64,000 bases of DNA, from the NCBI RefSeq assembly GCF_000469135.2, contig NZ_CP048117.1, positions 2,827,501-2,891,500 of the forward strand, read 5' to 3'. Below are positions 1-64,000 of the stretch, one piece after another (the first letter of the stretch is position 1; the number at the start of each line of letters is the position of its first letter). The position numbers and the translations under genes were made by a program. The stretch comes from Bacillus sp. SB49. GTDB taxonomy: Bacteria > Bacillota > Bacilli > Bacillales > Halobacillaceae. Below the pieces are notes generated by a model. It was not told the origin of the DNA and did not search any database. It worked only from the letters and a program-made list of their open reading frames with translations.

Positions 1-1674
1 GATCCATAACGTAAATACAAGAATAATTGCCCCGAAGGTGAAGAGCATCCAATCACTGCTTTCCGCCCACGGTGCCCATTCCATGAAAACCTGGGTGATC
101 ATGGCCCATAATGTCATAAACATAAGGAATACCATAGGAATGATCGTCGGCAGGTAATTTCTCCCCTGCCTCTTCAGCCAGATGGATACAAGGAGAAGAC
201 TGATGCCTGCAAGCAGCTGATTGGATGTACCGAACAACGGCCAAAGCAGGTAACCACCAGATCCAAACCCTTTTGGTCCTTGCGGAATTAATGTGAGAGC
301 CGCACTGGACACGACGGCAAGCGTTGTCGCTGCATGTGTCTTTGTAAGCGGGGTAACATTATATTCCGACCCAAGCTCTGCAATAATGTATCGCATCAGA
401 CGGACGGATGAATCCAGCGTTGTCGCCGCAAAGCTTACAACAATGACAGATACGATCGTAGAAGCGACAGAAGCGGGAATACCTAGTCCCGACGCCAGCT
501 GGCCGGCACCTTGAATAAATACACCGAGGCCTGCATTGCTCGCTTCGGCAAACCCACTGTACGTTGCTGTGAATTCTCCCCTGGTCGGGAAGAATGTGAT
601 AACTGCGATAATAGCGACAAGAGCGAGTGCACCTTCACCAACCGATCCCAGATACCCGACAAATCGTGCATCTTTTTCATTATTCAACTGTTTGGAAGAG
701 GTCCCTGAGGATACAAGTCCATGGAAACCGGAAATCGCTCCACAGGCGATCGTGATGAATAATAGTGGAAACCAGGAAGTGTCCGCAGCACCATTGGTCA
801 CAGGAGCCGTAATTTCAGGGTTGGTGAACAAAAGGCCGAGATAAAGCAGACCTAGCCCGACAATAAGTTGGTGGGAATTAATATAATCCCTCGGCTGCAA
901 TAGTTTCCATACAGGCAAAGTGGATGCAATGTACACATAAACCATCAGAACAACAATCCAGACAAAGAAGGACATGGATGTTGCATTCAAACCGAAAATT
1001 GTTTCTGCACCTTCTCCTCCAAAATAGCGGACGAGATCAATTTGCAGAGCAGGAACGTAGCTGGCTACGATTGCAGAAAGATACATGACAGCAAGAGCGA
1101 CGACGGATGGAAGCAGCATATTTCCCTGTCTTTTATACACGTGATAACCGATCCATACTGCTAACGGGATTTGAATAAATACGGACAGGACACTGGCAGG
1201 AAAAGAAATGAAAAGGTTGGCGATTACCCAGGCGAAGACAGCGTTAACCATCAACACCAACAATAAGATGATGAATAGGAATAAGACCTTTGCCCGCTGA
1301 CCGATCAACTTGCTGGCAAGTGTGCCGATTGACTGGCCTTTGTTCCGCACGGATAGAACAAGCGTACCGAAGTCATGTACGCCGGCCGCGAAAACGGTAC
1401 CGAGAAGCACCCATAACACTGCTGGAAGCCATCCCCAGTAAACAGCGATTGCTGGTCCTACGATTGGCGCTGCGCCTGCTACGGAAGTGAAGTGATGCCC
1501 CCATAAGATAAACTTATTGGTTGGGACGAAATCGACACCATCTTTATATTGATGGGCAGGCGTTACATAGTTTGGATCCAACCTGTAAATTTTGTCTGCT
1601 ATGAATCTCGAATAATAGCGATAACCCAGAAAAAACACGAAGCTGCCTACAACCGCAAGCCAAATACCACTCAC
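1..1674 (-). CDS. cstA: carbon starvation protein CstA family transporter (3' part outside window)
   Basis: The reading frame runs from a GTG start at 1674 to the window edge without a stop (558 codons visible). The translation begins VSGIWLAVVGSFVFF, continues through many hydrophobic segments, and contains family hallmarks such as GHHFTSVAGAAPIVGPA near residue 65 and later DSSVRLMRYI. CstA proteins are polytopic inner-membrane transporters linked to peptide and pyruvate uptake during carbon limitation. The start is chosen because AGGAGG lies six bases upstream. The C-terminal part is missing only because the window ends. A cre-like box at 1692-1705 fits catabolite repression. The function is assigned by family resemblance; the substrate is inferred. 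Confidence 0.9.
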   Translation of the reverse strand, partial: MSGIWLAVVGSFVFFLGYRYYSRFIADKIYRLDPNYVTPAHQYKDGVDFVPTNKFILWGHHFTSVAGAAPIVGPAIAVYWGWLPAVLWVLLGTVFAAGVHDFGTLVLSVRNKGQSIGTLASKLIGQRAKVLFLFIILLLVLMVNAVFAWVIANLFISFPASVLSVFIQIPLAVWIGYHVYKRQGNMLLPSVVALAVMYLSAIVASYVPALQIDLVRYFGGEGAETIFGLNATSMSFFVWIVVLMVYVYIASTLPVWKLLQPRDYINSHQLIVGLGLLYLGLLFTNPEITAPVTNGAADTSWFPLLFITIACGAISGFHGLVSSGTSSKQLNNEKDARFVGYLGSVGEGALALVAIIAVITFFPTRGEFTATYSGFAEASNAGLGVFIQGAGQLASGLGIPASVASTIVSVIVVSFAATTLDSSVRLMRYIIAELGSEYNVTPLTKTHAATTLAVVSSAALTLIPQGPKGFGSGGYLLWPLFGTSNQLLAGISLLLVSIWLKRQGRNYLPTIIPMVFLMFMTLWAMITQVFMEWAPWAESSDWMLFTFGAIILVFTLWI

Positions 1675-1691
1675 ACAATCCCTCCTCTTAA

Positions 1692-1705
1692 TGTACGCGC
1701 TTTCA
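1692..1705 (-). promoter_or_regulatory. cre-like CcpA site before cstA
   Basis: On the minus strand the 14-mer TGAAAGCGCGTACA matches the cre consensus TGWNANCGNTNWCA at all but one position. It lies between a TATAAT-like hexamer and the cstA ribosome binding site, a place where bound CcpA would block transcription. Catabolite control of cstA is known in Bacillus; binding here is inferred. Confidence 0.55.
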
Positions 1706-1921
1706 TTATAGTTGGTATTATACACCAGAAACAGGTAATACCCCAATAAATTTACAGATAAATCAGATAACAAAAGGATTTTCGACGACTTGGGAAAGTA
1801 TGTGTCAAAAAATGCATGTTACCCCCTCTTTTTCCCTGCCACTATCCCAACACCTATTTGAGAGGGTTTTTCCTGATTCTTTCGAATTACTTATATATAT
1901 CTTATCAAGGAGGAATGTTTC

Positions 1922-3133
1922 ATGAAGTTGAAAAAGTTTAAGAAATTAGCAACCTTATCCCTGGCTGCAAGTCTTGCACTGATTCCGACAACAGGACAAG
2001 TCTTCGCCGATCAGACGCCGGAACCATTGAAGAAAGAAATGAAGGTACAGACAGATGTCCAAAAAGGGGACTACGTTAAAGGAGAAGTCGTCGTTAAATT
2101 CAAAGAAGGGAAAACGTTGAGCAGCAAACAGCTTCAAGCCTTCGGTGCAGAAAAAGCGAAGGAAGAAAAAAAGGTCGTTGATTCAAATGTGAAAGTTCTC
2201 GAAGTCGGCAACGTGGATGCAGTCGTAAAAGCCTTGAACAATAACCCGAATGTCGAATACGCAGAACCTAACTACATATTCGATGTCACATGGACGCCGA
2301 ATGACACCTACTACTCCGGCTATCAATATGGACCTCAGAACACGAACACCGAAGCCGCTTGGGATATCACCCGGGGGAGCAGTAACCAGGAAATTGCCAT
2401 CGTAGACTCCGGAGTAGACTATAACCATCCTGATCTAAAAAACAAAACGATAAAGGGCTATGATTTCGTTGATAATGACTATGATCCGATGGACTTGAAT
2501 AATCACGGTACTCACGTAGCAGGGACAGCTGCAGCACAGACGAACAACGGAAGCGGTGTCGCAGGAATGGCTCCCAATACTAAAATCCTTGCCGTCCGCG
2601 CCTTAGATGCCAATGGCAGCGGCTCATTGAACAATATCGCCAACGCCATCCGCTATTCTGCTGATCAAGGGGCAGAAGTCATTAACCTTTCCCTCGGATG
2701 TAATTGTGATACCCAAACACTCGAAGACGCTGTGAATTATGCATGGAATAAAGGCTCTGTCATTATCGCTGCTGCTGGAAACGACGGAGTAAGAACGACG
2801 TTCGAGCCGGCATCCTATGATAATGTGATCGCGGTCGGAGCTGTCGACCGATATAATCGTAAAGCCTCCTTTTCAAACTATGGAACATGGGTGGACGTCA
2901 CCGCTCCTGGTGTAGACATTGCATCCACCGTTCCTAATGGAGGGTACGCCTACCTTTCCGGAACGTCCATGGCTTCGCCACACGTTGCCGGACTTGCAGG
3001 ACTCCTTGCTTCTCAAGGACGTTCAAACAGCAATATACGGGCAGCAATCGAACAAACAGCGGATCCGATCAGCGGGACAGGTTCTTACTTCCAGCACGGG
3101 TTGATCAACTCTTATAACGCCGTAAACTATTAA
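1922..3133 (+). CDS. secreted subtilisin-like serine protease, thermitase type
   Basis: This 403-residue preproprotein has a Sec signal peptide (positive MKLKKFKK, hydrophobic stretch, likely cleavage after VFA near residue 29), an I9-type propeptide at about 50-120, and an S8 catalytic domain from about 125. The triad is visible: Asp162 in VDSG, His195 in NHGTHVAGT, Ser349 in GTSMASPHVAG, with oxyanion Asn277 in AAGND. The entry to the catalytic domain (WTPNDTYY, then QYGPQ) resembles thermitase more than subtilisin BPN'. AAGGAGGAATGTTTC before the ATG is a strong ribosome binding site. It probably works outside the cell as a general protease feeding peptide uptake. It is monocistronic, with a terminator directly after it. 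Confidence 0.93.
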   Translation: MKLKKFKKLATLSLAASLALIPTTGQVFADQTPEPLKKEMKVQTDVQKGDYVKGEVVVKFKEGKTLSSKQLQAFGAEKAKEEKKVVDSNVKVLEVGNVDAVVKALNNNPNVEYAEPNYIFDVTWTPNDTYYSGYQYGPQNTNTEAAWDITRGSSNQEIAIVDSGVDYNHPDLKNKTIKGYDFVDNDYDPMDLNNHGTHVAGTAAAQTNNGSGVAGMAPNTKILAVRALDANGSGSLNNIANAIRYSADQGAEVINLSLGCNCDTQTLEDAVNYAWNKGSVIIAAAGNDGVRTTFEPASYDNVIAVGAVDRYNRKASFSNYGTWVDVTAPGVDIASTVPNGGYAYLSGTSMASPHVAGLAGLLASQGRSNSNIRAAIEQTADPISGTGSYFQHGLINSYNAVNY

Positions 3134-3158
3134 ACGGATTCTTAACAGCCTCCGAAGG

Positions 3159-3186
3159 GCCTCAAGGAAACTTGAGGCTCTTTTTA
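3159..3186 (+). terminator. Rho-independent terminator of the thermitase-like protease gene
   Basis: GCCTCAAG and CTTGAGGC form an 8-bp stem around a GAAA loop, followed by a run of T residues. It lies 26 bases after the protease stop codon. Confidence 0.9.
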
Positions 3187-3226
3187 ATTTAGAGACGATT
3201 GTACAGTGGGTATCGACACTTATCTA

Positions 3227-3255
3227 TTGACGCCGACTTCTACCTCGGCTATATT
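3227..3255 (+). promoter_or_regulatory. sigma-A promoter of the riboswitch-controlled antiporter gene
   Basis: TTGACG (3227-3232) and TATATT (3250-3255) are separated by exactly 17 bases. Transcription would start near 3262, just upstream of the GGGGAGTAGC riboswitch core. Confidence 0.8.
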
Positions 3256-3261
3256 AGAATC

Positions 3262-3390
3262 AACAAGGGGAGTAGCGGCCGTATAATACGGATTGTTGGA
3301 TCGTCATTCCAGTGCTGCGGCACTCGGTCCATCAAACTATCAACTAGTACGCAAGACCTTGGCCATCAGGGCCGAGGTCTGTTTTTTTGT
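3262..3390 (+). ncRNA. yybP-ykoY family (Mn2+) riboswitch leader
   Basis: The leader carries the family signature AAGGGGAGTAGC (core at 3267-3276) followed by the TCGTCA element at 3301-3306, and ends in a strong terminator hairpin at 3354-3388. This class senses Mn2+ and often sits before cation exporters and CaCA-family antiporters, which is exactly the gene that follows. The layout (consensus promoter, aptamer, terminator, then ribosome binding site) is that of a transcriptional ON switch. The class is recognised from remembered conserved motifs, not from a covariance search. Confidence 0.82.
3354..3388 (+). terminator. expression-platform terminator of the yybP-ykoY leader
   Basis: AGACCTTGGCC (3354-3364) pairs with GGCCGAGGTCT (3370-3380) around a 5-base loop, followed by seven T residues. 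It lies between promoter and coding region, so it acts as the regulated terminator rather than a gene end. Confidence 0.88.
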
Positions 3391-3428
3391 GATCAAGGCT
3401 CTGAAAGTTATCAAAAGGAGGATTTACT

Positions 3429-4400
3429 TTGGTATTTTTCTTATTTGCCTTATCCGCTGTGATTGTCGTGTATGCGGCAGTCCAATTAAACCGTTTCGGA
3501 GATGTGATCAGTCGAAAGTCTTCGCTCAGCGGTGCTGTTGTCGGTACTTTTCTTATAGCAGGAGCAACATCCCTGCCTGAGCTGACAACAAGCTTAACGG
3601 CCGTCTATATTGACAACCCCGACATCGCCGTCGGAAACATGCTTGGAAGTAATACGTTCAATCTATTAATCCTTGCTGTCGTCGATATGATTTACCGGAG
3701 AAAAAGAATGTTTAACACCATCAATCAGAAGCAGCACCTGCCTTCTGCCATTGCAGGAATCGTTCTCACAATGGTTGTCGTTCTGTCCCTTATTCTTCCG
3801 TTTCAAGCGTCACTTCTCCATATTGGATGGGAAATGTTCGTCCTCGTTGCCCTCTATGTGGTTACGATGAAATTCTTCGGGAACTCCGAAGAGGAAGAAG
3901 AGGAGATGGACGAGGCTGCCGCCGCAGGCAAAGATTATACGCTTAAAGGGGCCAGTATCGGCTTCGGTGTTGCAGCCGTCGTTGTTTTTGCAGCAGGTAG
4001 TGCCTTGTCGATCTTTGGAGACCAGCTAGCCCAGCAGACAGGAATGAGTTCAAGCTTCGTAGGAAGTTTCCTCATAGCTGCTTCCACTTCGCTTCCTGAA
4101 TTGGTGACCGTCCTCGTTGCATTTCGAATGGCTAATTACGGGATGGCCGTGGGGTCAATCCTCGGGAGTAACCTGTTCAACTTACAGCTTCTTGCAGTAA
4201 CGGATGTTTTCTATACAAAAGGAGCAATTCTGACCGTTTTAAGCTCTTCTCACCTTCCGATTGCGCTGTTGAGCGTAGCCATGCTTTTGTTGACCGTTTT
4301 GACGATCGGACGCAAGCCGCGAACCAATAGTTTTTATTATGCAGCGCCATCGCTTTTAATAATTCTGATGTACTTCATTACTTCTTACAATCTATTTTGA
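3429..4400 (+). CDS. CaCA-family sodium/calcium (cation) antiporter, YrbG type
   Basis: A 323-residue membrane protein with two inverted repeats typical of Ca2+/cation antiporters. The alpha-repeats read GATSLPELTTS near residues 45-55 and ASTSLPELVTV near residue 220, each followed by a GN/GSNxFNL stretch (GNMLGSNTFNLL; GSILGSNLFNLQ). An acidic cytosolic loop (EEEEEEMDEA, about residue 155) separates the halves. The TTG start at 3429 is supported by AAAGGAGG eight bases upstream. It probably exports Ca2+ or Mn2+ in exchange for Na+ or H+. The upstream yybP-ykoY leader points to Mn2+ detoxification as the regulated role. Ion specificity cannot be read from the sequence. Confidence 0.88.
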   Translation: MVFFLFALSAVIVVYAAVQLNRFGDVISRKSSLSGAVVGTFLIAGATSLPELTTSLTAVYIDNPDIAVGNMLGSNTFNLLILAVVDMIYRRKRMFNTINQKQHLPSAIAGIVLTMVVVLSLILPFQASLLHIGWEMFVLVALYVVTMKFFGNSEEEEEEMDEAAAAGKDYTLKGASIGFGVAAVVVFAAGSALSIFGDQLAQQTGMSSSFVGSFLIAASTSLPELVTVLVAFRMANYGMAVGSILGSNLFNLQLLAVTDVFYTKGAILTVLSSSHLPIALLSVAMLLLTVLTIGRKPRTNSFYYAAPSLLIILMYFITSYNLF

Positions 4401-4406
4401 CCGCAG

Positions 4407-4434
4407 AAAAGACACAGTCTCCCTGTGTCTTTTC
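4407..4434 (+). terminator. terminator of the cation antiporter gene
   Basis: AAAAGACACAG pairs with CTGTGTCTTTT around a short loop seven bases after the stop codon. Confidence 0.85.
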
Positions 4435-4459
4435 TTACGTTCTAGAGAAAGAACAGAAA

Positions 4460-4499
4460 GGGAGAAATATCGGGCGGCAATACACCCGATACTTCTCCC
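4460..4499 (-). terminator. inverted repeat, probable terminator of the amino-acid ABC operon
   Basis: GGGAGAAATATCGGG (4460-4474) and CCCGATACTTCTCCC (4485-4499) form a 15-bp stem with one mismatch and a 10-base loop. It is just downstream of the leftward ATPase gene. The T run on that strand is short (CTTTCTG), so termination may be weak. Confidence 0.55.
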
Positions 4500-4524
4500 T
4501 ACTCTTACGCATGTTTTTGAAATG

Positions 4525-5247
4525 CTATAAAACTTTGCTTAAAAATTCCTGTGTCCTTGGGTTTTGAGGGTTGCTGAAAATATCTGCAGGCAGTCCCTCT
4601 TCCATGATGATACCTTCATCCATGAACAACACCCTATCTCCAACCTCCCTTGCGAATCCCATTTCATGAGTCACGACGACCATCGTCATCCCTTCTTTCG
4701 CAAGCTCCTTCATAACAGCAAGGACATCACCGACGAGTTCAGGATCGAGGGCCGATGTCGGCTCATCAAACAACATAATTTTCGGCTCCATAGCCAAAGA
4801 CCGGGCAATGGCTACCCGCTGCTTTTGTCCACCGGAAAGACTCTCCGGATAAACATTCGCCTTATCGGCCAAGCCGACTTTCTCCAGCAGGGGACGGGCA
4901 ATTGCCTCAGCCGCTGCTTTCTTCATCTTTTTCACTTTCATTGGACCGATCGTTATATTCTCAAGAACGGTCTTATGTGGAAATAAGTTAAAGTGTTGGA
5001 ATACCATCCCAACCCGTGATCGCACATCATTGATATTCACTTTAGAATCCGTAAGATTATCACCCTCAATATACACATCCCCCGACGTCACTTCTTCCAG
5101 GAGGTTCAAACAGCGAAGGAAGGTGCTTTTCCCCGATCCAGATGGTCCTATGACACATACGACCTCTTTTTCATCGATTTCTGTGTTAATTCCTTTCAGT
5201 ACTTCGTTGGAACCAAACGATTTATGTAAATCTTTCACAGTAATCAT
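4525..5247 (-). CDS. polar amino-acid ABC transporter ATP-binding protein (GlnQ type)
   Basis: A 240-residue ABC ATPase with Walker [13 protein letters not shown] near residue 36, Q-loop [11 protein letters not shown], signature [17 protein letters not shown], Walker [15 protein letters not shown], and switch His in [10 protein letters not shown]. It powers import of polar amino acids with the permease and binding protein upstream in the same operon. The start MITVKDL is chosen because its ATG overlaps the permease stop (TGATG); an upstream in-frame start would add 25 residues read from inside the permease gene and has no homology value. Which amino acid is moved is not visible. Confidence 0.93.
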
Positions 5248-5903
5248 CAGACGTCCAGTCTCCTTTCCACTCTCCTTAAATAAACAGCTGTTGGTACAGT
5301 GATGATCAAGTACATCACACAAACCATCGTCAGTGCCTGAAACGGCTGAAAGGTCATTCCGTAGTATTGCTGCCCCATATACAACAGCTCCCCTACGGCT
5401 ATGACAGAGAATAAAGAAGTATCTTTCAGACTTATCACGAATTGGTTACCGAGAGGCGGAATCATTCGCCTGAAAGCTTGCGGCCAAATAATGTACCGCA
5501 TCGTTTGGTTTCTCGTCAGGCCGATGGAACGCCCCGCTTCTTCCTGTCCCTTATCAATGGAGTAAACGGCACCGCGGACGATTTCAGCAATATAAGCTCC
5601 TGCATTGATAGCGATCGCAATGATAGATGCAGTGATTTTATCGATGTTGATTCCTGTCAAATCAGATATCCCGAAATAAATGAATAATATCTGTGCAAGA
5701 ATCGGCGTCCCGCGAACGGCTTCGACGTAGACGGTAGCAATGCCATACACCAGTTTGTTCTTGGAAAGACGGGCAAAGCCGAAAACTGCGCCCAGGATAA
5801 AACCGAAAATCAGACCGACGAATGTTATGATCAATGTCCATACCAGACCTTCAAGCAGGAAAGGCATGACACGGTAATAATGGGATTCTGTTATAAACTC
5901 CAT
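5247..5903 (-). CDS. polar amino-acid ABC transporter permease (HisM/GlnP type)
   Basis: A 218-residue protein with about five membrane segments. The His/Glu/Gln/Arg permease signature appears as [20 protein letters not shown] (about residues 58-77), and the EAA loop as [21 protein letters not shown] (in two parts, about residues 141-161). It forms the membrane channel with the GlnQ-type ATPase; the two genes overlap by one base. The substrate-binding lipoprotein gene is 115 bases upstream. One permease gene suggests a homodimer. Confidence 0.92.
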
Positions 5904-6018
5904 ATGAGAGACCGCTCCTTAAGTTTTGTAATTCAGTCGATGCCGTACGTTAAAGAAAGCGTAACAAGCCGGCCACTTGTTACGCTCCTCTTGATCAGCT
6001 TGGTCATAATAGTGTCTG

Positions 6019-6807
6019 TTACTCTGATGATTCCGTTCCGTATTTACGCTCTCCGAACCACTCTTCATAAATGTCGTCATACGTTCCGTTGTCAATCAAC
6101 GTCTGGAGCGCTTCATTCACATCTTCTACAAGCTCGGAGTCCTTCGGAAAGGCTATCCCGTACTGCTCTCCCTGGAGAATATCTCCAGCGGTCTTCAAAT
6201 TCTCTGCATCGTTTGCCACATAATACTGTACGTTTGGCACATCGTACATGACGGCATCTAAACGACCGGATTCCAAATCCAAATACGCTTCAACAATGCC
6301 GGGGAACGTAACGAGCTCGGCATCCGGATGGTTCTCTTTCAGATATGTTTCACTGGTCGTACCGGAACGAGTTCCCACCTTTTTACCAGCAAGGTCATCC
6401 TCCGATTGGATTTCTTCGTTATCTCCATTGACTGCTATCATTAAGCCGGCATCATAGTATGGATCGGAGAAAGCAATCGATTCTTTACGCTCTTCCGTAA
6501 TTGTCATACCGGCAATACCAATATCATAGCGGCCGGACTGCATGCCCGCTACGACACCATCAAATTTCATGGATTCGATATCCACGTTGAAACCTGCTTC
6601 ATCTGCGACCGCTTTAATAAGATCGATATCGAAGCCTTCCATTTCGCCTGTCTCTTCATTCATAAACTCAAACGGAACGAAGTTGTTATCGGTAGCGACG
6701 GTGTACGTTTCACCAGAGTCGCCGGAAGCATCTTCATCCCCGCCACAAGCGGCAAGAATAGATACCATAGCAAAAATCGTAATTAATAAGACCCACTTCT
6801 TTTTCAT
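6019..6807 (-). CDS. polar amino-acid ABC transporter substrate-binding lipoprotein
   Basis: A 262-residue family 3 solute-binding protein. The N-terminus MKKKWVLLITIFAMVS leads to the lipobox LAAC, so Cys21 is probably lipidated and anchors the protein outside the membrane. Family 3 features include FVPFEFMNEETGEMEGFDIDL near residue 45, GIAGMTITEERK near 100, and GTRSGTT near 145. It delivers an amino acid such as glutamine, cystine or arginine to the permease and ATPase downstream. The many Asp and Glu residues are typical of secreted proteins from salt-tolerant bacilli. A 93-base gap after the gene, before the permease promoter-less start, shows no clear hairpin. Confidence 0.92.
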   Translation of the reverse strand: MKKKWVLLITIFAMVSILAACGGDEDASGDSGETYTVATDNNFVPFEFMNEETGEMEGFDIDLIKAVADEAGFNVDIESMKFDGVVAGMQSGRYDIGIAGMTITEERKESIAFSDPYYDAGLMIAVNGDNEEIQSEDDLAGKKVGTRSGTTSETYLKENHPDAELVTFPGIVEAYLDLESGRLDAVMYDVPNVQYYVANDAENLKTAGDILQGEQYGIAFPKDSELVEDVNEALQTLIDNGTYDDIYEEWFGERKYGTESSE

Positions 6808-7072
6808 TTTTTCTCCCCCTTATGAAAGATCGCTTCCCCATTATCTCAAATATAAATAATAATTAAAATTTTCTGAATTATTTGTTTTCAGCCTTATTAT
6901 TGGATATTCACCGGATTAAGATGTCAGGAAGACATTTTTCTCATATTTACGACTTTTTCATCGGATTTTCTCGTTATTAAACTAAAAAAAGCCCAAAAAA
7001 GTCGTTTAAAGATTTTACCAAAGGGTAGTGGGGAATATTGGACTTTTAATTTCTAATAGAGGAAGGGTAATC

Positions 7073-7930
7073 ATGCCTAACGAGTACAAGTTGGATACGA
7101 CAGATTTCCAGTCCTTAAGGACCGCTTCCAGGAAAATGTTCCATATAATCAGCGAACATCTGGATGTCCAAACTGCCTATATTGCTAAAAAAGATGATAC
7201 AACCATGACTGTGCTTAGTTCTTATAACAGAGATGAAGGTATCATCAACGAGGGATATACGGTGGATTACGGAGGTACATACTGTCGGTTTATATTAAAC
7301 AGCCGCAATAAAACAATGACCACAGAGAATTTGATGCAGGAAGCACGGACGAAAGACTTAGAAGTTACGGGAGAGCTGCGGAAAAGAGGGTTTCTCGGCG
7401 TGGAGCTTACGGATGTTGATGGCAACACGTTCGGTACCCTTTGTGTAATGGATTCCGAGGAAAAGGTATTTGAGCAGGAAGACATTCGTTTCCTGAAATC
7501 TATCGCTGACGTTCTCTCCCATATAATCGAATTGGATCAAACGCAGTATAATATGGCTTTGCTAAATGTCCCGATCATACCGATTACAAAGGGTGTATCG
7601 ATTTTGACTATCCAAGGAATTATTGATGAACGACGGGCGAAAAAGATTATGGACACTACCCTTCGATACGGGGCGGAGAAGGACATTGATTATTTCATCA
7701 TTGATTTGTCCGGGCTGGTCATTTTGGATGATCTTTTCCCGGACGTGCTGGCGAAGCTCGTTCATTCCCTGGAATTAATGGGAATTGAAGCACTAATGAC
7801 AGGTATTACCCCGGCGATCGCCCAGCGCGAAGTGGAAAATGTAAAGTTCAACAAACTAAAAGCGAGAACCGTTGTTAATTTGGAAGCAGCTCTCTCGTCT
7901 ATCGGATTTTCTTTAGTAGAGAAACAATAA
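7073..7930 (+). CDS. GAF-STAS protein, RsbR-like
   Basis: A 285-residue soluble protein. Residues about 15-165 form a GAF-type sensor domain (YNRDEGIINEGYTVDYGGTYC, split here, and FGTLCVMDSEE), and about 170-280 form a STAS domain. The STAS part resembles RsbR stressosome proteins: FIIDLSGLVILDD, then LMGIEALMTGITPAIAQ. In RsbR the segment reads VDT with a phosphorylated Thr; here that position is Asp (LDD), while the second conserved Thr in MTGI is kept. The ATG at 7073 is preferred because GGAAGG precedes it; an in-frame GTG at 7028 lacks such a site. No RsbS, RsbT or sigma-B gene is nearby. The role in stress sensing is inferred from domains. Confidence 0.8.
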   Translation: MPNEYKLDTTDFQSLRTASRKMFHIISEHLDVQTAYIAKKDDTTMTVLSSYNRDEGIINEGYTVDYGGTYCRFILNSRNKTMTTENLMQEARTKDLEVTGELRKRGFLGVELTDVDGNTFGTLCVMDSEEKVFEQEDIRFLKSIADVLSHIIELDQTQYNMALLNVPIIPITKGVSILTIQGIIDERRAKKIMDTTLRYGAEKDIDYFIIDLSGLVILDDLFPDVLAKLVHSLELMGIEALMTGITPAIAQREVENVKFNKLKARTVVNLEAALSSIGFSLVEKQ

Positions 7931-7956
7931 AACCTCGTCACTGGACGAGGTTTTTC
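7930..7956 (+). terminator. terminator after the GAF-STAS gene, bidirectional
   Basis: AACCTCGTC and GACGAGGTT pair around ACTG, followed by TTTTTCTTTT. The convergent PepSY gene ends just beyond and can use the other strand. Confidence 0.88.
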
Positions 7957-7962
7957 TTTTTA

Positions 7963-8481
7963 TTATTTCTTTTCCTTTTCATATTCAATGACTTCTCCTG
8001 TTTGTCCATCCACCGTAACATCGTATTCGTGGGTATCATCGACAAGCTCGAATTCAAAGTGGCCGTCATCAACCTCTGATTCTGTAATGGTCCCGCCGGT
8101 TTCCTGTTCTGCAGTCTTTTCAGCAGTCGCTTGGTCCACCTTCAAATCAGCTGCTGATACTTGATCAGAATCACTGTCCGAATCCTCACGATCCACTTCC
8201 AACACTTCTCCGGATTCTGCGTGAATGTCTACGTCCATTTCCTGGCCGTCTTTGGTCATTCCTTTCACTTCATACTTCTGTACACCGTCGTCTACATCTT
8301 TTTCTACTTTAGTGATTTCCAAACCTTCCACTTCTTTAACCGCCGTATCTTCTGCCTGTTTCTGGGATACTTTGACGTTCTTATCAGACCATTGACCATC
8401 GTTACTTACCGCACTGACACCGAATGCACCGCCCAGAATCATTACTCCTGCCACTCCAGCAATCATCCATGTTTTCTTCAT
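7963..8481 (-). CDS. exported protein with two PepSY domains (YkoI/YkoJ-like)
   Basis: A 172-residue protein with an N-terminal export or anchor segment (MKKTWMIAGVAGVMILGGAFGVSA) and two PepSY-type modules at about 40-85 and 110-170. Both end in the typical TGEV or SGEV turn (HAESGEVLEV and DGQTGEVIEY). It is very acidic, with a DSDSDSD linker between the domains. PepSY domains are found in membrane or secreted proteins and are thought to modulate proteases or metal and redox partners. It is the last gene of a regulator-kinase-PepSY-PepSY group like ykoGHIJ in B. subtilis. Confidence 0.78.
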   Translation of the reverse strand: MKKTWMIAGVAGVMILGGAFGVSAVSNDGQWSDKNVKVSQKQAEDTAVKEVEGLEITKVEKDVDDGVQKYEVKGMTKDGQEMDVDIHAESGEVLEVDREDSDSDSDQVSAADLKVDQATAEKTAEQETGGTITESEVDDGHFEFELVDDTHEYDVTVDGQTGEVIEYEKEKK

Positions 8482-8571
8482 TTTGTTTCCTCCTTTGTTT
8501 TATCTACTTACACTATATCCAGGCAAGATGAGAACAAATGGAGTATAAAATGAGAATTTCATGAGAACCGA

Positions 8572-9114
8572 TTAATCGTCCCAACTCACGGACATGACCT
8601 CTCCTGTCACGGCGTGTACCTGGACGGTTGCTTCTCGCTCATCCTTTTGTTCAATTTCCACTAAATAATAGATAGTTCCGTCATTCTCTTCGAGGTCCAC
8701 GTCATCTACCTCTCCGTCTACTTCCGCTAATGCTAGCCTTTCCGCTTCCTGCTCGGAAATTGTCTTAGTTTCAGATGATGGACTGTTTTCCTCAGGTGGG
8801 TCAGACGACTCTTCCTTCTGCTGTTGATCTGTAGTGTCGCTTCCAGCGACCCTCTGCACATTGGCAATACTTCCATCTACTTTCAGCACCGTGACTTCAT
8901 ACGTCCCTGCATCTGTTTGAACAGTGGCTGTATAGTGGTCATCCTCAGCTATTATTCGGCTCACTTCTCCACTGTACTGGTCTTCCACTTTCGTGCGGAC
9001 ATCGTTATCAGTTAACGGCTCTGCACTGGAACGGTCATTAATCATCTGCCAGCCAAGGAGAAGGAGAAGGAGCAGGCCGACTGTTGACAACAATAGCTTC
9101 CATAATTTTGACAT
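8572..9114 (-). CDS. membrane-anchored PepSY domain protein
   Basis: A 180-residue protein with one hydrophobic anchor (LLLSTVGLLLLLLLGW, residues 7-22). The outside part starts with a PepSY-like module at about 35-80 (EDQYSGEVSRIIAEDDHYTA), has a Ser/Glu/Pro-rich acidic linker, then a second PepSY module at about 120-178 ending in HAVTGEVMSVSWDD. AGGAGGGATCCT precedes the ATG. It lies 33 bases downstream of the kinase gene and probably senses or modulates an envelope signal with it. The exact activity of such proteins is not established. Confidence 0.78.
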   Translation of the reverse strand: MSKLWKLLLSTVGLLLLLLLGWQMINDRSSAEPLTDNDVRTKVEDQYSGEVSRIIAEDDHYTATVQTDAGTYEVTVLKVDGSIANVQRVAGSDTTDQQQKEESSDPPEENSPSSETKTISEQEAERLALAEVDGEVDDVDLEENDGTIYYLVEIEQKDEREATVQVHAVTGEVMSVSWDD

Positions 9115-9147
9115 AGGATCCCTCCTGTTCTTCTCATTGTATAGGAG

Positions 9148-10500
9148 TTATCTGAGATTCTTCTGAGAATGGGCAAGGATTATCGAAGCCGTCGTGCCTT
9201 TCCCTTTAATACTCGTCAACTTCAGTTCCGCCCCAATTGCCTCGGCAAGCTCCTGTGCAAGGGATAACCCAAGGCCATATCCTTCCGAGCGGGATTGATC
9301 AACCTGATAGAATCGGTCGAACACGTGTTCAAGTTCCTGACCCGTCATTCCAATCCCTTCATCAACCACATCGATAATGACCTTACTACTGTGCTGTTTG
9401 ACAAAAACAGCGATTGCTTCGTCGCTGTATTTTTTTGCATTGTCCATTAAGATATAAAGCAGCTGCTTCAGCTTCTGTTCGTCTGTATATACGGTTACGG
9501 CACTATCTGAAAGTAAGCGCACCTGTCGACTATAGGCTTTTTCAAAGGAGACTACCGTTGACTCAAGTAACGAAACCAGCGGTATATTCTCCTTCTTCAC
9601 ATTCCAGTGCTCCTCTTGTTTCGCCAATAAAAGCAGCTGCTGAGTCAGTGCTCTCATTTGCTTCGCCTCAGAATAGATTGCTTCTATAGATTCACGGAAG
9701 AGTTTCTCGTCTTTATTCCCACGACGTTTCAGTAAGCTGGAATAGGATTCAATAACAGTCAATGGTGTTTTCAATTCATGGGATGCATTGGATACGAACT
9801 GCTCTTGACGTTCATAATTTCGCTCGAGCTGTATGATCATTTGATTAAAGGCATCCGCCATCTGATCAAGTTCATCCTTGGACTGCTTCTCTGTCTCAAT
9901 CTGTTTGAACTCTCCACTTCCCCTGATTTCCTGCATCGTATCGGTAAGCGATACGATCGGCTTCGTTATTAGGTTGCTAAGGATGCGCGCAGAAAGAAAA
10001 AGTGGAAGGATAGCAAGAATGGTAACGACCAAAAGCACTAGTCTTAAAACTTCTAAGTTGGACGACGTTGAAGCAAGACTCTGCGTCAATTGCAGAGACG
10101 CCACTTCTCCATTCATCCAGAGAACCGGAACAGCAGCTACAGCGTGAGGTGTTTCGTCGTATTTCTCTACTTCCACCTGTTCTCCCTGATAATACCGGTA
10201 CTCCTGATCAGCGAGGTCCTGCTGACTGCCTGCCGCCACCGTTTCCGCTTGTCCGTTTCGGCGTATGATTCTAATCATACCGTTTGCCGGTACATAAGCC
10301 CTGAGAAGGTCTGTGGACAGGGAAGTGCTCTCCTGTTCGTTGATACCGGCAGCGATACGCTCTGCCTCGAGACGCGTTTGTTCCAAGTCGCTGTCGTAAC
10401 TGATATGGCTGAACGTGAAATAAACAGACAGGCTGATCAGGACCAGTAAGACAGTGAACAGCACTGTGGTGTAGACGTGGATTTTATTCGATAATTTCAT
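9148..10500 (-). CDS. two-component sensor histidine kinase (YkoH-like)
   Basis: A 450-residue membrane kinase. Transmembrane segments lie near residues 13-33 and 150-172, enclosing an extracytoplasmic sensor of about 115 residues. A HAMP region follows (ILSNLITKPIVSLTDTM), then the HisKA box FVSNASHELKTPLTVIESY with the phosphorylated His, and a C-terminal ATPase domain with MDNAKKYSDEA (N box), DEGIGM (G1), FDRFYQVD (F) and GYGLGLSLAQ (G2). Its first codon overlaps the response-regulator stop by four bases, so the two are translationally coupled. The partner PepSY genes follow. The signal is unknown. Confidence 0.93.
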   Translation of the reverse strand: MKLSNKIHVYTTVLFTVLLVLISLSVYFTFSHISYDSDLEQTRLEAERIAAGINEQESTSLSTDLLRAYVPANGMIRIIRRNGQAETVAAGSQQDLADQEYRYYQGEQVEVEKYDETPHAVAAVPVLWMNGEVASLQLTQSLASTSSNLEVLRLVLLVVTILAILPLFLSARILSNLITKPIVSLTDTMQEIRGSGEFKQIETEKQSKDELDQMADAFNQMIIQLERNYERQEQFVSNASHELKTPLTVIESYSSLLKRRGNKDEKLFRESIEAIYSEAKQMRALTQQLLLLAKQEEHWNVKKENIPLVSLLESTVVSFEKAYSRQVRLLSDSAVTVYTDEQKLKQLLYILMDNAKKYSDEAIAVFVKQHSSKVIIDVVDEGIGMTGQELEHVFDRFYQVDQSRSEGYGLGLSLAQELAEAIGAELKLTSIKGKGTTASIILAHSQKNLR

Positions 10501-11183
10501 CGCGGATCCTTTAACACATAACCGACGCCCCGGACGGTGTGCAGCAGCTTCGGTTCATAGTTCTTGTCCATTTTGTTACGAAGATAACGAATATAGACGT
10601 CCACGATATTCGTATCTCCATAGTAGTCATAGCCCCACACCCCGTCGAGAAGCTGCTCCCTGTTCAAGACCTGCCGCTTGTTCTTCAATAAATAAACGAG
10701 CAGCGCGAATTCTTTAGCGGTCAAATCGATCTTATCCTCTCCGCGGCTCACCTCATGTGTCGATTCATTTACTTTAAGATCCGCAAGAGACAAACCCGGC
10801 TCGCCTGTTTCATCAGCAGGTTTGAAGCGTAGAGCAGCTCGAATTCTTGCTAATAATTCTTCAAAATCAAACGGCTTGGTCACATAATCGTTTGCGCCAA
10901 GGTCCAGCCCTGTCACTTTATCTTCGACGTTATCTTTAGCCGTCAGCATAATTACAGGAGTTGCCGTATCTCCCTTTCTTATTCGCTTCAGCACATCGGT
11001 ACCGCTCATACTTGGAAGCATGACATCTAGGAGAACCAGGTCCCAGGACTTCGAACGGAAAAGGTCCATCCCCTCCGCTCCATCGTGTGCCTTTGTCACG
11101 GTGTAACCTTCATACTCGAGTTCGATTTCAAGCACACGCGCAATTTTCTGTTCATCTTCAATAACGAGAATATCCGCTTTCAT
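10497..11183 (-). CDS. OmpR/PhoB-family response regulator (YkoG-like)
   Basis: A 228-residue regulator. The receiver domain (about 1-120) shows the acidic pair in VIEDEQK, the phosphorylation Asp in WDLVLLDVMLPSMSG, and Lys in NDYVTKPFDFEEL. The C-terminal winged helix (about 130-228) reads LTAKEFALLVYLLKNK, then YIRYLRNKMD and RGVGYVL. The start at 11183 (MKADILVIEDE) has GAGGG nine bases upstream; further in-frame starts at 11192 and 11243 would add residues outside the receiver fold. It heads the operon and probably controls it and envelope genes. Confidence 0.93.
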   Translation of the reverse strand: MKADILVIEDEQKIARVLEIELEYEGYTVTKAHDGAEGMDLFRSKSWDLVLLDVMLPSMSGTDVLKRIRKGDTATPVIMLTAKDNVEDKVTGLDLGANDYVTKPFDFEELLARIRAALRFKPADETGEPGLSLADLKVNESTHEVSRGEDKIDLTAKEFALLVYLLKNKRQVLNREQLLDGVWGYDYYGDTNIVDVYIRYLRNKMDKNYEPKLLHTVRGVGYVLKDPR

Positions 11184-11250
11184 CACCTTCATCCCTCTTT
11201 CCCTTTTATTGTTTAGCATCATTCTAGCAGACATACCCATCAACGCGCAT

Positions 11251-11280
11251 AAGAAAAGACGATTCGATAAACGAATCGCC
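11251..11280 (-). terminator. terminator after glcF, end of the muramic-acid operon
   Basis: On the minus strand GCGATTCG pairs with CGAATCGT around a short loop, followed by CTTTTCTT. It ends the long leftward transcription unit that begins at 20077-20105. Confidence 0.8.
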
Positions 11281-11286
11281 TTTAAA

Positions 11287-12579
11287 CTATTTCGGGAGCG
11301 GATCCGCTTCCATCAGCAGATCGACGATGTGAACCGAATCCATCACCCCACTCTTTCCTTCCCTTTCGACACCAAGCTTCATCTGCAGGAGGCAGCCTGG
11401 GTTGGACGTTATGATCCTGTCCGGCCCCGTCTGACAAACGTCCTTCATTTTAACATCCAGGATATCCATCGCCTCTTCATAGTTGACAATGTTATATACC
11501 CCCGCAGATCCGCAGCAGAACTCTGGTCGATCCAGCTCTTTTAAGGTAAGCCCCGGAATACGCTTTAAGAGATCGATGGGTTTGTTCGTCACCTTCTGAA
11601 CATTTCTCAAATGACAGGATGGCTGATAAGTAACTGCCACATCCAACGACTTATTAAAGATAAGGCCGTCCATCTCCACCAATACTTCCGATATGTCTTT
11701 CACCCGATGTGTAAATTGGAGAGCCCGCTTGTGCCATGTTGTTCCTTCTTCAAAAAGAGTGGCATATTCGATTAAACGTGCTCCGCAGCCTCCTGCATTA
11801 TTCACAATATAATCGAAGTTCTCTTCCTCAAATGCTTCTATATTTCTCTTGGCCAGCTCCGTCGCCTCTTCCTTTTTTCCGGAGTGACCATGAAGGGCCC
11901 CACAGCACGTCTGCTGCTCAGGAATAACGATCTCTGCTCCACTTCGCAGGAGCAGTTCGAGCGTATTTTCATTGGATTCAAAAAAAACGCTGTCCATGAT
12001 ACATCCTCTAAAAAACCCAACCTTAGCCTTAGCCGGGCGCATCCTTACATAGCGATTCGCTCTCTGCTTACGCAGTTTCGGCGGCGGCATGGCCGGGAGC
12101 ACCGATTCCATCTGTCCAAGCGGCTCGGAAATACGCTTAAGGAGCCCGAAATGACCAGCTGCTTTCTGTGTCCCCGTCTTCTGATAGAGCCACGCCGCAT
12201 TTCCCAGGAAATCCATCCACTTCGAGGAAGGAAAAAACTCCTTGTATAAGAAGCTTTCCATCCATCTTTGCGGGCGGGGCTTTCCTGTTTCTTCTTCCAT
12301 GAACGTCTTTGCACTTTCCAAAAGCTCTCCGTACTGGACGTTAGTGGGACAGACGACTGTACAGGCCATACAGCCAAGGCATTTCTCAATCGGTTCTTTC
12401 AATTCCTCTACTGCCGCTTTTCCTTCTGCCACCATTTTAATCAGATTGATCCTTCCCCTTGGCGAGTGCGTTTCTTTCTCCATCGTTTCATATGTCGGAC
12501 AGGCTGGGAGGCAATAGCCGCACTGGACACAATCAATGGTCCTGTCATAGGACAACCTTTCTTTCAATTGTTCACTCAT
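11287..12579 (-). CDS. glcF: GlcF-type iron-sulfur subunit of a (D-)2-hydroxyacid oxidase
   Basis: A 430-residue protein with two 4Fe-4S motifs: CVQCGYCLPACP at residues 18-29 and CLGCMACTVVCP near 68-79. Two CCG domains follow, with CCGALHGHSG near residue 225 and CCGSAGVYN near 360, as in GlcF and LutA-like subunits. It passes electrons from the flavin subunit to the membrane quinone pool. Its ATG overlaps the end of glcD, so both are coupled. The family is annotated as glycolate oxidase, but its place after murQ suggests D-lactate as substrate. No GlcE subunit is present, as is usual in Bacillus YsfC/YsfD pairs. Confidence 0.9.
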   Translation of the reverse strand: MSEQLKERLSYDRTIDCVQCGYCLPACPTYETMEKETHSPRGRINLIKMVAEGKAAVEELKEPIEKCLGCMACTVVCPTNVQYGELLESAKTFMEEETGKPRPQRWMESFLYKEFFPSSKWMDFLGNAAWLYQKTGTQKAAGHFGLLKRISEPLGQMESVLPAMPPPKLRKQRANRYVRMRPAKAKVGFFRGCIMDSVFFESNENTLELLLRSGAEIVIPEQQTCCGALHGHSGKKEEATELAKRNIEAFEEENFDYIVNNAGGCGARLIEYATLFEEGTTWHKRALQFTHRVKDISEVLVEMDGLIFNKSLDVAVTYQPSCHLRNVQKVTNKPIDLLKRIPGLTLKELDRPEFCCGSAGVYNIVNYEEAMDILDVKMKDVCQTGPDRIITSNPGCLLQMKLGVEREGKSGVMDSVHIVDLLMEADPLPK

Positions 12580-13975
12580 CTGTCAACACCAGCTTCTGAC
12601 CCTTCTCTGGAAAGATCTTTCCCGGGTTAAGAATTCCATTCGGGTCCCAACTGTCCTTGATGCGTTTCATCATCCCAAGACCGACTGCTCCGAGCTCTGC
12701 CTCCATGAAGGGAGCTTTCATCGTGCCTATCCCGTGTTCTCCTGACAATGTACCTCCGAGTTCCAGTGCAGCTTCAAACATGGCTTCCACTGCAGCTTCT
12801 GCACGCTTCATCTCTTCCTTATCCCTTTTGTCACATAGTACATTTGGGTGGAGGTTTCCATCTCCTGCATGTCCGAATGCGACAACTTCGACTTGATATT
12901 TTTCTTTTATTGTATGTAACCGGTCGATGAAGTCAGGAATTTTGCTTCTGGGAACGGTAGCGTCTTCCGAGACTTTGGTCGGTTTGATTTTGGCGATTGC
13001 AGGGGATACTTGTTTTCTTGCGTGCCAGATGGCAGCTGCTTCCTCTTCGGTTTTAGGGATGATGATTTCCACAGCACCGACATCCAGCATGATTTCTTCG
13101 ACAAGCCCGCGTTCCACCCGAAGCGTTTCCGGATGACCGTCAAGCTCAATGATGACGATAGCAGCATCATCGACGGGAAGACCGACAGGCTGGAAGTTCT
13201 CGACAGCGACGATACAGGCCTGGTCCATAAATTCCATCTTAGCTGGTAGAATCCCGGAAGTGAGCGTCCGTGAAATCGCCTCTCCTGCTTTCCTCACCTC
13301 TTGGAATGCGACCATCATCGTTTGTACAGCTTTCGGTTTCGGCATCAGCTTCAAGGTCGCTCCGACAATGACCGCAAGCGTTCCTTCCGATCCGACTATC
13401 AGCTTCGTAAGATCGAAACCTGTCACGTTCTTAATCGTCCGGCCACCGGTTCTGATTATTTCCCCCTCCGGTGTCACTACTTCAAGGCCGAGAACGTGAT
13501 CCTTCGTCACACCATACTTCAAGCCCCGGGGCCCGCCGGAATTCTCCGCAAGGTTGCCGCCGATTGTCGCAACATGAGCACTGCTTGGATCAGGAGCGTA
13601 CATTAAACCATGCTCCGCAGCCTCCGCATTAATATCCACGGTCTTCACACTCGGCGTAACGTCTACAGTCAAATCATAAGGCTGCATTTCGATCACCGCA
13701 GGCCATTGGGACATATCAAGAACGATTCCTCCATAGACAGGAAGAGGACCGCCACTCAGACAAGTACCCGATCCCCTTGGATAAACCGGTACACGACAGC
13801 GGTTCGCCACCTTCAAGACAGCTGCTACTTCCTCTTTCTTCTTCACCTGGACGACGGCTTCGGGCATATATTCACCGAAGGATGCGTCAAAACTGTAGCT
13901 GTAACGATCGGCGGCCGATGTGAGAATTCTTTCTTCCGGCAGAATCTGCTGGAGTTCCCTCAACCAATCTTTCAT
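12572..13975 (-). CDS. glcD: GlcD-type FAD-linked oxidase, probable D-lactate or glycolate dehydrogenase
   Basis: A 467-residue flavoprotein. The FAD-binding type 4 domain covers about 35-215, with YPRGSGTCLSGG, DPSSAHVATIGGNLAENSGG and GLEVVTPEGEIIRTGG. The C-terminal FAD-oxidase domain ends with the conserved VVAFGHAGDGNLHPN and GEHGIGTMKAPFM. It oxidises a 2-hydroxyacid to a 2-oxoacid with GlcF. The start at 13975 is chosen because GGGAGG lies nine bases upstream; the in-frame TTG at 13984 abuts that site. The gene follows the murR-like regulator by 18 bases in the same operon as murQ, whose product is D-lactate, so D-lactate oxidation is the likely job here (inference). Confidence 0.9.
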   Translation of the reverse strand: MKDWLRELQQILPEERILTSAADRYSYSFDASFGEYMPEAVVQVKKKEEVAAVLKVANRCRVPVYPRGSGTCLSGGPLPVYGGIVLDMSQWPAVIEMQPYDLTVDVTPSVKTVDINAEAAEHGLMYAPDPSSAHVATIGGNLAENSGGPRGLKYGVTKDHVLGLEVVTPEGEIIRTGGRTIKNVTGFDLTKLIVGSEGTLAVIVGATLKLMPKPKAVQTMMVAFQEVRKAGEAISRTLTSGILPAKMEFMDQACIVAVENFQPVGLPVDDAAIVIIELDGHPETLRVERGLVEEIMLDVGAVEIIIPKTEEEAAAIWHARKQVSPAIAKIKPTKVSEDATVPRSKIPDFIDRLHTIKEKYQVEVVAFGHAGDGNLHPNVLCDKRDKEEMKRAEAAVEAMFEAALELGGTLSGEHGIGTMKAPFMEAELGAVGLGMMKRIKDSWDPNGILNPGKIFPEKGQKLVLTDE

Positions 13976-13993
13976 TCTATCCAACCTCCCTGG

Positions 13994-14905
13994 TCATTGC
14001 TTCATAGATTTGACGTTTTTCAGAGACGGCTTTCCTTTCAAATCATTAATGACTTCGGTTATTTCCTCAAAGTAATCCGATGCTTCTCCCCATTGTTCTG
14101 TGACAAGATTGACAAAAAGAATATCGATCATGTGGAGCTGGGCAAGCCGCGAGGATGTAGCACCGCTGCGGAAAGGTGCTGGAATCTCTCTAGAGGCGGA
14201 TATATACAGCGAAACATCCGCACAGGCTGTAACCGGAGACTGTCCATATCTTGTGAGGCTGATCGTTTTGGCTCCTTTTCGTTTAGCAATTTCCATAACT
14301 TTGGCTGTTTCGTATGTCTCCCCGGAGAAGGAAATACCGAAAACCACATCCCGGTCAGAAACGTTCGCGATGTTCATGGCAGCATTATGTAAATCGTTGA
14401 ATGCCGAAGTAGCCTTATTCATGCGCATGAACTTCTGTTGGGCATCCTGAGCAATAATGCCCGACGCGCCAACACCGAAAAAATGAATTCTCTCGGCATT
14501 TTTCAAAAACTTGATGGCTTCAGACAGGGTCTTGTAATCGACCAGCTCGGTGGTTTCCTTAATTGCCTGCACACTGTTGTTAGTTACTTTCTCTACAATT
14601 AAATCCGAAGGCTCTCCGGGCTGAATATCCCGGTACTGTTCCTCTGGTTTCTTCTGCAGGTCACCGGAGATTCGAAGTTTCAATTCCTGAAGCCCCTTTA
14701 AACCAAGTGATTTGCAGAGGCGGATGACAGCCGCGCTGCTTGTTGAACTCAACTCCCCGAGCTGAGACGCTGTGCAGTGTATCGCTTCATGCGGCTGATC
14801 CAGAATGAAGCCCGCAATTTTTCTTTCTGAAGGAGGTAATTTATCCTTCATTTCTTTAAGCATGACTAGACCGCCTGTAAGCGAAGCTTTCATGATCATC
14901 ACCAC
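13994..14905 (-). CDS. murR: MurR/RpiR-family transcriptional regulator
   Basis: A 303-residue regulator with an N-terminal RpiR HTH domain (about 15-90: LPPSERKIAGFILDQP, TASQLGELSSTSSAAVIRLCKSLG) and a C-terminal SIS sugar-phosphate domain (about 130-265: IHFFGVGASGIIAQDAQQK and ISFSGETYETAK). In E. coli MurR represses muramic-acid genes until MurNAc-6-phosphate binds. Here the gene is inside the operon with murQ and the kinase, so autoregulation with a MurNAc-6-phosphate inducer is likely. The start is uncertain: GTG codons at 14905 and 14902 and ATGs at 14899 and 14893 all follow AAAGGA. Confidence 0.85.
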   Translation of the reverse strand: MVMIMKASLTGGLVMLKEMKDKLPPSERKIAGFILDQPHEAIHCTASQLGELSSTSSAAVIRLCKSLGLKGLQELKLRISGDLQKKPEEQYRDIQPGEPSDLIVEKVTNNSVQAIKETTELVDYKTLSEAIKFLKNAERIHFFGVGASGIIAQDAQQKFMRMNKATSAFNDLHNAAMNIANVSDRDVVFGISFSGETYETAKVMEIAKRKGAKTISLTRYGQSPVTACADVSLYISASREIPAPFRSGATSSRLAQLHMIDILFVNLVTEQWGEASDYFEEITEVINDLKGKPSLKNVKSMKQ

Positions 14906-14907
14906 TC

Positions 14908-15744
14908 TTATCCTTTAATAGCTCCTTCCGTCATCCCTTTCACAATCCGGCGTTGGAAAATCGCATAAAGAACGATGACCGGAATGATAGCGATGACGAG
15001 ACTCGCAAATAATGTTCCCCAGGCATTGGTATACTGGGTTTCGTTACTAATAAAGTCAATAGCCAGTGCCAATGTATAGTTTTCTTCTGTCTGGAGAAAA
15101 ATCAATGCCATAAAATATTCATTCCAGAACTGAATCATATTCATAATCGTTACGGTAATAATTCCGGTAGTAGACAACGGCGTGATCACTTTCCACAAGA
15201 CACCGTAAGGAGACATCCCGTCGATAGCTGCCGCTTCTTCCAATGATTTTGGGATCGTGGCCATGAAACTCGTAAGTACGAAAATGCTGAATGGCAGTTG
15301 GCTGACAGCATAGACAATGCTCAATCCGAAGATGTTATCAAGCAGATTCAGCTGCATGAGCAGGAAAAACAACGGAATCCATCCGAGTACCATTGGGATC
15401 ATCATCGCAGAAATGTATAAAGTAAACAAGACACGGTTCCCACGGAAAACCATCCGTTCGAGCGCATAAGATGTCGGAATCGCCATCATTAACGTAAGCG
15501 TCGCTCCAAGCCCTGTGACAAGGAAGCTGTTGAATACGCTTGTATCTATATTATAGTTACTCCAGGCGTCCACGAAGTTGGAAAACGAGAAGCTCTCCGG
15601 AATCCCCCATGGATTTCGGTATATCTCCGCATTCGACTTGAACGCACCAAGAATCATCCAGAAAATCGGATACAGAACGGCCAAGGACCAGATGATCAGT
15701 GGGACACGGACGATCGTCCGTGAGAAAAAACTGCCTTTGTGCAC
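14908..15744 (-). CDS. sugar ABC transporter permease (MalG/CUT1 type)
   Basis: A 278-residue protein with six predicted membrane segments. The EAA motif reads LEEAAAIDGMSPYGVLWKVITP near residue 175 (written here as 20 of its residues: EAAAIDGMSPYGVLWKVITP). It starts with GTG preceded by GGAGGGGAATACC. It pairs with the permease encoded 19 bases upstream and the lipoprotein further up to import a carbohydrate, probably MurNAc or a muropeptide-derived sugar by context. It overlaps or abuts the murR start. Confidence 0.9.
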   Translation of the reverse strand: MHKGSFFSRTIVRVPLIIWSLAVLYPIFWMILGAFKSNAEIYRNPWGIPESFSFSNFVDAWSNYNIDTSVFNSFLVTGLGATLTLMMAIPTSYALERMVFRGNRVLFTLYISAMMIPMVLGWIPLFFLLMQLNLLDNIFGLSIVYAVSQLPFSIFVLTSFMATIPKSLEEAAAIDGMSPYGVLWKVITPLSTTGIITVTIMNMIQFWNEYFMALIFLQTEENYTLALAIDFISNETQYTNAWGTLFASLVIAIIPVIVLYAIFQRRIVKGMTEGAIKG

Positions 15745-15763
15745 GGTATTCCCCTCCTGTCGT

Positions 15764-16657
15764 TTAATACTCTACTTTCTCCCGCCTCATAAAAAACTGC
15801 AGGATAAGTACCGTCACGAGGGACAGAATCAATATCATTACCCCGATTGTAGCCCCGTAACCGAAATTGTATTTGACGAATGCCTGCTCATATAAATAGG
15901 ACCCCATCACATGTGTCGAATTGTTCGGCCCACCCTGGGTCATGACCTGGACGATGATGAAGGAGCCGTTCAATGTTGTGATAATGATATAAAGGATCGA
16001 AATTTTGATCTGTGGCCATATAAGCGGAAGCGTTACTTTCCAAAATTGCTGCCACTCGGTCGCACCGTCTATCTCCGCCGCTTCATAGTAGCTCTTCGAA
16101 ATGTTCGAAATTCCTCCCATGAGCATAAGCATGAACAAGCCGATACCGGCCCATATCGACGGCAGTACCAGACTCGGCAGAGCCCAGTCTTCACTTCCAA
16201 GCCATGGACGCTGCAGGCTTTCAAGACCGATAAATTCAAGCCCCGAGTTTACCAAACCAAGGCTTGGGTTGTAGATGAACATCCAGAGAATACCGATAAC
16301 AACGACGGACATAATATTTGGGAAGAAAAATACGATCCGATAAAATGGTGCTTCTTTAATTTTCAACTGAGTCAACGCAACCGCGAAGAACGTCGCTAGT
16401 ACCATGATGCCGATTACCTTCGTAACGACGAGGAAATAATCATGGAGGATCGTATCAGGGATAATTCCATCACTGAACAACCGGCGATAATTATCAAAGC
16501 CGACAAATTCAGCAATCGAAGAGGAACCTGACCATTTAAATAATGAATAATAAAGCCCGTTGAACAAGGGATAAAGGGTGAAAACCGCAAACAAAAGAAA
16601 CGTCGGAACAAGGCAGAACGCCAAAAACAAATATCTCTGCCGCTTCGACTGGACCAT
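15764..16657 (-). CDS. sugar ABC transporter permease (MalF/CUT1 type)
   Basis: A 297-residue permease with six membrane helices; the EAA loop is YYEAAEIDGATEWQQFWKVT near residue 205. The start at 16657 (MVQSKRQRYLF) follows GGTGGGAAGG. A longer frame from 16735 would add 26 residues overlapping an upstream hairpin and is unlikely. Along with the next gene it forms the heterodimeric channel. No ATP-binding gene is in the operon, which is normal for Gram-positive CUT1 importers that share an MsmX-type ATPase encoded elsewhere. Confidence 0.9.
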   Translation of the reverse strand: MVQSKRQRYLFLAFCLVPTFLLFAVFTLYPLFNGLYYSLFKWSGSSSIAEFVGFDNYRRLFSDGIIPDTILHDYFLVVTKVIGIMVLATFFAVALTQLKIKEAPFYRIVFFFPNIMSVVVIGILWMFIYNPSLGLVNSGLEFIGLESLQRPWLGSEDWALPSLVLPSIWAGIGLFMLMLMGGISNISKSYYEAAEIDGATEWQQFWKVTLPLIWPQIKISILYIIITTLNGSFIIVQVMTQGGPNNSTHVMGSYLYEQAFVKYNFGYGATIGVMILILSLVTVLILQFFMRREKVEY

Positions 16658-16703
16658 CCTTCCCACCTCTTTCTCTTTCAGATTCTTTCTTGGACAAAGG
16701 AAG

Positions 16704-16740
16704 AAAAAGGGAATGCAGAAGAGTGAATCCTCCACATTCC
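16704..16740 (-). terminator. intra-operon hairpin after the sugar-binding protein gene
   Basis: On the minus strand GGAATG pairs with CATTCC, with inner GGAG and CTCT pairing, followed by CTTTTTCTTCC. It sits between the binding-protein gene and the permease genes. A leaky terminator or 3'-end stabiliser here would give more binding protein than permease, a common arrangement. Confidence 0.6.
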
Positions 16741-16750
16741 GCTGATATTC

Positions 16751-18115
16751 CTACTCGAGACTCTTACGATATTCCGCAGCTGCTTTTTCTGCTTCCTCCA
16801 CGAATTCTTCCGCAGTAATATTACCCAGCATGAGAGAGACCAGCGAATTACTTACAGGCGTTTCCAATTCAGAGCTCATCGGATGCGGTTTCTGATAGAT
16901 TTGAACCTGCTCCGGATCGTTGATCATCTCGTTCGCTTCAATAAGGAACGGCGGGACTTCCTCACTGGAAGAAAGGTCGACTCCCTGAAGGTTCATAATT
17001 GCACCGGTATGCTCAGAAAAGCTCTTCGCATATTCCTTCGTATACACGAACTCAACGAACGCTTTGGCAGCTTCCGGATTTTCGGCCTTCTCTGCGATCG
17101 CCAGTGGGCGAAGATCCGGTACGATCGCATATGGTTCACCCTCTGCCTGCATTGGAGATGGAATAAATCCGTATTCGAAATCTTCCGGTGTATCATTGGC
17201 CATTTCATTCGGCAGCCAGAAACCAACCGGGATAAATGCATTATCATGGAGAAGGAAGTTCATTTGGGACTGTGTATGATTGAGAGCACCAAATCCAGGA
17301 TCGATCAGCCCATCCTTCTGCATCTGCTCCACATTCTTCATCACTTCCAGCACCGGCTCACTCGTCCACGCACCTTCTTTACCTGTGATGACATCCGTCA
17401 ATAGTTCATCCCCACCGGCTGCACCGAATGCCGGGTAAAGGACACCACGAAGGAAATAATATGGATATTGGCCGGTTGTAACGAACGGTGCGATATCCTC
17501 TTCGTCCTTGATCGTCTTCATCGTTTCCATAAAGCCGGGGAAATCTTTCGGAACATCCCAGCCTTTTTCTTCAAACCAAGCATTGTCATACCACGTTCCC
17601 CATGTATCGAAGACTAATGGAAGGCTGTAAATATCGCCGTCATAGTCAGCCGGGTCGACGATAAAGCTTTCGTTCAGCTTGGAACCGTCTTCCAACTCTA
17701 TACCGCTCACCCATTCCGACAAATTCATCAACTGCCCGTCTTCCACCATTTGTGTTTCACTGGAACCGGCACCGTCAATATAAACGACATCAGGCGGATC
17801 GTCGGATACCCAGCGTGATCTCATTTCTTCGTTAATGTTCGGACCGGCATGTTCTGTAATGGTCACATCCGGATATTCTTCCTGAAAATCAGCAATCACT
17901 TCTTTCCACCACGAATCCCCGTAACCCCCGACAAAATACTGGATTTCCAGCTCACCGGAAATTTCTCCGGATGAACTTTCCTCTCCTGAACCATCTCCTG
18001 AGTCCTCCTCGCTCGACTCATCTGATCCTGCCCCCGGAGCACAACCAGCCAGCACCACGAATACAAACAGAATACCTATCATCCACCAAGATGAAACGTT
18101 CCGCCACTTGTTCAA
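16751..18115 (-). CDS. sugar ABC transporter substrate-binding lipoprotein
   Basis: A 454-residue family 1 solute-binding protein. The signal MNKWRNVSSWWMIGILFVFV leads to lipobox LAGC (Cys25), followed by a Glu/Asp/Ser/Gly linker. The mature part has the family features DPPDVVYIDGAG, LPLVFDTWGTWYDNAWFEEK and FIPVGFWLPNEMA; the last resembles NgcE-type N-acetylglucosamine or chitobiose binders, which would fit an amino-sugar substrate. The TTG start follows AAAGGGGGAGC. It lies 57 bases after murQ. Substrate identity (MurNAc, GlcNAc-MurNAc or GlcNAc) is inferred from the operon. Confidence 0.88.
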   Translation of the reverse strand: MNKWRNVSSWWMIGILFVFVVLAGCAPGAGSDESSEEDSGDGSGEESSSGEISGELEIQYFVGGYGDSWWKEVIADFQEEYPDVTITEHAGPNINEEMRSRWVSDDPPDVVYIDGAGSSETQMVEDGQLMNLSEWVSGIELEDGSKLNESFIVDPADYDGDIYSLPLVFDTWGTWYDNAWFEEKGWDVPKDFPGFMETMKTIKDEEDIAPFVTTGQYPYYFLRGVLYPAFGAAGGDELLTDVITGKEGAWTSEPVLEVMKNVEQMQKDGLIDPGFGALNHTQSQMNFLLHDNAFIPVGFWLPNEMANDTPEDFEYGFIPSPMQAEGEPYAIVPDLRPLAIAEKAENPEAAKAFVEFVYTKEYAKSFSEHTGAIMNLQGVDLSSSEEVPPFLIEANEMINDPEQVQIYQKPHPMSSELETPVSNSLVSLMLGNITAEEFVEEAEKAAAEYRKSLE

Positions 18116-18148
18116 AGCAAAGCTCCCCCTTTGTTTTGGTCATTTATT

Positions 18149-18165
18149 TGAAACCATTGAATGGT
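18149..18165. repeat. inverted repeat between murQ and the sugar-binding protein gene
   Basis: AAACCAT and ATGGTTT are perfect arms around TGA. No T run follows on either strand, so it is not a terminator. It could be a protein-binding site (for example for the RpiR regulator) or an mRNA hairpin. Confidence 0.4.
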
Positions 18166-18172
18166 TTGCAAA

Positions 18173-19078
18173 TCAACTGTTCGTTTCCAGCGCTTCCCTC
18201 AGCTGCCCCTCATGAGCCGCGAGCAATGTTTGTGCTTCTTCATAAGAAACAGACTTTAAAAGCATTAAAATAGCCGGTTTCACCTGCATATCCGCTTGTT
18301 CCAAAGCAGATTCCGCCTCTTCATACTTCGTCTTCGTGCTTTCCATCAAAATGCTTTTCGCGCGTTCACGGAGTTTATGGTTGCTTGCGTGGACGTCGAC
18401 CATCAAGTTCTCATAGACTTTGCCAAGTTTCACCATACTGACGGTACTGAGCATATTAAGCACCATTTTATGAGCGGATGCTGATTTCAACCGCGTCGAA
18501 CCAGTCAATACTTCCGGTCCGACGATGACTTCGATCGGACAATCCGCGAAGGTGCTGATTTCTGATGCTTCATTACAAGAAAGTGAAACCGTAAATGCAC
18601 CGATACGGCGGGCCTCCTTCAGAGCACCAATAGGATAAGGCGTCCTGCCGCTTGCTGTGATGCCGACAACCACGTCCATCGGGGAGACTTTCTTCTTCTG
18701 TAAATCCTCTTCTCCTTGTCGTTCATCGTCCTCAGAGTTTTCTTTCGCCTTAAGAAAAGCTTCCCCACCGCCTGCCATGACCGCCTGGACCATATCGTAG
18801 TCCACTTGAAATGTCGGTGGACATTCAGAAGCATCCAAAACGCCAAGGCGGCCGCTTGTACCTGCCCCTACATAAAAAAGACGTCCCCCACGCTTCAAGG
18901 CTTCCGCAATCCGATCTACTGCTTTCGTTATCTGTGGCAGCACCTGCCTTACAGCGGATGCCACTTTCTGATCTTCATCATTCATCACCGTAAGGATTTC
19001 TGCGGTTGTCATACGATCGAGTTCTCTTGTTCGCTCATTTCTCTGTTCCGTCGTCAAAGATGCCAAGGAATCTGTCAT
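18173..19078 (-). CDS. murQ: N-acetylmuramic acid 6-phosphate etherase
   Basis: A 301-residue SIS-domain lyase. It cleaves the lactyl ether of MurNAc-6-phosphate, giving GlcNAc-6-phosphate and D-lactate in the cytosol. The signature YVGAGTSGRLGVLDASECPP lies at residues 69-88, with Glu85 in the position of the catalytic acid. A second motif VGITASGRTPYPIGAL and the GPEVLTGSTRLKSASAHK segment are also typical. The C-terminal helical part (EEAESALEQADMQVKPAILM) matches the family. The start overlaps the kinase stop by four bases. Length and all motifs are intact. Confidence 0.96.
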   Translation of the reverse strand: MTDSLASLTTEQRNERTRELDRMTTAEILTVMNDEDQKVASAVRQVLPQITKAVDRIAEALKRGGRLFYVGAGTSGRLGVLDASECPPTFQVDYDMVQAVMAGGGEAFLKAKENSEDDERQGEEDLQKKKVSPMDVVVGITASGRTPYPIGALKEARRIGAFTVSLSCNEASEISTFADCPIEVIVGPEVLTGSTRLKSASAHKMVLNMLSTVSMVKLGKVYENLMVDVHASNHKLRERAKSILMESTKTKYEEAESALEQADMQVKPAILMLLKSVSYEEAQTLLAAHEGQLREALETNS

Positions 19079-20046
19079 CTATTCTCCCCCTCCTTTATTA
19101 CCAAGGACGGTTGAGCCAGTAAAGCCGCCCCAAATTCCGGAGGCCCGTATGCTTCCACATGCCTGCCCCATCCTCGTTCCTCCATTTGTCTGATGAAGTA
19201 TTTCTTCAATACATGGGAATGAGTGAAAATTGATCCAGCCGTCACGACTGCCGGTATCGTGTTAAATCCTTTACGTCTTATAGAGTAGAGATGAAGCAGC
19301 AATTCCTCCGCAGCTGTATGCAAAATGCGTGTTGCCGTGCTGTCCCCCGTCTCCGAGGCTGCAATAACACATTCTGCAACACCGGCGATTGTCTGCTTTT
19401 CCATTCGAGTTCCCTCATGGATAAACCGGATCAGCTGTTCCGGTTTATCCAACTGCCACTTTTCCAGAAGCAGTTCTGTCAGAATGGTTTCCCCTCTTCG
19501 TCCATCTGCCGCCTTCGTCACTTCTGATAACGCTTTCAAAGATATGTAATATCCACTTCCTTCATCACCAAGGATATGCCCCCAGCCGCCGCACCGATGC
19601 AGCCTGTGGTCCGGAGCAATTCCGATGGCGCTTGAACCAGTCCCTGAAATGACAAGAATACCCGACTCCTCGTGCGGTGGTAGTGCACCTCTTAAAGCCG
19701 CATGACTGTCCGATCCGATAAACAAGTGGCAATTTTCAGAAAAAATTTGATTTGAAAATTTTTTTTGGGCTATTGCCTTCATTTGCTGCTTATCTTCTGC
19801 TCTTCCGACTCCCGCAAGACCGACTCCCACTCCTGCAACTTCCTTTGGATCAATGCTGAATTGCTCCATACCTTCCGAAATTAAAGACTGAATCCGGCCC
19901 CACGCCTTTTCAAAGCCAATGATATGTGGATTCGTTCCAGGTCCTACCACTACCATAGGATCCGGAGAGCTGGTTGTTTTCCCTGCTTCCATAAATAGAC
20001 ACGCCGTTTTCGTTCCTCCTCCGTCTATTCCAATTACATATTCCAT
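19075..20046 (-). CDS. murK: BadF/BadG-type ATPase, probable MurNAc/GlcNAc kinase
   Basis: A 323-residue ASKHA-fold kinase of the BadF/BadG/BcrA family. Phosphate-1 motif IGIDGGGTKT lies at residues 5-14; phosphate-2 ILVISGTGSSAIGIA near 130; GGWGHILGDEGSGYYI near 152-167; adenosine motif AVVTAGSIF near 275. Clostridial MurK of this family phosphorylates both MurNAc and GlcNAc at O-6. Being first in an operon with murQ makes that function likely here, and it would be needed because the importer is an ABC type that does not phosphorylate its sugar. The family also includes GlcNAc-only and glucosamine kinases. Confidence 0.85.
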   Translation of the reverse strand: MEYVIGIDGGGTKTACLFMEAGKTTSSPDPMVVVGPGTNPHIIGFEKAWGRIQSLISEGMEQFSIDPKEVAGVGVGLAGVGRAEDKQQMKAIAQKKFSNQIFSENCHLFIGSDSHAALRGALPPHEESGILVISGTGSSAIGIAPDHRLHRCGGWGHILGDEGSGYYISLKALSEVTKAADGRRGETILTELLLEKWQLDKPEQLIRFIHEGTRMEKQTIAGVAECVIAASETGDSTATRILHTAAEELLLHLYSIRRKGFNTIPAVVTAGSIFTHSHVLKKYFIRQMEERGWGRHVEAYGPPEFGAALLAQPSLVIKEGENR

Positions 20047-20076
20047 AGACGACCTCCAATGGGAATGATTGACTAT

Positions 20077-20105
20077 ATTATAGATTTATTGAATTTTTAT
20101 GTCAA
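20077..20105 (-). promoter_or_regulatory. consensus sigma-A promoter of the muramic-acid operon
   Basis: On the minus strand TTGACA (20100-20105) and TATAAT (20077-20082) are separated by exactly 17 bases. Both hexamers match consensus perfectly. The start site would be near 20070, about 24 bases before the murK ATG. Such a strong promoter needs tight repression, fitting an RpiR repressor. Confidence 0.88.
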
Positions 20106-20150
20106 TATACCTTTTTATATTCCGTTATTTTATTTCAAAAATAACAAAGC

Positions 20151-20180
20151 AAAAAGCCGGGGAACTCGAATTCCCCGGCT
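20151..20180 (-). terminator. terminator after the YkvI-like gene
   Basis: AGCCGGGGAA and TTCCCCGGCT form a 10-bp stem with a short loop, followed by TTTTTGC on the minus strand. It insulates the muramic-acid promoter from upstream transcription. Confidence 0.9.
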
Positions 20181-20189
20181 ACCCTGTTT

Positions 20190-21272
20190 CTATGCTGAAC
20201 GACGTTCTTGATTGTGCATCTCCTGCTTTAAACGAAACGGAGCCGTAATCAATGCCAGAATTAAAAATATTCCCATGTATCCGATTACCGGATAAAAGAT
20301 ACTGACAAGCTTTGTAAACCCTGCAAAGCTTAAGATAAATGCGGCTATGATGGAAACAGTAACGAACTTACGGTGGGCAGGTGTGCCGACCGTCGTAAAC
20401 CTTGCGGAAAGGGAGAAGAACATACTCACTGCGGTATTGAATACCATCCCGAATAGAATAATGGAATATAGGATTCCGAGGGCAGGAGAGAGATCGTCCA
20501 CCATCTTCAGCATCGGCATATCATACGTGCCCACGACCTCTATTTGAGCGAACATAGCTAGATGACTCAATACGATCATCAGACCGAGGACCAGTCCACC
20601 TACAAGACCGCCAAGAGAAGAAATGCGCTCATCGTCTTCATTTCCTCCCATCAATAGAGACATGGAAGCTCCTAATGCCAAGTTCAAAGATACATAATTA
20701 ATGGAGGACATGAACCAATTGGAAACGGCCGATGGCTGCTCCTGAGCAACCGAGTTCCACTCGGAGAACGTCCCGTCCATGGTGATTAAGCTGTATATCG
20801 ATACACCGACCACCGAAACGACCAGGAATGGGGTGACGCTGCCGATGATCCGAATGACTTTCTCTACATTTAACATAACCGTCGCCAGAACGATAACACT
20901 CATAAGAATGACGCCGAATAACGGGGAAAGACCGAACTGCTGACTAGGTATCGATCCAGCACCAGCAATCATGACGACTCCGATACCGAACAAAGTGAAA
21001 ATGATAACGTAATCAACGACGACCCCTAAGTATTTTCCGCTTACGCGGTAGATCGCTTCTTTATGAGATTTTGCCTTTAAGCGTGTCCCTATTTTTGTAA
21101 GCATCATTCCAAGGTAAGCAAAGAGCGCGGTTGAAATGACCGCTCCTATCGTACCGATCGTACCAAAACTCGTGAAATATTGAAGAATTTCCTGACCGGA
21201 AGCAAATCCTGCTCCCACAATGATTCCAATGAATGCACTAGCAATTTTCAATACCCTAATCAAAACATACAT
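20190..21272 (-). CDS. YkvI-like integral membrane protein, putative transporter
   Basis: A 360-residue protein with about ten hydrophobic segments and no soluble domain. The N-terminus IASAFIGIIVGAGFASGQEI is typical of YkvI-type proteins and of LeuT-fold transporters in which helix 1 is broken by GAGFASG. The substrate is unknown. The start could be the ATG at 21272 or a TTG at 21263, since GGGAGG lies directly before the ATG and nine bases before the TTG. It stands alone between the divergent adeR gene and its own terminator. Confidence 0.72.
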   Translation of the reverse strand: MYVLIRVLKIASAFIGIIVGAGFASGQEILQYFTSFGTIGTIGAVISTALFAYLGMMLTKIGTRLKAKSHKEAIYRVSGKYLGVVVDYVIIFTLFGIGVVMIAGAGSIPSQQFGLSPLFGVILMSVIVLATVMLNVEKVIRIIGSVTPFLVVSVVGVSIYSLITMDGTFSEWNSVAQEQPSAVSNWFMSSINYVSLNLALGASMSLLMGGNEDDERISSLGGLVGGLVLGLMIVLSHLAMFAQIEVVGTYDMPMLKMVDDLSPALGILYSIILFGMVFNTAVSMFFSLSARFTTVGTPAHRKFVTVSIIAAFILSFAGFTKLVSIFYPVIGYMGIFLILALITAPFRLKQEMHNQERRSA

Positions 21273-21502
21273 CCTCCCAACTCTGTCTTCACCTGGTGAT
21301 TCAACAAAATGTAAAGGCTTTCAAACCGGTTGAACTACCTCAGCTTATCATGAATGCGTTTTCTTATGTTTGTCATTTTAAACAAACCATAACATATATG
21401 TTCGTTTATTTACACAAATAAATCAAGTGTAAAAATGCGGATGTCTGTTCTGAGAAAGCATGATAAAATAGAACTAACCATTGTTATAGAAGGAGAACGG
21501 CT

Positions 21503-22753
21503 ATGAAACATTCGACACGTCAGCACCACCCCTATAAAGATATGTTGGATTCTCCAGAGGGGATGGCGGATCAAATTGCCGACAATCTTGGCTGTCCCGT
21601 GACTATCGAAGATGCAAACCATCACATTGTTTCCTACAGCAAGCATGAGTCCAACGTCGACGATGCGCGAACGGCTACGATTATGCGGCGTAAAGTTCCA
21701 GAGCATGTTGTCAACGGGCTTTGGAAACACGGAATCATGTCCCAGCTGTTCGAAAGCGGCGAACCTATTATTGTCGACAGTATAGACTCTATTGGGCTAG
21801 GTAATCGACTGGCTGTGTCTGTTCGCAACAACAAGGAAATCCTTGGTTTCATTTGGGCACAGACAGATAAGGTCACCGTAACGACGGATCATTTGTCCAC
21901 TATTCGCGAAGCAGCTCAAATGGTAGCCCAGCACCTCCAGCGCCAGCAGGCGAAGAAGCAGAAATCCGAAGAAAACGAAAAAGAATTCTTCTGGCAGTTA
22001 TTGACCGGAGCCGCCACCAATTCAGAGGATATTCATAAACAGGCAAAGCGGTTTGGCCTTCATTTGTACGGTCAGCTTTGTGTTGCGGTCTTTGAATTTA
22101 CAGAAGACACGAGCCAGTCCGTCGAGCGTCATGCCTATTATTTATCGGAGACACTGCAGCAGACAAAGATTATCAGCCGTATATTTGATGACCGCCAGCT
22201 CATCCTGCTTGTGAGAACCGACAACTTAGAAGATGCGAACAAAATGAGCCAGGCCTTCATTCGTGAATTCACACAAAAGATGAAGGAAAGGCTTGGATTT
22301 GAAGATTTAAAAGGTGCTTTCGGACTGGTCTATGATAATCCACAGTCTATTAAGGACAGTTATAAACAAGCGTTGAAGGTATTGGAGCTGAAAGAGCAGT
22401 TTCCTGTGAAACTCGCTGAGGTCGATAACTATCAGGATCTCGGTATTTATCAATTCATTAACGAACTCGCCTCCTTACAGAAGCGGGAAAACTATAAAAA
22501 TGATTCCTTGATGAGATTGAAGGCTTACGACGAACAAAACCGTTCTTCCCTATTGGAAACATTAAAGGTCTTTCTCGAGATGAACAGCAATGTTCACAAA
22601 GCCGCTTCCCACATGCACATACACACAAACACGCTGAATTACCGCTTGAAACGGATCCGGGAAATTGGCCATATCGATTTTAAGGATACCAACCAGAAGA
22701 CGATGCTTTATTTAGATTTGTTGATACAGGAAAGCGAAAGAGAGGATTTGTGA
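21503..22753 (+). CDS. adeR: PucR/CdaR-family activator, AdeR type, of alanine dehydrogenase
   Basis: A 416-residue regulator. The N-terminal part (about 15-140: [40 protein letters not shown]) is a GAF-like sensor, the middle a GGDEF-like CdaR domain, and the C-terminus the PucR HTH (about 345-410: [34 protein letters not shown]). In B. subtilis AdeR activates ald; here ald starts 106 bases downstream on the same strand. AGAAGGAGAACGGCT precedes the ATG. The last codons lie within the terminator hairpin. Confidence 0.88.
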
Positions 22754-22782
22754 TTTTTCACAAATCCTCTCTTTCATTTTTT
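22736..22782 (+). terminator. terminator overlapping the adeR 3' end
   Basis: GAAAGAGAGGATTTGTG (22736-22752) and CACAAATCCTCTCTTTC (22759-22775) form a perfect 17-bp stem with a 6-base loop, followed by ATTTTTTC. The 5' arm encodes the last residues of adeR. Confidence 0.92.
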
Positions 22783-22859
22783 CACTTTCCCCTAAACAAA
22801 AAAATAGTCAGACGAGATATACTTTTCTTACATTCGATTACGAAAGGTGGACCTATCCC

Positions 22860-23990
22860 ATGATTATCGGTATTCCAAAAGAAATTAAAAACAACGAGAA
22901 CCGCGTAGCCATCACTCCATCCGGTGTTATTCACCTGCTGAAAGCCGGGCACAAAGTGTTGATCGAGACAGAAGCTGGACTTGGCAGCAACTTCACGGAC
23001 GAAGAATATATTGCATCCGGAGCAACCATTATTGAAAGCGCTTCATCCGTTTGGGAGCAGGCCGAGATGGTAATGAAGGTGAAAGAACCACTACCTGCAG
23101 AATATGGATATTTCCGCAAAGGGTTGATCCTTTTCACCTACCTTCACCTCGCTGCTGAGCCGGGCTTAACAAAAGCATTGGTGGATAACGAAGTGACAGC
23201 AATCGCTTATGAAACGGTAAGTGCAGATAATAAGCTTCCATTGCTTACTCCAATGAGTGAAGTAGCCGGACGTATGGCTACACAAGTAGGCGCACAGTAC
23301 TTAGAAAAATCTTTCGGCGGTAAAGGAATTCTATTGAGTGGGGTGCCGGGTGTATCCCGCGGGAATGTCGTGATCATCGGAGGCGGTATCGTCGGAACAA
23401 ACGCGGCGAAAATCGCAGTCGGTCTCGGTGCACACGTAACCATTCTTGATTTAAACCCTACTCGTCTCCGTGAATTGGATGATCAGTTCGGGGGAGATGT
23501 CCAGACGTTAATGTCGAATCCTTTCAATATCGCGGAATCAGTTAAAAATGCGGATCTAGTAATTGGCGCGGTTTTGATTCCTGGAGCGAAAGCACCGAAA
23601 CTCGTAACCGAGGACATGGTGAAGGAAATGAAAGCAGGCTCTGTTATCGTTGACGTCGCCATCGACCAGGGTGGTAACTTTGAAACAGTCGATCATATCA
23701 CGACACATGATGAGCCAATCTATGAGAAACATGGCGTCCTCCATTATGCTGTCGCAAACATCCCTGGAGCTGTTCCACGTACGTCCACCATCGCCCTTAC
23801 AAACGTGACGATTCCTTATGCGGTCCAAATCGCATCGAAGGGTGTCGTGAAAGCAGTAGAAGAAAATACAGCCATCGAGCACGGCTTAAATACAGCGAAC
23901 GGCCACTTGACTTATGAAGCAGTAGCAAACGATCTCGGTTATGAATATAAACCGGCTCGTGAAGCCATTCGTCAAACCATAGAAGCCTGA
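22860..23990 (+). CDS. ald: alanine dehydrogenase
   Basis: A 376-residue NAD-dependent L-alanine dehydrogenase, interconverting L-alanine with pyruvate and ammonium. Known active-site residues are in register: Lys75 in MKVKEP and His96 in YLHLAAE. The nucleotide-binding fold follows with [17 protein letters not shown] near 170-186. The N-terminus [17 protein letters not shown] is almost invariant in the family. AGGTGG precedes the ATG. The promoter region has TATACT but no good -35, consistent with activation by AdeR. Ald supports growth on alanine and, in bacilli, sporulation. Confidence 0.98.
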
Positions 23991-23993
23991 CAC

Positions 23994-24023
23994 AAAAGCC
24001 CCGTTCTTCCCGACGGGGCTTTT
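23994..24023 (+). terminator. terminator after ald, bidirectional
   Basis: AGCCCCGT and ACGGGGCT pair around an eight-base loop, flanked by AAAA and TTTT, serving ald and the convergent acetyltransferase gene. Confidence 0.88.
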
Positions 24024-24027
24024 CCAT

Positions 24028-24576
24028 TCAGTATATATATGTCTCCGATTGTCTGCTCCGCCACTCAGATTCCAGCATACTCATCTCCCATAAGCTCCAA
24101 TATTCCTCTCCCACTTTTTGTTTGTCTCTATGTAACCCTTCCTTAATGAATCCTGCCTTCTCATAACAGGAGATGGCTGCTTTGTTGAAGTCAAAGACCC
24201 CTAAGCTGACCCGGTGTAATTCCAGTTCATCGAAGGCGACAGCAAGAACTCTGTCGATCATTTGACCGGCATAGCCTTTCCCTCTGGATGATTCTTCACC
24301 AATTAATACTTTCCCGATCCGTGCCGACTTATTATGATGATCGATCCTCCCAAGAGAAATATGTCCGATGACCCGCTCATTCTCCATGTCCACCGCTTTA
24401 AAGATGAGCACTTCTGAACCCTTTTTGTTCGATCCCCTCCTATAAACTTCAAGCTGCTCTCGATCTAAAGGATAGTCGAAAGTCGGACCCGCCCACTGCA
24501 TCAGAAACTCCGGAGATTTCACCCACTGGATAAGCTGAGTGAAATCTTCCTTTCTAAAATCATGTAATGTAATCAC
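24028..24576 (-). CDS. GNAT-family N-acetyltransferase (RimJ/RimL type)
   Basis: A 182-residue acetyltransferase. Motif A, which binds acetyl-CoA, reads IGKVLIGEESSRGKGYAGQM near residues 92-111, and motif B LHRVSLGVFDFNKAAISCYE with EKAGF near 130-158. RimJ/RimL-like members acetylate protein N-termini, antibiotics or small amines, so the substrate is not assignable. The start is GTG with AAGGAT upstream. It is a single gene between two terminators. Confidence 0.85.
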   Translation of the reverse strand: MITLHDFRKEDFTQLIQWVKSPEFLMQWAGPTFDYPLDREQLEVYRRGSNKKGSEVLIFKAVDMENERVIGHISLGRIDHHNKSARIGKVLIGEESSRGKGYAGQMIDRVLAVAFDELELHRVSLGVFDFNKAAISCYEKAGFIKEGLHRDKQKVGEEYWSLWEMSMLESEWRSRQSETYIY

Positions 24577-24627
24577 CTGGCATCCTTCCCTTCTTTTACC
24601 TACTACTATAATAATAAAGAAAAGGAT

Positions 24628-24663
24628 AAAAAAACGTCCGAAGAATAAACTTTCGGACGTTTT
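24628..24663 (-). terminator. terminator after the atypical SDR gene
   Basis: AACGTCCGAA and TTCGGACGTT form a 10-bp stem, followed by seven T residues on the minus strand. Confidence 0.9.
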
Positions 24664-24669
24664 CCGTAT

Positions 24670-25461
24670 TCAATAGGCTTTCACTAAACCGCCATCGACG
24701 ACCAGGGCCTGCCCTGTCATGTACGTATTGGCAAACGAGCCGATAAAGGCAACAGATGCCGCGAATTCCTCCGGTGTCCCGTATCTCTGCAGAGGAATGG
24801 CTCCCTCTGCCTTTCGTTTCAACTCTTCCACAGACACGCCTGATTCATCCGCCCGCTTCTGATCTAATTGCTCGACGCGTTCTGTCGCAATCCTGCCAGG
24901 GCCGACGGTGTTGATCAATATATTATCCGGTGCAAGCTCTTGGGAGAGGCTTTTTGACAGGCCTACGATACCGGCACGAAATGTGTTGGACAGAATGAGA
25001 TGATCGAGAGACTGCTTGATGGAGGAAGAAGCAATATTGACGATGCGTCCACCGCCCTCTTTCCTCATCGAAGGGAGTACTGCACGAATGGCTCTCGTGA
25101 AACTCAATAAATTCAATTCGAAGGCCTGCTGCCAATCTTCATCATGGAAATCATCGAACGTTCCTGCCGGCGGACCGCCGGCATTGTTAATTAACACATC
25201 CACTTTCCCGTTCAGCTCCACTGTTCTTTCCATCAAACTACGAATATCTTCCGGTTTGGTGACATCACAAACATGGTAATGGACGTGCTCATTTCCTGTT
25301 GCTTCTTTCAGTCCCTCTACGGTCCTTTTCAATTCTTTTTCCTGTCTGCTGGAAATCACTACGTGCGCACCTTCCTGTGCATAAACAGTTGCTACAGCCT
25401 TCCCTAATCCTTTGCTCGCAGCCAAAACAACGACAGATTTCCCTTCCAAATTCAAATCCAT
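24670..25461 (-). CDS. atypical short-chain dehydrogenase/reductase family protein
   Basis: A 263-residue Rossmann-fold protein of the SDR family. The cofactor loop reads LAASKGLGKAVA rather than the classical TGxxxGxG. The NNAG motif is kept (INNAGGPPAG), as is the active-site Ser region (NIASSSIKQ). The catalytic YxxxK is absent: the aligned stretch is ILSNTFRAGIVGLSKSL, with Ser and Arg where Tyr and Lys should be. The C-terminal VDGGLVKAY ending is typical. The protein may still bind NAD(P) but use another mechanism or have lost reductase activity. The start at 25461 has AGGAG ten bases upstream. The TRAP operon ends 20 bases upstream of it, so it may be co-transcribed. Confidence 0.83.
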   Translation of the reverse strand: MDLNLEGKSVVVLAASKGLGKAVATVYAQEGAHVVISSRQEKELKRTVEGLKEATGNEHVHYHVCDVTKPEDIRSLMERTVELNGKVDVLINNAGGPPAGTFDDFHDEDWQQAFELNLLSFTRAIRAVLPSMRKEGGGRIVNIASSSIKQSLDHLILSNTFRAGIVGLSKSLSQELAPDNILINTVGPGRIATERVEQLDQKRADESGVSVEELKRKAEGAIPLQRYGTPEEFAASVAFIGSFANTYMTGQALVVDGGLVKAY

Positions 25462-25481
25462 CTTCCCCATTCTCCTTTCTA

Positions 25482-27632
25482 CTACAAAGCGGAGCGCTGT
25501 TCCGGGATCGCCTTTTCCTTTTTAGAACTGGTAATAAGTAGAAGCGCCAGAGCAGCGACCCCCATGATGTCTGTTACAATACCCGGATAGATAAGAAGTA
25601 ATGCTCCTATACCAGCGACTGCTCGCAGCCAGAACGGCACTCTTTGTCTGAAATGACCTTCCGTCATGACAGAAAGAAGGAACACTCCGGCTAACGATGT
25701 AATCGTAATTAAAAGAATATTTCCTGCCGTTGCGTCAATCATCAGCATTTCATGAGAGAATACGAACATAAACGGGACAATGAATCCAGCAATCGCCAGT
25801 TTCATAGCCTGGAACCCGGTTTTGTTCGGATTTCCTCCTGCGATTCCGGCTCCAGCAAAGGCAGCAAGGGCAACCGGCGGCGTAATATTCGCAAAGATCC
25901 CGAAATAAAAAACGAACATGTGGGCGACAAACGTAGCTGTTTCCGGAGATCCCGCCAATTCCCGATACAATGGAAGCTGAAGCAGGATTGGTGCTGCCAT
26001 CGTACTTGTAATAATATAGGTTGGAATACTTGGAAGCCCCATTCCCAGGACAATGGATGTAATCATCGTAAGGACCAAGGTTATCAGCAATTGGATAAGC
26101 GGACTGTTCACGGCGCTTCCGATACTGACAATGCTGTTGGCAATCTCAAGCGCCACACCGGTGAGGGACGCAATACCCACCACAATTCCTACGGCTCCAC
26201 ATGCAATGGCTACCGGAACAGTGGTCTTCGCTCCATCTTCCAGAGCCTTCAGGCAATCGATGATGGTGACTTCATCGCCTTCGATCTTCAGCCACTTTCT
26301 CCAAAGATTTATAACGAGCGGGACAGCAAGAATGAGAAGCAGCTCCCACCAGTCTCCCCGTACGTTCGGCATAGACCCGCCTGATAGGAGAGCAGACAGC
26401 TGAGGCTGAAAAATCAAGAACAGCGATACTCCAAGGATAACCGGAATCATCCGCTTCGATCCCGCAATGACAACCGTTGCAATAATGGACCAGAATGCTG
26501 CATAAAACGGTGTTTTCCCTGAGAAAAGGAGATACAGCAGTGTCAACATCGGAACAATTAAATGACCTCTTTCTGCCAGCACGGCTCGTAATGAAGGAAG
26601 TTCACTTTTAGGGATTCCTTTCAACCCTCGTTTCGATGCACGGAAATGGACTTGCAGCAGGATGCCGACATAAAACAGAAGGGCTGGTATGATTCCCGCC
26701 AAAATGATTTTTGTATAGGCGACATTCAAGTTTTCGGCCATAATAAAGGCCGCTGCACCCATGATCGGCGGCAGAATCTGCCCGCCCACACTTGCTGCCG
26801 ACTCTACTGCCCCGGCAAAATCTTTTTTATAACCAATCTTCTTCATCAAAGGAATGGTGAACGTTCCGGTCGTTACAACGTTCGCTATGGCAGAACCGTT
26901 GATCGAACCAAGAAACCCGCTTGCAATGACCGCTACTTTCGCGGGGCCTCCCTTCGTATGTCCCGCTACAGCTAGTGCCAGATCATTAAATAACTGTCCC
27001 ATGCCGGACCGACCAAGGAACGCTCCGAACAAAATGAACAGAATAATGTAACTGGCAGATACACCAACGGCTGTACCCAGTACCCCCTCCGTTATGAAGA
27101 TCAGCTGAGAAATGATTTGTTTCGCAACGCTTTGAATGACGACAGGATTCCATTCTGGATACACGGACAGCTTGACGTAAAAGCCATAAATGAGAAAACC
27201 CAGCCCCAAAAGCGAAAGCCCCCACCCTGTCACCCTTCTTGTTATATCAAACAAAAGCAGGAGGATCAGGATTCCGACATAGAAATCAACGTCGTTAATT
27301 TGGCCGCCTGTTTGAATAATGCGCTCGGCTGTCATCAACATATATACTGCTACAAATAAAGACAATCCAGCCGTTATGTAATCATAGAATGGAATCCCTC
27401 TGCTCCCTTTCTTCTTGATGAATGGATACATCAGAAACCCTAATGTCATCAACGTGTATAAATGAATGCTCCTCTGTTTAATATCTACCAGAGACCCTGC
27501 ATAAGACGTATATAAATGAAAAATAGATAAAGCGACAGCCAATACAGATACCGTCAAAGCGATCGGTTTGGCAATGGCACTCCTCGTCGTACTTTCTCTA
27601 TCGAAATTCCCATCTACTTCCTGCTTGTTCAT
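25482..27632 (-). CDS. TRAP transporter permease, fused DctQ-DctM type
   Basis: A 716-residue membrane protein with about 18 hydrophobic segments. The first about 170 residues carry the four-helix small subunit (DctQ role) and the rest the 12-helix DctM part. Hallmarks include GMGQLFNDLALAVAGHTKGG, ASGFLGSINGSAIANVVTTG, ASVGGQILPPIMGAAAF and MGLPSIPTYIITSTMAAPIL. Fused permeases of this kind work with TAXI-type binding proteins, and one is encoded upstream with a DUF1850 protein. Uptake is driven by Na+ or H+ rather than ATP. The ATG at 27632 has AGAGGTG six bases upstream. The substrate may be a dicarboxylate or glutamate; this is not certain. Confidence 0.93.
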   Translation of the reverse strand: MNKQEVDGNFDRESTTRSAIAKPIALTVSVLAVALSIFHLYTSYAGSLVDIKQRSIHLYTLMTLGFLMYPFIKKKGSRGIPFYDYITAGLSLFVAVYMLMTAERIIQTGGQINDVDFYVGILILLLLFDITRRVTGWGLSLLGLGFLIYGFYVKLSVYPEWNPVVIQSVAKQIISQLIFITEGVLGTAVGVSASYIILFILFGAFLGRSGMGQLFNDLALAVAGHTKGGPAKVAVIASGFLGSINGSAIANVVTTGTFTIPLMKKIGYKKDFAGAVESAASVGGQILPPIMGAAAFIMAENLNVAYTKIILAGIIPALLFYVGILLQVHFRASKRGLKGIPKSELPSLRAVLAERGHLIVPMLTLLYLLFSGKTPFYAAFWSIIATVVIAGSKRMIPVILGVSLFLIFQPQLSALLSGGSMPNVRGDWWELLLILAVPLVINLWRKWLKIEGDEVTIIDCLKALEDGAKTTVPVAIACGAVGIVVGIASLTGVALEIANSIVSIGSAVNSPLIQLLITLVLTMITSIVLGMGLPSIPTYIITSTMAAPILLQLPLYRELAGSPETATFVAHMFVFYFGIFANITPPVALAAFAGAGIAGGNPNKTGFQAMKLAIAGFIVPFMFVFSHEMLMIDATAGNILLITITSLAGVFLLSVMTEGHFRQRVPFWLRAVAGIGALLLIYPGIVTDIMGVAALALLLITSSKKEKAIPEQRSAL

Positions 27633-27647
27633 GATTTTCACCTCTAC

Positions 27648-28163
27648 TTATTTAATAGTATTTCGAACGAGCATGGACAAGAGGGAGATCTCATTCCCTG
27701 CTATCTTAAAGGCTTCCCCCGACGCTAAGTCCAACTGCTCCCGGTTTCCTATGCGCAGACCATGGTTGGTTCGATCCCCCGTCCGGACGATCAGTTGTTC
27801 TCCAATGTTTCGGGAGATCCCTTCCATGTAGACCCAGCCGTCCTTCACATATGTCTCTGTACCAATATCATTGGGCACACCCGCCCCGAAGGTTTTAAAC
27901 CTTGTATTAATCAATCGGATTTTATCCTGTTCCATGAGAAACGTCTCTTCCCAATCTTCATTTTCTACGGAATGTGTCCACCGGATGGACAGCTCCGTGC
28001 CATCCTTTATAAAAAAACACTCCTCCATGCTTTCCGAAGAAACGGTAAGCGTATGGACTTGTAATGTCAGAAGAAGAAAACAGACAGCAGCGACATTTAC
28101 TGCTCGGACATATCCGGTCATCGATGGAAAAAAGGGCACCCTGTTGATGCCCTTCCCCTTCAC
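27648..28163 (-). CDS. DUF1850 protein of the TAXI-TRAP operon
   Basis: A 171-residue protein with one N-terminal membrane segment (AVNVAAVCFLLLTLQVH, about residues 21-37) and an outside domain. The domain has the features of DUF1850: LSIRWTHSVENEDWEETFL near 60-78 and FGAGVPNDIGTE near 92-103. DUF1850 genes lie next to TAXI TRAP transporter genes in many bacteria, as here between the binding protein and permease genes. Their role is unknown; docking or assembly of the importer is a guess. It overlaps the binding-protein stop by four bases. Confidence 0.78.
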   Translation of the reverse strand: MKGKGINRVPFFPSMTGYVRAVNVAAVCFLLLTLQVHTLTVSSESMEECFFIKDGTELSIRWTHSVENEDWEETFLMEQDKIRLINTRFKTFGAGVPNDIGTETYVKDGWVYMEGISRNIGEQLIVRTGDRTNHGLRIGNREQLDLASGEAFKIAGNEISLLSMLVRNTIK

Positions 28164-29149
28164 TCCAGAATGCCTTCTTCTTCATAGAATTTTTTCGCCC
28201 CAGGATGAAGAGGTGCAATCAAGCCTTTTGCGATTTCTTCACGTTCCAACTGCTTCAGTACACCAATGGACACTTCCTCTGAACCAAGATAGTCGTAGTA
28301 GCGCTTCGTCATATCATAGACGACGTCCTCGCTCAAATCCTTAGAAACGATGATCATGTTCTGGATGCCTACCGTTTCCACTGCGTCAGACAAGTCATAA
28401 ACAGCCTCGTCGCCGGCTTCGATCGTATACGGTTTATAGAAAGGATACTTCTCCATCAATGCATCCGCCGTCGCTCCACTGATTTCGACGAAAGTAATAT
28501 CCGTCTGCTGCATTAAATCAGTGATGTTGCTGTTGGGTACGCCGGACGTAAAGAAGGCAGCATCCAGGTTGCCGTTTTTCATTTCCTGCACACTGTCCGC
28601 ATAGCCGGTATGGGTGACCTTGGATAAGTCATCATAAGTAAGATCGACCGCTTCCAGCACCTTCTTCGCACTTTGCTCTACTCCGGATCCTACCTTACCG
28701 ACACCGACTTTCTTCCCCTTCAAATCTTCAACCGTGGAAATACCGCTGCTTTTCAAAGCCACAATCTGTACCACGTTCGGATACATGCCTGCCATGGCTT
28801 GGACGTCGACGGAATTCCCTTCAAACTGCCCTATTCCTTCTATCGCGTCATAGCCGACATCACTCATGATCGTGGCCATTTGATTCAGGCTGTCCTTGAT
28901 ATTCTGAATGTTAGCCACAGATGCTCCTGTGGATTCGACCGTCACGTTGCTGATTAATTCACTTTCTTCCAGGACAGGCTTTAAAGCACCTCCGATCGGA
29001 TAATAGGAACCCGATGTACCACCTGTGCCAAAGACAATCGATTCCGCACCGTCTCCACCTTCTCCAGAAGCCCCTTCCGATCCCCCGCCGCAAGCAGCAA
29101 GAAGTACCAACGATAAAAACATGACTGCAGACCATATGTATTTCTTCAT
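28160..29149 (-). CDS. TAXI-family TRAP transporter solute-binding lipoprotein
   Basis: A 329-residue binding protein with signal MKKYIWSAVMFLSLVL and lipobox LAAC, then the TAXI-type motif FGTGGTSGSYYPIGGALKPV near residues 40-59. LKGKKVGVGKVGSGVE and the FFTSGVPNSNITDL stretch are also family-typical. It captures the substrate outside and passes it to the fused permease. The ATG at 29149 follows GGAGG; an in-frame TTG one codon earlier is less likely. A cre box lies 37 bases upstream. Confidence 0.93.
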   Translation of the reverse strand: MKKYIWSAVMFLSLVLLAACGGGSEGASGEGGDGAESIVFGTGGTSGSYYPIGGALKPVLEESELISNVTVESTGASVANIQNIKDSLNQMATIMSDVGYDAIEGIGQFEGNSVDVQAMAGMYPNVVQIVALKSSGISTVEDLKGKKVGVGKVGSGVEQSAKKVLEAVDLTYDDLSKVTHTGYADSVQEMKNGNLDAAFFTSGVPNSNITDLMQQTDITFVEISGATADALMEKYPFYKPYTIEAGDEAVYDLSDAVETVGIQNMIIVSKDLSEDVVYDMTKRYYDYLGSEEVSIGVLKQLEREEIAKGLIAPLHPGAKKFYEEEGILE

Positions 29150-29185
29150 CAAACCATCCTCCGTTTCTTAATTTTCTAAAAATTA

Positions 29186-29199
29186 TGATAACGCTTTCA
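29186..29199 (-). promoter_or_regulatory. cre box (CcpA) before the TAXI-TRAP operon
   Basis: TGATAACGCTTTCA matches TGWNANCGNTNWCA at every defined position when read on the plus strand. It lies between the upstream region and the binding-protein start, a repressing position. Confidence 0.75.
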
Positions 29200-29215
29200 T
29201 TCAGGGAAGGGAACC

Positions 29216-29250
29216 TTTTGACCATATTGGACATTTTGGTCTTTTTGGTC
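29216..29250 (-). promoter_or_regulatory. repeated TTTTGGTC/TTTTGACC motif upstream of the TAXI-TRAP operon
   Basis: The plus strand shows TTTTGACC at 29216-29223, TTTTGGTC at 29234-29241 and TTTTGGTC at 29243-29250. Tandem copies upstream of an operon promoter suggest an activator site. The nearby DctR response regulator is the obvious candidate, but this is inference. Confidence 0.4.
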
Positions 29251-29283
29251 ATAAAAATAGACGACTCCTTTTCTGGAATCGCC

Positions 29284-29838
29284 TTATCTTTTATATAGTC
29301 TTTTGTCACCTTTCAGTATGGAATATATGCAAAGATCATCAAATTTCCCAAGTGTATATTCATAATTCCTGAGCAGTCCTTCCTTCATGAAACCATGACG
29401 GGTGACCATCTGTCCGGAGGCAGTATTATCCGGTTCAATCAATGCCTCCACCCGTTCTAAACCCAGCGTTTCAAATCCATAATCAAGGACGGCATCCAGT
29501 GCTTCTGAAGCAATTCCTTTTTTCCAATGAGATCTGCTTAATTCAAAGCCGATTTCGGCACGATAATGCTCCTTCTTCCAATGGAGATAACCACAGCTAC
29601 CAATGACCTTATCGTCTTCTCTCCTTGTCACTCCCCACCGGATGCCGGTACCTTCTTTTCTAATCTTTCGGTACCATGCCACTTCCTTCCGGGCATCAGC
29701 AACTGTGATGGATGGTGCTAATCCGAGGTGTGCAACCACCTCTTCATCCGACAGGTATTCCAACATATCTCCTGCGTCTCCATCCGATACTTCTCTTAGA
29801 ACCAAACGTTCTGTTACGAGCTTCGGGAAGTCTCCCAT
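29284..29838 (-). CDS. GNAT-family N-acetyltransferase
   Basis: A 184-residue RimJ/RimL-like acetyltransferase. It begins with TERLVLREVSDGDAGDMLEY, has motif A region IGFELSRSHWKKGIASEALD near residues 107-126 and LGLERVEALIEPDNTASGQM with a following RHGFMKEG. AAGGAGAGAGAATGAT precedes the ATG. It sits between the DctR gene and the TRAP operon, which it does not obviously serve. Substrate unknown. Confidence 0.85.
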   Translation of the reverse strand: MGDFPKLVTERLVLREVSDGDAGDMLEYLSDEEVVAHLGLAPSITVADARKEVAWYRKIRKEGTGIRWGVTRREDDKVIGSCGYLHWKKEHYRAEIGFELSRSHWKKGIASEALDAVLDYGFETLGLERVEALIEPDNTASGQMVTRHGFMKEGLLRNYEYTLGKFDDLCIYSILKGDKRLYKR

Positions 29839-29854
29839 ATCATTCTCTCTCCTT

Positions 29855-30538
29855 CTAATTATAGCGATAGCGGTTGACTGGTCTTCCTACACCTCCGTAC
29901 TGAAGATCCAAAGTAACCACGCCCTGCTTTTGAAGATACTCCAAATAACGTCGAGCAGTCACGCGTGCCATACCCAGTCCGTCCGAAACTTCTTCCGCAG
30001 AGAGCGCTTCCGATCGACTTTGTATATACTCCTGGACTTGCTCCAGCGTCTTCTCATTCAACCCTTTGGGCAGTGTTTCGTTTCTAGTCTTTTTTTCTCT
30101 TTTTAAAAAGGTGTCCAACTGATCCTGACCCAAGTCCCCCTCACCGGTTGTTTTGCTGTAATAAGAATGGTAAGACAGCAATGCCTGCTGAAGCCTTTCA
30201 AACTTGAAAGGTTTCATAATGTAATCATGCACCCCGTACCGCAGCATAGCCCGTACCGTCTCTTTCTCCTTCGCTGCTGAGATGACAATGATATCGGAGG
30301 GAAAGGCATGCGCCCTGATTTCCTTGATGGTCTGCTTCCCATCTTTCTCCGGCATATACACATCCAGTACAATCAGATCCGGAGACAACTTCTCAGCCAG
30401 TTCCACTCCTTCTCTCCCATTCCCTGCTGTCGCGATGACTTGAAAGGGAGTCACCTGCTCAATGAACTGGCGATTGACTTCCTGCACCATCGGATCATCC
30501 TCAATTAACAACACATTAATTACTGGCTTCACACTCAT
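29855..30538 (-). CDS. dctR: CitB-family response regulator, DctR type
   Basis: A 227-residue regulator. The receiver has LLIEDDPMVQ, phosphorylation Asp in PDLIVLDVYMPEKDG, and Lys in HDYIMKPFKFERL. The C-terminal HTH reads LSAEEVSDGLGMARVTARRY, typical of the CitB/DcuR/MalR group that controls carboxylate uptake. The start at 30538 follows GGAGAGGTATC and overlaps the kinase stop by four bases; a much longer in-frame extension lies inside the kinase gene and is not real. With DctS it probably activates a nearby transporter gene. Confidence 0.92.
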   Translation of the reverse strand: MSVKPVINVLLIEDDPMVQEVNRQFIEQVTPFQVIATAGNGREGVELAEKLSPDLIVLDVYMPEKDGKQTIKEIRAHAFPSDIIVISAAKEKETVRAMLRYGVHDYIMKPFKFERLQQALLSYHSYYSKTTGEGDLGQDQLDTFLKREKKTRNETLPKGLNEKTLEQVQEYIQSRSEALSAEEVSDGLGMARVTARRYLEYLQKQGVVTLDLQYGGVGRPVNRYRYN

Positions 30539-32127
30539 GATACCTCTCCTTCCATCGGTATGGTTAACAAGACACTCGTTCCTTCTCCAGGTTTGGTAAC
30601 AACCTCCCAGTCCCCGCGGCCCTTCTCCACGATCTGTTTCACCAAAAACAGACCGATTCCGGATCCCGTCTCCTTCGTTGTAAACCCTTTGTCGAACATC
30701 CGAATCCGTTCCTCTTCTGTCATTCCTCTGCCGTTGTCTTCTACTGAGATCACACAGGAACATCGACCCTGAATCACAGAAATATCCAACCATTTCTGTT
30801 CTTTATAGATTCCGTCAAACGATTGGAAGGCGTTCTCAATCAAGTTGCCGATTATAATGACGAAATCGTGCTGATCCAATAAAGGAGGAAAAACGTGCAT
30901 TTCACTGTAGTCATCCAATGTAACCTCGATTCCAAGCTCCAGACCTCTCGATATTTTACTGAGAAGCAGACCGGCAATGCTGTAATGAGGAAAACGCTGC
31001 ATGAGGAACCCGGATAAACGTTCCTGATTTTCCGATGTATCAAAAACAAAATCCAACGCCTCTTCTCTCTTGTCCAGTTGAATCAACCCTGCAATGGTAT
31101 GTAGTTTATTCAGGTGTTCATGGTTCTGTATTCTTAACGCATCCACAAACGCTTTGACTCCCGTCAGTTCTTCAGCGAGCTCTTTTACTTCCGTACGGTC
31201 TTGAAATACCATGACAGCTCCGACGATTTCCTCCTCAATCCTAATCGGTATGGAAGTACTTAGAATAACTGTCTGATCCATTCGAACTTCTTTGTTTCTT
31301 ACCTGCTCCCCGGTCACTAATGAATGGATAATTCCTACATCCGGAATAACACGCTTCCAATGCTGATTCAGGAAATCTCCCTGTAGAGAAAGGATGGCTT
31401 TTGCTTTCTCATTCATAATCGTGATCCGGCCTTCCTTGTCAATGGCAATGATCCCTTCATTCATCGCCTGAAAGGTAGCTGTTCGTTCTACGAGCAGCTG
31501 AACAATTTCATGAGGCTCAAGACGATAGGTCCCTTCTTTTAAATGACGGGCGAGCATCCAGGAACCGACGATGCCGAAGCTCAAAGTTAGAAGTAATACG
31601 AACAATATCTCCCCTTTAACCGCCCCAAGAATATCAAACCAGGAAGGAAGCAGGTTCCCGACGATGACCACTCCGATCTGTTCATGATTCTCATTCATGA
31701 CGGGGACGAATCCTCGTACGGCAATCCCTGAATCACCCTTGGCTTTGGAGACATAGCTGTGTTCTGCGAAGGCAGGCCCTTCATCCTTCCCAGCAGAAGC
31801 TGTCCCGAGTTTGGAAACCATTGGATGGGAGTAGCGGATACGATTCATGTTCAAAACGACGATGTAATCTGCTTGATTGACCATCCGGATTTGTTCGACA
31901 ATCGGGTTAATGACTTTCCACCCTTCTGATTCTCTCAACCCATCTTCTATTGCCGGCAGGTTAGCGACCGTTCTCCCTGTCATAAGGGACCGTTCCCCTA
32001 AAGACTCCTCCTGCGACTCGACGGCATTACCGATAATGACGATTCCTCCGATTAAGATGGAGAACAGGACAATCCCAAAAGACAGAATGGTAATCTTCCA
32101 CCGGATCGGCATTTGTTTCACTGGCAT
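30535..32127 (-). CDS. dctS: DcuS/CitA-type sensor histidine kinase, DctS
   Basis: A 530-residue membrane kinase. A first helix (about 11-33) and second (about 172-194) flank an outside Cache-type sensor domain of about 135 residues, with the typical YIVVLNMNRIRYSHP. A cytosolic PAS domain follows (about 215-320: AMNEGIIAIDKEGRITIMNE). The phosphorylated His is in LRIQNHEHLNKLHTIAGLI, about residue 340. The ATPase domain shows IIGNLIENAFQS, VEDNGRGM and GSGIGLFLVKQI. Such kinases sense C4-dicarboxylates or citrate. GGAG lies seven bases before the ATG. DctB is encoded divergently. Confidence 0.93.
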   Translation of the reverse strand: MPVKQMPIRWKITILSFGIVLFSILIGGIVIIGNAVESQEESLGERSLMTGRTVANLPAIEDGLRESEGWKVINPIVEQIRMVNQADYIVVLNMNRIRYSHPMVSKLGTASAGKDEGPAFAEHSYVSKAKGDSGIAVRGFVPVMNENHEQIGVVIVGNLLPSWFDILGAVKGEILFVLLLTLSFGIVGSWMLARHLKEGTYRLEPHEIVQLLVERTATFQAMNEGIIAIDKEGRITIMNEKAKAILSLQGDFLNQHWKRVIPDVGIIHSLVTGEQVRNKEVRMDQTVILSTSIPIRIEEEIVGAVMVFQDRTEVKELAEELTGVKAFVDALRIQNHEHLNKLHTIAGLIQLDKREEALDFVFDTSENQERLSGFLMQRFPHYSIAGLLLSKISRGLELGIEVTLDDYSEMHVFPPLLDQHDFVIIIGNLIENAFQSFDGIYKEQKWLDISVIQGRCSCVISVEDNGRGMTEEERIRMFDKGFTTKETGSGIGLFLVKQIVEKGRGDWEVVTKPGEGTSVLLTIPMEGEVS

Positions 32128-32194
32128 ACATAAGCTCCTTCACTCCATCACTTCTTCTAGTGTATCACTTAAAAGTAAATCTATGGTACACTGT

Positions 32195-32208
32195 TGTAAA
32201 CGATTTCA
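32195..32208 (+). promoter_or_regulatory. cre box (CcpA) between dctS and dctB
   Basis: TGTAAACGATTTCA matches all defined positions of TGWNANCGNTNWCA. It is 16 bases before the dctB start codon, where bound CcpA would block transcription. The 96-base divergent region may also carry the dctS promoter. Confidence 0.75.
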
Positions 32209-32223
32209 AGAGGGGGATTCTCA

Positions 32224-33240
32224 TTGAAATCATTTCTGGCGATTGCCCTGCTTCTCTTTCTCGGAATCGCTTCAGCATTATTCTTCGGCCGGGATTTCAG
32301 TGAGACTGCCCAGTCGCTTGAATATGACGACGAACAGGAAGGATTAAAGGAAGCGGTTGTTATCAACTTCAGTCATGTTGCAGCAGAAAACACACCGAAG
32401 GGAATGGCTGCAAGAAAGTTCGCCGAGCTTGTGGAGGAGCGTTCTGCCGGCAAGATAAAAGTAAATGTATATTCCAACGGCTCTCTGTACAATGACAAGA
32501 ATGAATATGAGGCATTAAAAAGCGGCCACGTCCAAATGATTGCGCCGGCAACATCCAAAATGACCATCCACTTCCCAAGCTGGCAGATTCTCGATCTTCC
32601 TTTCGCTTTCCGTAATGTAAGCGAGGTTAAAGCCGTGTATGAAGGAGCGACCGGTGAAGCACTGCTCGGAGAGTTAGAAGAGGACGGTTTAAAAGGAATG
32701 ACCTTCTGGTATAACGGGTTTAAACAGATAACGAGCAACAAGCATCCACTCATCATGCCGGAGGATTTTGAGCAAATGCATTTCCGGATCATGCCGAGTC
32801 CAGTACTTAAAGCTCAGTTCGAAGCGCTTGGAGCAAGCACAAGCGAACTCCCATTCAATGAAACTTACAACAATCTGGAGGTCGACTTCATTGATGGACA
32901 GGAAAATACAATCTCCAACATTTACACCAAGAAACTTTACATAGAACAAGCACACATGACCATCAGCAACCATGGGTATTTAGGATATGTGGTGTTGATG
33001 AATGAAGACTTTTGGGAACAGTTAACGGACAGCCATCAGCAAATACTGACCGAAACTATGGAAGAAACGACGGCGTGGATCGAACGTCATTCCATTGAAA
33101 TGAATGACGCTTATCTGAGGCAGATGAAAAGGGACGAATCCATTGAGATTCATTACTTGACCCCCGCTGAAAGGGAAGAGTGGCAGAAGGCGATGGAAGC
33201 TGTTTACAGACGTCCTTCCACGTTAACCGAAAACAAATGA
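32224..33240 (+). CDS. dctB: DctP-family binding protein, DctB-type co-sensor
   Basis: A 338-residue TRAP-type solute-binding protein. After an N-terminal hydrophobic segment (LAIALLLFLGIASALFFG) without a lipobox Cys, the DctP fold shows NFSHVAAENTPKGMAARKFA, YSNGSLYNDKNEYEALKSG, WQILDLPFAFRN, and FNETYNNLEVDFIDGQENT. In B. subtilis DctB works with kinase DctS as an outside sensor rather than as a transporter part. Here it is divergent to dctS and no DctP-type permease is in the window, which supports a sensory role. The TTG start follows AGAGGGGG. Confidence 0.85.
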   Translation: MKSFLAIALLLFLGIASALFFGRDFSETAQSLEYDDEQEGLKEAVVINFSHVAAENTPKGMAARKFAELVEERSAGKIKVNVYSNGSLYNDKNEYEALKSGHVQMIAPATSKMTIHFPSWQILDLPFAFRNVSEVKAVYEGATGEALLGELEEDGLKGMTFWYNGFKQITSNKHPLIMPEDFEQMHFRIMPSPVLKAQFEALGASTSELPFNETYNNLEVDFIDGQENTISNIYTKKLYIEQAHMTISNHGYLGYVVLMNEDFWEQLTDSHQQILTETMEETTAWIERHSIEMNDAYLRQMKRDESIEIHYLTPAEREEWQKAMEAVYRRPSTLTENK

Positions 33241-33258
33241 AGAAAGAGGCGGAATAGA

Positions 33259-33564
33259 ATGAAAACCATTTTTGTAGCGGGACACGCAAAGCTCCCCGGA
33301 GGTATGGCTGCCAATCACATCTCCGAGTCGTTGACATTGACACTGGAGATTGACAGGAAATACGGGGTAATTATTGATGCTTCCTGTACCCTGGCAACCG
33401 ATCATGGCAGGGAATATATAAAATCTCTCCTAAAAGGATACAGCCTGAAAGACGGCACGGAAGAACCTGTTGCGAGCCTCAGAGAAGGATACCTCGGTAA
33501 AGCCGGCAACGCTCTTGAAGCTGCCTTGAAAGACTCTTACAAACAATATCAGCTCCATCACTGA
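33259..33564 (+). CDS. small DUF3870-type protein
   Basis: A 101-residue soluble protein beginning MKTIFVAGHAKLPGGMAANH. The centre reads LEIDRKYGVIIDASCTLATD with a conserved-looking Cys, then YIKSLLKGYSL. I recognise it only as resembling the DUF3870 family of Firmicutes; the function is unknown. It starts 18 bases after dctB with GAGGCGG upstream, so it is probably in the same transcript and may belong to carboxylate metabolism. Confidence 0.65.
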   Translation: MKTIFVAGHAKLPGGMAANHISESLTLTLEIDRKYGVIIDASCTLATDHGREYIKSLLKGYSLKDGTEEPVASLREGYLGKAGNALEAALKDSYKQYQLHH

Positions 33565-33593
33565 CAAAAGCACCATTGCCCGGGCAATAGTAA

Positions 33594-33626
33594 AAGGACC
33601 AGACTTCATCTGGTCCTTCCTTTTTT
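33594..33626 (+). terminator. terminator after the DUF3870 gene, bidirectional
   Basis: AAGGACCAGA and TCTGGTCCTT pair around a short loop, followed by CCTTTTTT. The convergent lhgO gene can use the reverse strand. Confidence 0.9.
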
Positions 33627-33639
33627 ACTGCACATTCTC

Positions 33640-34845
33640 TTACCCGGCCTTCCTGCCGGCAACCTCAGGCATTCTCCTGGCAATTTCTTTTCCTATCTCC
33701 AACGAAGCCGTTGCCGCAGGAGAGGGAGCATTACACACATGGACCGTCCTTTTCCCTGCAATGATATGAAAATCATCTACCAATCTTCCGTCTTTCAACA
33801 TGGCCTGCGCCCGCACCCCCGATTTTGTCGGGATGACATCCTCCGTTCCAATTTCCGGAACCAGACGCTGCAGGCTCTTCACGAAGCTCTGCTTATGAAA
33901 AGAGCGGAGCATTTCCTTCGATCCCTCTTTCACGTTCGCTCCGGCAAGCTTCCAAAATCCCGGGAAGGAGAGGACGTCCAAAGCATCCCTCCATCCAAAA
34001 TCCGTCTTCTTGTACCCTTCCCGCTTCCAGCTCAGGACGGCATTAGGTCCTGCATGGACACCTCCGTCGATCATCTTCGTCAAATGCACACCAAGGAAAG
34101 GGAAATCAGGGTTCGGTATCGGATAGATTAATCCTTTCACCAGGTGAGCCTTCTCAGGTGTCAATTCGAAATATTCCCCTCGGAAAGGAATGATTCTTAC
34201 ATCCGTGTGAATACCTGCCATCTTTACAAGTCGATCACTGAAAAGTCCTGCACAGTTGACCATGTACCTCGTACGTATCGTCTTCTTTTCTGTCTCGATG
34301 TTCACATCTTCGGGTCCTTCGTTGATGGAACGGACGGCTTCTCCCATTAAAAATTCTGCGCCGCCGCCTTCCAACAGAGCCTTTAATTTGTGACTAACCT
34401 GCTTATAATCGACGATTCCGGTGGAAGGAACCTTTAACCCGGCAAGCCCGGCGACATGAGGTTCAATAGCGGTTAGTTCCCGCTTGTCCACCCTTGTCAC
34501 GTTCAGCCCATTTTCCTGAACTCGTTTGTAAAGCGCTTCTAAACGCGGCAGCTCTTCCTGTTCCGTCGCTACCAGAACCTTTCCGCAGATATCGTGTGGA
34601 ATGTTATGCATCCTGCAGAACGCTTCCATACTGTTCCGACCCTGAACGGCCATTTTCGCTTTTAAACTTCCCGGCTGGTAGTAAACCCCGGAATGGATGA
34701 CGCCGCTGTTTCTGCCCGTTTGATGTTCTGCTATTTCTTTTTCTTTCTCGATAACGATTATCCTTGCATGTGGATGTTCCTGCATCAGTGCATAGGCAGT
34801 CGATAATCCTACAATTCCTCCACCAATGATTCCATAATCATACAT
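33640..34845 (-). CDS. lhgO: L-2-hydroxyglutarate oxidase
   Basis: A 401-residue FAD-dependent DAO-fold oxidase. The dinucleotide-binding motif [16 protein letters not shown] is at residues 5-20, followed by the family block HQTGRNSGVIHSGVYYQPGS. Near the C-terminus is the second FAD contact HVCNAPSPAATASLEIG. It oxidises L-2-hydroxyglutarate to 2-oxoglutarate, feeding electrons to quinone. The gene follows glaH directly (12-base gap), whose product is L-2-hydroxyglutarate. The start at 34845 has AAGGGGG seven bases upstream. Confidence 0.94.
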   Translation of the reverse strand: MYDYGIIGGGIVGLSTAYALMQEHPHARIIVIEKEKEIAEHQTGRNSGVIHSGVYYQPGSLKAKMAVQGRNSMEAFCRMHNIPHDICGKVLVATEQEELPRLEALYKRVQENGLNVTRVDKRELTAIEPHVAGLAGLKVPSTGIVDYKQVSHKLKALLEGGGAEFLMGEAVRSINEGPEDVNIETEKKTIRTRYMVNCAGLFSDRLVKMAGIHTDVRIIPFRGEYFELTPEKAHLVKGLIYPIPNPDFPFLGVHLTKMIDGGVHAGPNAVLSWKREGYKKTDFGWRDALDVLSFPGFWKLAGANVKEGSKEMLRSFHKQSFVKSLQRLVPEIGTEDVIPTKSGVRAQAMLKDGRLVDDFHIIAGKRTVHVCNAPSPAATASLEIGKEIARRMPEVAGRKAG

Positions 34846-34857
34846 CTGCATTCCCCC

Positions 34858-35793
34858 TTATTGTAAGAACCTCCCGCGCTGTCGGAGCAGCTCTCGGTGC
34901 AGGGATTCATTCCTCTCGAAACCGGCTCTCCCGTGCAGCCAAAAGCGGTTGTTGAGCATAACCAAGTCTCCGACCGGCAGTTCCAGCTCCAATACTCCAG
35001 CCGAATTTTCCATTGAACGGGATAACTGACTTAAGTATTGAGCTTCCTGCATCGTTTCGGGATACACAAATTGATCGATAAAGCAGATACAAGGTTTGTT
35101 ATTCCACATATAAAATGTTTTGCGCGTAACTTCCTCCGACACGTTCTTACTGGCCGGCGCCTTATAAACAAATGGATGTTTCCCCAGCGGCTGGTTATAA
35201 AAGTAATCGAAATCCTCCCAATCATCCAAGTGCAGCAGACGGGAACTGCCACCGACCGCATTTTCTTCTTCCATCTTCATCATCAAGAGCCAGTCCGTTG
35301 GCTCATCGACATACGTACCATCTGTATGAAGGGTGAAGCGGCGATATGCCTGGCGAAGATACGAATCACTGTCATCTGTATGTTTCACGGAAAAGCGTGC
35401 GTAATACTTTTTAGACATGGCATCAAAGTTAGGAACTCCGGCAAGATGGGAAAGAGCTGTCGAGAACTTCACATAATCCTCTGTGGATGACGTACGCCCC
35501 TGTAATCCGATAGTAAAGCCTCCGGAATTTCTGTCGTGAAGCATCGTACAGACAAGCGTTTGAAAGTCTTCGTCTAACAATTGCATCAGAGCATCAGCCA
35601 CGATCAGACGCTGGTAGGGTATATACTCCAGTTGTTCCACACTGATATCCTGCACTTCGTTCAAGAACTGGGTAACGACTTCTTCTTCCAATTGAATGGA
35701 ATATAATCGCTGGTGTTTCGGATGCGGCGCAATGTTATACCCTCTTCCAGCAAAAGTACGGAGACTATCTTTCTTCATTTCTACTGCACACAT
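34858..35793 (-). CDS. glaH: glutarate 2-hydroxylase (CsiD/GlaH), Fe(II)/2-oxoglutarate dioxygenase
   Basis: A 311-residue protein of the CsiD family. It hydroxylates glutarate to L-2-hydroxyglutarate with 2-oxoglutarate and O2. The iron facial triad is visible as HTDGTYVDEP (His and Asp) in the middle and LHGRAGF near the C-terminus (distal His), with an Arg region RELLRQRGRF for 2-oxoglutarate. Family stretches NSGGFTIGLQGRT and FCFIDQF-like CFIDQFVYPETMQEAQYL are present. The ATG at 35793 follows GGAGTAAA. It forms with lhgO the route glutarate to 2-oxoglutarate, the end of lysine breakdown via cadaverine or 5-aminovalerate. A long leader precedes it. Confidence 0.93.
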   Translation of the reverse strand: MCAVEMKKDSLRTFAGRGYNIAPHPKHQRLYSIQLEEEVVTQFLNEVQDISVEQLEYIPYQRLIVADALMQLLDEDFQTLVCTMLHDRNSGGFTIGLQGRTSSTEDYVKFSTALSHLAGVPNFDAMSKKYYARFSVKHTDDSDSYLRQAYRRFTLHTDGTYVDEPTDWLLMMKMEEENAVGGSSRLLHLDDWEDFDYFYNQPLGKHPFVYKAPASKNVSEEVTRKTFYMWNNKPCICFIDQFVYPETMQEAQYLSQLSRSMENSAGVLELELPVGDLVMLNNRFWLHGRAGFERNESLHRELLRQRGRFLQ

Positions 35794-35843
35794 GTTTACT
35801 CCTCCATTTATTAAGTAGTAGGATATCCAGGGCCCTGGAAACG

Positions 35844-35886
35844 AAAAAAGCCAGTTTTCTCCCTTCTCTAAGGAGAAAACTGGCTT
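35844..35886 (-). terminator. terminator inside the glaH leader (attenuator)
   Basis: On the minus strand AAGCCAGTTTTCTCC pairs with GGAGAAAACTGGCTT around a short loop, then a run of six T residues. It lies between the promoter at 36018-36046 and the glaH ATG, so it must be read through or prevented for glaH expression. Confidence 0.85.
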
Positions 35887-36011
35887 ATACTGCGAATTCA
35901 TCTCTGGATCCGGCAGAGACGAGACAGTCTTTACAGTTTCATTTTTTATTTTACGAAACGTTCTTTGTAACCGGTTGATGAAAGGGGCTTCCTCTCTATC
36001 TGGTTACTTCT
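35887..36011 (-). ncRNA. glaH leader RNA of unknown class, candidate cis-regulator
   Basis: About 125 bases from the predicted start site to the terminator. GTAACC (36001-36006 region) can pair with GGTTAC about 35 bases on, GTTTC with GAAAC further on, and TCTCTG with CAGAGA close to the terminator. The stretch GAAACTG could pair with the terminator's CAGTTT arm. I do not recognise a known riboswitch: the lysine-box core is absent and no T-box is seen. It may bind a protein or metabolite. Confidence 0.5.
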
Positions 36012-36017
36012 AATTTG

Positions 36018-36046
36018 ATAGTACAACTAACTGAAATTTCTGTCAA
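36018..36046 (-). promoter_or_regulatory. sigma-A promoter of glaH-lhgO
   Basis: On the minus strand TTGACA (36041-36046) and TACTAT (36018-36023) are separated by 17 bases. The transcript would carry a 5' leader of about 215 bases before the glaH ATG. Confidence 0.83.
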
Positions 36047-36051
36047 TACCT

Positions 36052-36582
36052 TCATCCTAAAAAGAGAGCACCATAAATAAGAGCCCCGAGGATGACGAAC
36101 GCAGGGTTTAGTTTAACCTTCTCCAATAATACAAAGCTGACCACAATCAGTCCGGCTGTCTGGACGGTACCACTACCTTCATAAGAATTATGGAAGAATT
36201 CAAAAGCCATAACTCCCAGCAGAACAGCGATGACCGGCCGGATCAAACTCGTCATTTCCTTGACACGCGGGGAGTCTTTGAACTTAGATAATAAACGCAT
36301 TAAGAACATCATTAAAATCAGGGACGGAGCAACTGTAGCAAACACTCCGACAAATGCACCTAATACTCCAGCCTGTTGATATCCGATTAAGCCGGCAATT
36401 TTCGTATTAATTGGTCCGGGCAGGGCATTTGCCAAGGCCAGCATTTCACTAAATTCAGAAACGGACATCCAGCCGAAACGGTCAACGATCTCGTTTTCCG
36501 TCAATGGAATGGCAGAAGGACCTCCCCCATAACCGACGATACCAGGGATGAAAAATGCAAGAAAGATCTTCCATAATATCAT
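36052..36582 (-). CDS. chromate transporter subunit, short-chain ChrA (second half)
   Basis: A 176-residue membrane protein with about five hydrophobic segments. The family motif FFIPGIVGYGGGPSAIPLTE-like stretch lies at about residues 10-28 (FIPGIVGYGGGPSAIPL), with NALPGPINTKIAGLIGYQ near 50-67. Short ChrA proteins act in pairs; its partner is encoded just upstream with a four-base overlap. The pair may export chromate or carry another oxyanion; the natural substrate is uncertain. Confidence 0.88.
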   Translation of the reverse strand: MILWKIFLAFFIPGIVGYGGGPSAIPLTENEIVDRFGWMSVSEFSEMLALANALPGPINTKIAGLIGYQQAGVLGAFVGVFATVAPSLILMMFLMRLLSKFKDSPRVKEMTSLIRPVIAVLLGVMAFEFFHNSYEGSGTVQTAGLIVVSFVLLEKVKLNPAFVILGALIYGALFLG

Positions 36583-37133
36583 GACGCCTGCCCCCTCTCT
36601 TTTTTACGAGGACGAAGCAGTGCGTAGGCCAACAGGGCCGCTATAAGTATAGCAGGGTGAACTCCCATCCATTCCATTAGGAAAAGCGAGAGAAGTCCAA
36701 GCGAAATGGCAAGAAGCCATCCCATATGTCCTTTCGCTTTTATCATAAAATCATAGGTGAGTTTAGCGAGCATGACTCCGACGACAGGAACGACTGCCTT
36801 CGTCATTCCGGACACCCATGCCTGATCTCTAAAGTTATTTAAAGATGTGAGGAAAATGATCAACAACACGATGGTTGGAAGGACCGAAGCCACCAGTGCA
36901 TTCATCATCCCGACTACGCCCGACACGCGATAACCGATATATCCAGCCATTTTTGTGGCAATCGGGCCGGGCAGGGAATTCGCAAGAGCAAGGACGTCCC
37001 CGAACTCATCATCCGACATCCATTTATATTTCTCGACCACTTCCTTATGCACAAGAGGAATAGAAGATGGGCCGCCGCCATAGCCGAGCATGCCTACTCG
37101 GAAAAATGCTATAAAAATATCCCACTGTACCAT
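36579..37133 (-). CDS. chromate transporter subunit, short-chain ChrA (first half)
   Basis: A 184-residue membrane protein homologous to its downstream partner: FFRVGMLGYGGGPSSIPLVH near the N-terminus and NSLPGPIATKMAGYIGYR near residues 52-69. Full-length ChrA is made of two such halves; in bacilli they are often separate genes (ywrA/ywrB style). The ATG at 37133 has AGGAG seven bases upstream and gives MVQWDIF; two earlier starts are too close to that site. Confidence 0.87.
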   Translation of the reverse strand: MVQWDIFIAFFRVGMLGYGGGPSSIPLVHKEVVEKYKWMSDDEFGDVLALANSLPGPIATKMAGYIGYRVSGVVGMMNALVASVLPTIVLLIIFLTSLNNFRDQAWVSGMTKAVVPVVGVMLAKLTYDFMIKAKGHMGWLLAISLGLLSLFLMEWMGVHPAILIAALLAYALLRPRKKERGQAS

Positions 37134-37246
37134 TACCATACTCCTTTCTCCGCTCCCCACTGTACTCCAAATCGATTGGATTTTCTACTCTTACCTATCT
37201 CCTCTGGTACAATAAAGGGAAGCAAAAGAAGGGAGTCTTGCCGTTC

Positions 37247-38365
37247 ATGAAATTTGTATTAGCACCGGATTCATTCAAAGGCAGTTTATCGTCAATCGAA
37301 GTCAGTCAGGCGATGAAACAGGCCATTCGCGCAGTTCTACCGGATACAGAAACCAGGGCTATACCGATGGCGGATGGAGGAGAAGGAACCATCGAAGCAT
37401 TGGCAGCCTCTATTCCTCATGAAAAAATCTCCTTCCCATGTACCGGCCCCCTGGGAGAAGAATCGACGGGCTGGTATGTCAAGACGGAAGATAGAGCAAT
37501 TATAGAAGGTGCAGCCATCGCGGGACTTCCTCTCGTCCCAAAGGACAAAAGAAACCCTGATCATACGACAAGCTACGGCATCGGCCAGGCAATCAGACAT
37601 GCGCTCGATGAGGGGCTGCGCGACTTCATCATCGCAATCGGCGGCAGTTCTACAAATGACGGGGGACTCGGTATGCTTCAGGCTCTTGGAATAAAAGCAT
37701 TAGATGGTAACCGACAGGCTGCAGGTATCTTCGGTAAAGACTTACATAACGTCGAGCATATGGACTTTACGACCATCGACCCAAGGGTGTCGGAAGCGAC
37801 GATTCAAGTAGCCTGTGATGTCGATAATCCATTAACAGGTAAATCCGGGGCCAGTCACGTTTATGGCAGGCAAAAGGGAGCAACAACAGAGCAGATACTC
37901 GCCTATGATCAAGCGTTATCGTGTTATGGGAAATTGGTAGAAGAAGCAGTAGGTCATCCACTGATGGATCAGAAGGGAGCAGGTGCTGCAGGAGGACTTG
38001 GATTTGCTTTCCTGGCGCTTGGCGGCATCCTTACGTCCGGAGCCCAACTCGTGGGAGAGGCCGTCCAATTGGAAGAAGCGGTCCGGCATGCAGATTTGGT
38101 GATTACGGGGGAAGGGCAGAGTGACGATCAAACACTTTACGGCAAAGCACCAGGGTATATCGCCGAGCTATGCCACCGGCACAAAAAGCCGGTCATTCTC
38201 CTCTCCGGAAGCCTGGATGGAGATATTGAAAAACTCAACGATCGATTCACCGCCTGCTTCTCCATTGTACCAGGACCCAGGACACTCGATGACTGCCTGG
38301 ACCATGCAGAAGCCTATGTGAAGCAAGCAACCACACAAATCGTACGGTTATTTAACCATAAGTGA
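37247..38365 (+). CDS. glxK: glycerate kinase (GlxK/GarK type)
   Basis: A 372-residue kinase. The N-terminus MKFVLAPDSFKGSLSSIEVS is a signature of type 1 glycerate kinase; further motifs are AIPMADGGEGTIEAL, IIAIGGSSTNDGGLGMLQAL, and LVITGEGQSDDQTLYGKAP. It phosphorylates D-glycerate, usually to 2-phosphoglycerate, linking glyoxylate or glycolate metabolism to glycolysis. The ATG at 37247 has GGGAG eleven bases upstream; an in-frame TTG at 37238 is closer but only two bases from that site, so the exact start is open. Glycolate-type oxidase genes lie 23 kb away and are unlikely to be co-regulated. Confidence 0.93.
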   Translation: MKFVLAPDSFKGSLSSIEVSQAMKQAIRAVLPDTETRAIPMADGGEGTIEALAASIPHEKISFPCTGPLGEESTGWYVKTEDRAIIEGAAIAGLPLVPKDKRNPDHTTSYGIGQAIRHALDEGLRDFIIAIGGSSTNDGGLGMLQALGIKALDGNRQAAGIFGKDLHNVEHMDFTTIDPRVSEATIQVACDVDNPLTGKSGASHVYGRQKGATTEQILAYDQALSCYGKLVEEAVGHPLMDQKGAGAAGGLGFAFLALGGILTSGAQLVGEAVQLEEAVRHADLVITGEGQSDDQTLYGKAPGYIAELCHRHKKPVILLSGSLDGDIEKLNDRFTACFSIVPGPRTLDDCLDHAEAYVKQATTQIVRLFNHK

Positions 38366-38395
38366 GAGGAGGGCGCATGGCCCTCCTCTTTTTTA
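38365..38395 (+). terminator. terminator after glycerate kinase
   Basis: AGAGGAGGGC and GCCCTCCTCT form a 10-bp stem, followed by TTTTTT. It starts on the last base of the glxK stop codon and its T run touches the stop of the convergent thioesterase gene. Confidence 0.9.
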
Positions 38396-38791
38396 TCTGA
38401 TCAACTTGAACGTCCCCATTCCTTTGGCAGCCATCACACCCTCCGTGTCATACATTTCTGCTTCCGCAGTAACAATCTTATAGCCTTGCTGCAGCAACTT
38501 TCCTTTGGCGTAGAGATCGCCTCCAGAAACCGGTGCAAGATAATGGACATTCAGGTTTATAGTAGAACAGCGCGTCTTGGTCGCAGAACGGATGGTCATC
38601 CCGAGAATCAAGTCGATCATGGATGCGTGGACGCCTCCGTGCAACGTGCCGTTTACATTTCTAAGCTTATCTGTCACAGCAAGCTTCAGAAGAACATCCC
38701 CCTCTTCAAAGCGTATAATTTCAAACCCAATGTGCTGGAAATAAGGACTTTGTTCAAAACTCAAACGAACATCATCAACAGAAGCAAGCAT
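38393..38791 (-). CDS. PaaI-type hot-dog thioesterase
   Basis: A 132-residue protein with the hot-dog active-site motif RNVNGTLHGGVHASMIDLIL (about residues 42-61), where the HGG segment and acidic Asp match PaaI-family acyl-CoA thioesterases. It likely hydrolyses an acyl- or aryl-CoA, relieving CoA shortage during catabolism. The ATG at 38791 has GGGGGA seven bases upstream. It is the last gene of the unit with enoyl-CoA hydratase, thiolase and acyl-CoA dehydrogenase. Confidence 0.85.
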   Translation of the reverse strand: MLASVDDVRLSFEQSPYFQHIGFEIIRFEEGDVLLKLAVTDKLRNVNGTLHGGVHASMIDLILGMTIRSATKTRCSTINLNVHYLAPVSGGDLYAKGKLLQQGYKIVTAEAEMYDTEGVMAAKGMGTFKLIR

Positions 38792-38805
38792 GGAGTTATC
38801 CCCCT

Positions 38806-39585
38806 TCATTTCCCCTGGAAAACAGCTCTGCGTTTTTCCATAAAGGCCTTGGTCCCCTCATTTTTATCTTCCGAATTGAACAGGATCGCCTGAGACAGCT
38901 TTTCAAGAAGCAAGCCGGTCTTCATATCCGTCTCCGCTCCCATGTGTACGGTCAGCTTGGCAAGCTGGACTGCCAACGGTCCTTTGGCGAGGATCTTTGC
39001 AGACACTTCCTCCACTTTTGCTTTCAGGTGCTCCGGCGGTACCATGTCGGTTACAAGTCCTATTCTAAGCGCCTCCTCTGCTTCGATGACTTTTCCGGTC
39101 AAAATCATTTCCAATGCTTTTCCTTTTCCGACAAGCCTTGTAAGCCGCTGGGTGCCTCCTGCCCCGGGGATGATGGACAAATTCAGTTCAGGAAGACCAA
39201 ACTTTGCGTTAGAAGAAGCGATACGGATATCACAAGCCATAGCCAGTTCACATCCGCCACCTAAGGCGAGACCGTTGACCATGGCAACCGTCGGCTTTTC
39301 AAAACTCTCGATACGATCGTACACTTGCTGCATATCGTTTTCCTTTAAGGCATCGATGCCTTTCTTGTCAGGCATTTGACTAATATCCGCTCCGGCTGCG
39401 AACGCTTTCTCCCCGCTTCCAGTGAAGACGACGAGTTCGACTTCCGGATCGGCTGACGCTCGATCCAGTGCCTCACTCATCTCCTCAAGCGTCTGTTTAT
39501 TCAGTGCATTCCTTACTTCCGGACGATCGATCCTTAAATATGCGAGCTTCCCTTCTTTTCCATATTGAAGCATTTTCTCCTTCAT
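38806..39585 (-). CDS. enoyl-CoA hydratase/isomerase family protein
   Basis: A 259-residue crotonase-fold enzyme. The oxyanion-hole segments are FAAGADISQM near residues 62-71 and MVNGLALGGGCELAMACDIR near 101-120. The catalytic Glu positions are seen in GLPELNLSIIPGAGGTQRL. It adds water to a trans-2-enoyl-CoA, giving the (S)-3-hydroxy form. The start at 39585 (MKEKMLQYG) has GGAAGGG nine bases upstream. It follows the thiolase gene closely and belongs to a beta-oxidation unit that lacks an (S)-3-hydroxyacyl-CoA dehydrogenase gene. Confidence 0.93.
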   Translation of the reverse strand: MKEKMLQYGKEGKLAYLRIDRPEVRNALNKQTLEEMSEALDRASADPEVELVVFTGSGEKAFAAGADISQMPDKKGIDALKENDMQQVYDRIESFEKPTVAMVNGLALGGGCELAMACDIRIASSNAKFGLPELNLSIIPGAGGTQRLTRLVGKGKALEMILTGKVIEAEEALRIGLVTDMVPPEHLKAKVEEVSAKILAKGPLAVQLAKLTVHMGAETDMKTGLLLEKLSQAILFNSEDKNEGTKAFMEKRRAVFQGK

Positions 39586-39590
39586 ACGTC

Positions 39591-40790
39591 TCATCCCTTC
39601 CTTTTTTGGTCGATTTGTTCCACCATCAATGCCATTCCCTGTCCTCCGCCGGCGCATAAAGCAGCAATTCCTACCTGTTCGTTACGTTTCCTCATTTCGT
39701 GGAGCAGGGTTACAAGTATCCTCGCGCCGCTGGCACCGACTGGATGACCTAAGGCGATGGCTCCTCCATTGACGTTGACGCGTTCCCTGTCCAGTCCGAG
39801 CTCCTGTATGACAACAAGGGATTGAGAGGCGAACGCTTCGTTCAGTTCGAATAAGCCGATATCTTCCATTCTCTTCCCTGTCCTTTGCAGAAGCTTCATA
39901 ACGGCAGGTATCGGGCCGATCCCCATAATCTCCGGAGACACTCCCGAAGCAGCCCAATCCACAACCCGGGCGAGAGGAGTCAGCCCCATCTCCTCAGCCT
40001 TTGATGCGCGCATCATAATTAGTGCAGCTGCACCATCATTACGACCACAGGCATTTCCGGCTGTTACGGTGCCGCCTTCTTTAAAAACGGTCGGTAATGC
40101 GGCTAGTTTCTCCTCCGTTGTCTCCGGACGTGGATATTCATCCGTTTCAAAAATACTGGTACCTCCCCGCTTATTTAAAGAAACCGGAACAATCTCATTC
40201 TTAAACTTCCCGTTGCTGACAGCTCTTCCAGCCCGCCGCTGGCTTTCCGCAGCAAACTGATCCTGTTCTTTCCGTGAAATACCGTAGCGCTCTGCGACAT
40301 TTTCCGCTGTCACCCCCATCCCAAGACCACTTCCATATAGTTCATGAGGTTGCTGCCCTGCTTCTGTATTGGAGTCGACAAGGTGTGTCCGGTCGCCCCC
40401 AAACCTTGCGTTTCTAAGATATATTGGTGATCTGCTCATGCTTTCCGTTCCTCCTGCCACAACGATGTCCGCCTGCTTGAAAAGGATTTGCTGGACGGCG
40501 GAAGCGACACACTGCAGACCGGAAGCACATAAGCGGTTGATCGTATAGGCGGGAGATTCTTCCGGAATTCCTGCACGCAGAGCTGCGACCCTTGCGACAT
40601 TGGAGGCTTCCGTTGTCTGCCTGACTTCTCCAAAAATCACCTCGTCGACTTGATCTTTTCCCACTCCCGAACGGTCCAGAGAAGCTTTAATGACAGTCGC
40701 TGCTAGGCTTGAGGAGGGCTGGTCCTTCAACGCTCCCCCGTATCGGCCGATTGCGGTTCGGACAGCACTGACAATGACGACGTCTTCCAT
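39591..40790 (-). CDS. thiolase (acetyl-CoA acyltransferase)
   Basis: A 399-residue thiolase beginning MEDVVIVSAVRTAIGRYGG. The acyl-accepting Cys is in NRLCASGLQCV near residue 88, the His in GHPVGASGARI near 350, and the second Cys in ALCAGGGQGMALM near 380. It cleaves 3-oxoacyl-CoA with CoA to release acetyl-CoA, or works in reverse. The ATG at 40790 has GGAGG six bases upstream. It starts ten bases after the acyl-CoA dehydrogenase gene. Confidence 0.94.
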   Translation of the reverse strand: MEDVVIVSAVRTAIGRYGGALKDQPSSSLAATVIKASLDRSGVGKDQVDEVIFGEVRQTTEASNVARVAALRAGIPEESPAYTINRLCASGLQCVASAVQQILFKQADIVVAGGTESMSRSPIYLRNARFGGDRTHLVDSNTEAGQQPHELYGSGLGMGVTAENVAERYGISRKEQDQFAAESQRRAGRAVSNGKFKNEIVPVSLNKRGGTSIFETDEYPRPETTEEKLAALPTVFKEGGTVTAGNACGRNDGAAALIMMRASKAEEMGLTPLARVVDWAASGVSPEIMGIGPIPAVMKLLQRTGKRMEDIGLFELNEAFASQSLVVIQELGLDRERVNVNGGAIALGHPVGASGARILVTLLHEMRKRNEQVGIAALCAGGGQGMALMVEQIDQKRKG

Positions 40791-40800
40791 CTCATTCCTC

Positions 40801-41952
40801 CTACCTGGCATATTCCTTCTTCAATTGTCCCGCAATGATGTTTTTCTGAATTTCAGAGGTTCCCTCATATATTCTTGTAATCCTGGCGTCACGGTAAAAT
40901 CGTTCGATCGGGTAATCGGATATGTATCCAATCCCGCCATGGACTTGTACCGCTTTATCAGCGACGCGGTTGTAGACCTCGGAACCATATAACTTAAGCA
41001 TGGCAGCTTCCTTGATCACCTTCTGTCCTTGATCGACCATCCAGGCAACTTTGTAGGTCAGTGCGCGAAGTGCTTCTATTTCCACCGCCATTTCCGAGAC
41101 CATATGAGCTACTGCTTGATGATCAATGATTGGAACGCCGAACTGTTCCCGTTCCCGGGTATAGTGCATCGATAAGTCGAGCAGCTTTTGACAGGAGCCG
41201 AGATTCCTTGCAGCCAGTCCTGCCCGGCCATTGGCAAGTATCTTAAGCGCGTTGACATAACCTTGACCGATTTCTCCAAGAACATTCGCTTCCGGCACCT
41301 CACAATCTTCCATAATGACTTCCGCCGACTGGGAGCCGTGAAGCCCCATCTTCGGTTCTACTGCCCCTACGTGAAAGCCCGGAAAATCCTTCTGTATGAG
41401 GAACGACGTAATCCCCTTCGCTCCTTTCTCCGGATCGGTCACTGCCATTACCGTGAACACATCCGCAATAGGTGCGTTTGTTATATAGTGCTTCGTTCCG
41501 TTTAACAGATACGTATCGCCATGTTTGACGGCTGTCGTCTTCAAATTGGAGGCGTTGGAACCGGCACTCGGCTCGGTAAGGGCGAATGCGCCAATCGAAT
41601 CCCCCCTTGCCATAGAGGGAAGATACCTTTCTTTCTGAAGATCATTTCCCATCTCGACAATGCCCACTGTTCCAATACCCGTATGCGCACCGATCATCGT
41701 GGTATAACCGTTGTGTGTCGCTCCAATTTCTTCATAAAGTGCACACTTACCGACCATTCCAATGCCAAGTCCTCCATAGGCTTCCGGTATACTCAAACCA
41801 AACAAGCCCATCTGTTTGGAAGCTTCCAAGATCTTATCGGGAATCCTGTCTTCTTTTTCGATGACTGCCGCTGCCGCTTCCACTTCCGACTGGACAAATT
41901 CTCTGACGTTTTTCTTCAATAATTCCACGTCTTTTCCCAAGGTGAAATCCAT
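40801..41952 (-). CDS. acyl-CoA dehydrogenase (short/branched-chain type)
   Basis: A 383-residue flavoenzyme. The FAD and substrate motifs ALTEPSAGSNASNL and FTVMAVTDPEKGAKGITSFL are typical, and the catalytic Glu is in IYEGTSEIQKNII near the C-terminus. It makes the alpha,beta-double bond in an acyl-CoA; electrons go to ETF. GGAAGGGAGAGCGGCAG precedes the ATG. It is first of a four-gene unit (dehydrogenase, thiolase, hydratase, thioesterase) after the livK terminator. Confidence 0.93.
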   Translation of the reverse strand: MDFTLGKDVELLKKNVREFVQSEVEAAAAVIEKEDRIPDKILEASKQMGLFGLSIPEAYGGLGIGMVGKCALYEEIGATHNGYTTMIGAHTGIGTVGIVEMGNDLQKERYLPSMARGDSIGAFALTEPSAGSNASNLKTTAVKHGDTYLLNGTKHYITNAPIADVFTVMAVTDPEKGAKGITSFLIQKDFPGFHVGAVEPKMGLHGSQSAEVIMEDCEVPEANVLGEIGQGYVNALKILANGRAGLAARNLGSCQKLLDLSMHYTREREQFGVPIIDHQAVAHMVSEMAVEIEALRALTYKVAWMVDQGQKVIKEAAMLKLYGSEVYNRVADKAVQVHGGIGYISDYPIERFYRDARITRIYEGTSEIQKNIIAGQLKKEYAR

Positions 41953-41990
41953 CTGCCGCTCTCCCTTCCTTTTTCTGCCTTCTATATAAG

Positions 41991-42026
41991 AAAAAGCCGG
42001 TCTATCAGTCTACTGATAAAACCGGC
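41991..42026 (-). terminator. terminator after the binding protein of the Liv-type importer
   Basis: On the minus strand GCCGGTTTTATCAG pairs with CTGATAGACCGGC (imperfect stem around AGA), followed by TTTTTCTT. It separates the importer genes from the next acyl-CoA dehydrogenase unit. Confidence 0.85.
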
Positions 42027-42033
42027 CATCCCG

Positions 42034-43254
42034 TCATTCTACAGCCAGGTCGACAACTTTGCCCTCTTCAATGACACCGATACGAAGATTGGTATGGAAG
42101 CCACCGTTCTCATCCAACTTAACAATGGTATAAACCTGCTTCTCTTCCGGCAGTGCTTCCAGACCTTTCTGCATATTTGCCCGGATTGCCTCAGGATTAT
42201 CGACACTGCCTGCTGCTTTCATTGCTTCCATAAAAATATACGTGGCAACATAGTGATAGCCGGCCTCCGATCCAGGTGTTTCCCCATGTTCAGCTTCATA
42301 TTTTTCTATGAATTCAGCCGTACCCGGAAAATCAGAATCTACTAATGGAAGCACTCCGACAGAACCGTTCAACATGTCATAGGATTCTGTAACGACTTTC
42401 ATCTCATCGAACTTCGCCTGGTCCATGACAAGGAATCCGCCTTCAAAACCAAGCTCTCTTGCCTGCTTGGCTACTTTCGCCGTCGGTTCCGAAGGTCCTC
42501 CGATAAAGAGTACGTCCGGATCTTCCTTCAGCGCATTTGTCACGAGTGTGAAGAAATCCGTATCTTTTGTGAAATCGATGGAGGAGTTGTAGACGACCTC
42601 GCCACCCTGCTCCTCCCAGTAAGGAACAAGTGCTTCCGTCCAGTCTTTTCCGTATTGTGTCGCTGCAGGGAGTGCTGCGAGCTTCTTCCCATGGTTCTCC
42701 ATGGCATAATTAGTGAACGGCTCCAAATAGCCATCATAGCTGGGCGGAATTCTTACCGTCAGTTCATTGCCTGCTGCTGTAATGTCCGGCTCACTGGAAT
42801 AGGCGGCTACTAAGAAATTTTCCTCTTCATTGAAGACCTGCATTGCTTTGATTCCACCGCTGTGAGGAGAGAAAATGATCGGTGTGTCATTCTCCTGAAG
42901 CATGCGTTTAGCGTTCGCTGCCGTTTCGTTCGGGAGGTATTTGTCGTCGAGAGCAACGACGTTGAACTTATACGTCTGTCCGTCGATTTCAAAACCACCG
43001 TTCTCATTAATTTCATCCACTGCCATCGAAAGCCCGTTCAAGGTTCTTTCCCCATAGTAGGCCGCAGGACCACTCAAAGGACCACTGTATCCGATATGGA
43101 CGACTTCCTCCCCGTCCTTCACTTCCGGCTCATTCGTTTTTGCATCCGCCTCTCCTTCTCCTCCCGACTGGGTGGACGGGTTATCAATACATCCTGCCAT
43201 AACCATCATCATCGCCAACATCACGAACAAAACCGATAGTTTCATAGATTTCAT
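42034..43254 (-). CDS. livK: Liv-type ABC transporter substrate-binding lipoprotein
   Basis: A 406-residue periplasmic-binding-like lipoprotein: MKSMKLSVLFVMLAMMMV then lipobox MAGC (Cys22) and an acidic linker. The LivK family part shows VHIGYSGPLSGPAAYYGERT and the type I fold to the end. Liv-type receptors bind branched-chain amino acids, short amides, urea, or aromatic acids. Being in one run with a CoA ligase and acyl-CoA enzymes suggests a carboxylic acid. It is the last of the five transporter genes, with its own ribosome binding site (GGAGG, 8 bases). Confidence 0.88.
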   Translation of the reverse strand: MKSMKLSVLFVMLAMMMVMAGCIDNPSTQSGGEGEADAKTNEPEVKDGEEVVHIGYSGPLSGPAAYYGERTLNGLSMAVDEINENGGFEIDGQTYKFNVVALDDKYLPNETAANAKRMLQENDTPIIFSPHSGGIKAMQVFNEEENFLVAAYSSEPDITAAGNELTVRIPPSYDGYLEPFTNYAMENHGKKLAALPAATQYGKDWTEALVPYWEEQGGEVVYNSSIDFTKDTDFFTLVTNALKEDPDVLFIGGPSEPTAKVAKQARELGFEGGFLVMDQAKFDEMKVVTESYDMLNGSVGVLPLVDSDFPGTAEFIEKYEAEHGETPGSEAGYHYVATYIFMEAMKAAGSVDNPEAIRANMQKGLEALPEEKQVYTIVKLDENGGFHTNLRIGVIEEGKVVDLAVE

Positions 43255-43290
43255 CGTATAATCCTCCTATGGTTTTTAACTGACTTGTGA

Positions 43291-43998
43291 TTACGCACCA
43301 ATATATGCTTTTCTTACGGTATCGTTGGCCAGCAGTTCTTCCGCCGTTCCTTGGACAACAACTCTGCCGCTTTCGTATACGTAGCCGCGATCCGCAATCT
43401 TCAAAGCTGCATAGGCATTTTGTTCCGCAAGCAGCACCGTTGTCCCGTCCTTATTAATCTTCCGGATGACGTCAAACATTTGCTCGACAATGAGCGGTGC
43501 GAGTCCGATGGATGGCTCGTCTAGAAGCAGAAGCTTGGGCTTCGCCATCATAGCCCGTCCAATGGCCAGCATCTGCTGCTGTCCTCCACTGAGTGATCCG
43601 GCAGCATCTTCCTTCTTATCGCGAAGGATCGGAAAAAGCTCATAGGCTTCTTCCAAAGATTGTTGAACCTGTTTCCGCTTTCTCCTGTGCACATATGCTC
43701 CCATTACAAGATTCTCTTTCACAGACATTTGCGGAAAAAGTTTTCGATCTTCCGCACACTGAACAATACCGGAACGGACGATTTTATCCGGAGCTGTCCC
43801 TTGAATGGGTTTTCCTTCAAACAGAATCGTACCAGTGCTCGGTTTATGAAGTCCGCTCACCGTATGGAAAGTAGTGCTTTTCCCCGCACCGTTCGAACCG
43901 AGGAGCACAACGAGTTCCCCTTCCGCTACGCGGAGATTGACATGTTCGACAGCGGCAAGATCGCCATATTTCACAGTCACATCCAACAGTTCAAGCAC
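43291..43998 (-). CDS. livF: Liv-type ABC transporter ATP-binding protein LivF
   Basis: A 235-residue ABC ATPase. Walker A GSNGAGKSTTFHTV near residue 35, signature GSLSGGQQQMLAIGRAMM, Walker B LLLLDEPSIGLAP, and switch His replaced by Gln in LLAEQNA as usual in LivF. The GTG start at 43998 has GGAGG eight bases upstream; an earlier GTG at 44004 is too close. It overlaps the LivG stop by eight bases. Confidence 0.92.
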   Translation of the reverse strand: MLELLDVTVKYGDLAAVEHVNLRVAEGELVVLLGSNGAGKSTTFHTVSGLHKPSTGTILFEGKPIQGTAPDKIVRSGIVQCAEDRKLFPQMSVKENLVMGAYVHRRKRKQVQQSLEEAYELFPILRDKKEDAAGSLSGGQQQMLAIGRAMMAKPKLLLLDEPSIGLAPLIVEQMFDVIRKINKDGTTVLLAEQNAYAALKIADRGYVYESGRVVVQGTAEELLANDTVRKAYIGA

Positions 43999-44755
43999 TG
44001 GCACTCCCTCCCAGGTAGGCTTCGATGACAGCTTGGTTATTCATTACTTCATCAGCTGTCCCTTCCGCAATCTTCTCGCCGTAATTCAACACCATGATTT
44101 TGCCTGCAAGTTTCATAATCATCTTCATTTTGTGCTCAATCAGACAGACAGTAATACCACGTTTGACCATTTTCTGCATGAGCTCTGCCAGGCCCTCCGT
44201 CTCCCCGGGGTTAATACCTGCGGTCGGTTCATCGAGAAAAACCACTTCCGGGTCGGTAGCGAGTGCCAGAGCAAAAGCGACACGTTTCTTTTCTTCCTGG
44301 GATATTCCTCCCGCAACTTTGTCGCGGACGTCCGTCAGTCCGACAAACTCCAGGACTTCCATCGCCTTATCCCGACACTTCTTCTCCTCTCTGTGGAATC
44401 GCTTCGTTCGGAGAATGGCATCCCACAGATTGGAATTCGTTCTCAGACGATGTCCAACAATGACGTTATCAAGCACCGTTGCCTGTTCAAATAAATTAGT
44501 GGTTTGGAAGGTTCGTGCCACTCCGAGCTTCGCAATCCTGTTCGGAGGCAGCTTTGTAATATCTTCTCCCTTGTAGAATACTTGACCGGTACTCGGTGTA
44601 TAGGTCCCGCTTAACAAATTGAAGAATGTCGATTTCCCGGCACCGTTCGGACCGATAATGGCATTGATTTTCCCTGCTTCAATTGTGAAGTCCACTTCAT
44701 TGACAGCGACAAGGCCTCCGAAGCGTTTCGTCAGCCCCTTCGTTTCCATTAACAT
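43991..44755 (-). CDS. livG: Liv-type ABC transporter ATP-binding protein LivG
   Basis: A 254-residue ABC ATPase. Walker A GPNGAGKSTFFNLLSG near residue 37, the LivG-specific GVARTFQTTNLFEQATVLDN Q-loop stretch, Walker B VVFLDEPTAGINPGET and switch His in CLIEHKMKMIM. The start at 44755 has AAGGAGG seven bases upstream; the ATG at 44761 is only one base from it. It pairs with LivF. Confidence 0.92.
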   Translation of the reverse strand: MLMETKGLTKRFGGLVAVNEVDFTIEAGKINAIIGPNGAGKSTFFNLLSGTYTPSTGQVFYKGEDITKLPPNRIAKLGVARTFQTTNLFEQATVLDNVIVGHRLRTNSNLWDAILRTKRFHREEKKCRDKAMEVLEFVGLTDVRDKVAGGISQEEKKRVAFALALATDPEVVFLDEPTAGINPGETEGLAELMQKMVKRGITVCLIEHKMKMIMKLAGKIMVLNYGEKIAEGTADEVMNNQAVIEAYLGGSASA

Positions 44756-44757
44756 CC

Positions 44758-45786
44758 TCATCCCTCCTTCACTTTTTGTTCCGATTCTTCTTCCTGTGGT
44801 TCGAAATACGCTTGGCGCCTTTTCGTTTCCGACCGCTTCTTCGACCCCATCTTTACGCGCCAGTCCATATAAGCTCCGGCAATCCCCCTCGGATAGAAAA
44901 TGATTAACAGGGTGAGGAGTGGACCGAAGATCAGCATTCGATAATCCTGCAGAAATTGAAGCGACTGGGACAGGGCTACGATGAGAAACGTACCGACTAT
45001 CGGTCCTGCTAAAGTGCCGATCCCGCCGACAAGCATGTACGTCAACAAGTCGAAGATGACCGTCATATAGCCAATATCAGGACCTATGAATCGAATGAAA
45101 GATGCATAGAGAGCACCGGCAAATCCAGCAAAGAAGGCAGACAGGACAAAGACAATCAGCTTATTCTTCATGGTCGAAATACCGATAGTTTTTGCAAGAT
45201 CCTCCCCATTACGGATGGCTATAAAAGTACGGCCGGTCAGCGAGTGTACGATGCGGTACATAACGAGTATGGTGAGTAAAAGAAAAAATAGGATTAAGTA
45301 ATATTGAGAGAGTGGTGTGTCAAATGACAATGGTCCAATTGCGGAGGGGGCGGGGATTCCAATCAAACCGCGGACACCGCCTGTGAGACTGTCCCATTTA
45401 TCAATGACAAGGTAGATGATGTAACCGACACAAAGCGTGTAGATCGCAAAGAAGTGTTCTCTCGTCCGAAGAGCAATTAATCCGACGAGACAGCCGATGG
45501 CGCTTGTGATCAGGCAGGCAAGCAGAAGAGACAGCCAGTAGTTGAGTTCTGCCTTGACCGTGAGGAGTCCCAGAGCATAAGCTCCGACAGCGAAGAAGCC
45601 GGCATGGGCAAGGGACAGATATCCCGTATAACCAGCGAGCAGGTTCAACCCATAGACCGCAATCATCCATATGAAGGCCAAAGTCAATACATGAAGGAAA
45701 TAACCGTTATTCAGAACGAAGGGAAACAAAACAGCGACGAGGATGAACCCAATAATCCAGCCCCGTTGTTTAAGAAGCGCTCCCAA
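44758..45786 (-). CDS. livM: Liv-type ABC transporter permease LivM
   Basis: A 342-residue permease with about nine membrane segments. LivM features include NLLAGYTGYLSLAHAGFFAV near residue 48 and GGVRGLIGIPAP near 140, and MLVGGIGTLAGPIVGTFLIV near 255. The charged C-terminal tail (SKKRSETKRRQAYFEPQEEE) is longer than in many LivM proteins. The TTG start lies directly after the LivH stop, with GGGAGGG seven bases upstream. Confidence 0.92.
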   Translation of the reverse strand: MGALLKQRGWIIGFILVAVLFPFVLNNGYFLHVLTLAFIWMIAVYGLNLLAGYTGYLSLAHAGFFAVGAYALGLLTVKAELNYWLSLLLACLITSAIGCLVGLIALRTREHFFAIYTLCVGYIIYLVIDKWDSLTGGVRGLIGIPAPSAIGPLSFDTPLSQYYLILFFLLLTILVMYRIVHSLTGRTFIAIRNGEDLAKTIGISTMKNKLIVFVLSAFFAGFAGALYASFIRFIGPDIGYMTVIFDLLTYMLVGGIGTLAGPIVGTFLIVALSQSLQFLQDYRMLIFGPLLTLLIIFYPRGIAGAYMDWRVKMGSKKRSETKRRQAYFEPQEEESEQKVKEG

Positions 45787-46650
45787 TCAAAATCCCTCCC
45801 TTGCAAATAAACCTTTAGGCTTGATGGACAAGATGGCGACCAGAAGCAGAAACGCGATAATGTCTTTATAATCGTTGGATATATAGGTTGCACCGAGACT
45901 CTCGGTAAAGCCAAGAATATAGCCGCCGAGAATCGCCCCCGGGACGCTGCCCATACCACCGATGATAATAATGACAAATGCCTTCAATATAACGAGGTGG
46001 CCCATTCCCGGAAAAACGAGGTTAATCGGTGCAGACAAGGAAGCAGCAATGGCGGCAAGCGCGCCTGAGATCATGAACGTCAGCATGGCAACTTTGTTTG
46101 TGTTGATACCGACAAGGTGTGCCCCTTCCCGATTCTGAGCCATCGCGATAATCGTCGCTCCGACGTATGTCTTTTTCAGGAACAAATAGAGGAGGACCAT
46201 GACAACAATGGCACCAACGTTGATCAGCACCCGCTGCACCGTCGCCGTCATTCCAAAAATATCGACGACCTGCCCATATGGGGTAACCATCGTGCGGTAA
46301 TCTGCTCCCCAAATTAATTGAGCGAAAGCTTCCAAAAATAACAGGATTCCGATGGCGGCAATTTTGTCATGGATCGGCGGGGCGTTACGGAGCGGATGAA
46401 ATACAATCCGGTCCATCAGTACACCAAGCAGACCGACAACGAGGACGGAGACGGCCATAGCAACCCAGTAATGGACACCGTAAAGCAGCATCATAGTCAG
46501 AGTGACATACGCCCCGAGCATATATAATGCACCGTGAGCAAAGTTAGGAATATGAAGAATACCGTAAACAAGGGTGAGACCAAGGGCAACCAGACTGTAG
46601 ACACTTCCGATTGTCAAGCCATTGAACAACTGTTGCATCAGAATATCCAT
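45787..46650 (-). CDS. livH: Liv-type ABC transporter permease LivH
   Basis: A 287-residue permease with about eight membrane segments. It starts LMQQLFNGLTIGSVYSLVAL and continues GLTLVYGILHIPNFAHGALY, both hallmarks of LivH, and has GGMGSVPGAILGGYILGFTE near residue 230. AAGGGGAAGTTTC precedes the ATG. It follows the CoA ligase gene across a hairpin and starts the run livH-M-G-F-K. Confidence 0.92.
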   Translation of the reverse strand: MDILMQQLFNGLTIGSVYSLVALGLTLVYGILHIPNFAHGALYMLGAYVTLTMMLLYGVHYWVAMAVSVLVVGLLGVLMDRIVFHPLRNAPPIHDKIAAIGILLFLEAFAQLIWGADYRTMVTPYGQVVDIFGMTATVQRVLINVGAIVVMVLLYLFLKKTYVGATIIAMAQNREGAHLVGINTNKVAMLTFMISGALAAIAASLSAPINLVFPGMGHLVILKAFVIIIIGGMGSVPGAILGGYILGFTESLGATYISNDYKDIIAFLLLVAILSIKPKGLFAREGF

Positions 46651-46683
46651 GAAACTTCCCCTTTACGCTCGATTTTTAAGCAT

Positions 46684-46705
46684 ATGCCCCGGCCGCCCGG
46701 GGCAT
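46684..46705 (-). terminator. hairpin between the CoA ligase and livH genes
   Basis: ATGCCCC and GGGGCAT arms with extra GC pairs form a very stable stem. No clear T run follows on the minus strand, so it may be a partial terminator or an RNA-processing or stabilising hairpin rather than a full stop. Confidence 0.5.
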
Positions 46706-46711
46706 CGGTGT

Positions 46712-48391
46712 TCAGGATTCTTGATTGGCTTCGACCTTTTTGCGTTCATCCTCCTGCAGTTTCCGCCACAAAATCTTTCCGCTGTTGGTCATCGGAAGTT
46801 CCTGGATGAATTCAATCATCCGCGGATATTTATAAGCGGCCATTCTCTCTTTCGACCATGCAATGATTTCTTCTTCTGTAATATCACCTTCGTAGGATTC
46901 GTTCAGAATGACGAACGCTTTGATATTTTCTCCTTTACGCGGATCCGGTACACCGACGACACACGCCTGCTGGACAGCGGGATGATCATAGAGAGCGGAT
47001 TCCACCTCTGTCGGCCATACGTTATACCCTGAAGCATTGATCATTCGTTTCAGTCGATCGACGATAAAGTAATAGCCCTCCTCATCCATCCGGCCGATGT
47101 CCCCCGTTCGGAAAAAGCTCTTTCCGTCCATATCAAGAAACGCATGCTCGTTCTCCTCCGGACGATTGTAATACCCGACCATGATTTGTGGACCGTTCAC
47201 AACGATTTCACCGACTTCTCCCGTCCCGACCTCCTCCAAGGTCGCAGGATCTATAATTCTCGCATCCACATTGAACGATGGAATACCGAGACATTGCATC
47301 TTCGGACGATCCGGTGGATTAAAATGGGTTTGGGCGATTGTTTCGGACAAACCGTATCCTTCAACAAATTCGAGGCCGGTAAGCTTGTACAGTTTTTCAC
47401 CAAGCGCTTTTGGAAAGGATGCTCCTCCGCCGGAGATGGCGTAGAGAGTGGTCAAATCCTCTGCTTTCACTTCCGGATTGGCAAGAAAATCAACAAGCAT
47501 TGTGCTGATTGTCACCCAGTGCGTGCATGCTTCATCTCTGATCGTCCGTCTTGCCATTTCCCGGTTCCACCGCGTCATTACGACTGCGGTATTGCCACTA
47601 TAGACAGGCATAAGCATACTGTGGACCATACCTGTAACATGGAAGAATGGAAGCGTCGCGAGCGACTTGGAATCCATCGTCGTCCTGGACCAATAGAAGG
47701 CACCGAGTGTATTTGCCTGAACCGTACGATGCGTATGCATACATCCTTTCGGCAGCCCTGTCGTTCCCGAAGTATAAGGCATGACGGCAAGATCTTCTGC
47801 GCGGACATCGACATCTATCGGTGTATGCTCCCGCTCCAGAGCATCGCTCCAGAGGGTAATCGCTTCCGATTCGAATACCCTTTTCTCTGCTGTTACTTCC
47901 TGCGGCTGGAGTTCTTCATCCTTCTTCCCGCGATAATCGGAATACGCCGCAGACAGAATGCTATGTAAAGTCGTAGATGTTAGCAGCGGTTCCACGACGG
48001 ACATAAGCTCCTGACCTGCAATGGCATGCTCGATGGCTCCGTCTTTCACATAAAACGCGAGCTCTTCTGCTTTCAACATCGGATTGATGGGAACGACAAC
48101 AGCTCCTGTACGCAGAATGGCAAAAAAACTGACGATATACTGAGGGGCATTCTGCATCAATAAAAGGATTTTATCCCCTTTTTTGACCTCCCACTCTTTC
48201 TGCATATATCCGGCAAGGGCATCAACTTCCCCCAGCAGCTTCTCATACGGTATAGTCGTGCCATAATAAGAAATGGCCGCATGCTTCGGATAGCGGCGTG
48301 CGGACACTTGCAGGTTTTCATATATCGAGGTTTCCGGAATGGTCAGTGACTTCGTAAGCTTAGGCCAGAATTCATAATGTTTCGTGTGCAT
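46712..48391 (-). CDS. acyl-CoA synthetase / AMP-dependent CoA ligase
   Basis: A 559-residue ANL-family enzyme. The AMP-binding P-loop reads MPYTSGTTGLPKGCMHTH near residue 190, A5 motif EGYGLSETIAQTHFNPPD near 335, the hinge region DRLKRMINASGYNVWPTEVE near 445-464, and the catalytic Lys in MTNSGKILWRKLQ near the end. It activates a carboxylic acid with ATP to the acyl-CoA. Length and the FHVTGMVHSM stretch fit medium- or long-chain or aryl acid ligases; the substrate is not assignable. The ATG at 48391 has GGAGG seven bases upstream. A cre box lies 38 bases upstream. Confidence 0.92.
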   Translation of the reverse strand: MHTKHYEFWPKLTKSLTIPETSIYENLQVSARRYPKHAAISYYGTTIPYEKLLGEVDALAGYMQKEWEVKKGDKILLLMQNAPQYIVSFFAILRTGAVVVPINPMLKAEELAFYVKDGAIEHAIAGQELMSVVEPLLTSTTLHSILSAAYSDYRGKKDEELQPQEVTAEKRVFESEAITLWSDALEREHTPIDVDVRAEDLAVMPYTSGTTGLPKGCMHTHRTVQANTLGAFYWSRTTMDSKSLATLPFFHVTGMVHSMLMPVYSGNTAVVMTRWNREMARRTIRDEACTHWVTISTMLVDFLANPEVKAEDLTTLYAISGGGASFPKALGEKLYKLTGLEFVEGYGLSETIAQTHFNPPDRPKMQCLGIPSFNVDARIIDPATLEEVGTGEVGEIVVNGPQIMVGYYNRPEENEHAFLDMDGKSFFRTGDIGRMDEEGYYFIVDRLKRMINASGYNVWPTEVESALYDHPAVQQACVVGVPDPRKGENIKAFVILNESYEGDITEEEIIAWSKERMAAYKYPRMIEFIQELPMTNSGKILWRKLQEDERKKVEANQES

Positions 48392-48428
48392 ACATAGTCC
48401 TCCTTCTTCCTTTTTCACAAGACTTTTC

Positions 48429-48442
48429 TGTAAGCGCTTTCT
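48429..48442 (-). promoter_or_regulatory. cre box (CcpA) before the CoA ligase and importer genes
   Basis: The plus-strand 14-mer TGTAAGCGCTTTCT contains the TGTAAGCGCTTTC core and misses the consensus only at its last base. Placed between the SDR stop and the CoA ligase start, it could repress a local promoter or act as an internal roadblock. Confidence 0.65.
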
Positions 48443-48457
48443 AAACGGGGCGAAAAT

Positions 48458-49222
48458 TCAGCTGATCATCCATCCTCCATCGACCAGCAAATCGGTGCCT
48501 GTCATATAGGATGCTTCTTCGGAAGCTGCAAAGCAGATGACGGCTGCAATCTCTTCCGGTTTTCCTACCCTTTTCAATGCTGTATGACGTTGAATAGACT
48601 TCTCAAATTTTTCATTTTTCAACCCTTCTTCGGTCATCGATGTCACTGCAAATCCGGGAGAAACGGAATTGACGCGTACACCGGAATCTGCGAACTCCAA
48701 TGCCAGCGCTTTCGTGAAATTGATGACCGCGGCTTTTGATGAACTGTAATGCGGAATTTTCGCTCCTGCCTTATGTCCGGACAAAGAAGCAACATTCACA
48801 ATCGACCGTTTTCTACTTTCCTTCTCCATCATCAGTGGTGCCAATGCCTTCGATACGAGGAAGACACTCTTCAGGTTCACGTCCTGAATGCGGTCCCATT
48901 CTGACGCTTCCATTTCCAGAATAGAAGATTTCCCGGAGGTTCCCGCGTTGTTAACCAGAACATCCACGTTCCCATATGTTTCGTAGAGAAAAGCAGCAAG
49001 ACCAGCTAACTGCTCCTCTTCGGAAACGTCTGCTTGATAAATCGAAGCTCTTCGCGCTCCGAACGCTTCCTGAATATCCGCTGCCACATGCTCAAGCTTG
49101 GAAGTCGTCCGTCCTACAAGGACCACAACCGCTCCTTCTTCAGCCAGTCTCATAGCAGTCGCTGCTCCGATTCCGCTGCCGGCTCCGGTCACGACGGCGA
49201 CTGTGGAATCAAATCTTCCCAC
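48458..49222 (-). CDS. short-chain dehydrogenase/reductase
   Basis: A 254-residue classical SDR. The cofactor motif is VTGAGSGIGAATA near residues 9-21, NNAG near 88, catalytic Ser in VNVASLSGHK and YxxxK as HYSSSKAAVINFTKAL. It ends in GTDLLVDGGWMIS. It probably oxidises a hydroxyl of a catabolic intermediate with NAD(P). The GTG at 49222 has AAGGAG eight bases upstream; the GTG at 49231 is less well placed. It overlaps the thioesterase gene. Confidence 0.9.
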   Translation of the reverse strand: MGRFDSTVAVVTGAGSGIGAATAMRLAEEGAVVVLVGRTTSKLEHVAADIQEAFGARRASIYQADVSEEEQLAGLAAFLYETYGNVDVLVNNAGTSGKSSILEMEASEWDRIQDVNLKSVFLVSKALAPLMMEKESRKRSIVNVASLSGHKAGAKIPHYSSSKAAVINFTKALALEFADSGVRVNSVSPGFAVTSMTEEGLKNEKFEKSIQRHTALKRVGKPEEIAAVICFAASEEASYMTGTDLLVDGGWMIS

Positions 49223-49637
49223 GGCTCCCACTCCTTTCCGTCATAAGACAATCGTCAAGTAAAAGGCGAAGCTCATCGGGAATCCGTTCACTTATTTGCT
49301 TATCATAATTGAAATGAACAATGACGGCACTCGCTTTCGCTACCAGCTCCTCTGTTCCTTCGACGATGATCCGATGCCCGAAGGAAAAACTGCTGTTGCC
49401 GATATCAGATACCCAGGACTGGACAATAAGCGGCTGTCCGAAATAGGCCTGGCTGACGAAATCGCACGTCGTTGTTGCAAGGATGAACGTTCCAACTGTA
49501 TTCAAGTGGCTCGGGAAAATATCTTGAAAGAACTTTCCCCGTGCCTCTTCCAAGTAGATGAAGTAGCTTGTATTATTGACGTGTCCAGCCATATCCGTCT
49601 CGCAGAAACGGACCCTCACTTTACTCTCATGCTCCAC
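49209..49637 (-). CDS. 4-hydroxybenzoyl-CoA thioesterase family (YbgC-like) protein
   Basis: A 142-residue hot-dog protein. The motif VRFCETDMAGHVNNTSYFIY with the catalytic Asp (about residue 15) is the 4HBT signature. It hydrolyses an acyl-CoA thioester. The start is a GTG with AGGGG seven bases upstream. It begins a unit (thioesterase, SDR, CoA ligase, liv genes) right after the TetR gene, and a TetR-operator-like sequence lies just before it. Confidence 0.85.
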   Translation of the reverse strand: MEHESKVRVRFCETDMAGHVNNTSYFIYLEEARGKFFQDIFPSHLNTVGTFILATTTCDFVSQAYFGQPLIVQSWVSDIGNSSFSFGHRIIVEGTEELVAKASAVIVHFNYDKQISERIPDELRLLLDDCLMTERSGSRGKI

Positions 49638-49645
49638 TTCCTCAC

Positions 49646-49667
49646 CCCTTCTGACTAGTCAGTATGT
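49646..49667 (-). promoter_or_regulatory. degenerate TetR-operator-like site before the thioesterase gene
   Basis: On the minus strand one half reads ACATACTGAC, matching ACATAC-N2-AC of the palindrome at 56370-56391. The other half keeps GT but is otherwise degenerate. CTGACTAGTCAG in its middle is a perfect 12-base palindrome. It probably binds the adjacent TetR regulator weakly. Confidence 0.5.
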
Positions 49668-49673
49668 TATGGC

Positions 49674-49694
49674 GATAGCTCTTAAAGAGCTATC
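49674..49694 (-). repeat. hairpin after the TetR gene
   Basis: GATAGCTC and GAGCTATC are perfect arms around five bases, right after the regulator stop codon. Without a T run it is not a standard terminator; it may partially end or stabilise the transcript. Confidence 0.5.
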
Positions 49695-50259
49695 ATGATT
49701 TTGCAATTCCGTTCAAAATCATTTCAAGATAAATGGAAGTGAGATCCTCCTCAGAAACTTTCCCGGTTGGATCAAACCAATAATAGCTCCAGTTCGTCAT
49801 ACCAAGAATTCCACGTGTCACCATATCCGGATTCATCCCTTCCTCGAACTCCCCGTTCGAGATTCCTTCCTCGACTACCTTTTGGACATTCACCCGGAAC
49901 TGGTCCCTCTTTTCAATAATCGGTTCCAAGTAATCCGGACCCAGATTCCGCATTTCACGGAAAAAGATTCGGGCACTCTGCTTTCGATCCTTAATGCTGT
50001 GGATACTCATATAAATCATGCTGCGGAGCTTTTGCTTGCTATCTTTCGAGACGTCATGCAGAATCTCCTCCTGGTTCCGCAAAAGAAATTCAATGAAGTC
50101 CAAATGGATGACCGTCAAAAGCTCCTGTTTGTTTTTGAAATAATAGTAAAAGGTACCTTTTGTTACACCGATCTCTTCCACGATTTCCTGCAGAGACGTT
50201 TCGGTAAATCCTTTTTCATCAAAAAGGTGGATACTGGTATGAATGATTTTATCTCGCAT
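49693..50259 (-). CDS. TetR/AcrR-family transcriptional regulator
   Basis: A 188-residue regulator. The HTH is at about residues 5-50: IIHTSIHLFDEKGFTETSLQ then EEIGVTKGTFYYYFKNKQEL. The C-terminal ligand domain is not conserved enough to assign a ligand. Regulators of this group in acyl-CoA gene clusters usually repress until an acyl-CoA binds. It lies between the thiolase and thioesterase genes in the same direction, so it probably controls the whole region, including the palindrome at 56370-56391. The ATG lies 76 bases after the thiolase stop, across a possible own promoter. Confidence 0.92.
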   Translation of the reverse strand: MRDKIIHTSIHLFDEKGFTETSLQEIVEEIGVTKGTFYYYFKNKQELLTVIHLDFIEFLLRNQEEILHDVSKDSKQKLRSMIYMSIHSIKDRKQSARIFFREMRNLGPDYLEPIIEKRDQFRVNVQKVVEEGISNGEFEEGMNPDMVTRGILGMTNWSYYWFDPTGKVSEEDLTSIYLEMILNGIAKS

Positions 50260-50279
50260 AGAAAAACACGATCCTCTCG

Positions 50280-50312
50280 TTTAGGGATGATATAAATTAT
50301 AACATTCCTAAA
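50280..50312 (-). promoter_or_regulatory. inverted repeat around the TetR gene -10 region
   Basis: TTTAGGGATG and CATTCCTAAA are 10-base arms with one mismatch, enclosing TATAAT on the minus strand (50296-50301). The site is 20 bases before the TetR gene start and looks like a local control site. Its sequence differs from the ACATAC palindrome. Confidence 0.45.
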
Positions 50313-50335
50313 TCGGGAAAAAGCGACGGATTTCG

Positions 50336-51508
50336 TCAATCACGTTCGATGATCATCGATATCCCCTGGCCGCCTCCGATACAAGCCGTGATCAACGCAT
50401 ATCTTCCACCGATGCGTTTCAGCTCATAGGCTGCTTTCGTCGTCAGGATCGCTCCGGTCGCACCAAGTGGATGGCCATGAGAAATGGCTCCGCCGTTAAC
50501 GTTCACCTTCTCCATATTCATTTTCAATTCCGCCTGACAGGCAAGAACCTGGGCTGCGAACGCCTCATTAATTTCAATGACATCCATGTCAGCCAGTGAT
50601 AATCCCGTCTGCTCCATGATTTTTTGTGTGGCGGGAACCGTACCTATCCCCATAATGTTAGGGTCAACGCCGGCAACCGTACAGGCAACAATTTTTGCGA
50701 GCGGCTCCACTCCAACCGCCTCCGCTTTTTCACGCGACATAAGGGTTAATGCAGCAGCGGCATCGTTCAACCCGGAACTGTTCGCTGCCGTCACACTGCC
50801 CCCTTGAGCAAATGCAGGCTTCAGCTTCGCCATCCCCTCAATCGTTGAGGACGGTCGTGGATGTTCATCCTGTTTAAATTCGACCGGTTCACCTTTCCGC
50901 ACTGGAATGTGAAGAGGTACAATCTGTTCATCGAACCGCCTTTCTGCCATGGCAAGCCCCATCCGCTCCTGACTACGCTGGGCAAACGCATCTTGATCCT
51001 CCCGGGATATATTGTACTGTTCGGCAAGGTTTTCTGCCGTGATTCCCATGGGTGGATCTCCAATCTCCTTCGGCGATAACTGTGAGGATCGGAACGATGG
51101 GGGGACAGGACTGTAGGGACGCTCCGGCCGATCCATCAGATAAGGAGCCCTGCTCATGCTTTCTGTTCCCCCAGCGACATATACATCTCCGTCTCCAGAT
51201 CTAATGGCTTGAGCAGCTAAGTGAATAGCATTCACCCCGGACCCGCACTGGCGGTCCACCGTCAATCCGGGGATTTTCATTGATAACCCTGTCTGCAGGG
51301 CGGAAAATCTGGCAATATTTCCTCCCCCGCTCAAAACATTACCGAAAATGACGTCTTCAATCTGTTCGGGATTGACTTTCGCACGCTTCACGGCTTCCTT
51401 AATAACTTCTGCACCAAGAACATGCGCCGGTACGGTTGCAAGAGAACCTCCCTGCTTTCCAATGGCCGTCCGGACTGCTGATACGATCACTGCATCTCTA
51501 TTCCCCAA
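50336..51508 (-). CDS. thiolase (acetyl-CoA C-acyltransferase)
   Basis: A 390-residue thiolase. It starts MGNRDAVIVSAVRTAIGKQG; the nucleophile Cys is in DRQCGSGVNAIHLA near 88, catalytic His in GHPLGATGAIL near 345 and the second Cys in ITACIGGGQGISMI near 375. It cleaves the 3-oxoacyl-CoA made by the SDR upstream. It differs clearly from the thiolase at 39591, suggesting a different chain length or side chain. AGGGAGTGGAG precedes the ATG. Confidence 0.94.
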   Translation of the reverse strand: MGNRDAVIVSAVRTAIGKQGGSLATVPAHVLGAEVIKEAVKRAKVNPEQIEDVIFGNVLSGGGNIARFSALQTGLSMKIPGLTVDRQCGSGVNAIHLAAQAIRSGDGDVYVAGGTESMSRAPYLMDRPERPYSPVPPSFRSSQLSPKEIGDPPMGITAENLAEQYNISREDQDAFAQRSQERMGLAMAERRFDEQIVPLHIPVRKGEPVEFKQDEHPRPSSTIEGMAKLKPAFAQGGSVTAANSSGLNDAAAALTLMSREKAEAVGVEPLAKIVACTVAGVDPNIMGIGTVPATQKIMEQTGLSLADMDVIEINEAFAAQVLACQAELKMNMEKVNVNGGAISHGHPLGATGAILTTKAAYELKRIGGRYALITACIGGGQGISMIIERD

Positions 51509-51531
51509 TTACTCCACTCCCTTCGAAAATG

Positions 51532-52305
51532 TCACATAGCGTGAGAACCACCATCGATGATGACGACATCCCCTGTAATATGGTTCGACGCCCGTGAACT
51601 TAAGAATATTGCCGTTCCTTTCAAATCATCATCGCCGCCGAACTTCCGCAGAGGCGTCCGATTAAGAAACGTATCCTCTCCCCGCTCCATCAGAACCTTG
51701 GACATTTTCGTCGGGAAGAATCCAGGTGCAATCGCATTAACGCGGATACCACGGGGACCCCATTTGACGGCAAGATCTTTTGTAAACGTAAGGACGGCAC
51801 CTTTGCTTGAGTTGTAACCGATTGTATCCATTTGTTCCGGATCAGACCCTTTCATTCCAGCTACGGAAGCGATGTTAATAATGTTTCCTTCTCCTTGTTC
51901 CAGCATTATTTTTCCTATGGCCTGGGACATGAGGAACGTTCCTGTGACGTTCACATCCATGACCTTCTGCCAGGCTGCAAGCGGCATTTCTTCCATTGGT
52001 GCTCCCCAGGTCGCCCCGCTGTTATTGACCAAAATATCAATGCGGCCGAAATGATCGACGGTCTGATCGACCACATGCTGAATGCTGGAAGCATCTGTTA
52101 CGTCGCACTCGAACGCCAGCGCATCGACCCCTTCTTTTTTAAGCAAATCACGCACTTGTTCACAGGGCTCAAGTTTCCTTGAACAAACGACGACATGTGC
52201 ACCTGACTCGGCCAAGCCAAGCGCGATCTGCTTCCCAAGCCCGCGACCACCTCCGGTAACGACGGCTACTTTGCCGCTTAAATCGAAAAGGTCTTTAGCG
52301 TGCAT
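51532..52305 (-). CDS. short-chain dehydrogenase/reductase
   Basis: A 257-residue classical SDR with [20 protein letters not shown] near residues 15-34, NNSG (a variant of NNAG) near 93, Ser in [10 protein letters not shown] and Y-x3-K in [12 protein letters not shown]. It ends [13 protein letters not shown]. In this context it may oxidise a (3R)-hydroxyacyl-CoA to 3-oxoacyl-CoA before the thiolase step. The ATG at 52305 has GAGGAGCGAAG upstream and overlaps the acyl-CoA dehydrogenase by eleven bases, so the two are coupled. Confidence 0.9.
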
Positions 52306-53524
52306 GGACTTCGCTCCTCTTTGAAGCTTTTTGCAGTTCATACTTCGCTACCGCACGCCGGTGTACCTCATCCGGACCGTCCGCAAGACGAAGGGTGCGG
52401 ATGTTGGCCCAGCTTGCGGCAAGGGACTGATCTTCACTGACACCGGAAGCACCGAAAGCCTGGATGGCTCTGTCGATGACATTCAAGGCAATGTTGGGTG
52501 CCACTACTTTGATCATCGCGATTTCCGATTTTGCTTCCTTGTTTCCAACTGTATCCATCATGTACGCAGCCTTCAGTGTCAAAAGACGGGCCTGTTCGAT
52601 TTCTATCCGTGAATCAGCGATCCATTCCCGAACAACTCCTTGATCCGCGATTTTCTTTCCAAACGCTGTACGTTCCTGAACACGTGCACACATCTGTTCA
52701 AGCGCGCGTTCTGCTGCACCGATTGTGCGCATACAGTGGTGAATACGTCCCGGGCCGAGACGGCCTTGTGCGATGGCAAATCCTTTTCCTTCTCCCCAAA
52801 GCAAATTAGTGGCCGGAACGCGCACATCCTTGAATTCTATCTCCGCATGACCGTGAGGCGCATGGTCATAACCGAATACCGGAAGCATCCGTTTGATAGT
52901 GACGCCTTTTGTATCCAGTGGAACAAGAATCATCGACTGCTGCTCATGCTTCGGTGCATCGGGGTCCGTTTTACCCATTAAAATGCTGATTTTACAACGA
53001 GGATCTCCTGCTCCGGAGGACCACCATTTCGTTCCGTTGATGACATATTCATCCCCGACCCTCGTGATACTCGTCTGCACATTCGTAGCATCCGATGAAG
53101 CAACATCCGGCTCGGTCATCGAGAAACAGGAACGGATCTCTCCGTTTAATAACGGTTCAAGCCACTGCTTCTTCTGCTCGTCCGTTCCGTATCGGACGAG
53201 CACTTCCATGTTACCTGTGTCAGGTGCCGCACAGTTGAACACTTCCGGTCCGACGAAGGAACGTCCCATAATTTCACACAGTGGAGCATACTCCATGTTC
53301 GTCAAACCTGCTCCATATTCGCTGTCCGGTAAGAACAAGTTCCAAAGCCCTGCTTCTTTGGCCTTCTGCTTCCATTCGTCCATGATTGGCGGAATGTTTT
53401 CGAAACGATCCTGTTTTCCAAGCTGTTCTTCATAGATCGCTTCGTTCGGGTAGATATGTGTATCCATGAATTCCTTCAACTTCTCCTGCAAGGCTTTTAC
53501 CTTATCGGAATGTTCAAAGTACAT
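52295..53524 (-). CDS. acyl-CoA dehydrogenase (ACAD10/11-like)
   Basis: A 409-residue flavoenzyme. The FAD contact [20 protein letters not shown] near residue 130 and [13 protein letters not shown] near 165 are typical of the ACAD10/11-like group. The C-terminal motif is [16 protein letters not shown], where most acyl-CoA dehydrogenases have YEGTSEIQ. That group acts on long or 4-hydroxylated/branched acyl-CoAs. TAAGGAGGATGTTAT precedes the ATG. It lies between the MaoC pair and an SDR. Confidence 0.92.
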
Positions 53525-53536
53525 ATAACATCCTCC

Positions 53537-53950
53537 TTAATGAATAGGCGCTTCTATTAAACGCTTACAAAATACAACATTCCCTTTGATGACATCTTCT
53601 TCTTTCTGATTCCTTGCATACACGCGGAACGTAGTCTTCTCTTCCGTATCCTCTTCCACTTCCGCATGAAGGGTGAGCACATCACCAAGGAACACCATGC
53701 CCTTGAAGCGGATGGAATAATCCTGGATGAAGCCTTGGTCATAGTAAGGAGTAAACAGCTTGGACAAATTCCCCATCGTCCACATGCCGTGAGCGATCAC
53801 CCCCGGAAGTCCTGCCCGTTCCGCTTCCTTATCGATCGTGTGGATCGGATTGTAATCGCCGGATGCTCCTGCATACTTGATCAAATCCAGCCTCGTTACC
53901 GGTTTCATCGTCACCGTATCGAGGGTTTCCCCAGCTTTCCAATTCGTCAT
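53537..53950 (-). CDS. MaoC-type hydratase subunit (catalytic)
   Basis: A 137-residue hot-dog protein. The hydratase-2 motif YAGASGDYNPIHTIDKEAER lies at residues 26-45, with Asp32 and His37 as the catalytic pair. It hydrates an enoyl-CoA to the (R)-3-hydroxy form or dehydrates the reverse. The partner gene directly upstream encodes an N-terminal MaoC-like subunit with a degenerate motif, so the active enzyme is probably a heteromer like the HadAB or ChsH1/ChsH2 types. The genes overlap by four bases. Confidence 0.9.
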   Translation of the reverse strand: MTNWKAGETLDTVTMKPVTRLDLIKYAGASGDYNPIHTIDKEAERAGLPGVIAHGMWTMGNLSKLFTPYYDQGFIQDYSIRFKGMVFLGDVLTLHAEVEEDTEEKTTFRVYARNQKEEDVIKGNVVFCKRLIEAPIH

Positions 53951-54381
53951 ACGCGCATCTCCTTCCTGACCGCTTCCGTAATGATCGCTGTCTGCTCTTC
54001 TGAGAAAATCAAACGACCTTCCAAGTCCTCTCCATACTTTTTCACTTTCAAGAATCCCATATTGCCGCTGGAGCCGCTCCGTTCGTAATAATCTTCGATG
54101 ACCGTATAACAGAGCACTTCCTCCCCAACGAACAGCGGGCGCTCATAATGATAGTGCTGCTCTCCGTGGATAAGCCCTTTAGCGGGAAGATCCAGACCCT
54201 TCACGCTTCCATAATCAAACACTCTCGGAAATGTTGGTGGAGCAATATTACGCGTGTAAGCGACATCATCCAAATAAACAGGGTGAGGGTCACCGATTGC
54301 CTCGGCGAACTTGATGACCGCTCCCCGCTCTACCGTGTTCTTCACTTTTTCGGATTTCTTTCCGACCGCATGTTTAAACAT
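53947..54381 (-). CDS. MaoC-like N-terminal-type dehydratase subunit (non-catalytic partner)
   Basis: A 144-residue hot-dog protein of the FAS1-type dehydratase region. The expected motif is reduced to FAEAIGDPHPVYLDD near residues 24-38, with no catalytic His in register. A later stretch LIHGEQHYHYERPLFVGEEV matches this family. It probably forms a complex with the catalytic subunit downstream. The ATG at 54381 has AAAGGAGG upstream; a longer frame to 54420 would run into the SDR gene. Confidence 0.85.
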   Translation of the reverse strand: MFKHAVGKKSEKVKNTVERGAVIKFAEAIGDPHPVYLDDVAYTRNIAPPTFPRVFDYGSVKGLDLPAKGLIHGEQHYHYERPLFVGEEVLCYTVIEDYYERSGSSGNMGFLKVKKYGEDLEGRLIFSEEQTAIITEAVRKEMRV

Positions 54382-54394
54382 AGGTATCCTCCTT

Positions 54395-55159
54395 TTAGTT
54401 TCTCGGGCCACCGGCGACATAGATGACCTGCCCGCTTACGAACGAAGATTTTTCGTCAGCGAAAAACGCCACTGCGTTCGCAATATCTTCCGGATGCCCG
54501 CTCCGGCCTACCGGTATATTCTGAACGCTTAAGCGAATCATTTCTTCAAAAGAAATTCCTACCCTTTCAGCCGTCTGCTTCGTCATTTCTGTTTCGATGA
54601 ATCCCGGCGCAACGGCATTTGCGGTAATGCCGAATTTTCCAAGCTCAATGGCAAGCGTTTTTGTAAACCCCTGCAGGCCGGCTTTCGCTGTGGCATAGTT
54701 TGCCTGTCCCCGGTTTCCTAATGCAGACGTGGAGGAAATGTTTATAATTCTTCCGTATTTACTTTCAACCATGTACTTTTGTGCAGCTTTGGCAGCGTTG
54801 AACGACCCTTTCAAATGAACGTTCATGACTGTATCCCAGTCCTCTGCTGTCATTTTAAACAGCATATTATCTTTGATTACACCAGCATTGTTGACAAGAA
54901 TGTCGATCGATCCAAAGCGCTTATAGGCTTCCTGCATCGCATCTTCCACCTGGCTGAAATCACTGACGTCCGCGACTTTCGTGTACAGCTCAAGTCCTTC
55001 TTCTTTAAATTCTGCTTCTACTTCCTGCAGCGCTTCTTCATTAATATCGATGACAGCGATTTTTGCACCGTCCAATGCCAAGTGTTTGGCAATACCCTTG
55101 CCGATCCCGCGGCTTCCACCGGTTACAAAAGCGACACGATTCTTAAATCTGTCCGCCAT
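54395..55159 (-). CDS. FabG-like 3-oxoacyl-reductase/(R)-3-hydroxyacyl-CoA dehydrogenase
   Basis: A 254-residue classical SDR. The cofactor motif VTGGSRGIGKGIAKHL is at residues 13-28, NNAGVIKDNMLFKM near 88, Ser in INISSTSALGNRG and YxxxK in NYATAKAGLQGFTKTLA. The FabG-like PGFIETEMT stretch follows. It likely works on (3R)-hydroxyacyl thioesters made by the MaoC pair downstream. AAGGAGGGGAAGCATC precedes the ATG. The run of dehydrogenase, FabG-like and MaoC pair is contiguous. Confidence 0.91.
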   Translation of the reverse strand: MADRFKNRVAFVTGGSRGIGKGIAKHLALDGAKIAVIDINEEALQEVEAEFKEEGLELYTKVADVSDFSQVEDAMQEAYKRFGSIDILVNNAGVIKDNMLFKMTAEDWDTVMNVHLKGSFNAAKAAQKYMVESKYGRIINISSTSALGNRGQANYATAKAGLQGFTKTLAIELGKFGITANAVAPGFIETEMTKQTAERVGISFEEMIRLSVQNIPVGRSGHPEDIANAVAFFADEKSSFVSGQVIYVAGGPRN

Positions 55160-55174
55160 GATGCTTCCCCTCCT

Positions 55175-56344
55175 TTATCCAATTTTCACATGCCCTTTAA
55201 GTAAATTTCGAGATATGATCAGCCTTTGAATTTCATCTGTTCCGTCGTAAATCCTCCAAAGCCTCGCTTCTCTGTACCAGCGCTCAATCGGCAGTTCCTT
55301 CGTATACCCCATGCCGCCATGGATCTGTAAGACGCGGTCGATAACGTTGTTTCCCATGTTAGCCCCATACAGTTTGGCCATCGAAGCATAATGTCTGTTA
55401 TCTTCCCCCTGATCCAGGGTGAACGCAGCGTTTAACACCAGCCACTTCGCCGCTTCAATCTCTACTGCGGAATCAGCAATCTGCCACTGGATCGCCTGTC
55501 TCGTTGAAATCGGCTTACCAAAGGTTTCCCGCTCATTGGCGTAGTCGATTGCCATATTGAGAAGACGTTCTGCTGCGCCGACCGCCCGTGCTCCAACGAT
55601 CCAGCGGGCGAAGCCAATCCATTCCAAGCCGAGATCGTATCCTTTATGAAGTTCACCGAGAATATTTTCTTCCGGGACACGTACATTGTCGAAAACAAGC
55701 CCCGCCGGTCCCCATTCTCCCATCGTGTGAATATATTCAGACTTCCACCCCATATCACGGTCAGCGATAAAGCAGGTGACTCCTTCCCTTCCGTTGGACG
55801 TTTGGTGAAGCTCTTTGTCCGTGATGGCGATGACCATGACGAAATCCGCTTCGTTTCCACCAGTGATGAATGTTTTCTCCCCGTTTAACACCCAGTCGTC
55901 TCCATCTTTCACGGCCGTCATCCTTATGTTCCTCGTATCCGATCCCGCCCCCGGTTCTGTCATGGCAAAGCAGGATTTCTTCTCTCCATTGATGGTAGGG
56001 AGCAGGTATTTCTCCTTCTGCTCTTCGTTCCCATAGTAAAGAATATTGTCTGCAGAACCACCGAACTGAAACGGAACGAACGTGCGGGAAACCTCCATCA
56101 TGACGATGGCGAGCATCATCTGACCGAGGTCAGCTCCTCCATATTCTTCAGGGGTATTTATGCCCCAGAACCCGGCATCCTTCGCTTTCTGCTGCAGCTC
56201 CTCCAATTTCCCGGCAGGAAGACTGGGCTTTCCTTCCCGTTCATTTCTAAGCACATCATTTTCAAGAGGTATCAATTCTTTCTCCACAAATTTTCGTATT
56301 GTTTTTCTGACCATTTCCTGTTCATCGGTCAAACGTAAATGCAT
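55175..56344 (-). CDS. acyl-CoA dehydrogenase, first gene of the TetR-controlled run
   Basis: A 389-residue flavoenzyme with CFAMTEPGAGSDTRNIRMTA near residue 127 and NGEKTFITGGNEADFVMVIA near 154-173. Near the C-terminus the catalytic-base segment reads RIYDGTDEIQRLIIS, with Asp where short- and medium-chain enzymes have Glu (YEGTSEIQ). It lies first in the leftward unit, with GAGGGGG upstream of the ATG and a palindromic operator on its transcription start. Substrate not known. Confidence 0.92.
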   Translation of the reverse strand: MHLRLTDEQEMVRKTIRKFVEKELIPLENDVLRNEREGKPSLPAGKLEELQQKAKDAGFWGINTPEEYGGADLGQMMLAIVMMEVSRTFVPFQFGGSADNILYYGNEEQKEKYLLPTINGEKKSCFAMTEPGAGSDTRNIRMTAVKDGDDWVLNGEKTFITGGNEADFVMVIAITDKELHQTSNGREGVTCFIADRDMGWKSEYIHTMGEWGPAGLVFDNVRVPEENILGELHKGYDLGLEWIGFARWIVGARAVGAAERLLNMAIDYANERETFGKPISTRQAIQWQIADSAVEIEAAKWLVLNAAFTLDQGEDNRHYASMAKLYGANMGNNVIDRVLQIHGGMGYTKELPIERWYREARLWRIYDGTDEIQRLIISRNLLKGHVKIG

Positions 56345-56369
56345 AACTTTTCCCCCTCTTCATCGATAC

Positions 56370-56391
56370 ACATACCTACCGGTTAGTATGT
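56370..56391 (-). promoter_or_regulatory. TetR-type operator on the transcription start of the acyl-CoA gene run
   Basis: A 22-base imperfect palindrome ACATAC-N2-ACCGGT-N2-GTATGT. It covers about +1 to +22 relative to the promoter at 56399-56427, an ideal repressing position. The TetR regulator at 49693-50259 is the likely owner; a related half site lies at 49646-49667. Confidence 0.8.
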
Positions 56392-56398
56392 TACTTCT

Positions 56399-56427
56399 AT
56401 ATTATTTGAAATTTTCTAAAAATACAA
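56399..56427 (-). promoter_or_regulatory. promoter of the leftward acyl-CoA catabolic run
   Basis: On the minus strand TTGTAT (56422-56427) and TAATAT (56399-56404) are separated by 17 bases. The predicted start falls at the edge of the operator palindrome. Confidence 0.72.
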
Positions 56428-56452
56428 CAACTTTTGAAGAAATATCCATATG

Positions 56453-56502
56453 AAACACCTAAAAAAGCCACCTGGAAAAACAGGCGGCTTTTTTAGGTGT
56501 TT
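56453..56502 (-). terminator. long terminator between DUF421 and the acyl-CoA region
   Basis: AAACACCTAAAAAAGCC and GGCTTTTTTAGGTGTTT are perfect arms with inner CCTG and CAGG pairing. It works on both strands and ends the DUF421 gene. Confidence 0.9.
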
Positions 56503-56507
56503 CATTT

Positions 56508-57191
56508 TCATTCGCTGCAATCTACATGGAGTTTTCCATCTTCCTGTACTTCTGCATAATAGACATTTTTTATGTCCTGCACACCACTGTCTGCCAACCT
56601 TGCATCCAGCCACTGCTCTGTAATGCCCAATTCTTTCAAATTGTATTCAATCTTTCTTCCATCTGCTATTAAAGTCGTCGGCGCAGGGTACACTTTTCTG
56701 ATTGGTGGAGTACCGGTATCCCTTTTCGTAGCCGTTCTATTCTGCTGGTATTTCAGGACAGAAACCGTACCGTCGATTTCAAACACAGCCATGTCAACCT
56801 CAGCGACCGCAAATGCATTCTTTTTCCTCAGCAATACCCGCAGCGCATCCAAATCCAGGCGTGCTTTCTTTAAGGCATTTTTTTCTATCTTTCCATCTTT
56901 AATCAAGATGATGGGCTGCCCGTTCATCACTTCCCTGATAGGCTTTGACTTGAGATCCAAATAACCGAGCAGAACGGTAAAGACACTCCATGCAAGAAGA
57001 GCGATGATGCCGTTCCGAACACTCAGGGTAGAATCAATGGCAAGTGAAGCTCCTATTGTGCCGACAGAGATTGCCGAAACGAAATTAAAGAAAGTCATCT
57101 GGGATATCTCTTTCCTCCCCATCAACCTTGTAAGAAGAAGTAACGTCGTAAAGGCAAGTAACAGCCTGAGGATAAGTTCCACAGTAGACAT
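56508..57191 (-). CDS. DUF421 (YetF-type) membrane protein
   Basis: A 227-residue protein with three N-terminal membrane segments (about 5-75) and a cytosolic two-part DUF421 domain. Family features are TRLMGRKEISQMTFFNFVSA near residues 22-41, GQPIILIKDGKIEKNALKKA near 88-107, FAVAEVDMAVFEIDGTVSVL near 128-147, and the C-terminal NVYYAEVQEDGKLHVD. In spore formers some family members affect spore germination or envelope; the function here is unknown. The ATG at 57191 has GGGAG eight bases upstream; an in-frame GTG three codons earlier is less likely. Confidence 0.88.
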   Translation of the reverse strand: MSTVELILRLLLAFTTLLLLTRLMGRKEISQMTFFNFVSAISVGTIGASLAIDSTLSVRNGIIALLAWSVFTVLLGYLDLKSKPIREVMNGQPIILIKDGKIEKNALKKARLDLDALRVLLRKKNAFAVAEVDMAVFEIDGTVSVLKYQQNRTATKRDTGTPPIRKVYPAPTTLIADGRKIEYNLKELGITEQWLDARLADSGVQDIKNVYYAEVQEDGKLHVDCSE

Positions 57192-57252
57192 TTCGTTCAC
57201 TCCCTATCTTCTTTATCTTCTATTATCAGGAGCCGAACGAAATCTATACACA

Positions 57253-57288
57253 AAAAGAGTACCTTCCCTGACTCGGGAAAGTACTCTC
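57253..57288 (-). terminator. terminator after the large cell-wall-bound protease gene
   Basis: On the minus strand GAGTACTTTCCC pairs with GGGAAGGTACTC (one mismatch) around a short loop, followed by TTTTTGTG. Confidence 0.9.
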
Positions 57289-57299
57289 CTGCGACTACT

Positions 57300-60200
57300 T
57301 TATTCTGTAACTTTCTTCTGTAGAGCTTCTTTAACTGCCGGGCTGACAGCGCCGTCTCCACCAAGAACGGTTACGGATGTAACATCAGTCGTATAGACGT
57401 ATTTCGTCAAATAAGCATCCAATTCTTTAGGAAGCTTCTCTGGATCGACCAATAGAAGCGAACCTCCATTACCTGTTACCAGTGGTGCTGCTGCGAGAGC
57501 GTCCGGATAGTTTCGTCCGCTTGCCACATACAATTCACCAGTATTCGGTCCGAACTCTTTCAACAGCGATACAAGCGTACCGTAACGGTTCGTGCCGGAC
57601 AGGCGTTCCACGGAAAGAGCCTTCTTGTCGACTTGATTCACCAGGTCATCCGAGATAACACCAGTTCCACCGACAACATAGACATCTTCATCTTCCAGGA
57701 TGGCCATTGCTTCTTTAGACAGCTTCTTACCATCTGTCAAGACGATCGGCATTCCTTCTGCTCCGGCAAGAGAAGCGGCACTTAACGCGTCTGCATAGTT
57801 CTTACCTGTAGCAAGGAAGACACCGTTGCCTTCGAATCCAAAGGAATTCTGCAGCTCATCTGCGATCGCAAGGTTTGTTTCATAACGGGTGTCACCTGAC
57901 AAACGTTCAACCTTATCAGATGCGATGCTGATCGTGTTCAATTGGCTGAACACTTCTTTAGAAACCGCACCTTCACCGCCTAACAGATACACGTTCTTCG
58001 CACCAAGGCGTTTGATTTCCTTAAGGGCTGCATCTGTTAATTTACCTTTACTGTTTACCGGTATGATCGGTGCTTCTGCTGCGGAAGCTAGTGGTCCGGC
58101 AGAAAGAGCATCCGGGAAGTTAAATCCTGTGGTTACGATGACTGTATCTGCACCGCCATCAGGATAAAGTTCCTTAGAAATTTCAATAGCTGTTCCTACC
58201 CGTTCTTTTCCGGACAGCACTTGTACAATATCCGCATCTGTCGTAATTGGAACGAGATCGAGCACTTCATCTGTCGCTTTGTCCACCATGTAAAGCGCGG
58301 AGTATCCTTTGATGGATTTCTCCGGTGTCGTAATGGAGACAGGAACCGTTACAGATTGTCCAACGTCCACTTTCGCAGCGTCTTTCCCTGCTTTTACGGA
58401 TCCTTCACCCTTCTCCTCGGAATCATAGGATAGGACTTTTTCTTCTGTCATATTCAAGGTGTAATCGACAGAAGCGGTACCTGTACCGAAGTAGTCAACA
58501 GCAATCTGGTATTGTCCATCCGGAAGTCCTTTAACAGAGAAAGCTTCACTATCCGAAGCACTCGCACTGGCTGCTACCAGTTCTCCGTCGCGGAATAGGA
58601 ACAAGTCCAAATCAGCCGGGGCAGCCGGGGCAACATCCACACTTAGAGACACGTTGTTCTCGATATCAATATCGATAACTTCTCCATCCACCTGGGATGC
58701 TTCCGTATCCTGCTTCACTGTTCCCTTAATCGTGTCTTTGATCGGTCCTGTGAATCCGACCGTTTCAAATTTAACGTCTTTTGCATCCTTCATGTAGTTC
58801 GTGAAAGTAACTTCTTTATCTATCTTCTCGGAAGAAGAAACTTTACCTAAATCTATACGTCCCGGCTCACTGACAAAGTCCTGAGCAACGGCATCCAACG
58901 TATATTTATTCATTTCTTTCCCTTGTTCAGGATTGGTTGCACCGTATACATGTACTTCCCAAACCCCTTGCTTAGGAGAAGAGGCGACATATTCATCCAA
59001 GTCCTTCCCGTCATAGCCGGCATAGCCGGTAGAAGGTACATTTACTTGAACTCCATCCGGATCAAAGACCATAAGACGGACTCTCGCCTGCTCTTCGCCA
59101 CCCTCCGTTACGGCATCAAGCGTGAAACGAAGCTCACTCACACCGGAATCTACATCAAATGTATATCCTTTTGTTTGAGCGGCCTGCACTTCATCCGTCG
59201 CGCGGAAGCGGTGCTTGTTCTCTTTTGTGAACTCATACCCTGTAACGATCGTCTGGGCACTGCGCGCTTCTACGTATGGTGTAGAAGGATCGTCAAATGT
59301 AAGCGTTCCGGCGTTGACGCCCGTCTTCAGCTTCTCGGCATCATAATTGACCGTAATATACTTATACTCTCCTGCACCAAGAGAAACCTCTTTAACAGAA
59401 GGCGTAAACCAATCATCAGAAGCTTTCACTTCCAACTTCTTCGCTTCATCGGATGTGTTGTGGACAAGAACTTCCACTGTTTCAGGGATGTCTTTGTTAC
59501 GGACATATAGGCCTGGTCCGCCGGCGACTTTCTCGCCGTGGAATACAGTGACATCGACATCCTTCACTTCACTGATGAAGTTATCGCGCATATACTCATA
59601 AGCAGCCGGCACATCAATCAAGCCGCCACCCTGTTGAGCACGATCATAACCATCCAGCTCTCTCGCCGTCTGGATCAATGCTTCACGAGCAAGCTCGTAA
59701 TCAAAAGGCATACGATCTTTCTCTGCCGCTGACTTCAGAACGGCCACAGCACCTGCGACGTACGGCGCTGACATACTAGTACCCTGCAGGACATCATATG
59801 CTGTCTGGCCTTCTGCTTGATATTGGTGAACCGGCTGGGCGGCATAAGCAGAACCAGGTGCTACGATATCCGGCTTCTGATCACCGGCTTCGTTCGGTCC
59901 GACAGATGAGAAGTACCATAAGCCTTCCCCATCAAGTGGATTGCCATCTTTATCTTTTCCATATGGGAAGTTGTTATATTCTTTCGCCCACATCTCCGAG
60001 TTGATATAAGCCCCTACAGAAATAACACTGCCTACATCCCCGGGAGACCCGACCGTGTCGATCCCCGGACCTGCATTACCGGCAGATGTGACGAAAACGA
60101 TGTCGAAATCATCGGAAAGCAGCGTCATCAACTCGCCGTAGCTTCCTGTACCATCGTTCAAGTCAGGGGAAGACCCGAGACTTAAGTTTGCAACATCGAC

Positions 60201-61547
60201 GCCGAACCCACCTTCTGATTCCGGTAGAGCCGCATCAATCATGGCCGTTTGTATGCTCCATGTGTAGGCACCGCCGTCTTCTTGGAAAACACGCATACCG
60301 ACAATATCTGCCCCCGGTGCGACACCTTCTCCTGCAACTGCTCCATACGCGTTAGAGCGTAGCGGTCCATCCGCTGCGGAAATACCTGCTACGTGAGAAC
60401 CGTGGCCGTTCAAGTCCGTAAACAGGTTGACCGTTTTAATGCCGAAGTCTTCCTCATAACGGTTCATATCGTTTACTCGGAAGTTGGCACCGACCGTTTC
60501 GTCTGTCACATCAACATCGAACGTACCTGCTTCACCATCTTTATAAGCCGTTTCGTCCGTGAAGTCTCCGTCGATATCTGTATCGATGTACACTTCATCA
60601 CCGACAAGCAGCACCCCGAAGTTGTCCATCACAGGATTGCCGTCTTCATCTACTTCTTCGCTTCCATCCCCATTCAAGTCTGCAAGCGCATTAAAATGGG
60701 TGCTACCGAAATAGGCATCTTCTCCATCTGGATTGATTTCATCCAAGGAAAACGCATCTTCTAATTCTTCTGGAATTTCCATGAAGACGACATCACCTTC
60801 TGAGAAATAACCGTATGGTTCATTCTCCAGATATTCGGCGTATTTGTCTTCAAGGGGATAAACACCAGTGTTTGCTGCGTGAAAATCAGAGATCGTATAA
60901 TCTCGGACCTCAGTTATCTTAGAGTCACCGAACTTTCTTGTTTCTGCAAAATCAGCGTCATCCGGCTGTTCTGTGAAGGACTCATGCCCTGGATCGGGAC
61001 CGGAGTCAATGATCCCTACACGGATTCCTTCTCCGCTGAACTTATCCTGAATTTCATCGACCCCTGTCGCTGGATGCGTTTCCAATTGATCCGGAGTGAC
61101 ATCTGCTTTTGGATCGACTGCACTCTGTTTATCGGCATTCAGTTCCTTCGGCTCCAGTGGTGCAAGCTCCACTTTAGCATTCTCTCCGACCGTACGGACG
61201 GAATCTAGTTTGACGACATCCAATATTTTGTTTGTCGGTACATCGGCTAAATAACCATAGTTCTTATGATTTTGTTTGACTTTTACGCCAAGCTTCTCCA
61301 ACTGTTTCGTAGCATCCGTTTTCCCGTTACCGATGATTACGAGTTCCTGTGTAGCTGCTTCATTATTTGCAAGCTTCAGGACTTCTTCCTGGTTCAACAG
61401 CGTGTTGAACGTCTTCGGAGCCTTCGTTTCTGCCTGTACTGCTCCCGGACTATATGTACTGACTCCGGCAAAGGAAGAAGCTACGATCGCCGCACTGGCT
61501 AGGACGGACAGCGCTTTTTTCTTCATATTCTTCTTATTTGACACCAA
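57300..61547 (-). CDS. large secreted S8 protease with Asp-His insert and three CWB2 repeats
   Basis: A 1415-residue precursor. Signal peptide residues 1 to about 39 (cleavage near VQA-ET); an inhibitor-type propeptide to about 125; the S8 domain with Asp181 (IIDSG), His382 (NGHGSHVAG), Asn491 (SAGNAG) and Ser591 (GTSMSAPYVAG). The 201-residue spacing of Asp and His, against about 32 in subtilisin, is due to an acidic insert with EF-hand-like DLNGDGSEEVDEDG and DTDIDGDFTDE. Fibronectin-like and pre-peptidase-type regions follow (about 650-1110), then three CWB2 repeats (about 1120-1415; GTAIEISKELYPDGGADTVI and FPDALSAGPLAS mark the first). The enzyme is likely held in the cell wall. The TTG start has AGGGAGG eight bases upstream. 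Confidence 0.92.
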   Translation of the reverse strand: MVSNKKNMKKKALSVLASAAIVASSFAGVSTYSPGAVQAETKAPKTFNTLLNQEEVLKLANNEAATQELVIIGNGKTDATKQLEKLGVKVKQNHKNYGYLADVPTNKILDVVKLDSVRTVGENAKVELAPLEPKELNADKQSAVDPKADVTPDQLETHPATGVDEIQDKFSGEGIRVGIIDSGPDPGHESFTEQPDDADFAETRKFGDSKITEVRDYTISDFHAANTGVYPLEDKYAEYLENEPYGYFSEGDVVFMEIPEELEDAFSLDEINPDGEDAYFGSTHFNALADLNGDGSEEVDEDGNPVMDNFGVLLVGDEVYIDTDIDGDFTDETAYKDGEAGTFDVDVTDETVGANFRVNDMNRYEEDFGIKTVNLFTDLNGHGSHVAGISAADGPLRSNAYGAVAGEGVAPGADIVGMRVFQEDGGAYTWSIQTAMIDAALPESEGGFGVDVANLSLGSSPDLNDGTGSYGELMTLLSDDFDIVFVTSAGNAGPGIDTVGSPGDVGSVISVGAYINSEMWAKEYNNFPYGKDKDGNPLDGEGLWYFSSVGPNEAGDQKPDIVAPGSAYAAQPVHQYQAEGQTAYDVLQGTSMSAPYVAGAVAVLKSAAEKDRMPFDYELAREALIQTARELDGYDRAQQGGGLIDVPAAYEYMRDNFISEVKDVDVTVFHGEKVAGGPGLYVRNKDIPETVEVLVHNTSDEAKKLEVKASDDWFTPSVKEVSLGAGEYKYITVNYDAEKLKTGVNAGTLTFDDPSTPYVEARSAQTIVTGYEFTKENKHRFRATDEVQAAQTKGYTFDVDSGVSELRFTLDAVTEGGEEQARVRLMVFDPDGVQVNVPSTGYAGYDGKDLDEYVASSPKQGVWEVHVYGATNPEQGKEMNKYTLDAVAQDFVSEPGRIDLGKVSSSEKIDKEVTFTNYMKDAKDVKFETVGFTGPIKDTIKGTVKQDTEASQVDGEVIDIDIENNVSLSVDVAPAAPADLDLFLFRDGELVAASASASDSEAFSVKGLPDGQYQIAVDYFGTGTASVDYTLNMTEEKVLSYDSEEKGEGSVKAGKDAAKVDVGQSVTVPVSITTPEKSIKGYSALYMVDKATDEVLDLVPITTDADIVQVLSGKERVGTAIEISKELYPDGGADTVIVTTGFNFPDALSAGPLASAAEAPIIPVNSKGKLTDAALKEIKRLGAKNVYLLGGEGAVSKEVFSQLNTISIASDKVERLSGDTRYETNLAIADELQNSFGFEGNGVFLATGKNYADALSAASLAGAEGMPIVLTDGKKLSKEAMAILEDEDVYVVGGTGVISDDLVNQVDKKALSVERLSGTNRYGTLVSLLKEFGPNTGELYVASGRNYPDALAAAPLVTGNGGSLLLVDPEKLPKELDAYLTKYVYTTDVTSVTVLGGDGAVSPAVKEALQKKVTE

Positions 61548-61584
61548 AATAATAACCTCCCTGGTTTTCTTGGTAATCTGACAA
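61534..61584 (-). CDS. possible 16-residue leader peptide overlapping the protease start
   Basis: A small frame from TTG at 61584 reads (start)SDYQENQGGYYFGVK and stops at 61534, overlapping the first codons of the large protease in another frame. It is preceded by a purine-rich AAAGGAGGTGGAGGAAGG. Translation is not proven; the purine tract may instead act as an mRNA stabiliser without a reading frame. Confidence 0.25.
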   Translation of the reverse strand: MSDYQENQGGYYFGVK

Positions 61585-61591
61585 ACTAAAT

Positions 61592-61609
61592 CCTTCCTCC
61601 ACCTCCTTT
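61592..61609 (-). promoter_or_regulatory. strong Shine-Dalgarno-like tract in the 5' leader (STAB-SD-like)
   Basis: AAAGGAGGTGGAGGAAGG on the minus strand, about 45 bases upstream of the real protease start. Similar unlinked Shine-Dalgarno tracts stabilise mRNA 5' ends in Bacillus (cryIIIA type). Function here is inferred. Confidence 0.45.
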
Positions 61610-61643
61610 ATTTATTAAAATATTGCAAAAAATTACAATATTA

Positions 61644-61672
61644 ATTTTACTTTACAGTTGTATTAAGGTCAA
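61644..61672 (-). promoter_or_regulatory. sigma-A promoter of the large protease gene
   Basis: TTGACC (61667-61672) and TAAAAT (61644-61649) on the minus strand with a 17-base spacer. The leader would be about 90 bases and contains a short AATATTG/CAATATT hairpin and the purine tract. Confidence 0.75.
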
Positions 61673-61704
61673 ACTATTTATTAAATTCAGAATATTTACC
61701 TAAT

Positions 61705-61736
61705 AAAAAAGACCTAACTGTTGTTAGGCCTTTTTT
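61705..61736 (-). terminator. terminator after the second CWB2 protease gene
   Basis: CCTAAC and GTTAGG stem with AAAAAAG/CTTTTTT flanks. It works on the minus strand about 147 bases downstream of that gene's stop. Together with the promoter above, it accounts for most of the 335-base gap 61548-61882; I see nothing else in 61737-61882. Confidence 0.85.
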
Positions 61737-61882
61737 AACCGCGGAATTCACAGGCTGGGATATCCGAAATGGACAGCCTTTTCTATACCTTAAATTTCTA
61801 CTACTAATTCCCTGCAAAAAAGATAGCAAAGGAAAAATGTTAATTTTTCTACTCGTTTGTAAGAAAAGTTTTATAGAAACTA

Positions 61883-63937
61883 CTAATTTATTAGAACCCG
61901 GTCGATTTTCCATGCCAAAGGTATGCTGATTGCTTCTGAACCGCCGATAATATGGTAGTCGGCGCGCTCTCCGAATAACTTCATACTGCGTTCCATAGTC
62001 GTCCACTTATTTTGGTTCGTCAAAAGGACAGGGCTGTTCGATTGGACGGCAAGCGGCGTCACCGCCATGGCATCAGGGAAGTTTCTACCTGTCGTAAAAT
62101 AGAGGGTATCTGCCTGCTTATTTCCAAAGGTGCGATGCATGGCTTCATTCGTTTCATAACGTGTGGCACCCGATATCCGATAAGGGCTGAGAGCCTCCAG
62201 TTCCTTTTCCACCTCGTTGGAAACCGGATTCGTTCCACCGACAATATAGGCTTTCGTAATACCCAGGTCTTCCAAGTAGGATCGGGCGCTCTCCGGGATC
62301 TTGTTTTGTTTCACATAAATAATCGGATACTGCTTCATCCCACTGTACCCAGCAGCAGAAAGAGCGTCCGGAAATTCCTGACCTGAAACAACGAATGCTT
62401 TATTGGTGTCATAAGGAATCAGCTCATTGACAGCAATCGCTGTTTCGTAACGATCGGCACCTTTGATGCGATGAACTCGGTATCCCGCTTCCTTCAAATC
62501 CTTCTCAACATCCGGATGGACAGCAACGGTACCACCTACCATGATCACATCGGTTGCCCCGAGACGCTTCAATTCCTTCGCAACAGTTGAAGATAATCTA
62601 TCTTTCTTCTCCAGTAGAACCGGGCTGTTCAAGTAGGAGGCGAGTGGTGATACAGCAAGGCTGTCCGGAAAATCTTTGGCTGTTGCGAGGATGACAAATT
62701 TACCTTCCTGTTTACGTCCATCCACCATCAAGGATTGCTGCTGAAGCTCATTCCAACCCTGTTTAGATATTTCGACAGCCGTATCGACAGCGGTGGCGCC
62801 TGAGATTCTGTGAGATTCTTTAATCTGAGCGAGCGTCTTCTCTGCATCAATCATCCCATTCCCTAAATCATACGCACCGGCTACCGGGGATGCCGACTGT
62901 TCGATGAGACGCTTCGTCTGTTGTCCGGTCAGGAAAGGAGCTTGATTCTTTACCATAGCTGCCAGACTGCTTACATGGCCGGTGGACATGCTTGTTCCTT
63001 CCATATATTCGTAATCGTCTTGCAAATATGTACTGATTAAATCCGTTCCCGGTGTAACGACATCGATATCGGCACCATAATTCGAGAACGAGGCCTTTTC
63101 TTTCTTGTTCAGGTCGTAGCTTCCAACCGCGACTACCTGATCGAATGCCGCTGGATAAAGCGTATCGTTCTTCTCATCATTTCCGGCTGCAGCGACGACA
63201 AGCACCCCATGTTCGACGGCATATTGGACAGCCTCTTCCAAAGAAGAGCGGTAGGTATATGTACCGAGGCTCAAGTTGATGATGTCTGCATCGTGATCAA
63301 CTGCATACTCAATACCATCAATAAGGTCTGATACGCTCCCTTCGTTCTCTTCCATCATCTTGACAGGCATAATTCTGACATCACCTTTTGATAAAGAAGC
63401 AACTCCTGTCTTATTGTTCGTAACTGCACCTATTAACCCCGCTACATGTGTTCCGTGACCATAATGGTCTGTTGGATTCTGACCACTTTCCAAAAGGTTG
63501 GTCCCTTTAATTACCTGTCCCTTTAAATCAGGGTGGGACGCGTTCACACCTGAATCGACGACGGCGACTACAGGCTCTGCATCGGAAGCGTCTTTATAAA
63601 GGTTCCAAGCCTTTATTACATTCATTCTCTGAAAGGTTACCTGTTGATCGGGGTAGAACGTATCATTTGGAGCACCCTGCGAGTACACTTTCGCATCAAG
63701 CTCCACATACTCCACATCTGGATCCTGCTCAAGGTCTTCTTTCTTCTCTTTCCAATTTCGTTTGTCCGTTTCCACTACATCCAGAGGAAATACCGGATCT
63801 GTCGACTGAGTCGTAACCCTGTCCTTGTATTTAACGATCAGCTTAACAGACGCATCCTCTTCCGCCATGACGTGACTGCTTCCAAAACAAACCGCTGCAA
63901 GGACAATGAGAATTGCCCATAGTTTTCTAGATTTCAT
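61883..63937 (-). CDS. secreted S8 protease with three CWB2 repeats
   Basis: A 684-residue precursor. Signal peptide about 1-25 (LWAILIVLAAVCFGSSHVMA), a short I9-like propeptide to about 85, and a catalytic domain with Asp128 (VVDSGVNASHPD), His161 (HYGHGTHVAGL), Asn253 (AAAGNDE) and Ser316. The Ser motif is GTSMSTGHVSSLA, with Gly where most subtilases have Pro. Three CWB2 repeats follow from about residue 388 (RISGATAVDTAVEISKQGWN; then RIKGADRYETAIAVNELI; then RISGATRYETNEAMHRTFG). It should be attached to the wall via secondary polymers. GAGGAGTTGCGAT precedes the ATG. It is followed by the other CWB2 protease, 335 bases on. Confidence 0.92.
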   Translation of the reverse strand: MKSRKLWAILIVLAAVCFGSSHVMAEEDASVKLIVKYKDRVTTQSTDPVFPLDVVETDKRNWKEKKEDLEQDPDVEYVELDAKVYSQGAPNDTFYPDQQVTFQRMNVIKAWNLYKDASDAEPVVAVVDSGVNASHPDLKGQVIKGTNLLESGQNPTDHYGHGTHVAGLIGAVTNNKTGVASLSKGDVRIMPVKMMEENEGSVSDLIDGIEYAVDHDADIINLSLGTYTYRSSLEEAVQYAVEHGVLVVAAAGNDEKNDTLYPAAFDQVVAVGSYDLNKKEKASFSNYGADIDVVTPGTDLISTYLQDDYEYMEGTSMSTGHVSSLAAMVKNQAPFLTGQQTKRLIEQSASPVAGAYDLGNGMIDAEKTLAQIKESHRISGATAVDTAVEISKQGWNELQQQSLMVDGRKQEGKFVILATAKDFPDSLAVSPLASYLNSPVLLEKKDRLSSTVAKELKRLGATDVIMVGGTVAVHPDVEKDLKEAGYRVHRIKGADRYETAIAVNELIPYDTNKAFVVSGQEFPDALSAAGYSGMKQYPIIYVKQNKIPESARSYLEDLGITKAYIVGGTNPVSNEVEKELEALSPYRISGATRYETNEAMHRTFGNKQADTLYFTTGRNFPDAMAVTPLAVQSNSPVLLTNQNKWTTMERSMKLFGERADYHIIGGSEAISIPLAWKIDRVLIN

Positions 63938-64000
63938 ATCGCAACTCCTCTTCTAAAACTTTTCCTATCTCCACAAAATATAAGTTCCTTCGCTCATTCA

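Follow-up and report, generated by a model that had tools for sequence, protein, structure and literature searches.

MurQ pathways release one D-lactate for every muramic acid, and in the literature that we examined the fate of this lactate is mostly left open. A gene cluster of Bacillus sp. SB49, found in the 64,000-nucleotide stretch of DNA analysed here (the window), raises the question of whether this lactate is oxidised by an enzyme encoded in the same operon, as genes for a GlcDF-type dehydrogenase stand at the end of a set of muramic-acid genes. A linkage between murQ and glcD was not described in the literature that we searched.

Results

Organization of the operon

The genes murK-murQ-sbp-permA-permB-murR-glcD-glcF form a series of eight intact ORFs on the minus strand, running from position 20046 to 11287. 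The gene order, protein families, near-perfect promoter, short gaps and terminator given in an initial annotation were confirmed by the ORFs, profile searches, a promoter scan and folding. The features are as follows:

20123..20137, minus strand: putative operator site 1, TGAAATAAAATAACG, upstream of the promoter
20090..20105, minus strand: putative operator site 2, TTGACATAAAAATTCA, lying 33 bp from site 1 and overlapping both the -35 box and the spacer
20077..20105, minus strand: sigma-A promoter TTGACA-17-TATAAT, 12/12 match, the top site among those listed over 11.5 kb
19075..20046, minus strand: murK, BadF-type MurNAc/GlcNAc kinase (Pfam PF01869)
18173..19078, minus strand: murQ, predicted MurNAc-6-phosphate etherase (TIGR00274, 417 bits, cut-off 302, full length)
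16751..18115, minus strand: sbp, sugar-binding lipoprotein of a CUT1-type ABC importer (PF01547, SBP_bac_1)
16710..16740, minus strand: hairpin resembling a terminator, in the sbp-permA gap (13 pairs and a T run, z -3.7)
15764..16735, minus strand: permA, ABC permease (PF00528)
14908..15744, minus strand: permB, ABC permease (PF00528)
13994..14905, minus strand: murR-type RpiR regulator with HTH_6 and SIS domains (PF01418, PF01380)
12572..13984, minus strand: glcD, FAD subunit of a D-2-hydroxyacid dehydrogenase (PF01565, PF02913), a proposed D-lactate dehydrogenase
11287..12579, minus strand: glcF, iron-sulphur/CCG electron-transfer subunit (PF02754 twice, PF13183)
11255..11283, minus strand: intrinsic terminator after glcF (12-pair hairpin, centroid -15.4 kcal/mol, z -2.6)

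The murK and murQ genes overlap by 4 nt and glcD and glcF by 8 nt, and the gaps measure 57 nt (murQ-sbp), 19 nt (permA-permB), 2 nt (permB-murR) and 9 nt (murR-glcD). The sbp-permA gap is 15 nt as called; the true start of permA is probably the Met at 16657, which would widen it to 93 nt. Each of the nine other promoter sites listed across the 11.5 kb matches at 9 of 12 positions, and promoters resembling the mur promoter of the window are present in aligned relatives. A possible separate promoter for glcDF was also checked, and the promoter scan gave no promoter-like site of at least 9/12 on the same strand in murR or in the murR-glcD gap. A hairpin with a T tail at 20155-20180 forms the boundary between the mur operon and the upstream gene. 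The hairpin after glcF was missing from the list of the first terminator scan and was recovered by the folding analysis.

The single transcript that had been suggested is consistent with the short gaps and with the promoter scan around murR-glcD, but with the hairpin after sbp the eight genes are unlikely to be expressed at one level. This hairpin is probably an attenuator or mRNA stabiliser. Of 37 loci carrying an operon of this type, a few of them the same species twice, 19 have a hairpin at the corresponding place according to a script whose strict pattern missed the window's own.

Kinase, etherase and importer

The best solved relative of the murK product is the MurNAc/GlcNAc kinase 8ZO3, which we take to be the structure of Clostridium acetobutylicum MurK. 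In the host genome, murQ is the only TIGR00274 match over the cut-off. The binding protein is NgcE-like, reaching 234 bits with TIGR03851, below the cut-off of 400. With the BadF-type kinase and ABC importer genes, the operon contains a route to MurNAc-6-P. The ATPase of the importer has no gene inside the operon, and the importer would therefore depend on a shared MsmX-type ATPase, for which the host genome has one candidate (1054227-1055318), 72 % identical to a query whose MsmX label was assigned by eye. The parts of a CUT1 importer with a shared ATPase are present in the host, namely the binding protein and two permeases here and the MsmX-type gene elsewhere. The earlier view of a complete pathway built on an ABC importer therefore stands for the binding protein and both permeases, but not for the ATPase, whose gene is missing from the operon. 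The host genome also has one NagA candidate, and one NamZ gene that lies beside a GH3 NagZ-like gene, away from the mur operon. YbbC of Bacillus subtilis is presumably NamZ.

Operator-like palindromes

The operon combines an RpiR/MurR-type regulator gene with a conserved operator-like sequence, and the tandem palindrome over the promoter is, judged from its sequence and position, probably the MurR operator. In 25 of the 26 mur promoters that were aligned, site 1 lies 16-17 nt ahead of the -35 box and scores at least 11/15, being weak in L023, L120, L124 and L126; the spacer and -35 box of site 2 are conserved across genera. When 350 bp upstream of glcD were scanned with spacings of 31-34, a double palindrome reaching the score 18.7 was present for 6 of the 39 glcD genes whose fetched locus also contains murQ, a set with many genes internal to operons, where no operator is expected, and for none of the 30 glcD genes in loci without murQ. 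In scans of 400 bp with spacings of 32-34, this score was reached for 1 of 20 glcD genes that lie at a distance from murQ in genomes possessing that gene, and for none of 20 from genomes in which MurQ had no match. Four of the six operator-bearing glcD genes have the site in a divergent region shared with another gene, murK or murQ for L138, L141 and L161 and nagA for L170, which leaves L162 and L171 as the only loci where the operator may belong to glcD itself. That glcDF always belongs to the MurR regulon was ruled out, since nearly all glcD genes far from murQ lack the operator pair.

A genome-wide search of the host gave 79 matches, and 48 with the pattern reversed, each palindrome being counted once per strand; these numbers, and a pattern that misses the window's own site 1, made the search unusable. 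The host NamZ region has one weak operator-like match (18.6).

GlcD and GlcF proteins

GlcD scores 471 bits with TIGR00387 (cut-off 568) and GlcF 234 bits with NF008434 (cut-off 333), which places both in the wider family, outside the curated glycolate-oxidase equivalogs. Among solved proteins, LctD is closest to the window GlcD (301 bits), followed by glycolate oxidase (298 bits) and LDHD (244 bits). According to the part of the LDHD study consulted, LDHD oxidises D-lactate and is inactive on glycolate (PMC10589216). Its catalytic residues Arg347, His398, His405, Glu442 and His443, with positions taken from the same part and transferred by motif, are all five kept in the window GlcD (PMC10589216). 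In place of the hydrophobic Trp351 and Ile407 of LDHD subsite B, the window protein has Ser and Asn and is not of the LDHD type at this subsite. Among the linked and unlinked GlcDs compared in the window's clade, the pocket residues are identical and hence give no sign of specialisation; as a guide to substrate specificity they were set aside as uninformative. From its sequence, a preference of GlcDF for D-lactate over glycolate is unproven. The host genome encodes a second GlcDF, with 75 % identity in GlcD.

Linkage of glcD and murQ

We compared the synteny of murQ with glcD and glcF, and found it to be kept in the genus, recurrent elsewhere and above chance. In Halobacillus (22 genomes searched), glcD adjoins murQ in 13 of the 18 murQ-bearing genomes, our host included, and the linkage is absent from five. 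Across the order, 87 genomes had both genes among the matches listed (150 per gene), and in 31 of them glcD lies within 20 kb of murQ, where about 1.2 would be expected by chance; this estimate measures distances between gene starts and takes every genome as 4 Mb, with kinship handled only through genus and family counts. At the genus level, the linkage within 20 kb is seen in 18 of 41.

The loci surveyed are the best 80 of 136, with some species counted twice from two sampling routes, and their gene names come from BLAST clusters or were given by eye. Pfam was used to check one GlcD and the representatives of nine clusters. Linkage of glcD to mur genes also occurs in PTS-type and Opp-type clusters. 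Clusters of the PTS type with the order murP-mupG-murQ-glcD-glcF (L159, L163 and L168) indicate that GlcDF is not confined to ABC-type operons. In all four genomes of the sister genus, the same ABC-type mur operon and a solitary GlcD-family gene, a member of the LDHD clade, are divergently oriented; the only one of these GlcD-family genes scored (L138) reached 415 bits with LDHD, 231 with LctD and 220 with glycolate oxidase. Jeotgalibacillus has the same operon as the window with a final glcDF from another clade (47/44 % identical). Overall, the mur-linked GlcDs fall into three subfamilies or clades, one of them LDHD-type.

On a GlcD tree made by quick search, at least 11 changes of the linkage label are needed, nine of them forced by starred branches; 20 regions were chosen for glcD-murQ proximity, and linked genes are therefore over-represented in it. 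For Halobacillus, a single clade of the glcDF-bearing mur blocks was rejected by an AU test framed once the arrangement had been seen (p 0.00096). An accident of lineage was ruled out as the origin of the linkage by the three clades, the label changes and the AU test.

In Halobacillus karajensis, glcF has shrunk to its two ends. No glcD match follows the ABC-type core in 14 of the 24 loci that have it, the contig end being reached in at least one (L013). A gene for the exo-muramidase NamZ, which frees MurNAc extracellularly, follows the core operon in six of the 24, and none was found near the mur operon in nine Halobacillus loci. The glcDF pair stands alone in L123, from a relative, where it lies beside the same two-component system, and at another site in genome G016 (L131).

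Discussion

We consider it likely, from the genes and their arrangement, that this is a MurR-type-controlled operon for the complete use of external MurNAc, in which GlcDF would oxidise the released D-lactate. The CUT1-type importer, with the shared MsmX-type ATPase, would import MurNAc or a small sugar containing it, which MurK would phosphorylate. MurQ would split MurNAc-6-P into GlcNAc-6-P, passed on to NagA, and one D-lactate; the FAD/iron-sulphur enzyme GlcDF may turn this into pyruvate and hand the electrons to the respiratory chain. A MurR-family regulator would sit on the tandem palindrome over the promoter, with MurNAc-6-P as the presumed inducer lifting repression. Gene order, repeated recruitment and the promoter sequence together suggest a dedicated D-lactate oxidase. 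The initial annotation's proposal that GlcDF burns D-lactate from MurQ has gained support from a linkage that is conserved, recurrent, above chance and shared by several GlcD subfamilies. Counting against our reading are the near-equal LctD and glycolate oxidase scores, a GlcD pocket with no mark of specialisation, the second GlcDF of the host, the murQ-bearing Halobacillus genomes and ABC-type loci in which glcD is not linked, the reduced glcF of H. karajensis, the near absence of operator pairs at distant glcD genes and the lack of NamZ genes near the Halobacillus operons.

The B. subtilis operon is given as murQ-murR-murP-amiE-nagZ-ybbC in the part of its description consulted (PMC5061867), and it resembles the window in MurQ, the RpiR-type MurR and MurNAc catabolism. 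Its importer is a PTS that phosphorylates on uptake, in contrast to the ABC importer and MurK of the window, and its six genes include neither a separate kinase nor a lactate oxidase (PMC5061867, same part). Genes for NamZ, the counterpart of YbbC, and for a NagZ-like protein are a further shared feature, being present elsewhere in our host genome. The earlier statement that known Bacillus operons use a PTS and no lactate oxidase agrees with this example (PMC5061867, as far as consulted), although PTS-type clusters that carry glcDF exist as well. C. acetobutylicum MurK and the murT-murK-murQ genes of Tannerella forsythia resemble the window in having an ATP-dependent MurNAc kinase that feeds MurQ; the T. 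forsythia importer is MurT, unlike our ABC importer, and a lactate oxidase, here GlcDF, is not mentioned in the part of that source consulted (PMC10465942). Bacterial GlcDEF/GlcDF, Acetobacterium woodii LctD and mammalian LDHD are, like the window enzyme, FAD-dependent D-2-hydroxyacid dehydrogenases with an Arg-His-His-Glu-His site, and the bacterial GlcDEF/GlcDF enzymes share the iron-sulphur partner GlcF. The window GlcDF differs from GlcDEF, LctD and LDHD in its place inside a muramic-acid operon and in scoring below the curated glycolate-oxidase cut-offs. Dld, which oxidises D-lactate with quinone in Escherichia coli, belongs to a protein family other than GlcD. Corynebacterium glutamicum Dld likewise uses quinone, and its gene, as described in the parts of the two sources consulted, is unlinked to murQ, unlike glcD in the window (PMC3022706, PMC6165865). 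In an engineered C. glutamicum grown on MurNAc, lactate builds up and more Dld was proposed by the authors (PMC6165865, in part).

GlcDF might instead be an ordinary glycolate oxidase or general D-2-hydroxyacid dehydrogenase that joined the operon fortuitously or for the sake of its expression and uses D-lactate incidentally. The annotated family, the near-equal LctD and glycolate oxidase scores and the pocket residues unchanged by linkage would fit this, but no enzyme of the operon is known as a maker of glycolate, whereas MurQ yields one D-lactate per sugar, and a linkage far above chance that involves three GlcD clades, one LDHD-type, makes it improbable. It is very doubtful that glcDF has a transcript of its own or an expression level independent of the mur genes, which would make the operon physical rather than functional: the hairpin after sbp and the lone glcDF of L123 and L131 could be read in this way, but the murR-glcD gap is short, murR has no promoter-like site on that strand, and the sbp-permA hairpins of other loci likewise lie upstream of permease genes that need expression.

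There is a smaller but real chance that the operon does not support growth on external MurNAc but serves to recycle the cell's own wall turnover products or to take up GlcNAc-MurNAc or GlcNAc, with GlcDF mainly clearing D-lactate. The binding protein is nearest to NgcE, a GlcNAc/chitobiose binder, and the Halobacillus operon has no adjoining NamZ gene; C. acetobutylicum MurK takes both MurNAc and GlcNAc (PMC10465942, part consulted), and MurQ acts in recycling in B. subtilis and Staphylococcus aureus (PMC5061867, part consulted). However, the presence of murQ means that MurNAc-6-P must be formed, and loci with the same core in which a NamZ gene follows the operon also speak for growth on external MurNAc.

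For the Bacillales as a whole, the evidence tips us modestly towards the view that respiratory D-lactate oxidation is a common and often MurR-controlled second half of muramic-acid catabolism, for which varied dehydrogenases (two GlcDF clades and an LDHD-type one) have been recruited repeatedly to murQ clusters with several importer types, and that many 'glycolate oxidases' are really D-lactate dehydrogenases of peptidoglycan pathways. These non-pathogenic, salt-tolerant bacilli offer a simple test ground for the proposed D-lactate oxidase. If the proposal is true, wall debris would be converted into GlcNAc-6-P, pyruvate and respiratory electrons, and many genes labelled glycolate oxidase would need reassignment.

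RESULTS

Operon structure

The mur operon is real and has the following layout.

20046 to 11287, minus strand: murK, murQ, sbp (sugar-binding lipoprotein), permA, permB, murR-type regulator gene, glcD and glcF, eight genes in that order
Ahead of murK, minus strand: promoter TTGACA-17-TATAAT, a 12/12 match
Directly 3' of glcF, minus strand: terminator, a 12-pair hairpin found by folding
16710-16740, minus strand: second terminator-like hairpin, in the gap between sbp and permA

The gap between murR and glcD is 9 nt, glcD and glcF overlap, and a promoter scan found no promoter-like site inside murR on the operon strand; together with the promoter and the end hairpin, this bears out the single operon proposed in the initial annotation. 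When the operon proteins were checked against NCBIfam and Pfam, MurQ scored above its curated cut-off, and GlcD and GlcF both fell under the NCBIfam glycolate-oxidase equivalog cut-offs.

In a script search, hairpins in the sbp-permA gap were found in at least 19 of 37 loci including the window (among them L004, L010, L014, L018, L021, L025, L119, L122 and L138), a lower bound, as the strict pattern missed the window's own hairpin, with a few species counted twice. Most have the form GGAATGT...ACATTCC, often with a T run, and their stem sequences differ between loci. The element resembles a conserved attenuator or an mRNA-stabilising structure, and it probably lowers rather than ends transcription.

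A putative MurR operator

The aligned promoters of 26 mur operons share a tandem palindrome. Its first half, site 1 (mostly TGAAATAWAATTACA in Halobacillus), is found 16 to 17 nt before the -35 box; the second half, site 2, overlaps both this box and the spacer and in the window is 33 bp from site 1. With 25 of these promoters as its training set, a two-part profile recovers the same arrangement before murQ in other operons (L014, L016, L025, L034, L063, L157 and others), and in phosphotransferase (PTS)-type clusters of Peribacillus, Neobacillus and others a pair of TGAAATNNNATTTCA-like palindromes with a spacing of 33 bp stands ahead of murQ. Palindromes of this kind are bound by RpiR-family proteins, and MurR is therefore the likely binder.

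At a score of at least 18.7, the pair stands ahead of 6 glcD genes out of the 39 that share a locus with murQ. It lies in a divergent region common to glcD and murK or murQ in L138, L141 and L161, and common to glcD and nagA in L170; in L162 and L171 it may be glcD's own. It was found before none of 30 glcD genes without murQ in the locus. In genomes lacking a MurQ match none of 20 glcD genes has it, and in murQ-bearing genomes it precedes 1 of 20 that lie far from murQ. As the pair occurs at some linked but hardly any unlinked glcD genes, MurR control of glcD seems, from these sites, to go with physical linkage, and it is not universal.

Linkage of murQ and glcD

Within the genus, a MurQ match (E 1e-60) is present in 18 of 22 genomes, host included, and 13 of these 18 have a GlcD gene at most 6.3 kb from murQ, start to start; the linkage is absent from G003, G004, G006, G007 and G018. 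Counterpart loci illustrate how such differences can come about. In G004, glcDF stands alone beside a two-component system like that of the window, and the mur operon is at another site, beside nagA- and nagB-like genes. In G019 a six-gene mur block lies between a CorC-like gene and glcDF-DoxX, and in G016, which has no MurQ match, glcDF stands alone between the same two neighbours. A single clade for the glcDF-bearing Halobacillus mur blocks was rejected (AU p 0.00096; tree of six concatenated operon proteins, with the test framed after the arrangement had been seen), and therefore glcDF appears from the tree to have joined or separated from the mur block more than once. In Halobacillus karajensis (L007:16630-16757), an intact glcD is kept in the mur operon, and behind it glcF survives only as its two ends, the beginning and the end of the protein being all that is matched. 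The locus pairs L119/L131 and window/L123 have the same neighbour genes and differ in the presence of the six-gene mur block directly upstream of glcDF.

Beyond the genus, an ABC-type core, defined by a binding protein at least 60% identical, is present in 24 of the best 80 of 136 murQ loci. A glcD match follows it in 10 of the 24, namely nine Halobacillus loci and one from Jeotgalibacillus (L023), and in the other 14 no glcD match follows; the Jeotgalibacillus GlcDF belongs to a different clade from the window's. Six of the 24 have a NamZ gene after the core (L015, L016, L018, L020, L021 and L063), and in L022 one lies at a greater distance; none of the nine Halobacillus loci has a NamZ gene in this place. 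All four sister-genus genomes (G035-G038) have a solitary GlcD-family gene that is divergently oriented to the ABC operon and separated from it by 49 to 113 bp, with no glcF within the fetched locus. Compared with solved structures, one of these four proteins (from L138) scored 415 bits against LDHD, 231 against LctD and 220 against glycolate oxidase, and the other three cluster with it on the GlcD tree.

The initial annotation had set this operon against known Bacillus operons with a MurP importer and no lactate oxidase. That contrast is too narrow, as glcDF also occurs in PTS-type clusters, ordered murP-mupG-murQ-glcD-glcF (L159), murQ-murP-mupG-glcD-glcF (L168) and murQ-murP-mupG-regulator-glcD-glcF (L163), and glcD follows murR in the Opp-type clusters L028 and L031.

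Of 219 genomes searched in the order, 140 contain a MurQ match and 183 a GlcD-family gene. Among matches listed for both genes, murQ and glcD are no more than 20 kb apart in 31 of 87 genomes, against about 1.2 expected, and no more than 8 kb apart in 14 of 87, against about 0.5 (start to start, one genome size of 4 Mb assumed); synteny thus upholds the proposed association in the order as in the genus. The 31 genomes span 18 of 41 genera and 15 of 25 families. A 71-protein GlcD tree, enriched in linked genes since many regions were chosen for murQ-glcD proximity, requires 11 changes in whether murQ is less than 7 kb away, nine of them forced by well supported branches.

The host genome

The host genome consists of a single 3.77-Mb contig, and among the best 80 of 136 murQ loci the named ones closest to the window's are from Halobacillus. 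It encodes a single MurQ over the cut-off, one NamZ gene adjoining a GH3 (NagZ-like) gene, one NagA candidate, one MsmX-type ATPase gene and, by reading of translations, an apparent L-lactate lutABC set (L188). A second GlcDF is present (L084:5704-13823), its GlcD 75% identical to that of the operon; it stands after look-alikes of a rocB-type peptidase, gabT, gabD and a D-isomer 2-hydroxyacid dehydrogenase.

The mur operon is neighboured by adeR-ald (alanine dehydrogenase; names by eye) at 21503-23990, as in L004, L006-L012 and L138-L141; in Halobacillus the pair sits past murK and is encoded on the opposite strand, and in the sister genus it is convergent past murR. It may be a further catabolic branch of muropeptide use, because muropeptides carry L-alanine. 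Reading of translations also placed TRAP-type fused permease and substrate-binding proteins together with a CitA/DctB-like two-component system at 25482-33240, and two large subtilisin-like secreted proteins, both repeating a cell-wall-binding-like motif in their C-terminal parts, at 57300-63937.

DISCUSSION

MurQ yields GlcNAc-6-phosphate and D-lactate (PMC5061867), and GlcDF would oxidise the D-lactate so released from muramic acid. All five catalytic residues are kept in the window GlcD. The positions of the LDHD hydrophobic pocket are Ser and Asn, with no difference between linked and unlinked GlcDs among the members of the window clade compared; thus the argument for D-lactate as the substrate comes from gene linkage, recurrent recruitment and the logic of the pathway, not from the sequence of the enzyme. 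On these grounds we are fairly confident that the function suggested for GlcDF in the initial annotation, oxidation of MurQ-derived D-lactate, is the best explanation.

In the open-access literature searched we found no description of murQ-glcDF linkage, which, as subscription papers were mostly outside the search, does not prove it unpublished. Among the papers searched, murQ and glcD were mentioned together only in a Synechocystis review, and none combined more than two of Halobacillus, N-acetylmuramic acid, MurQ and glycolate oxidase.

Judged by gene content, the lactate branch is present across Bacillales in muramic-acid clusters that differ in their type of importer. In a study of engineered C. 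glutamicum grown on MurNAc, lactate builds up and the authors propose more D-lactate dehydrogenase (PMC6165865); from that account, the problem that such an operon would solve is a real one.
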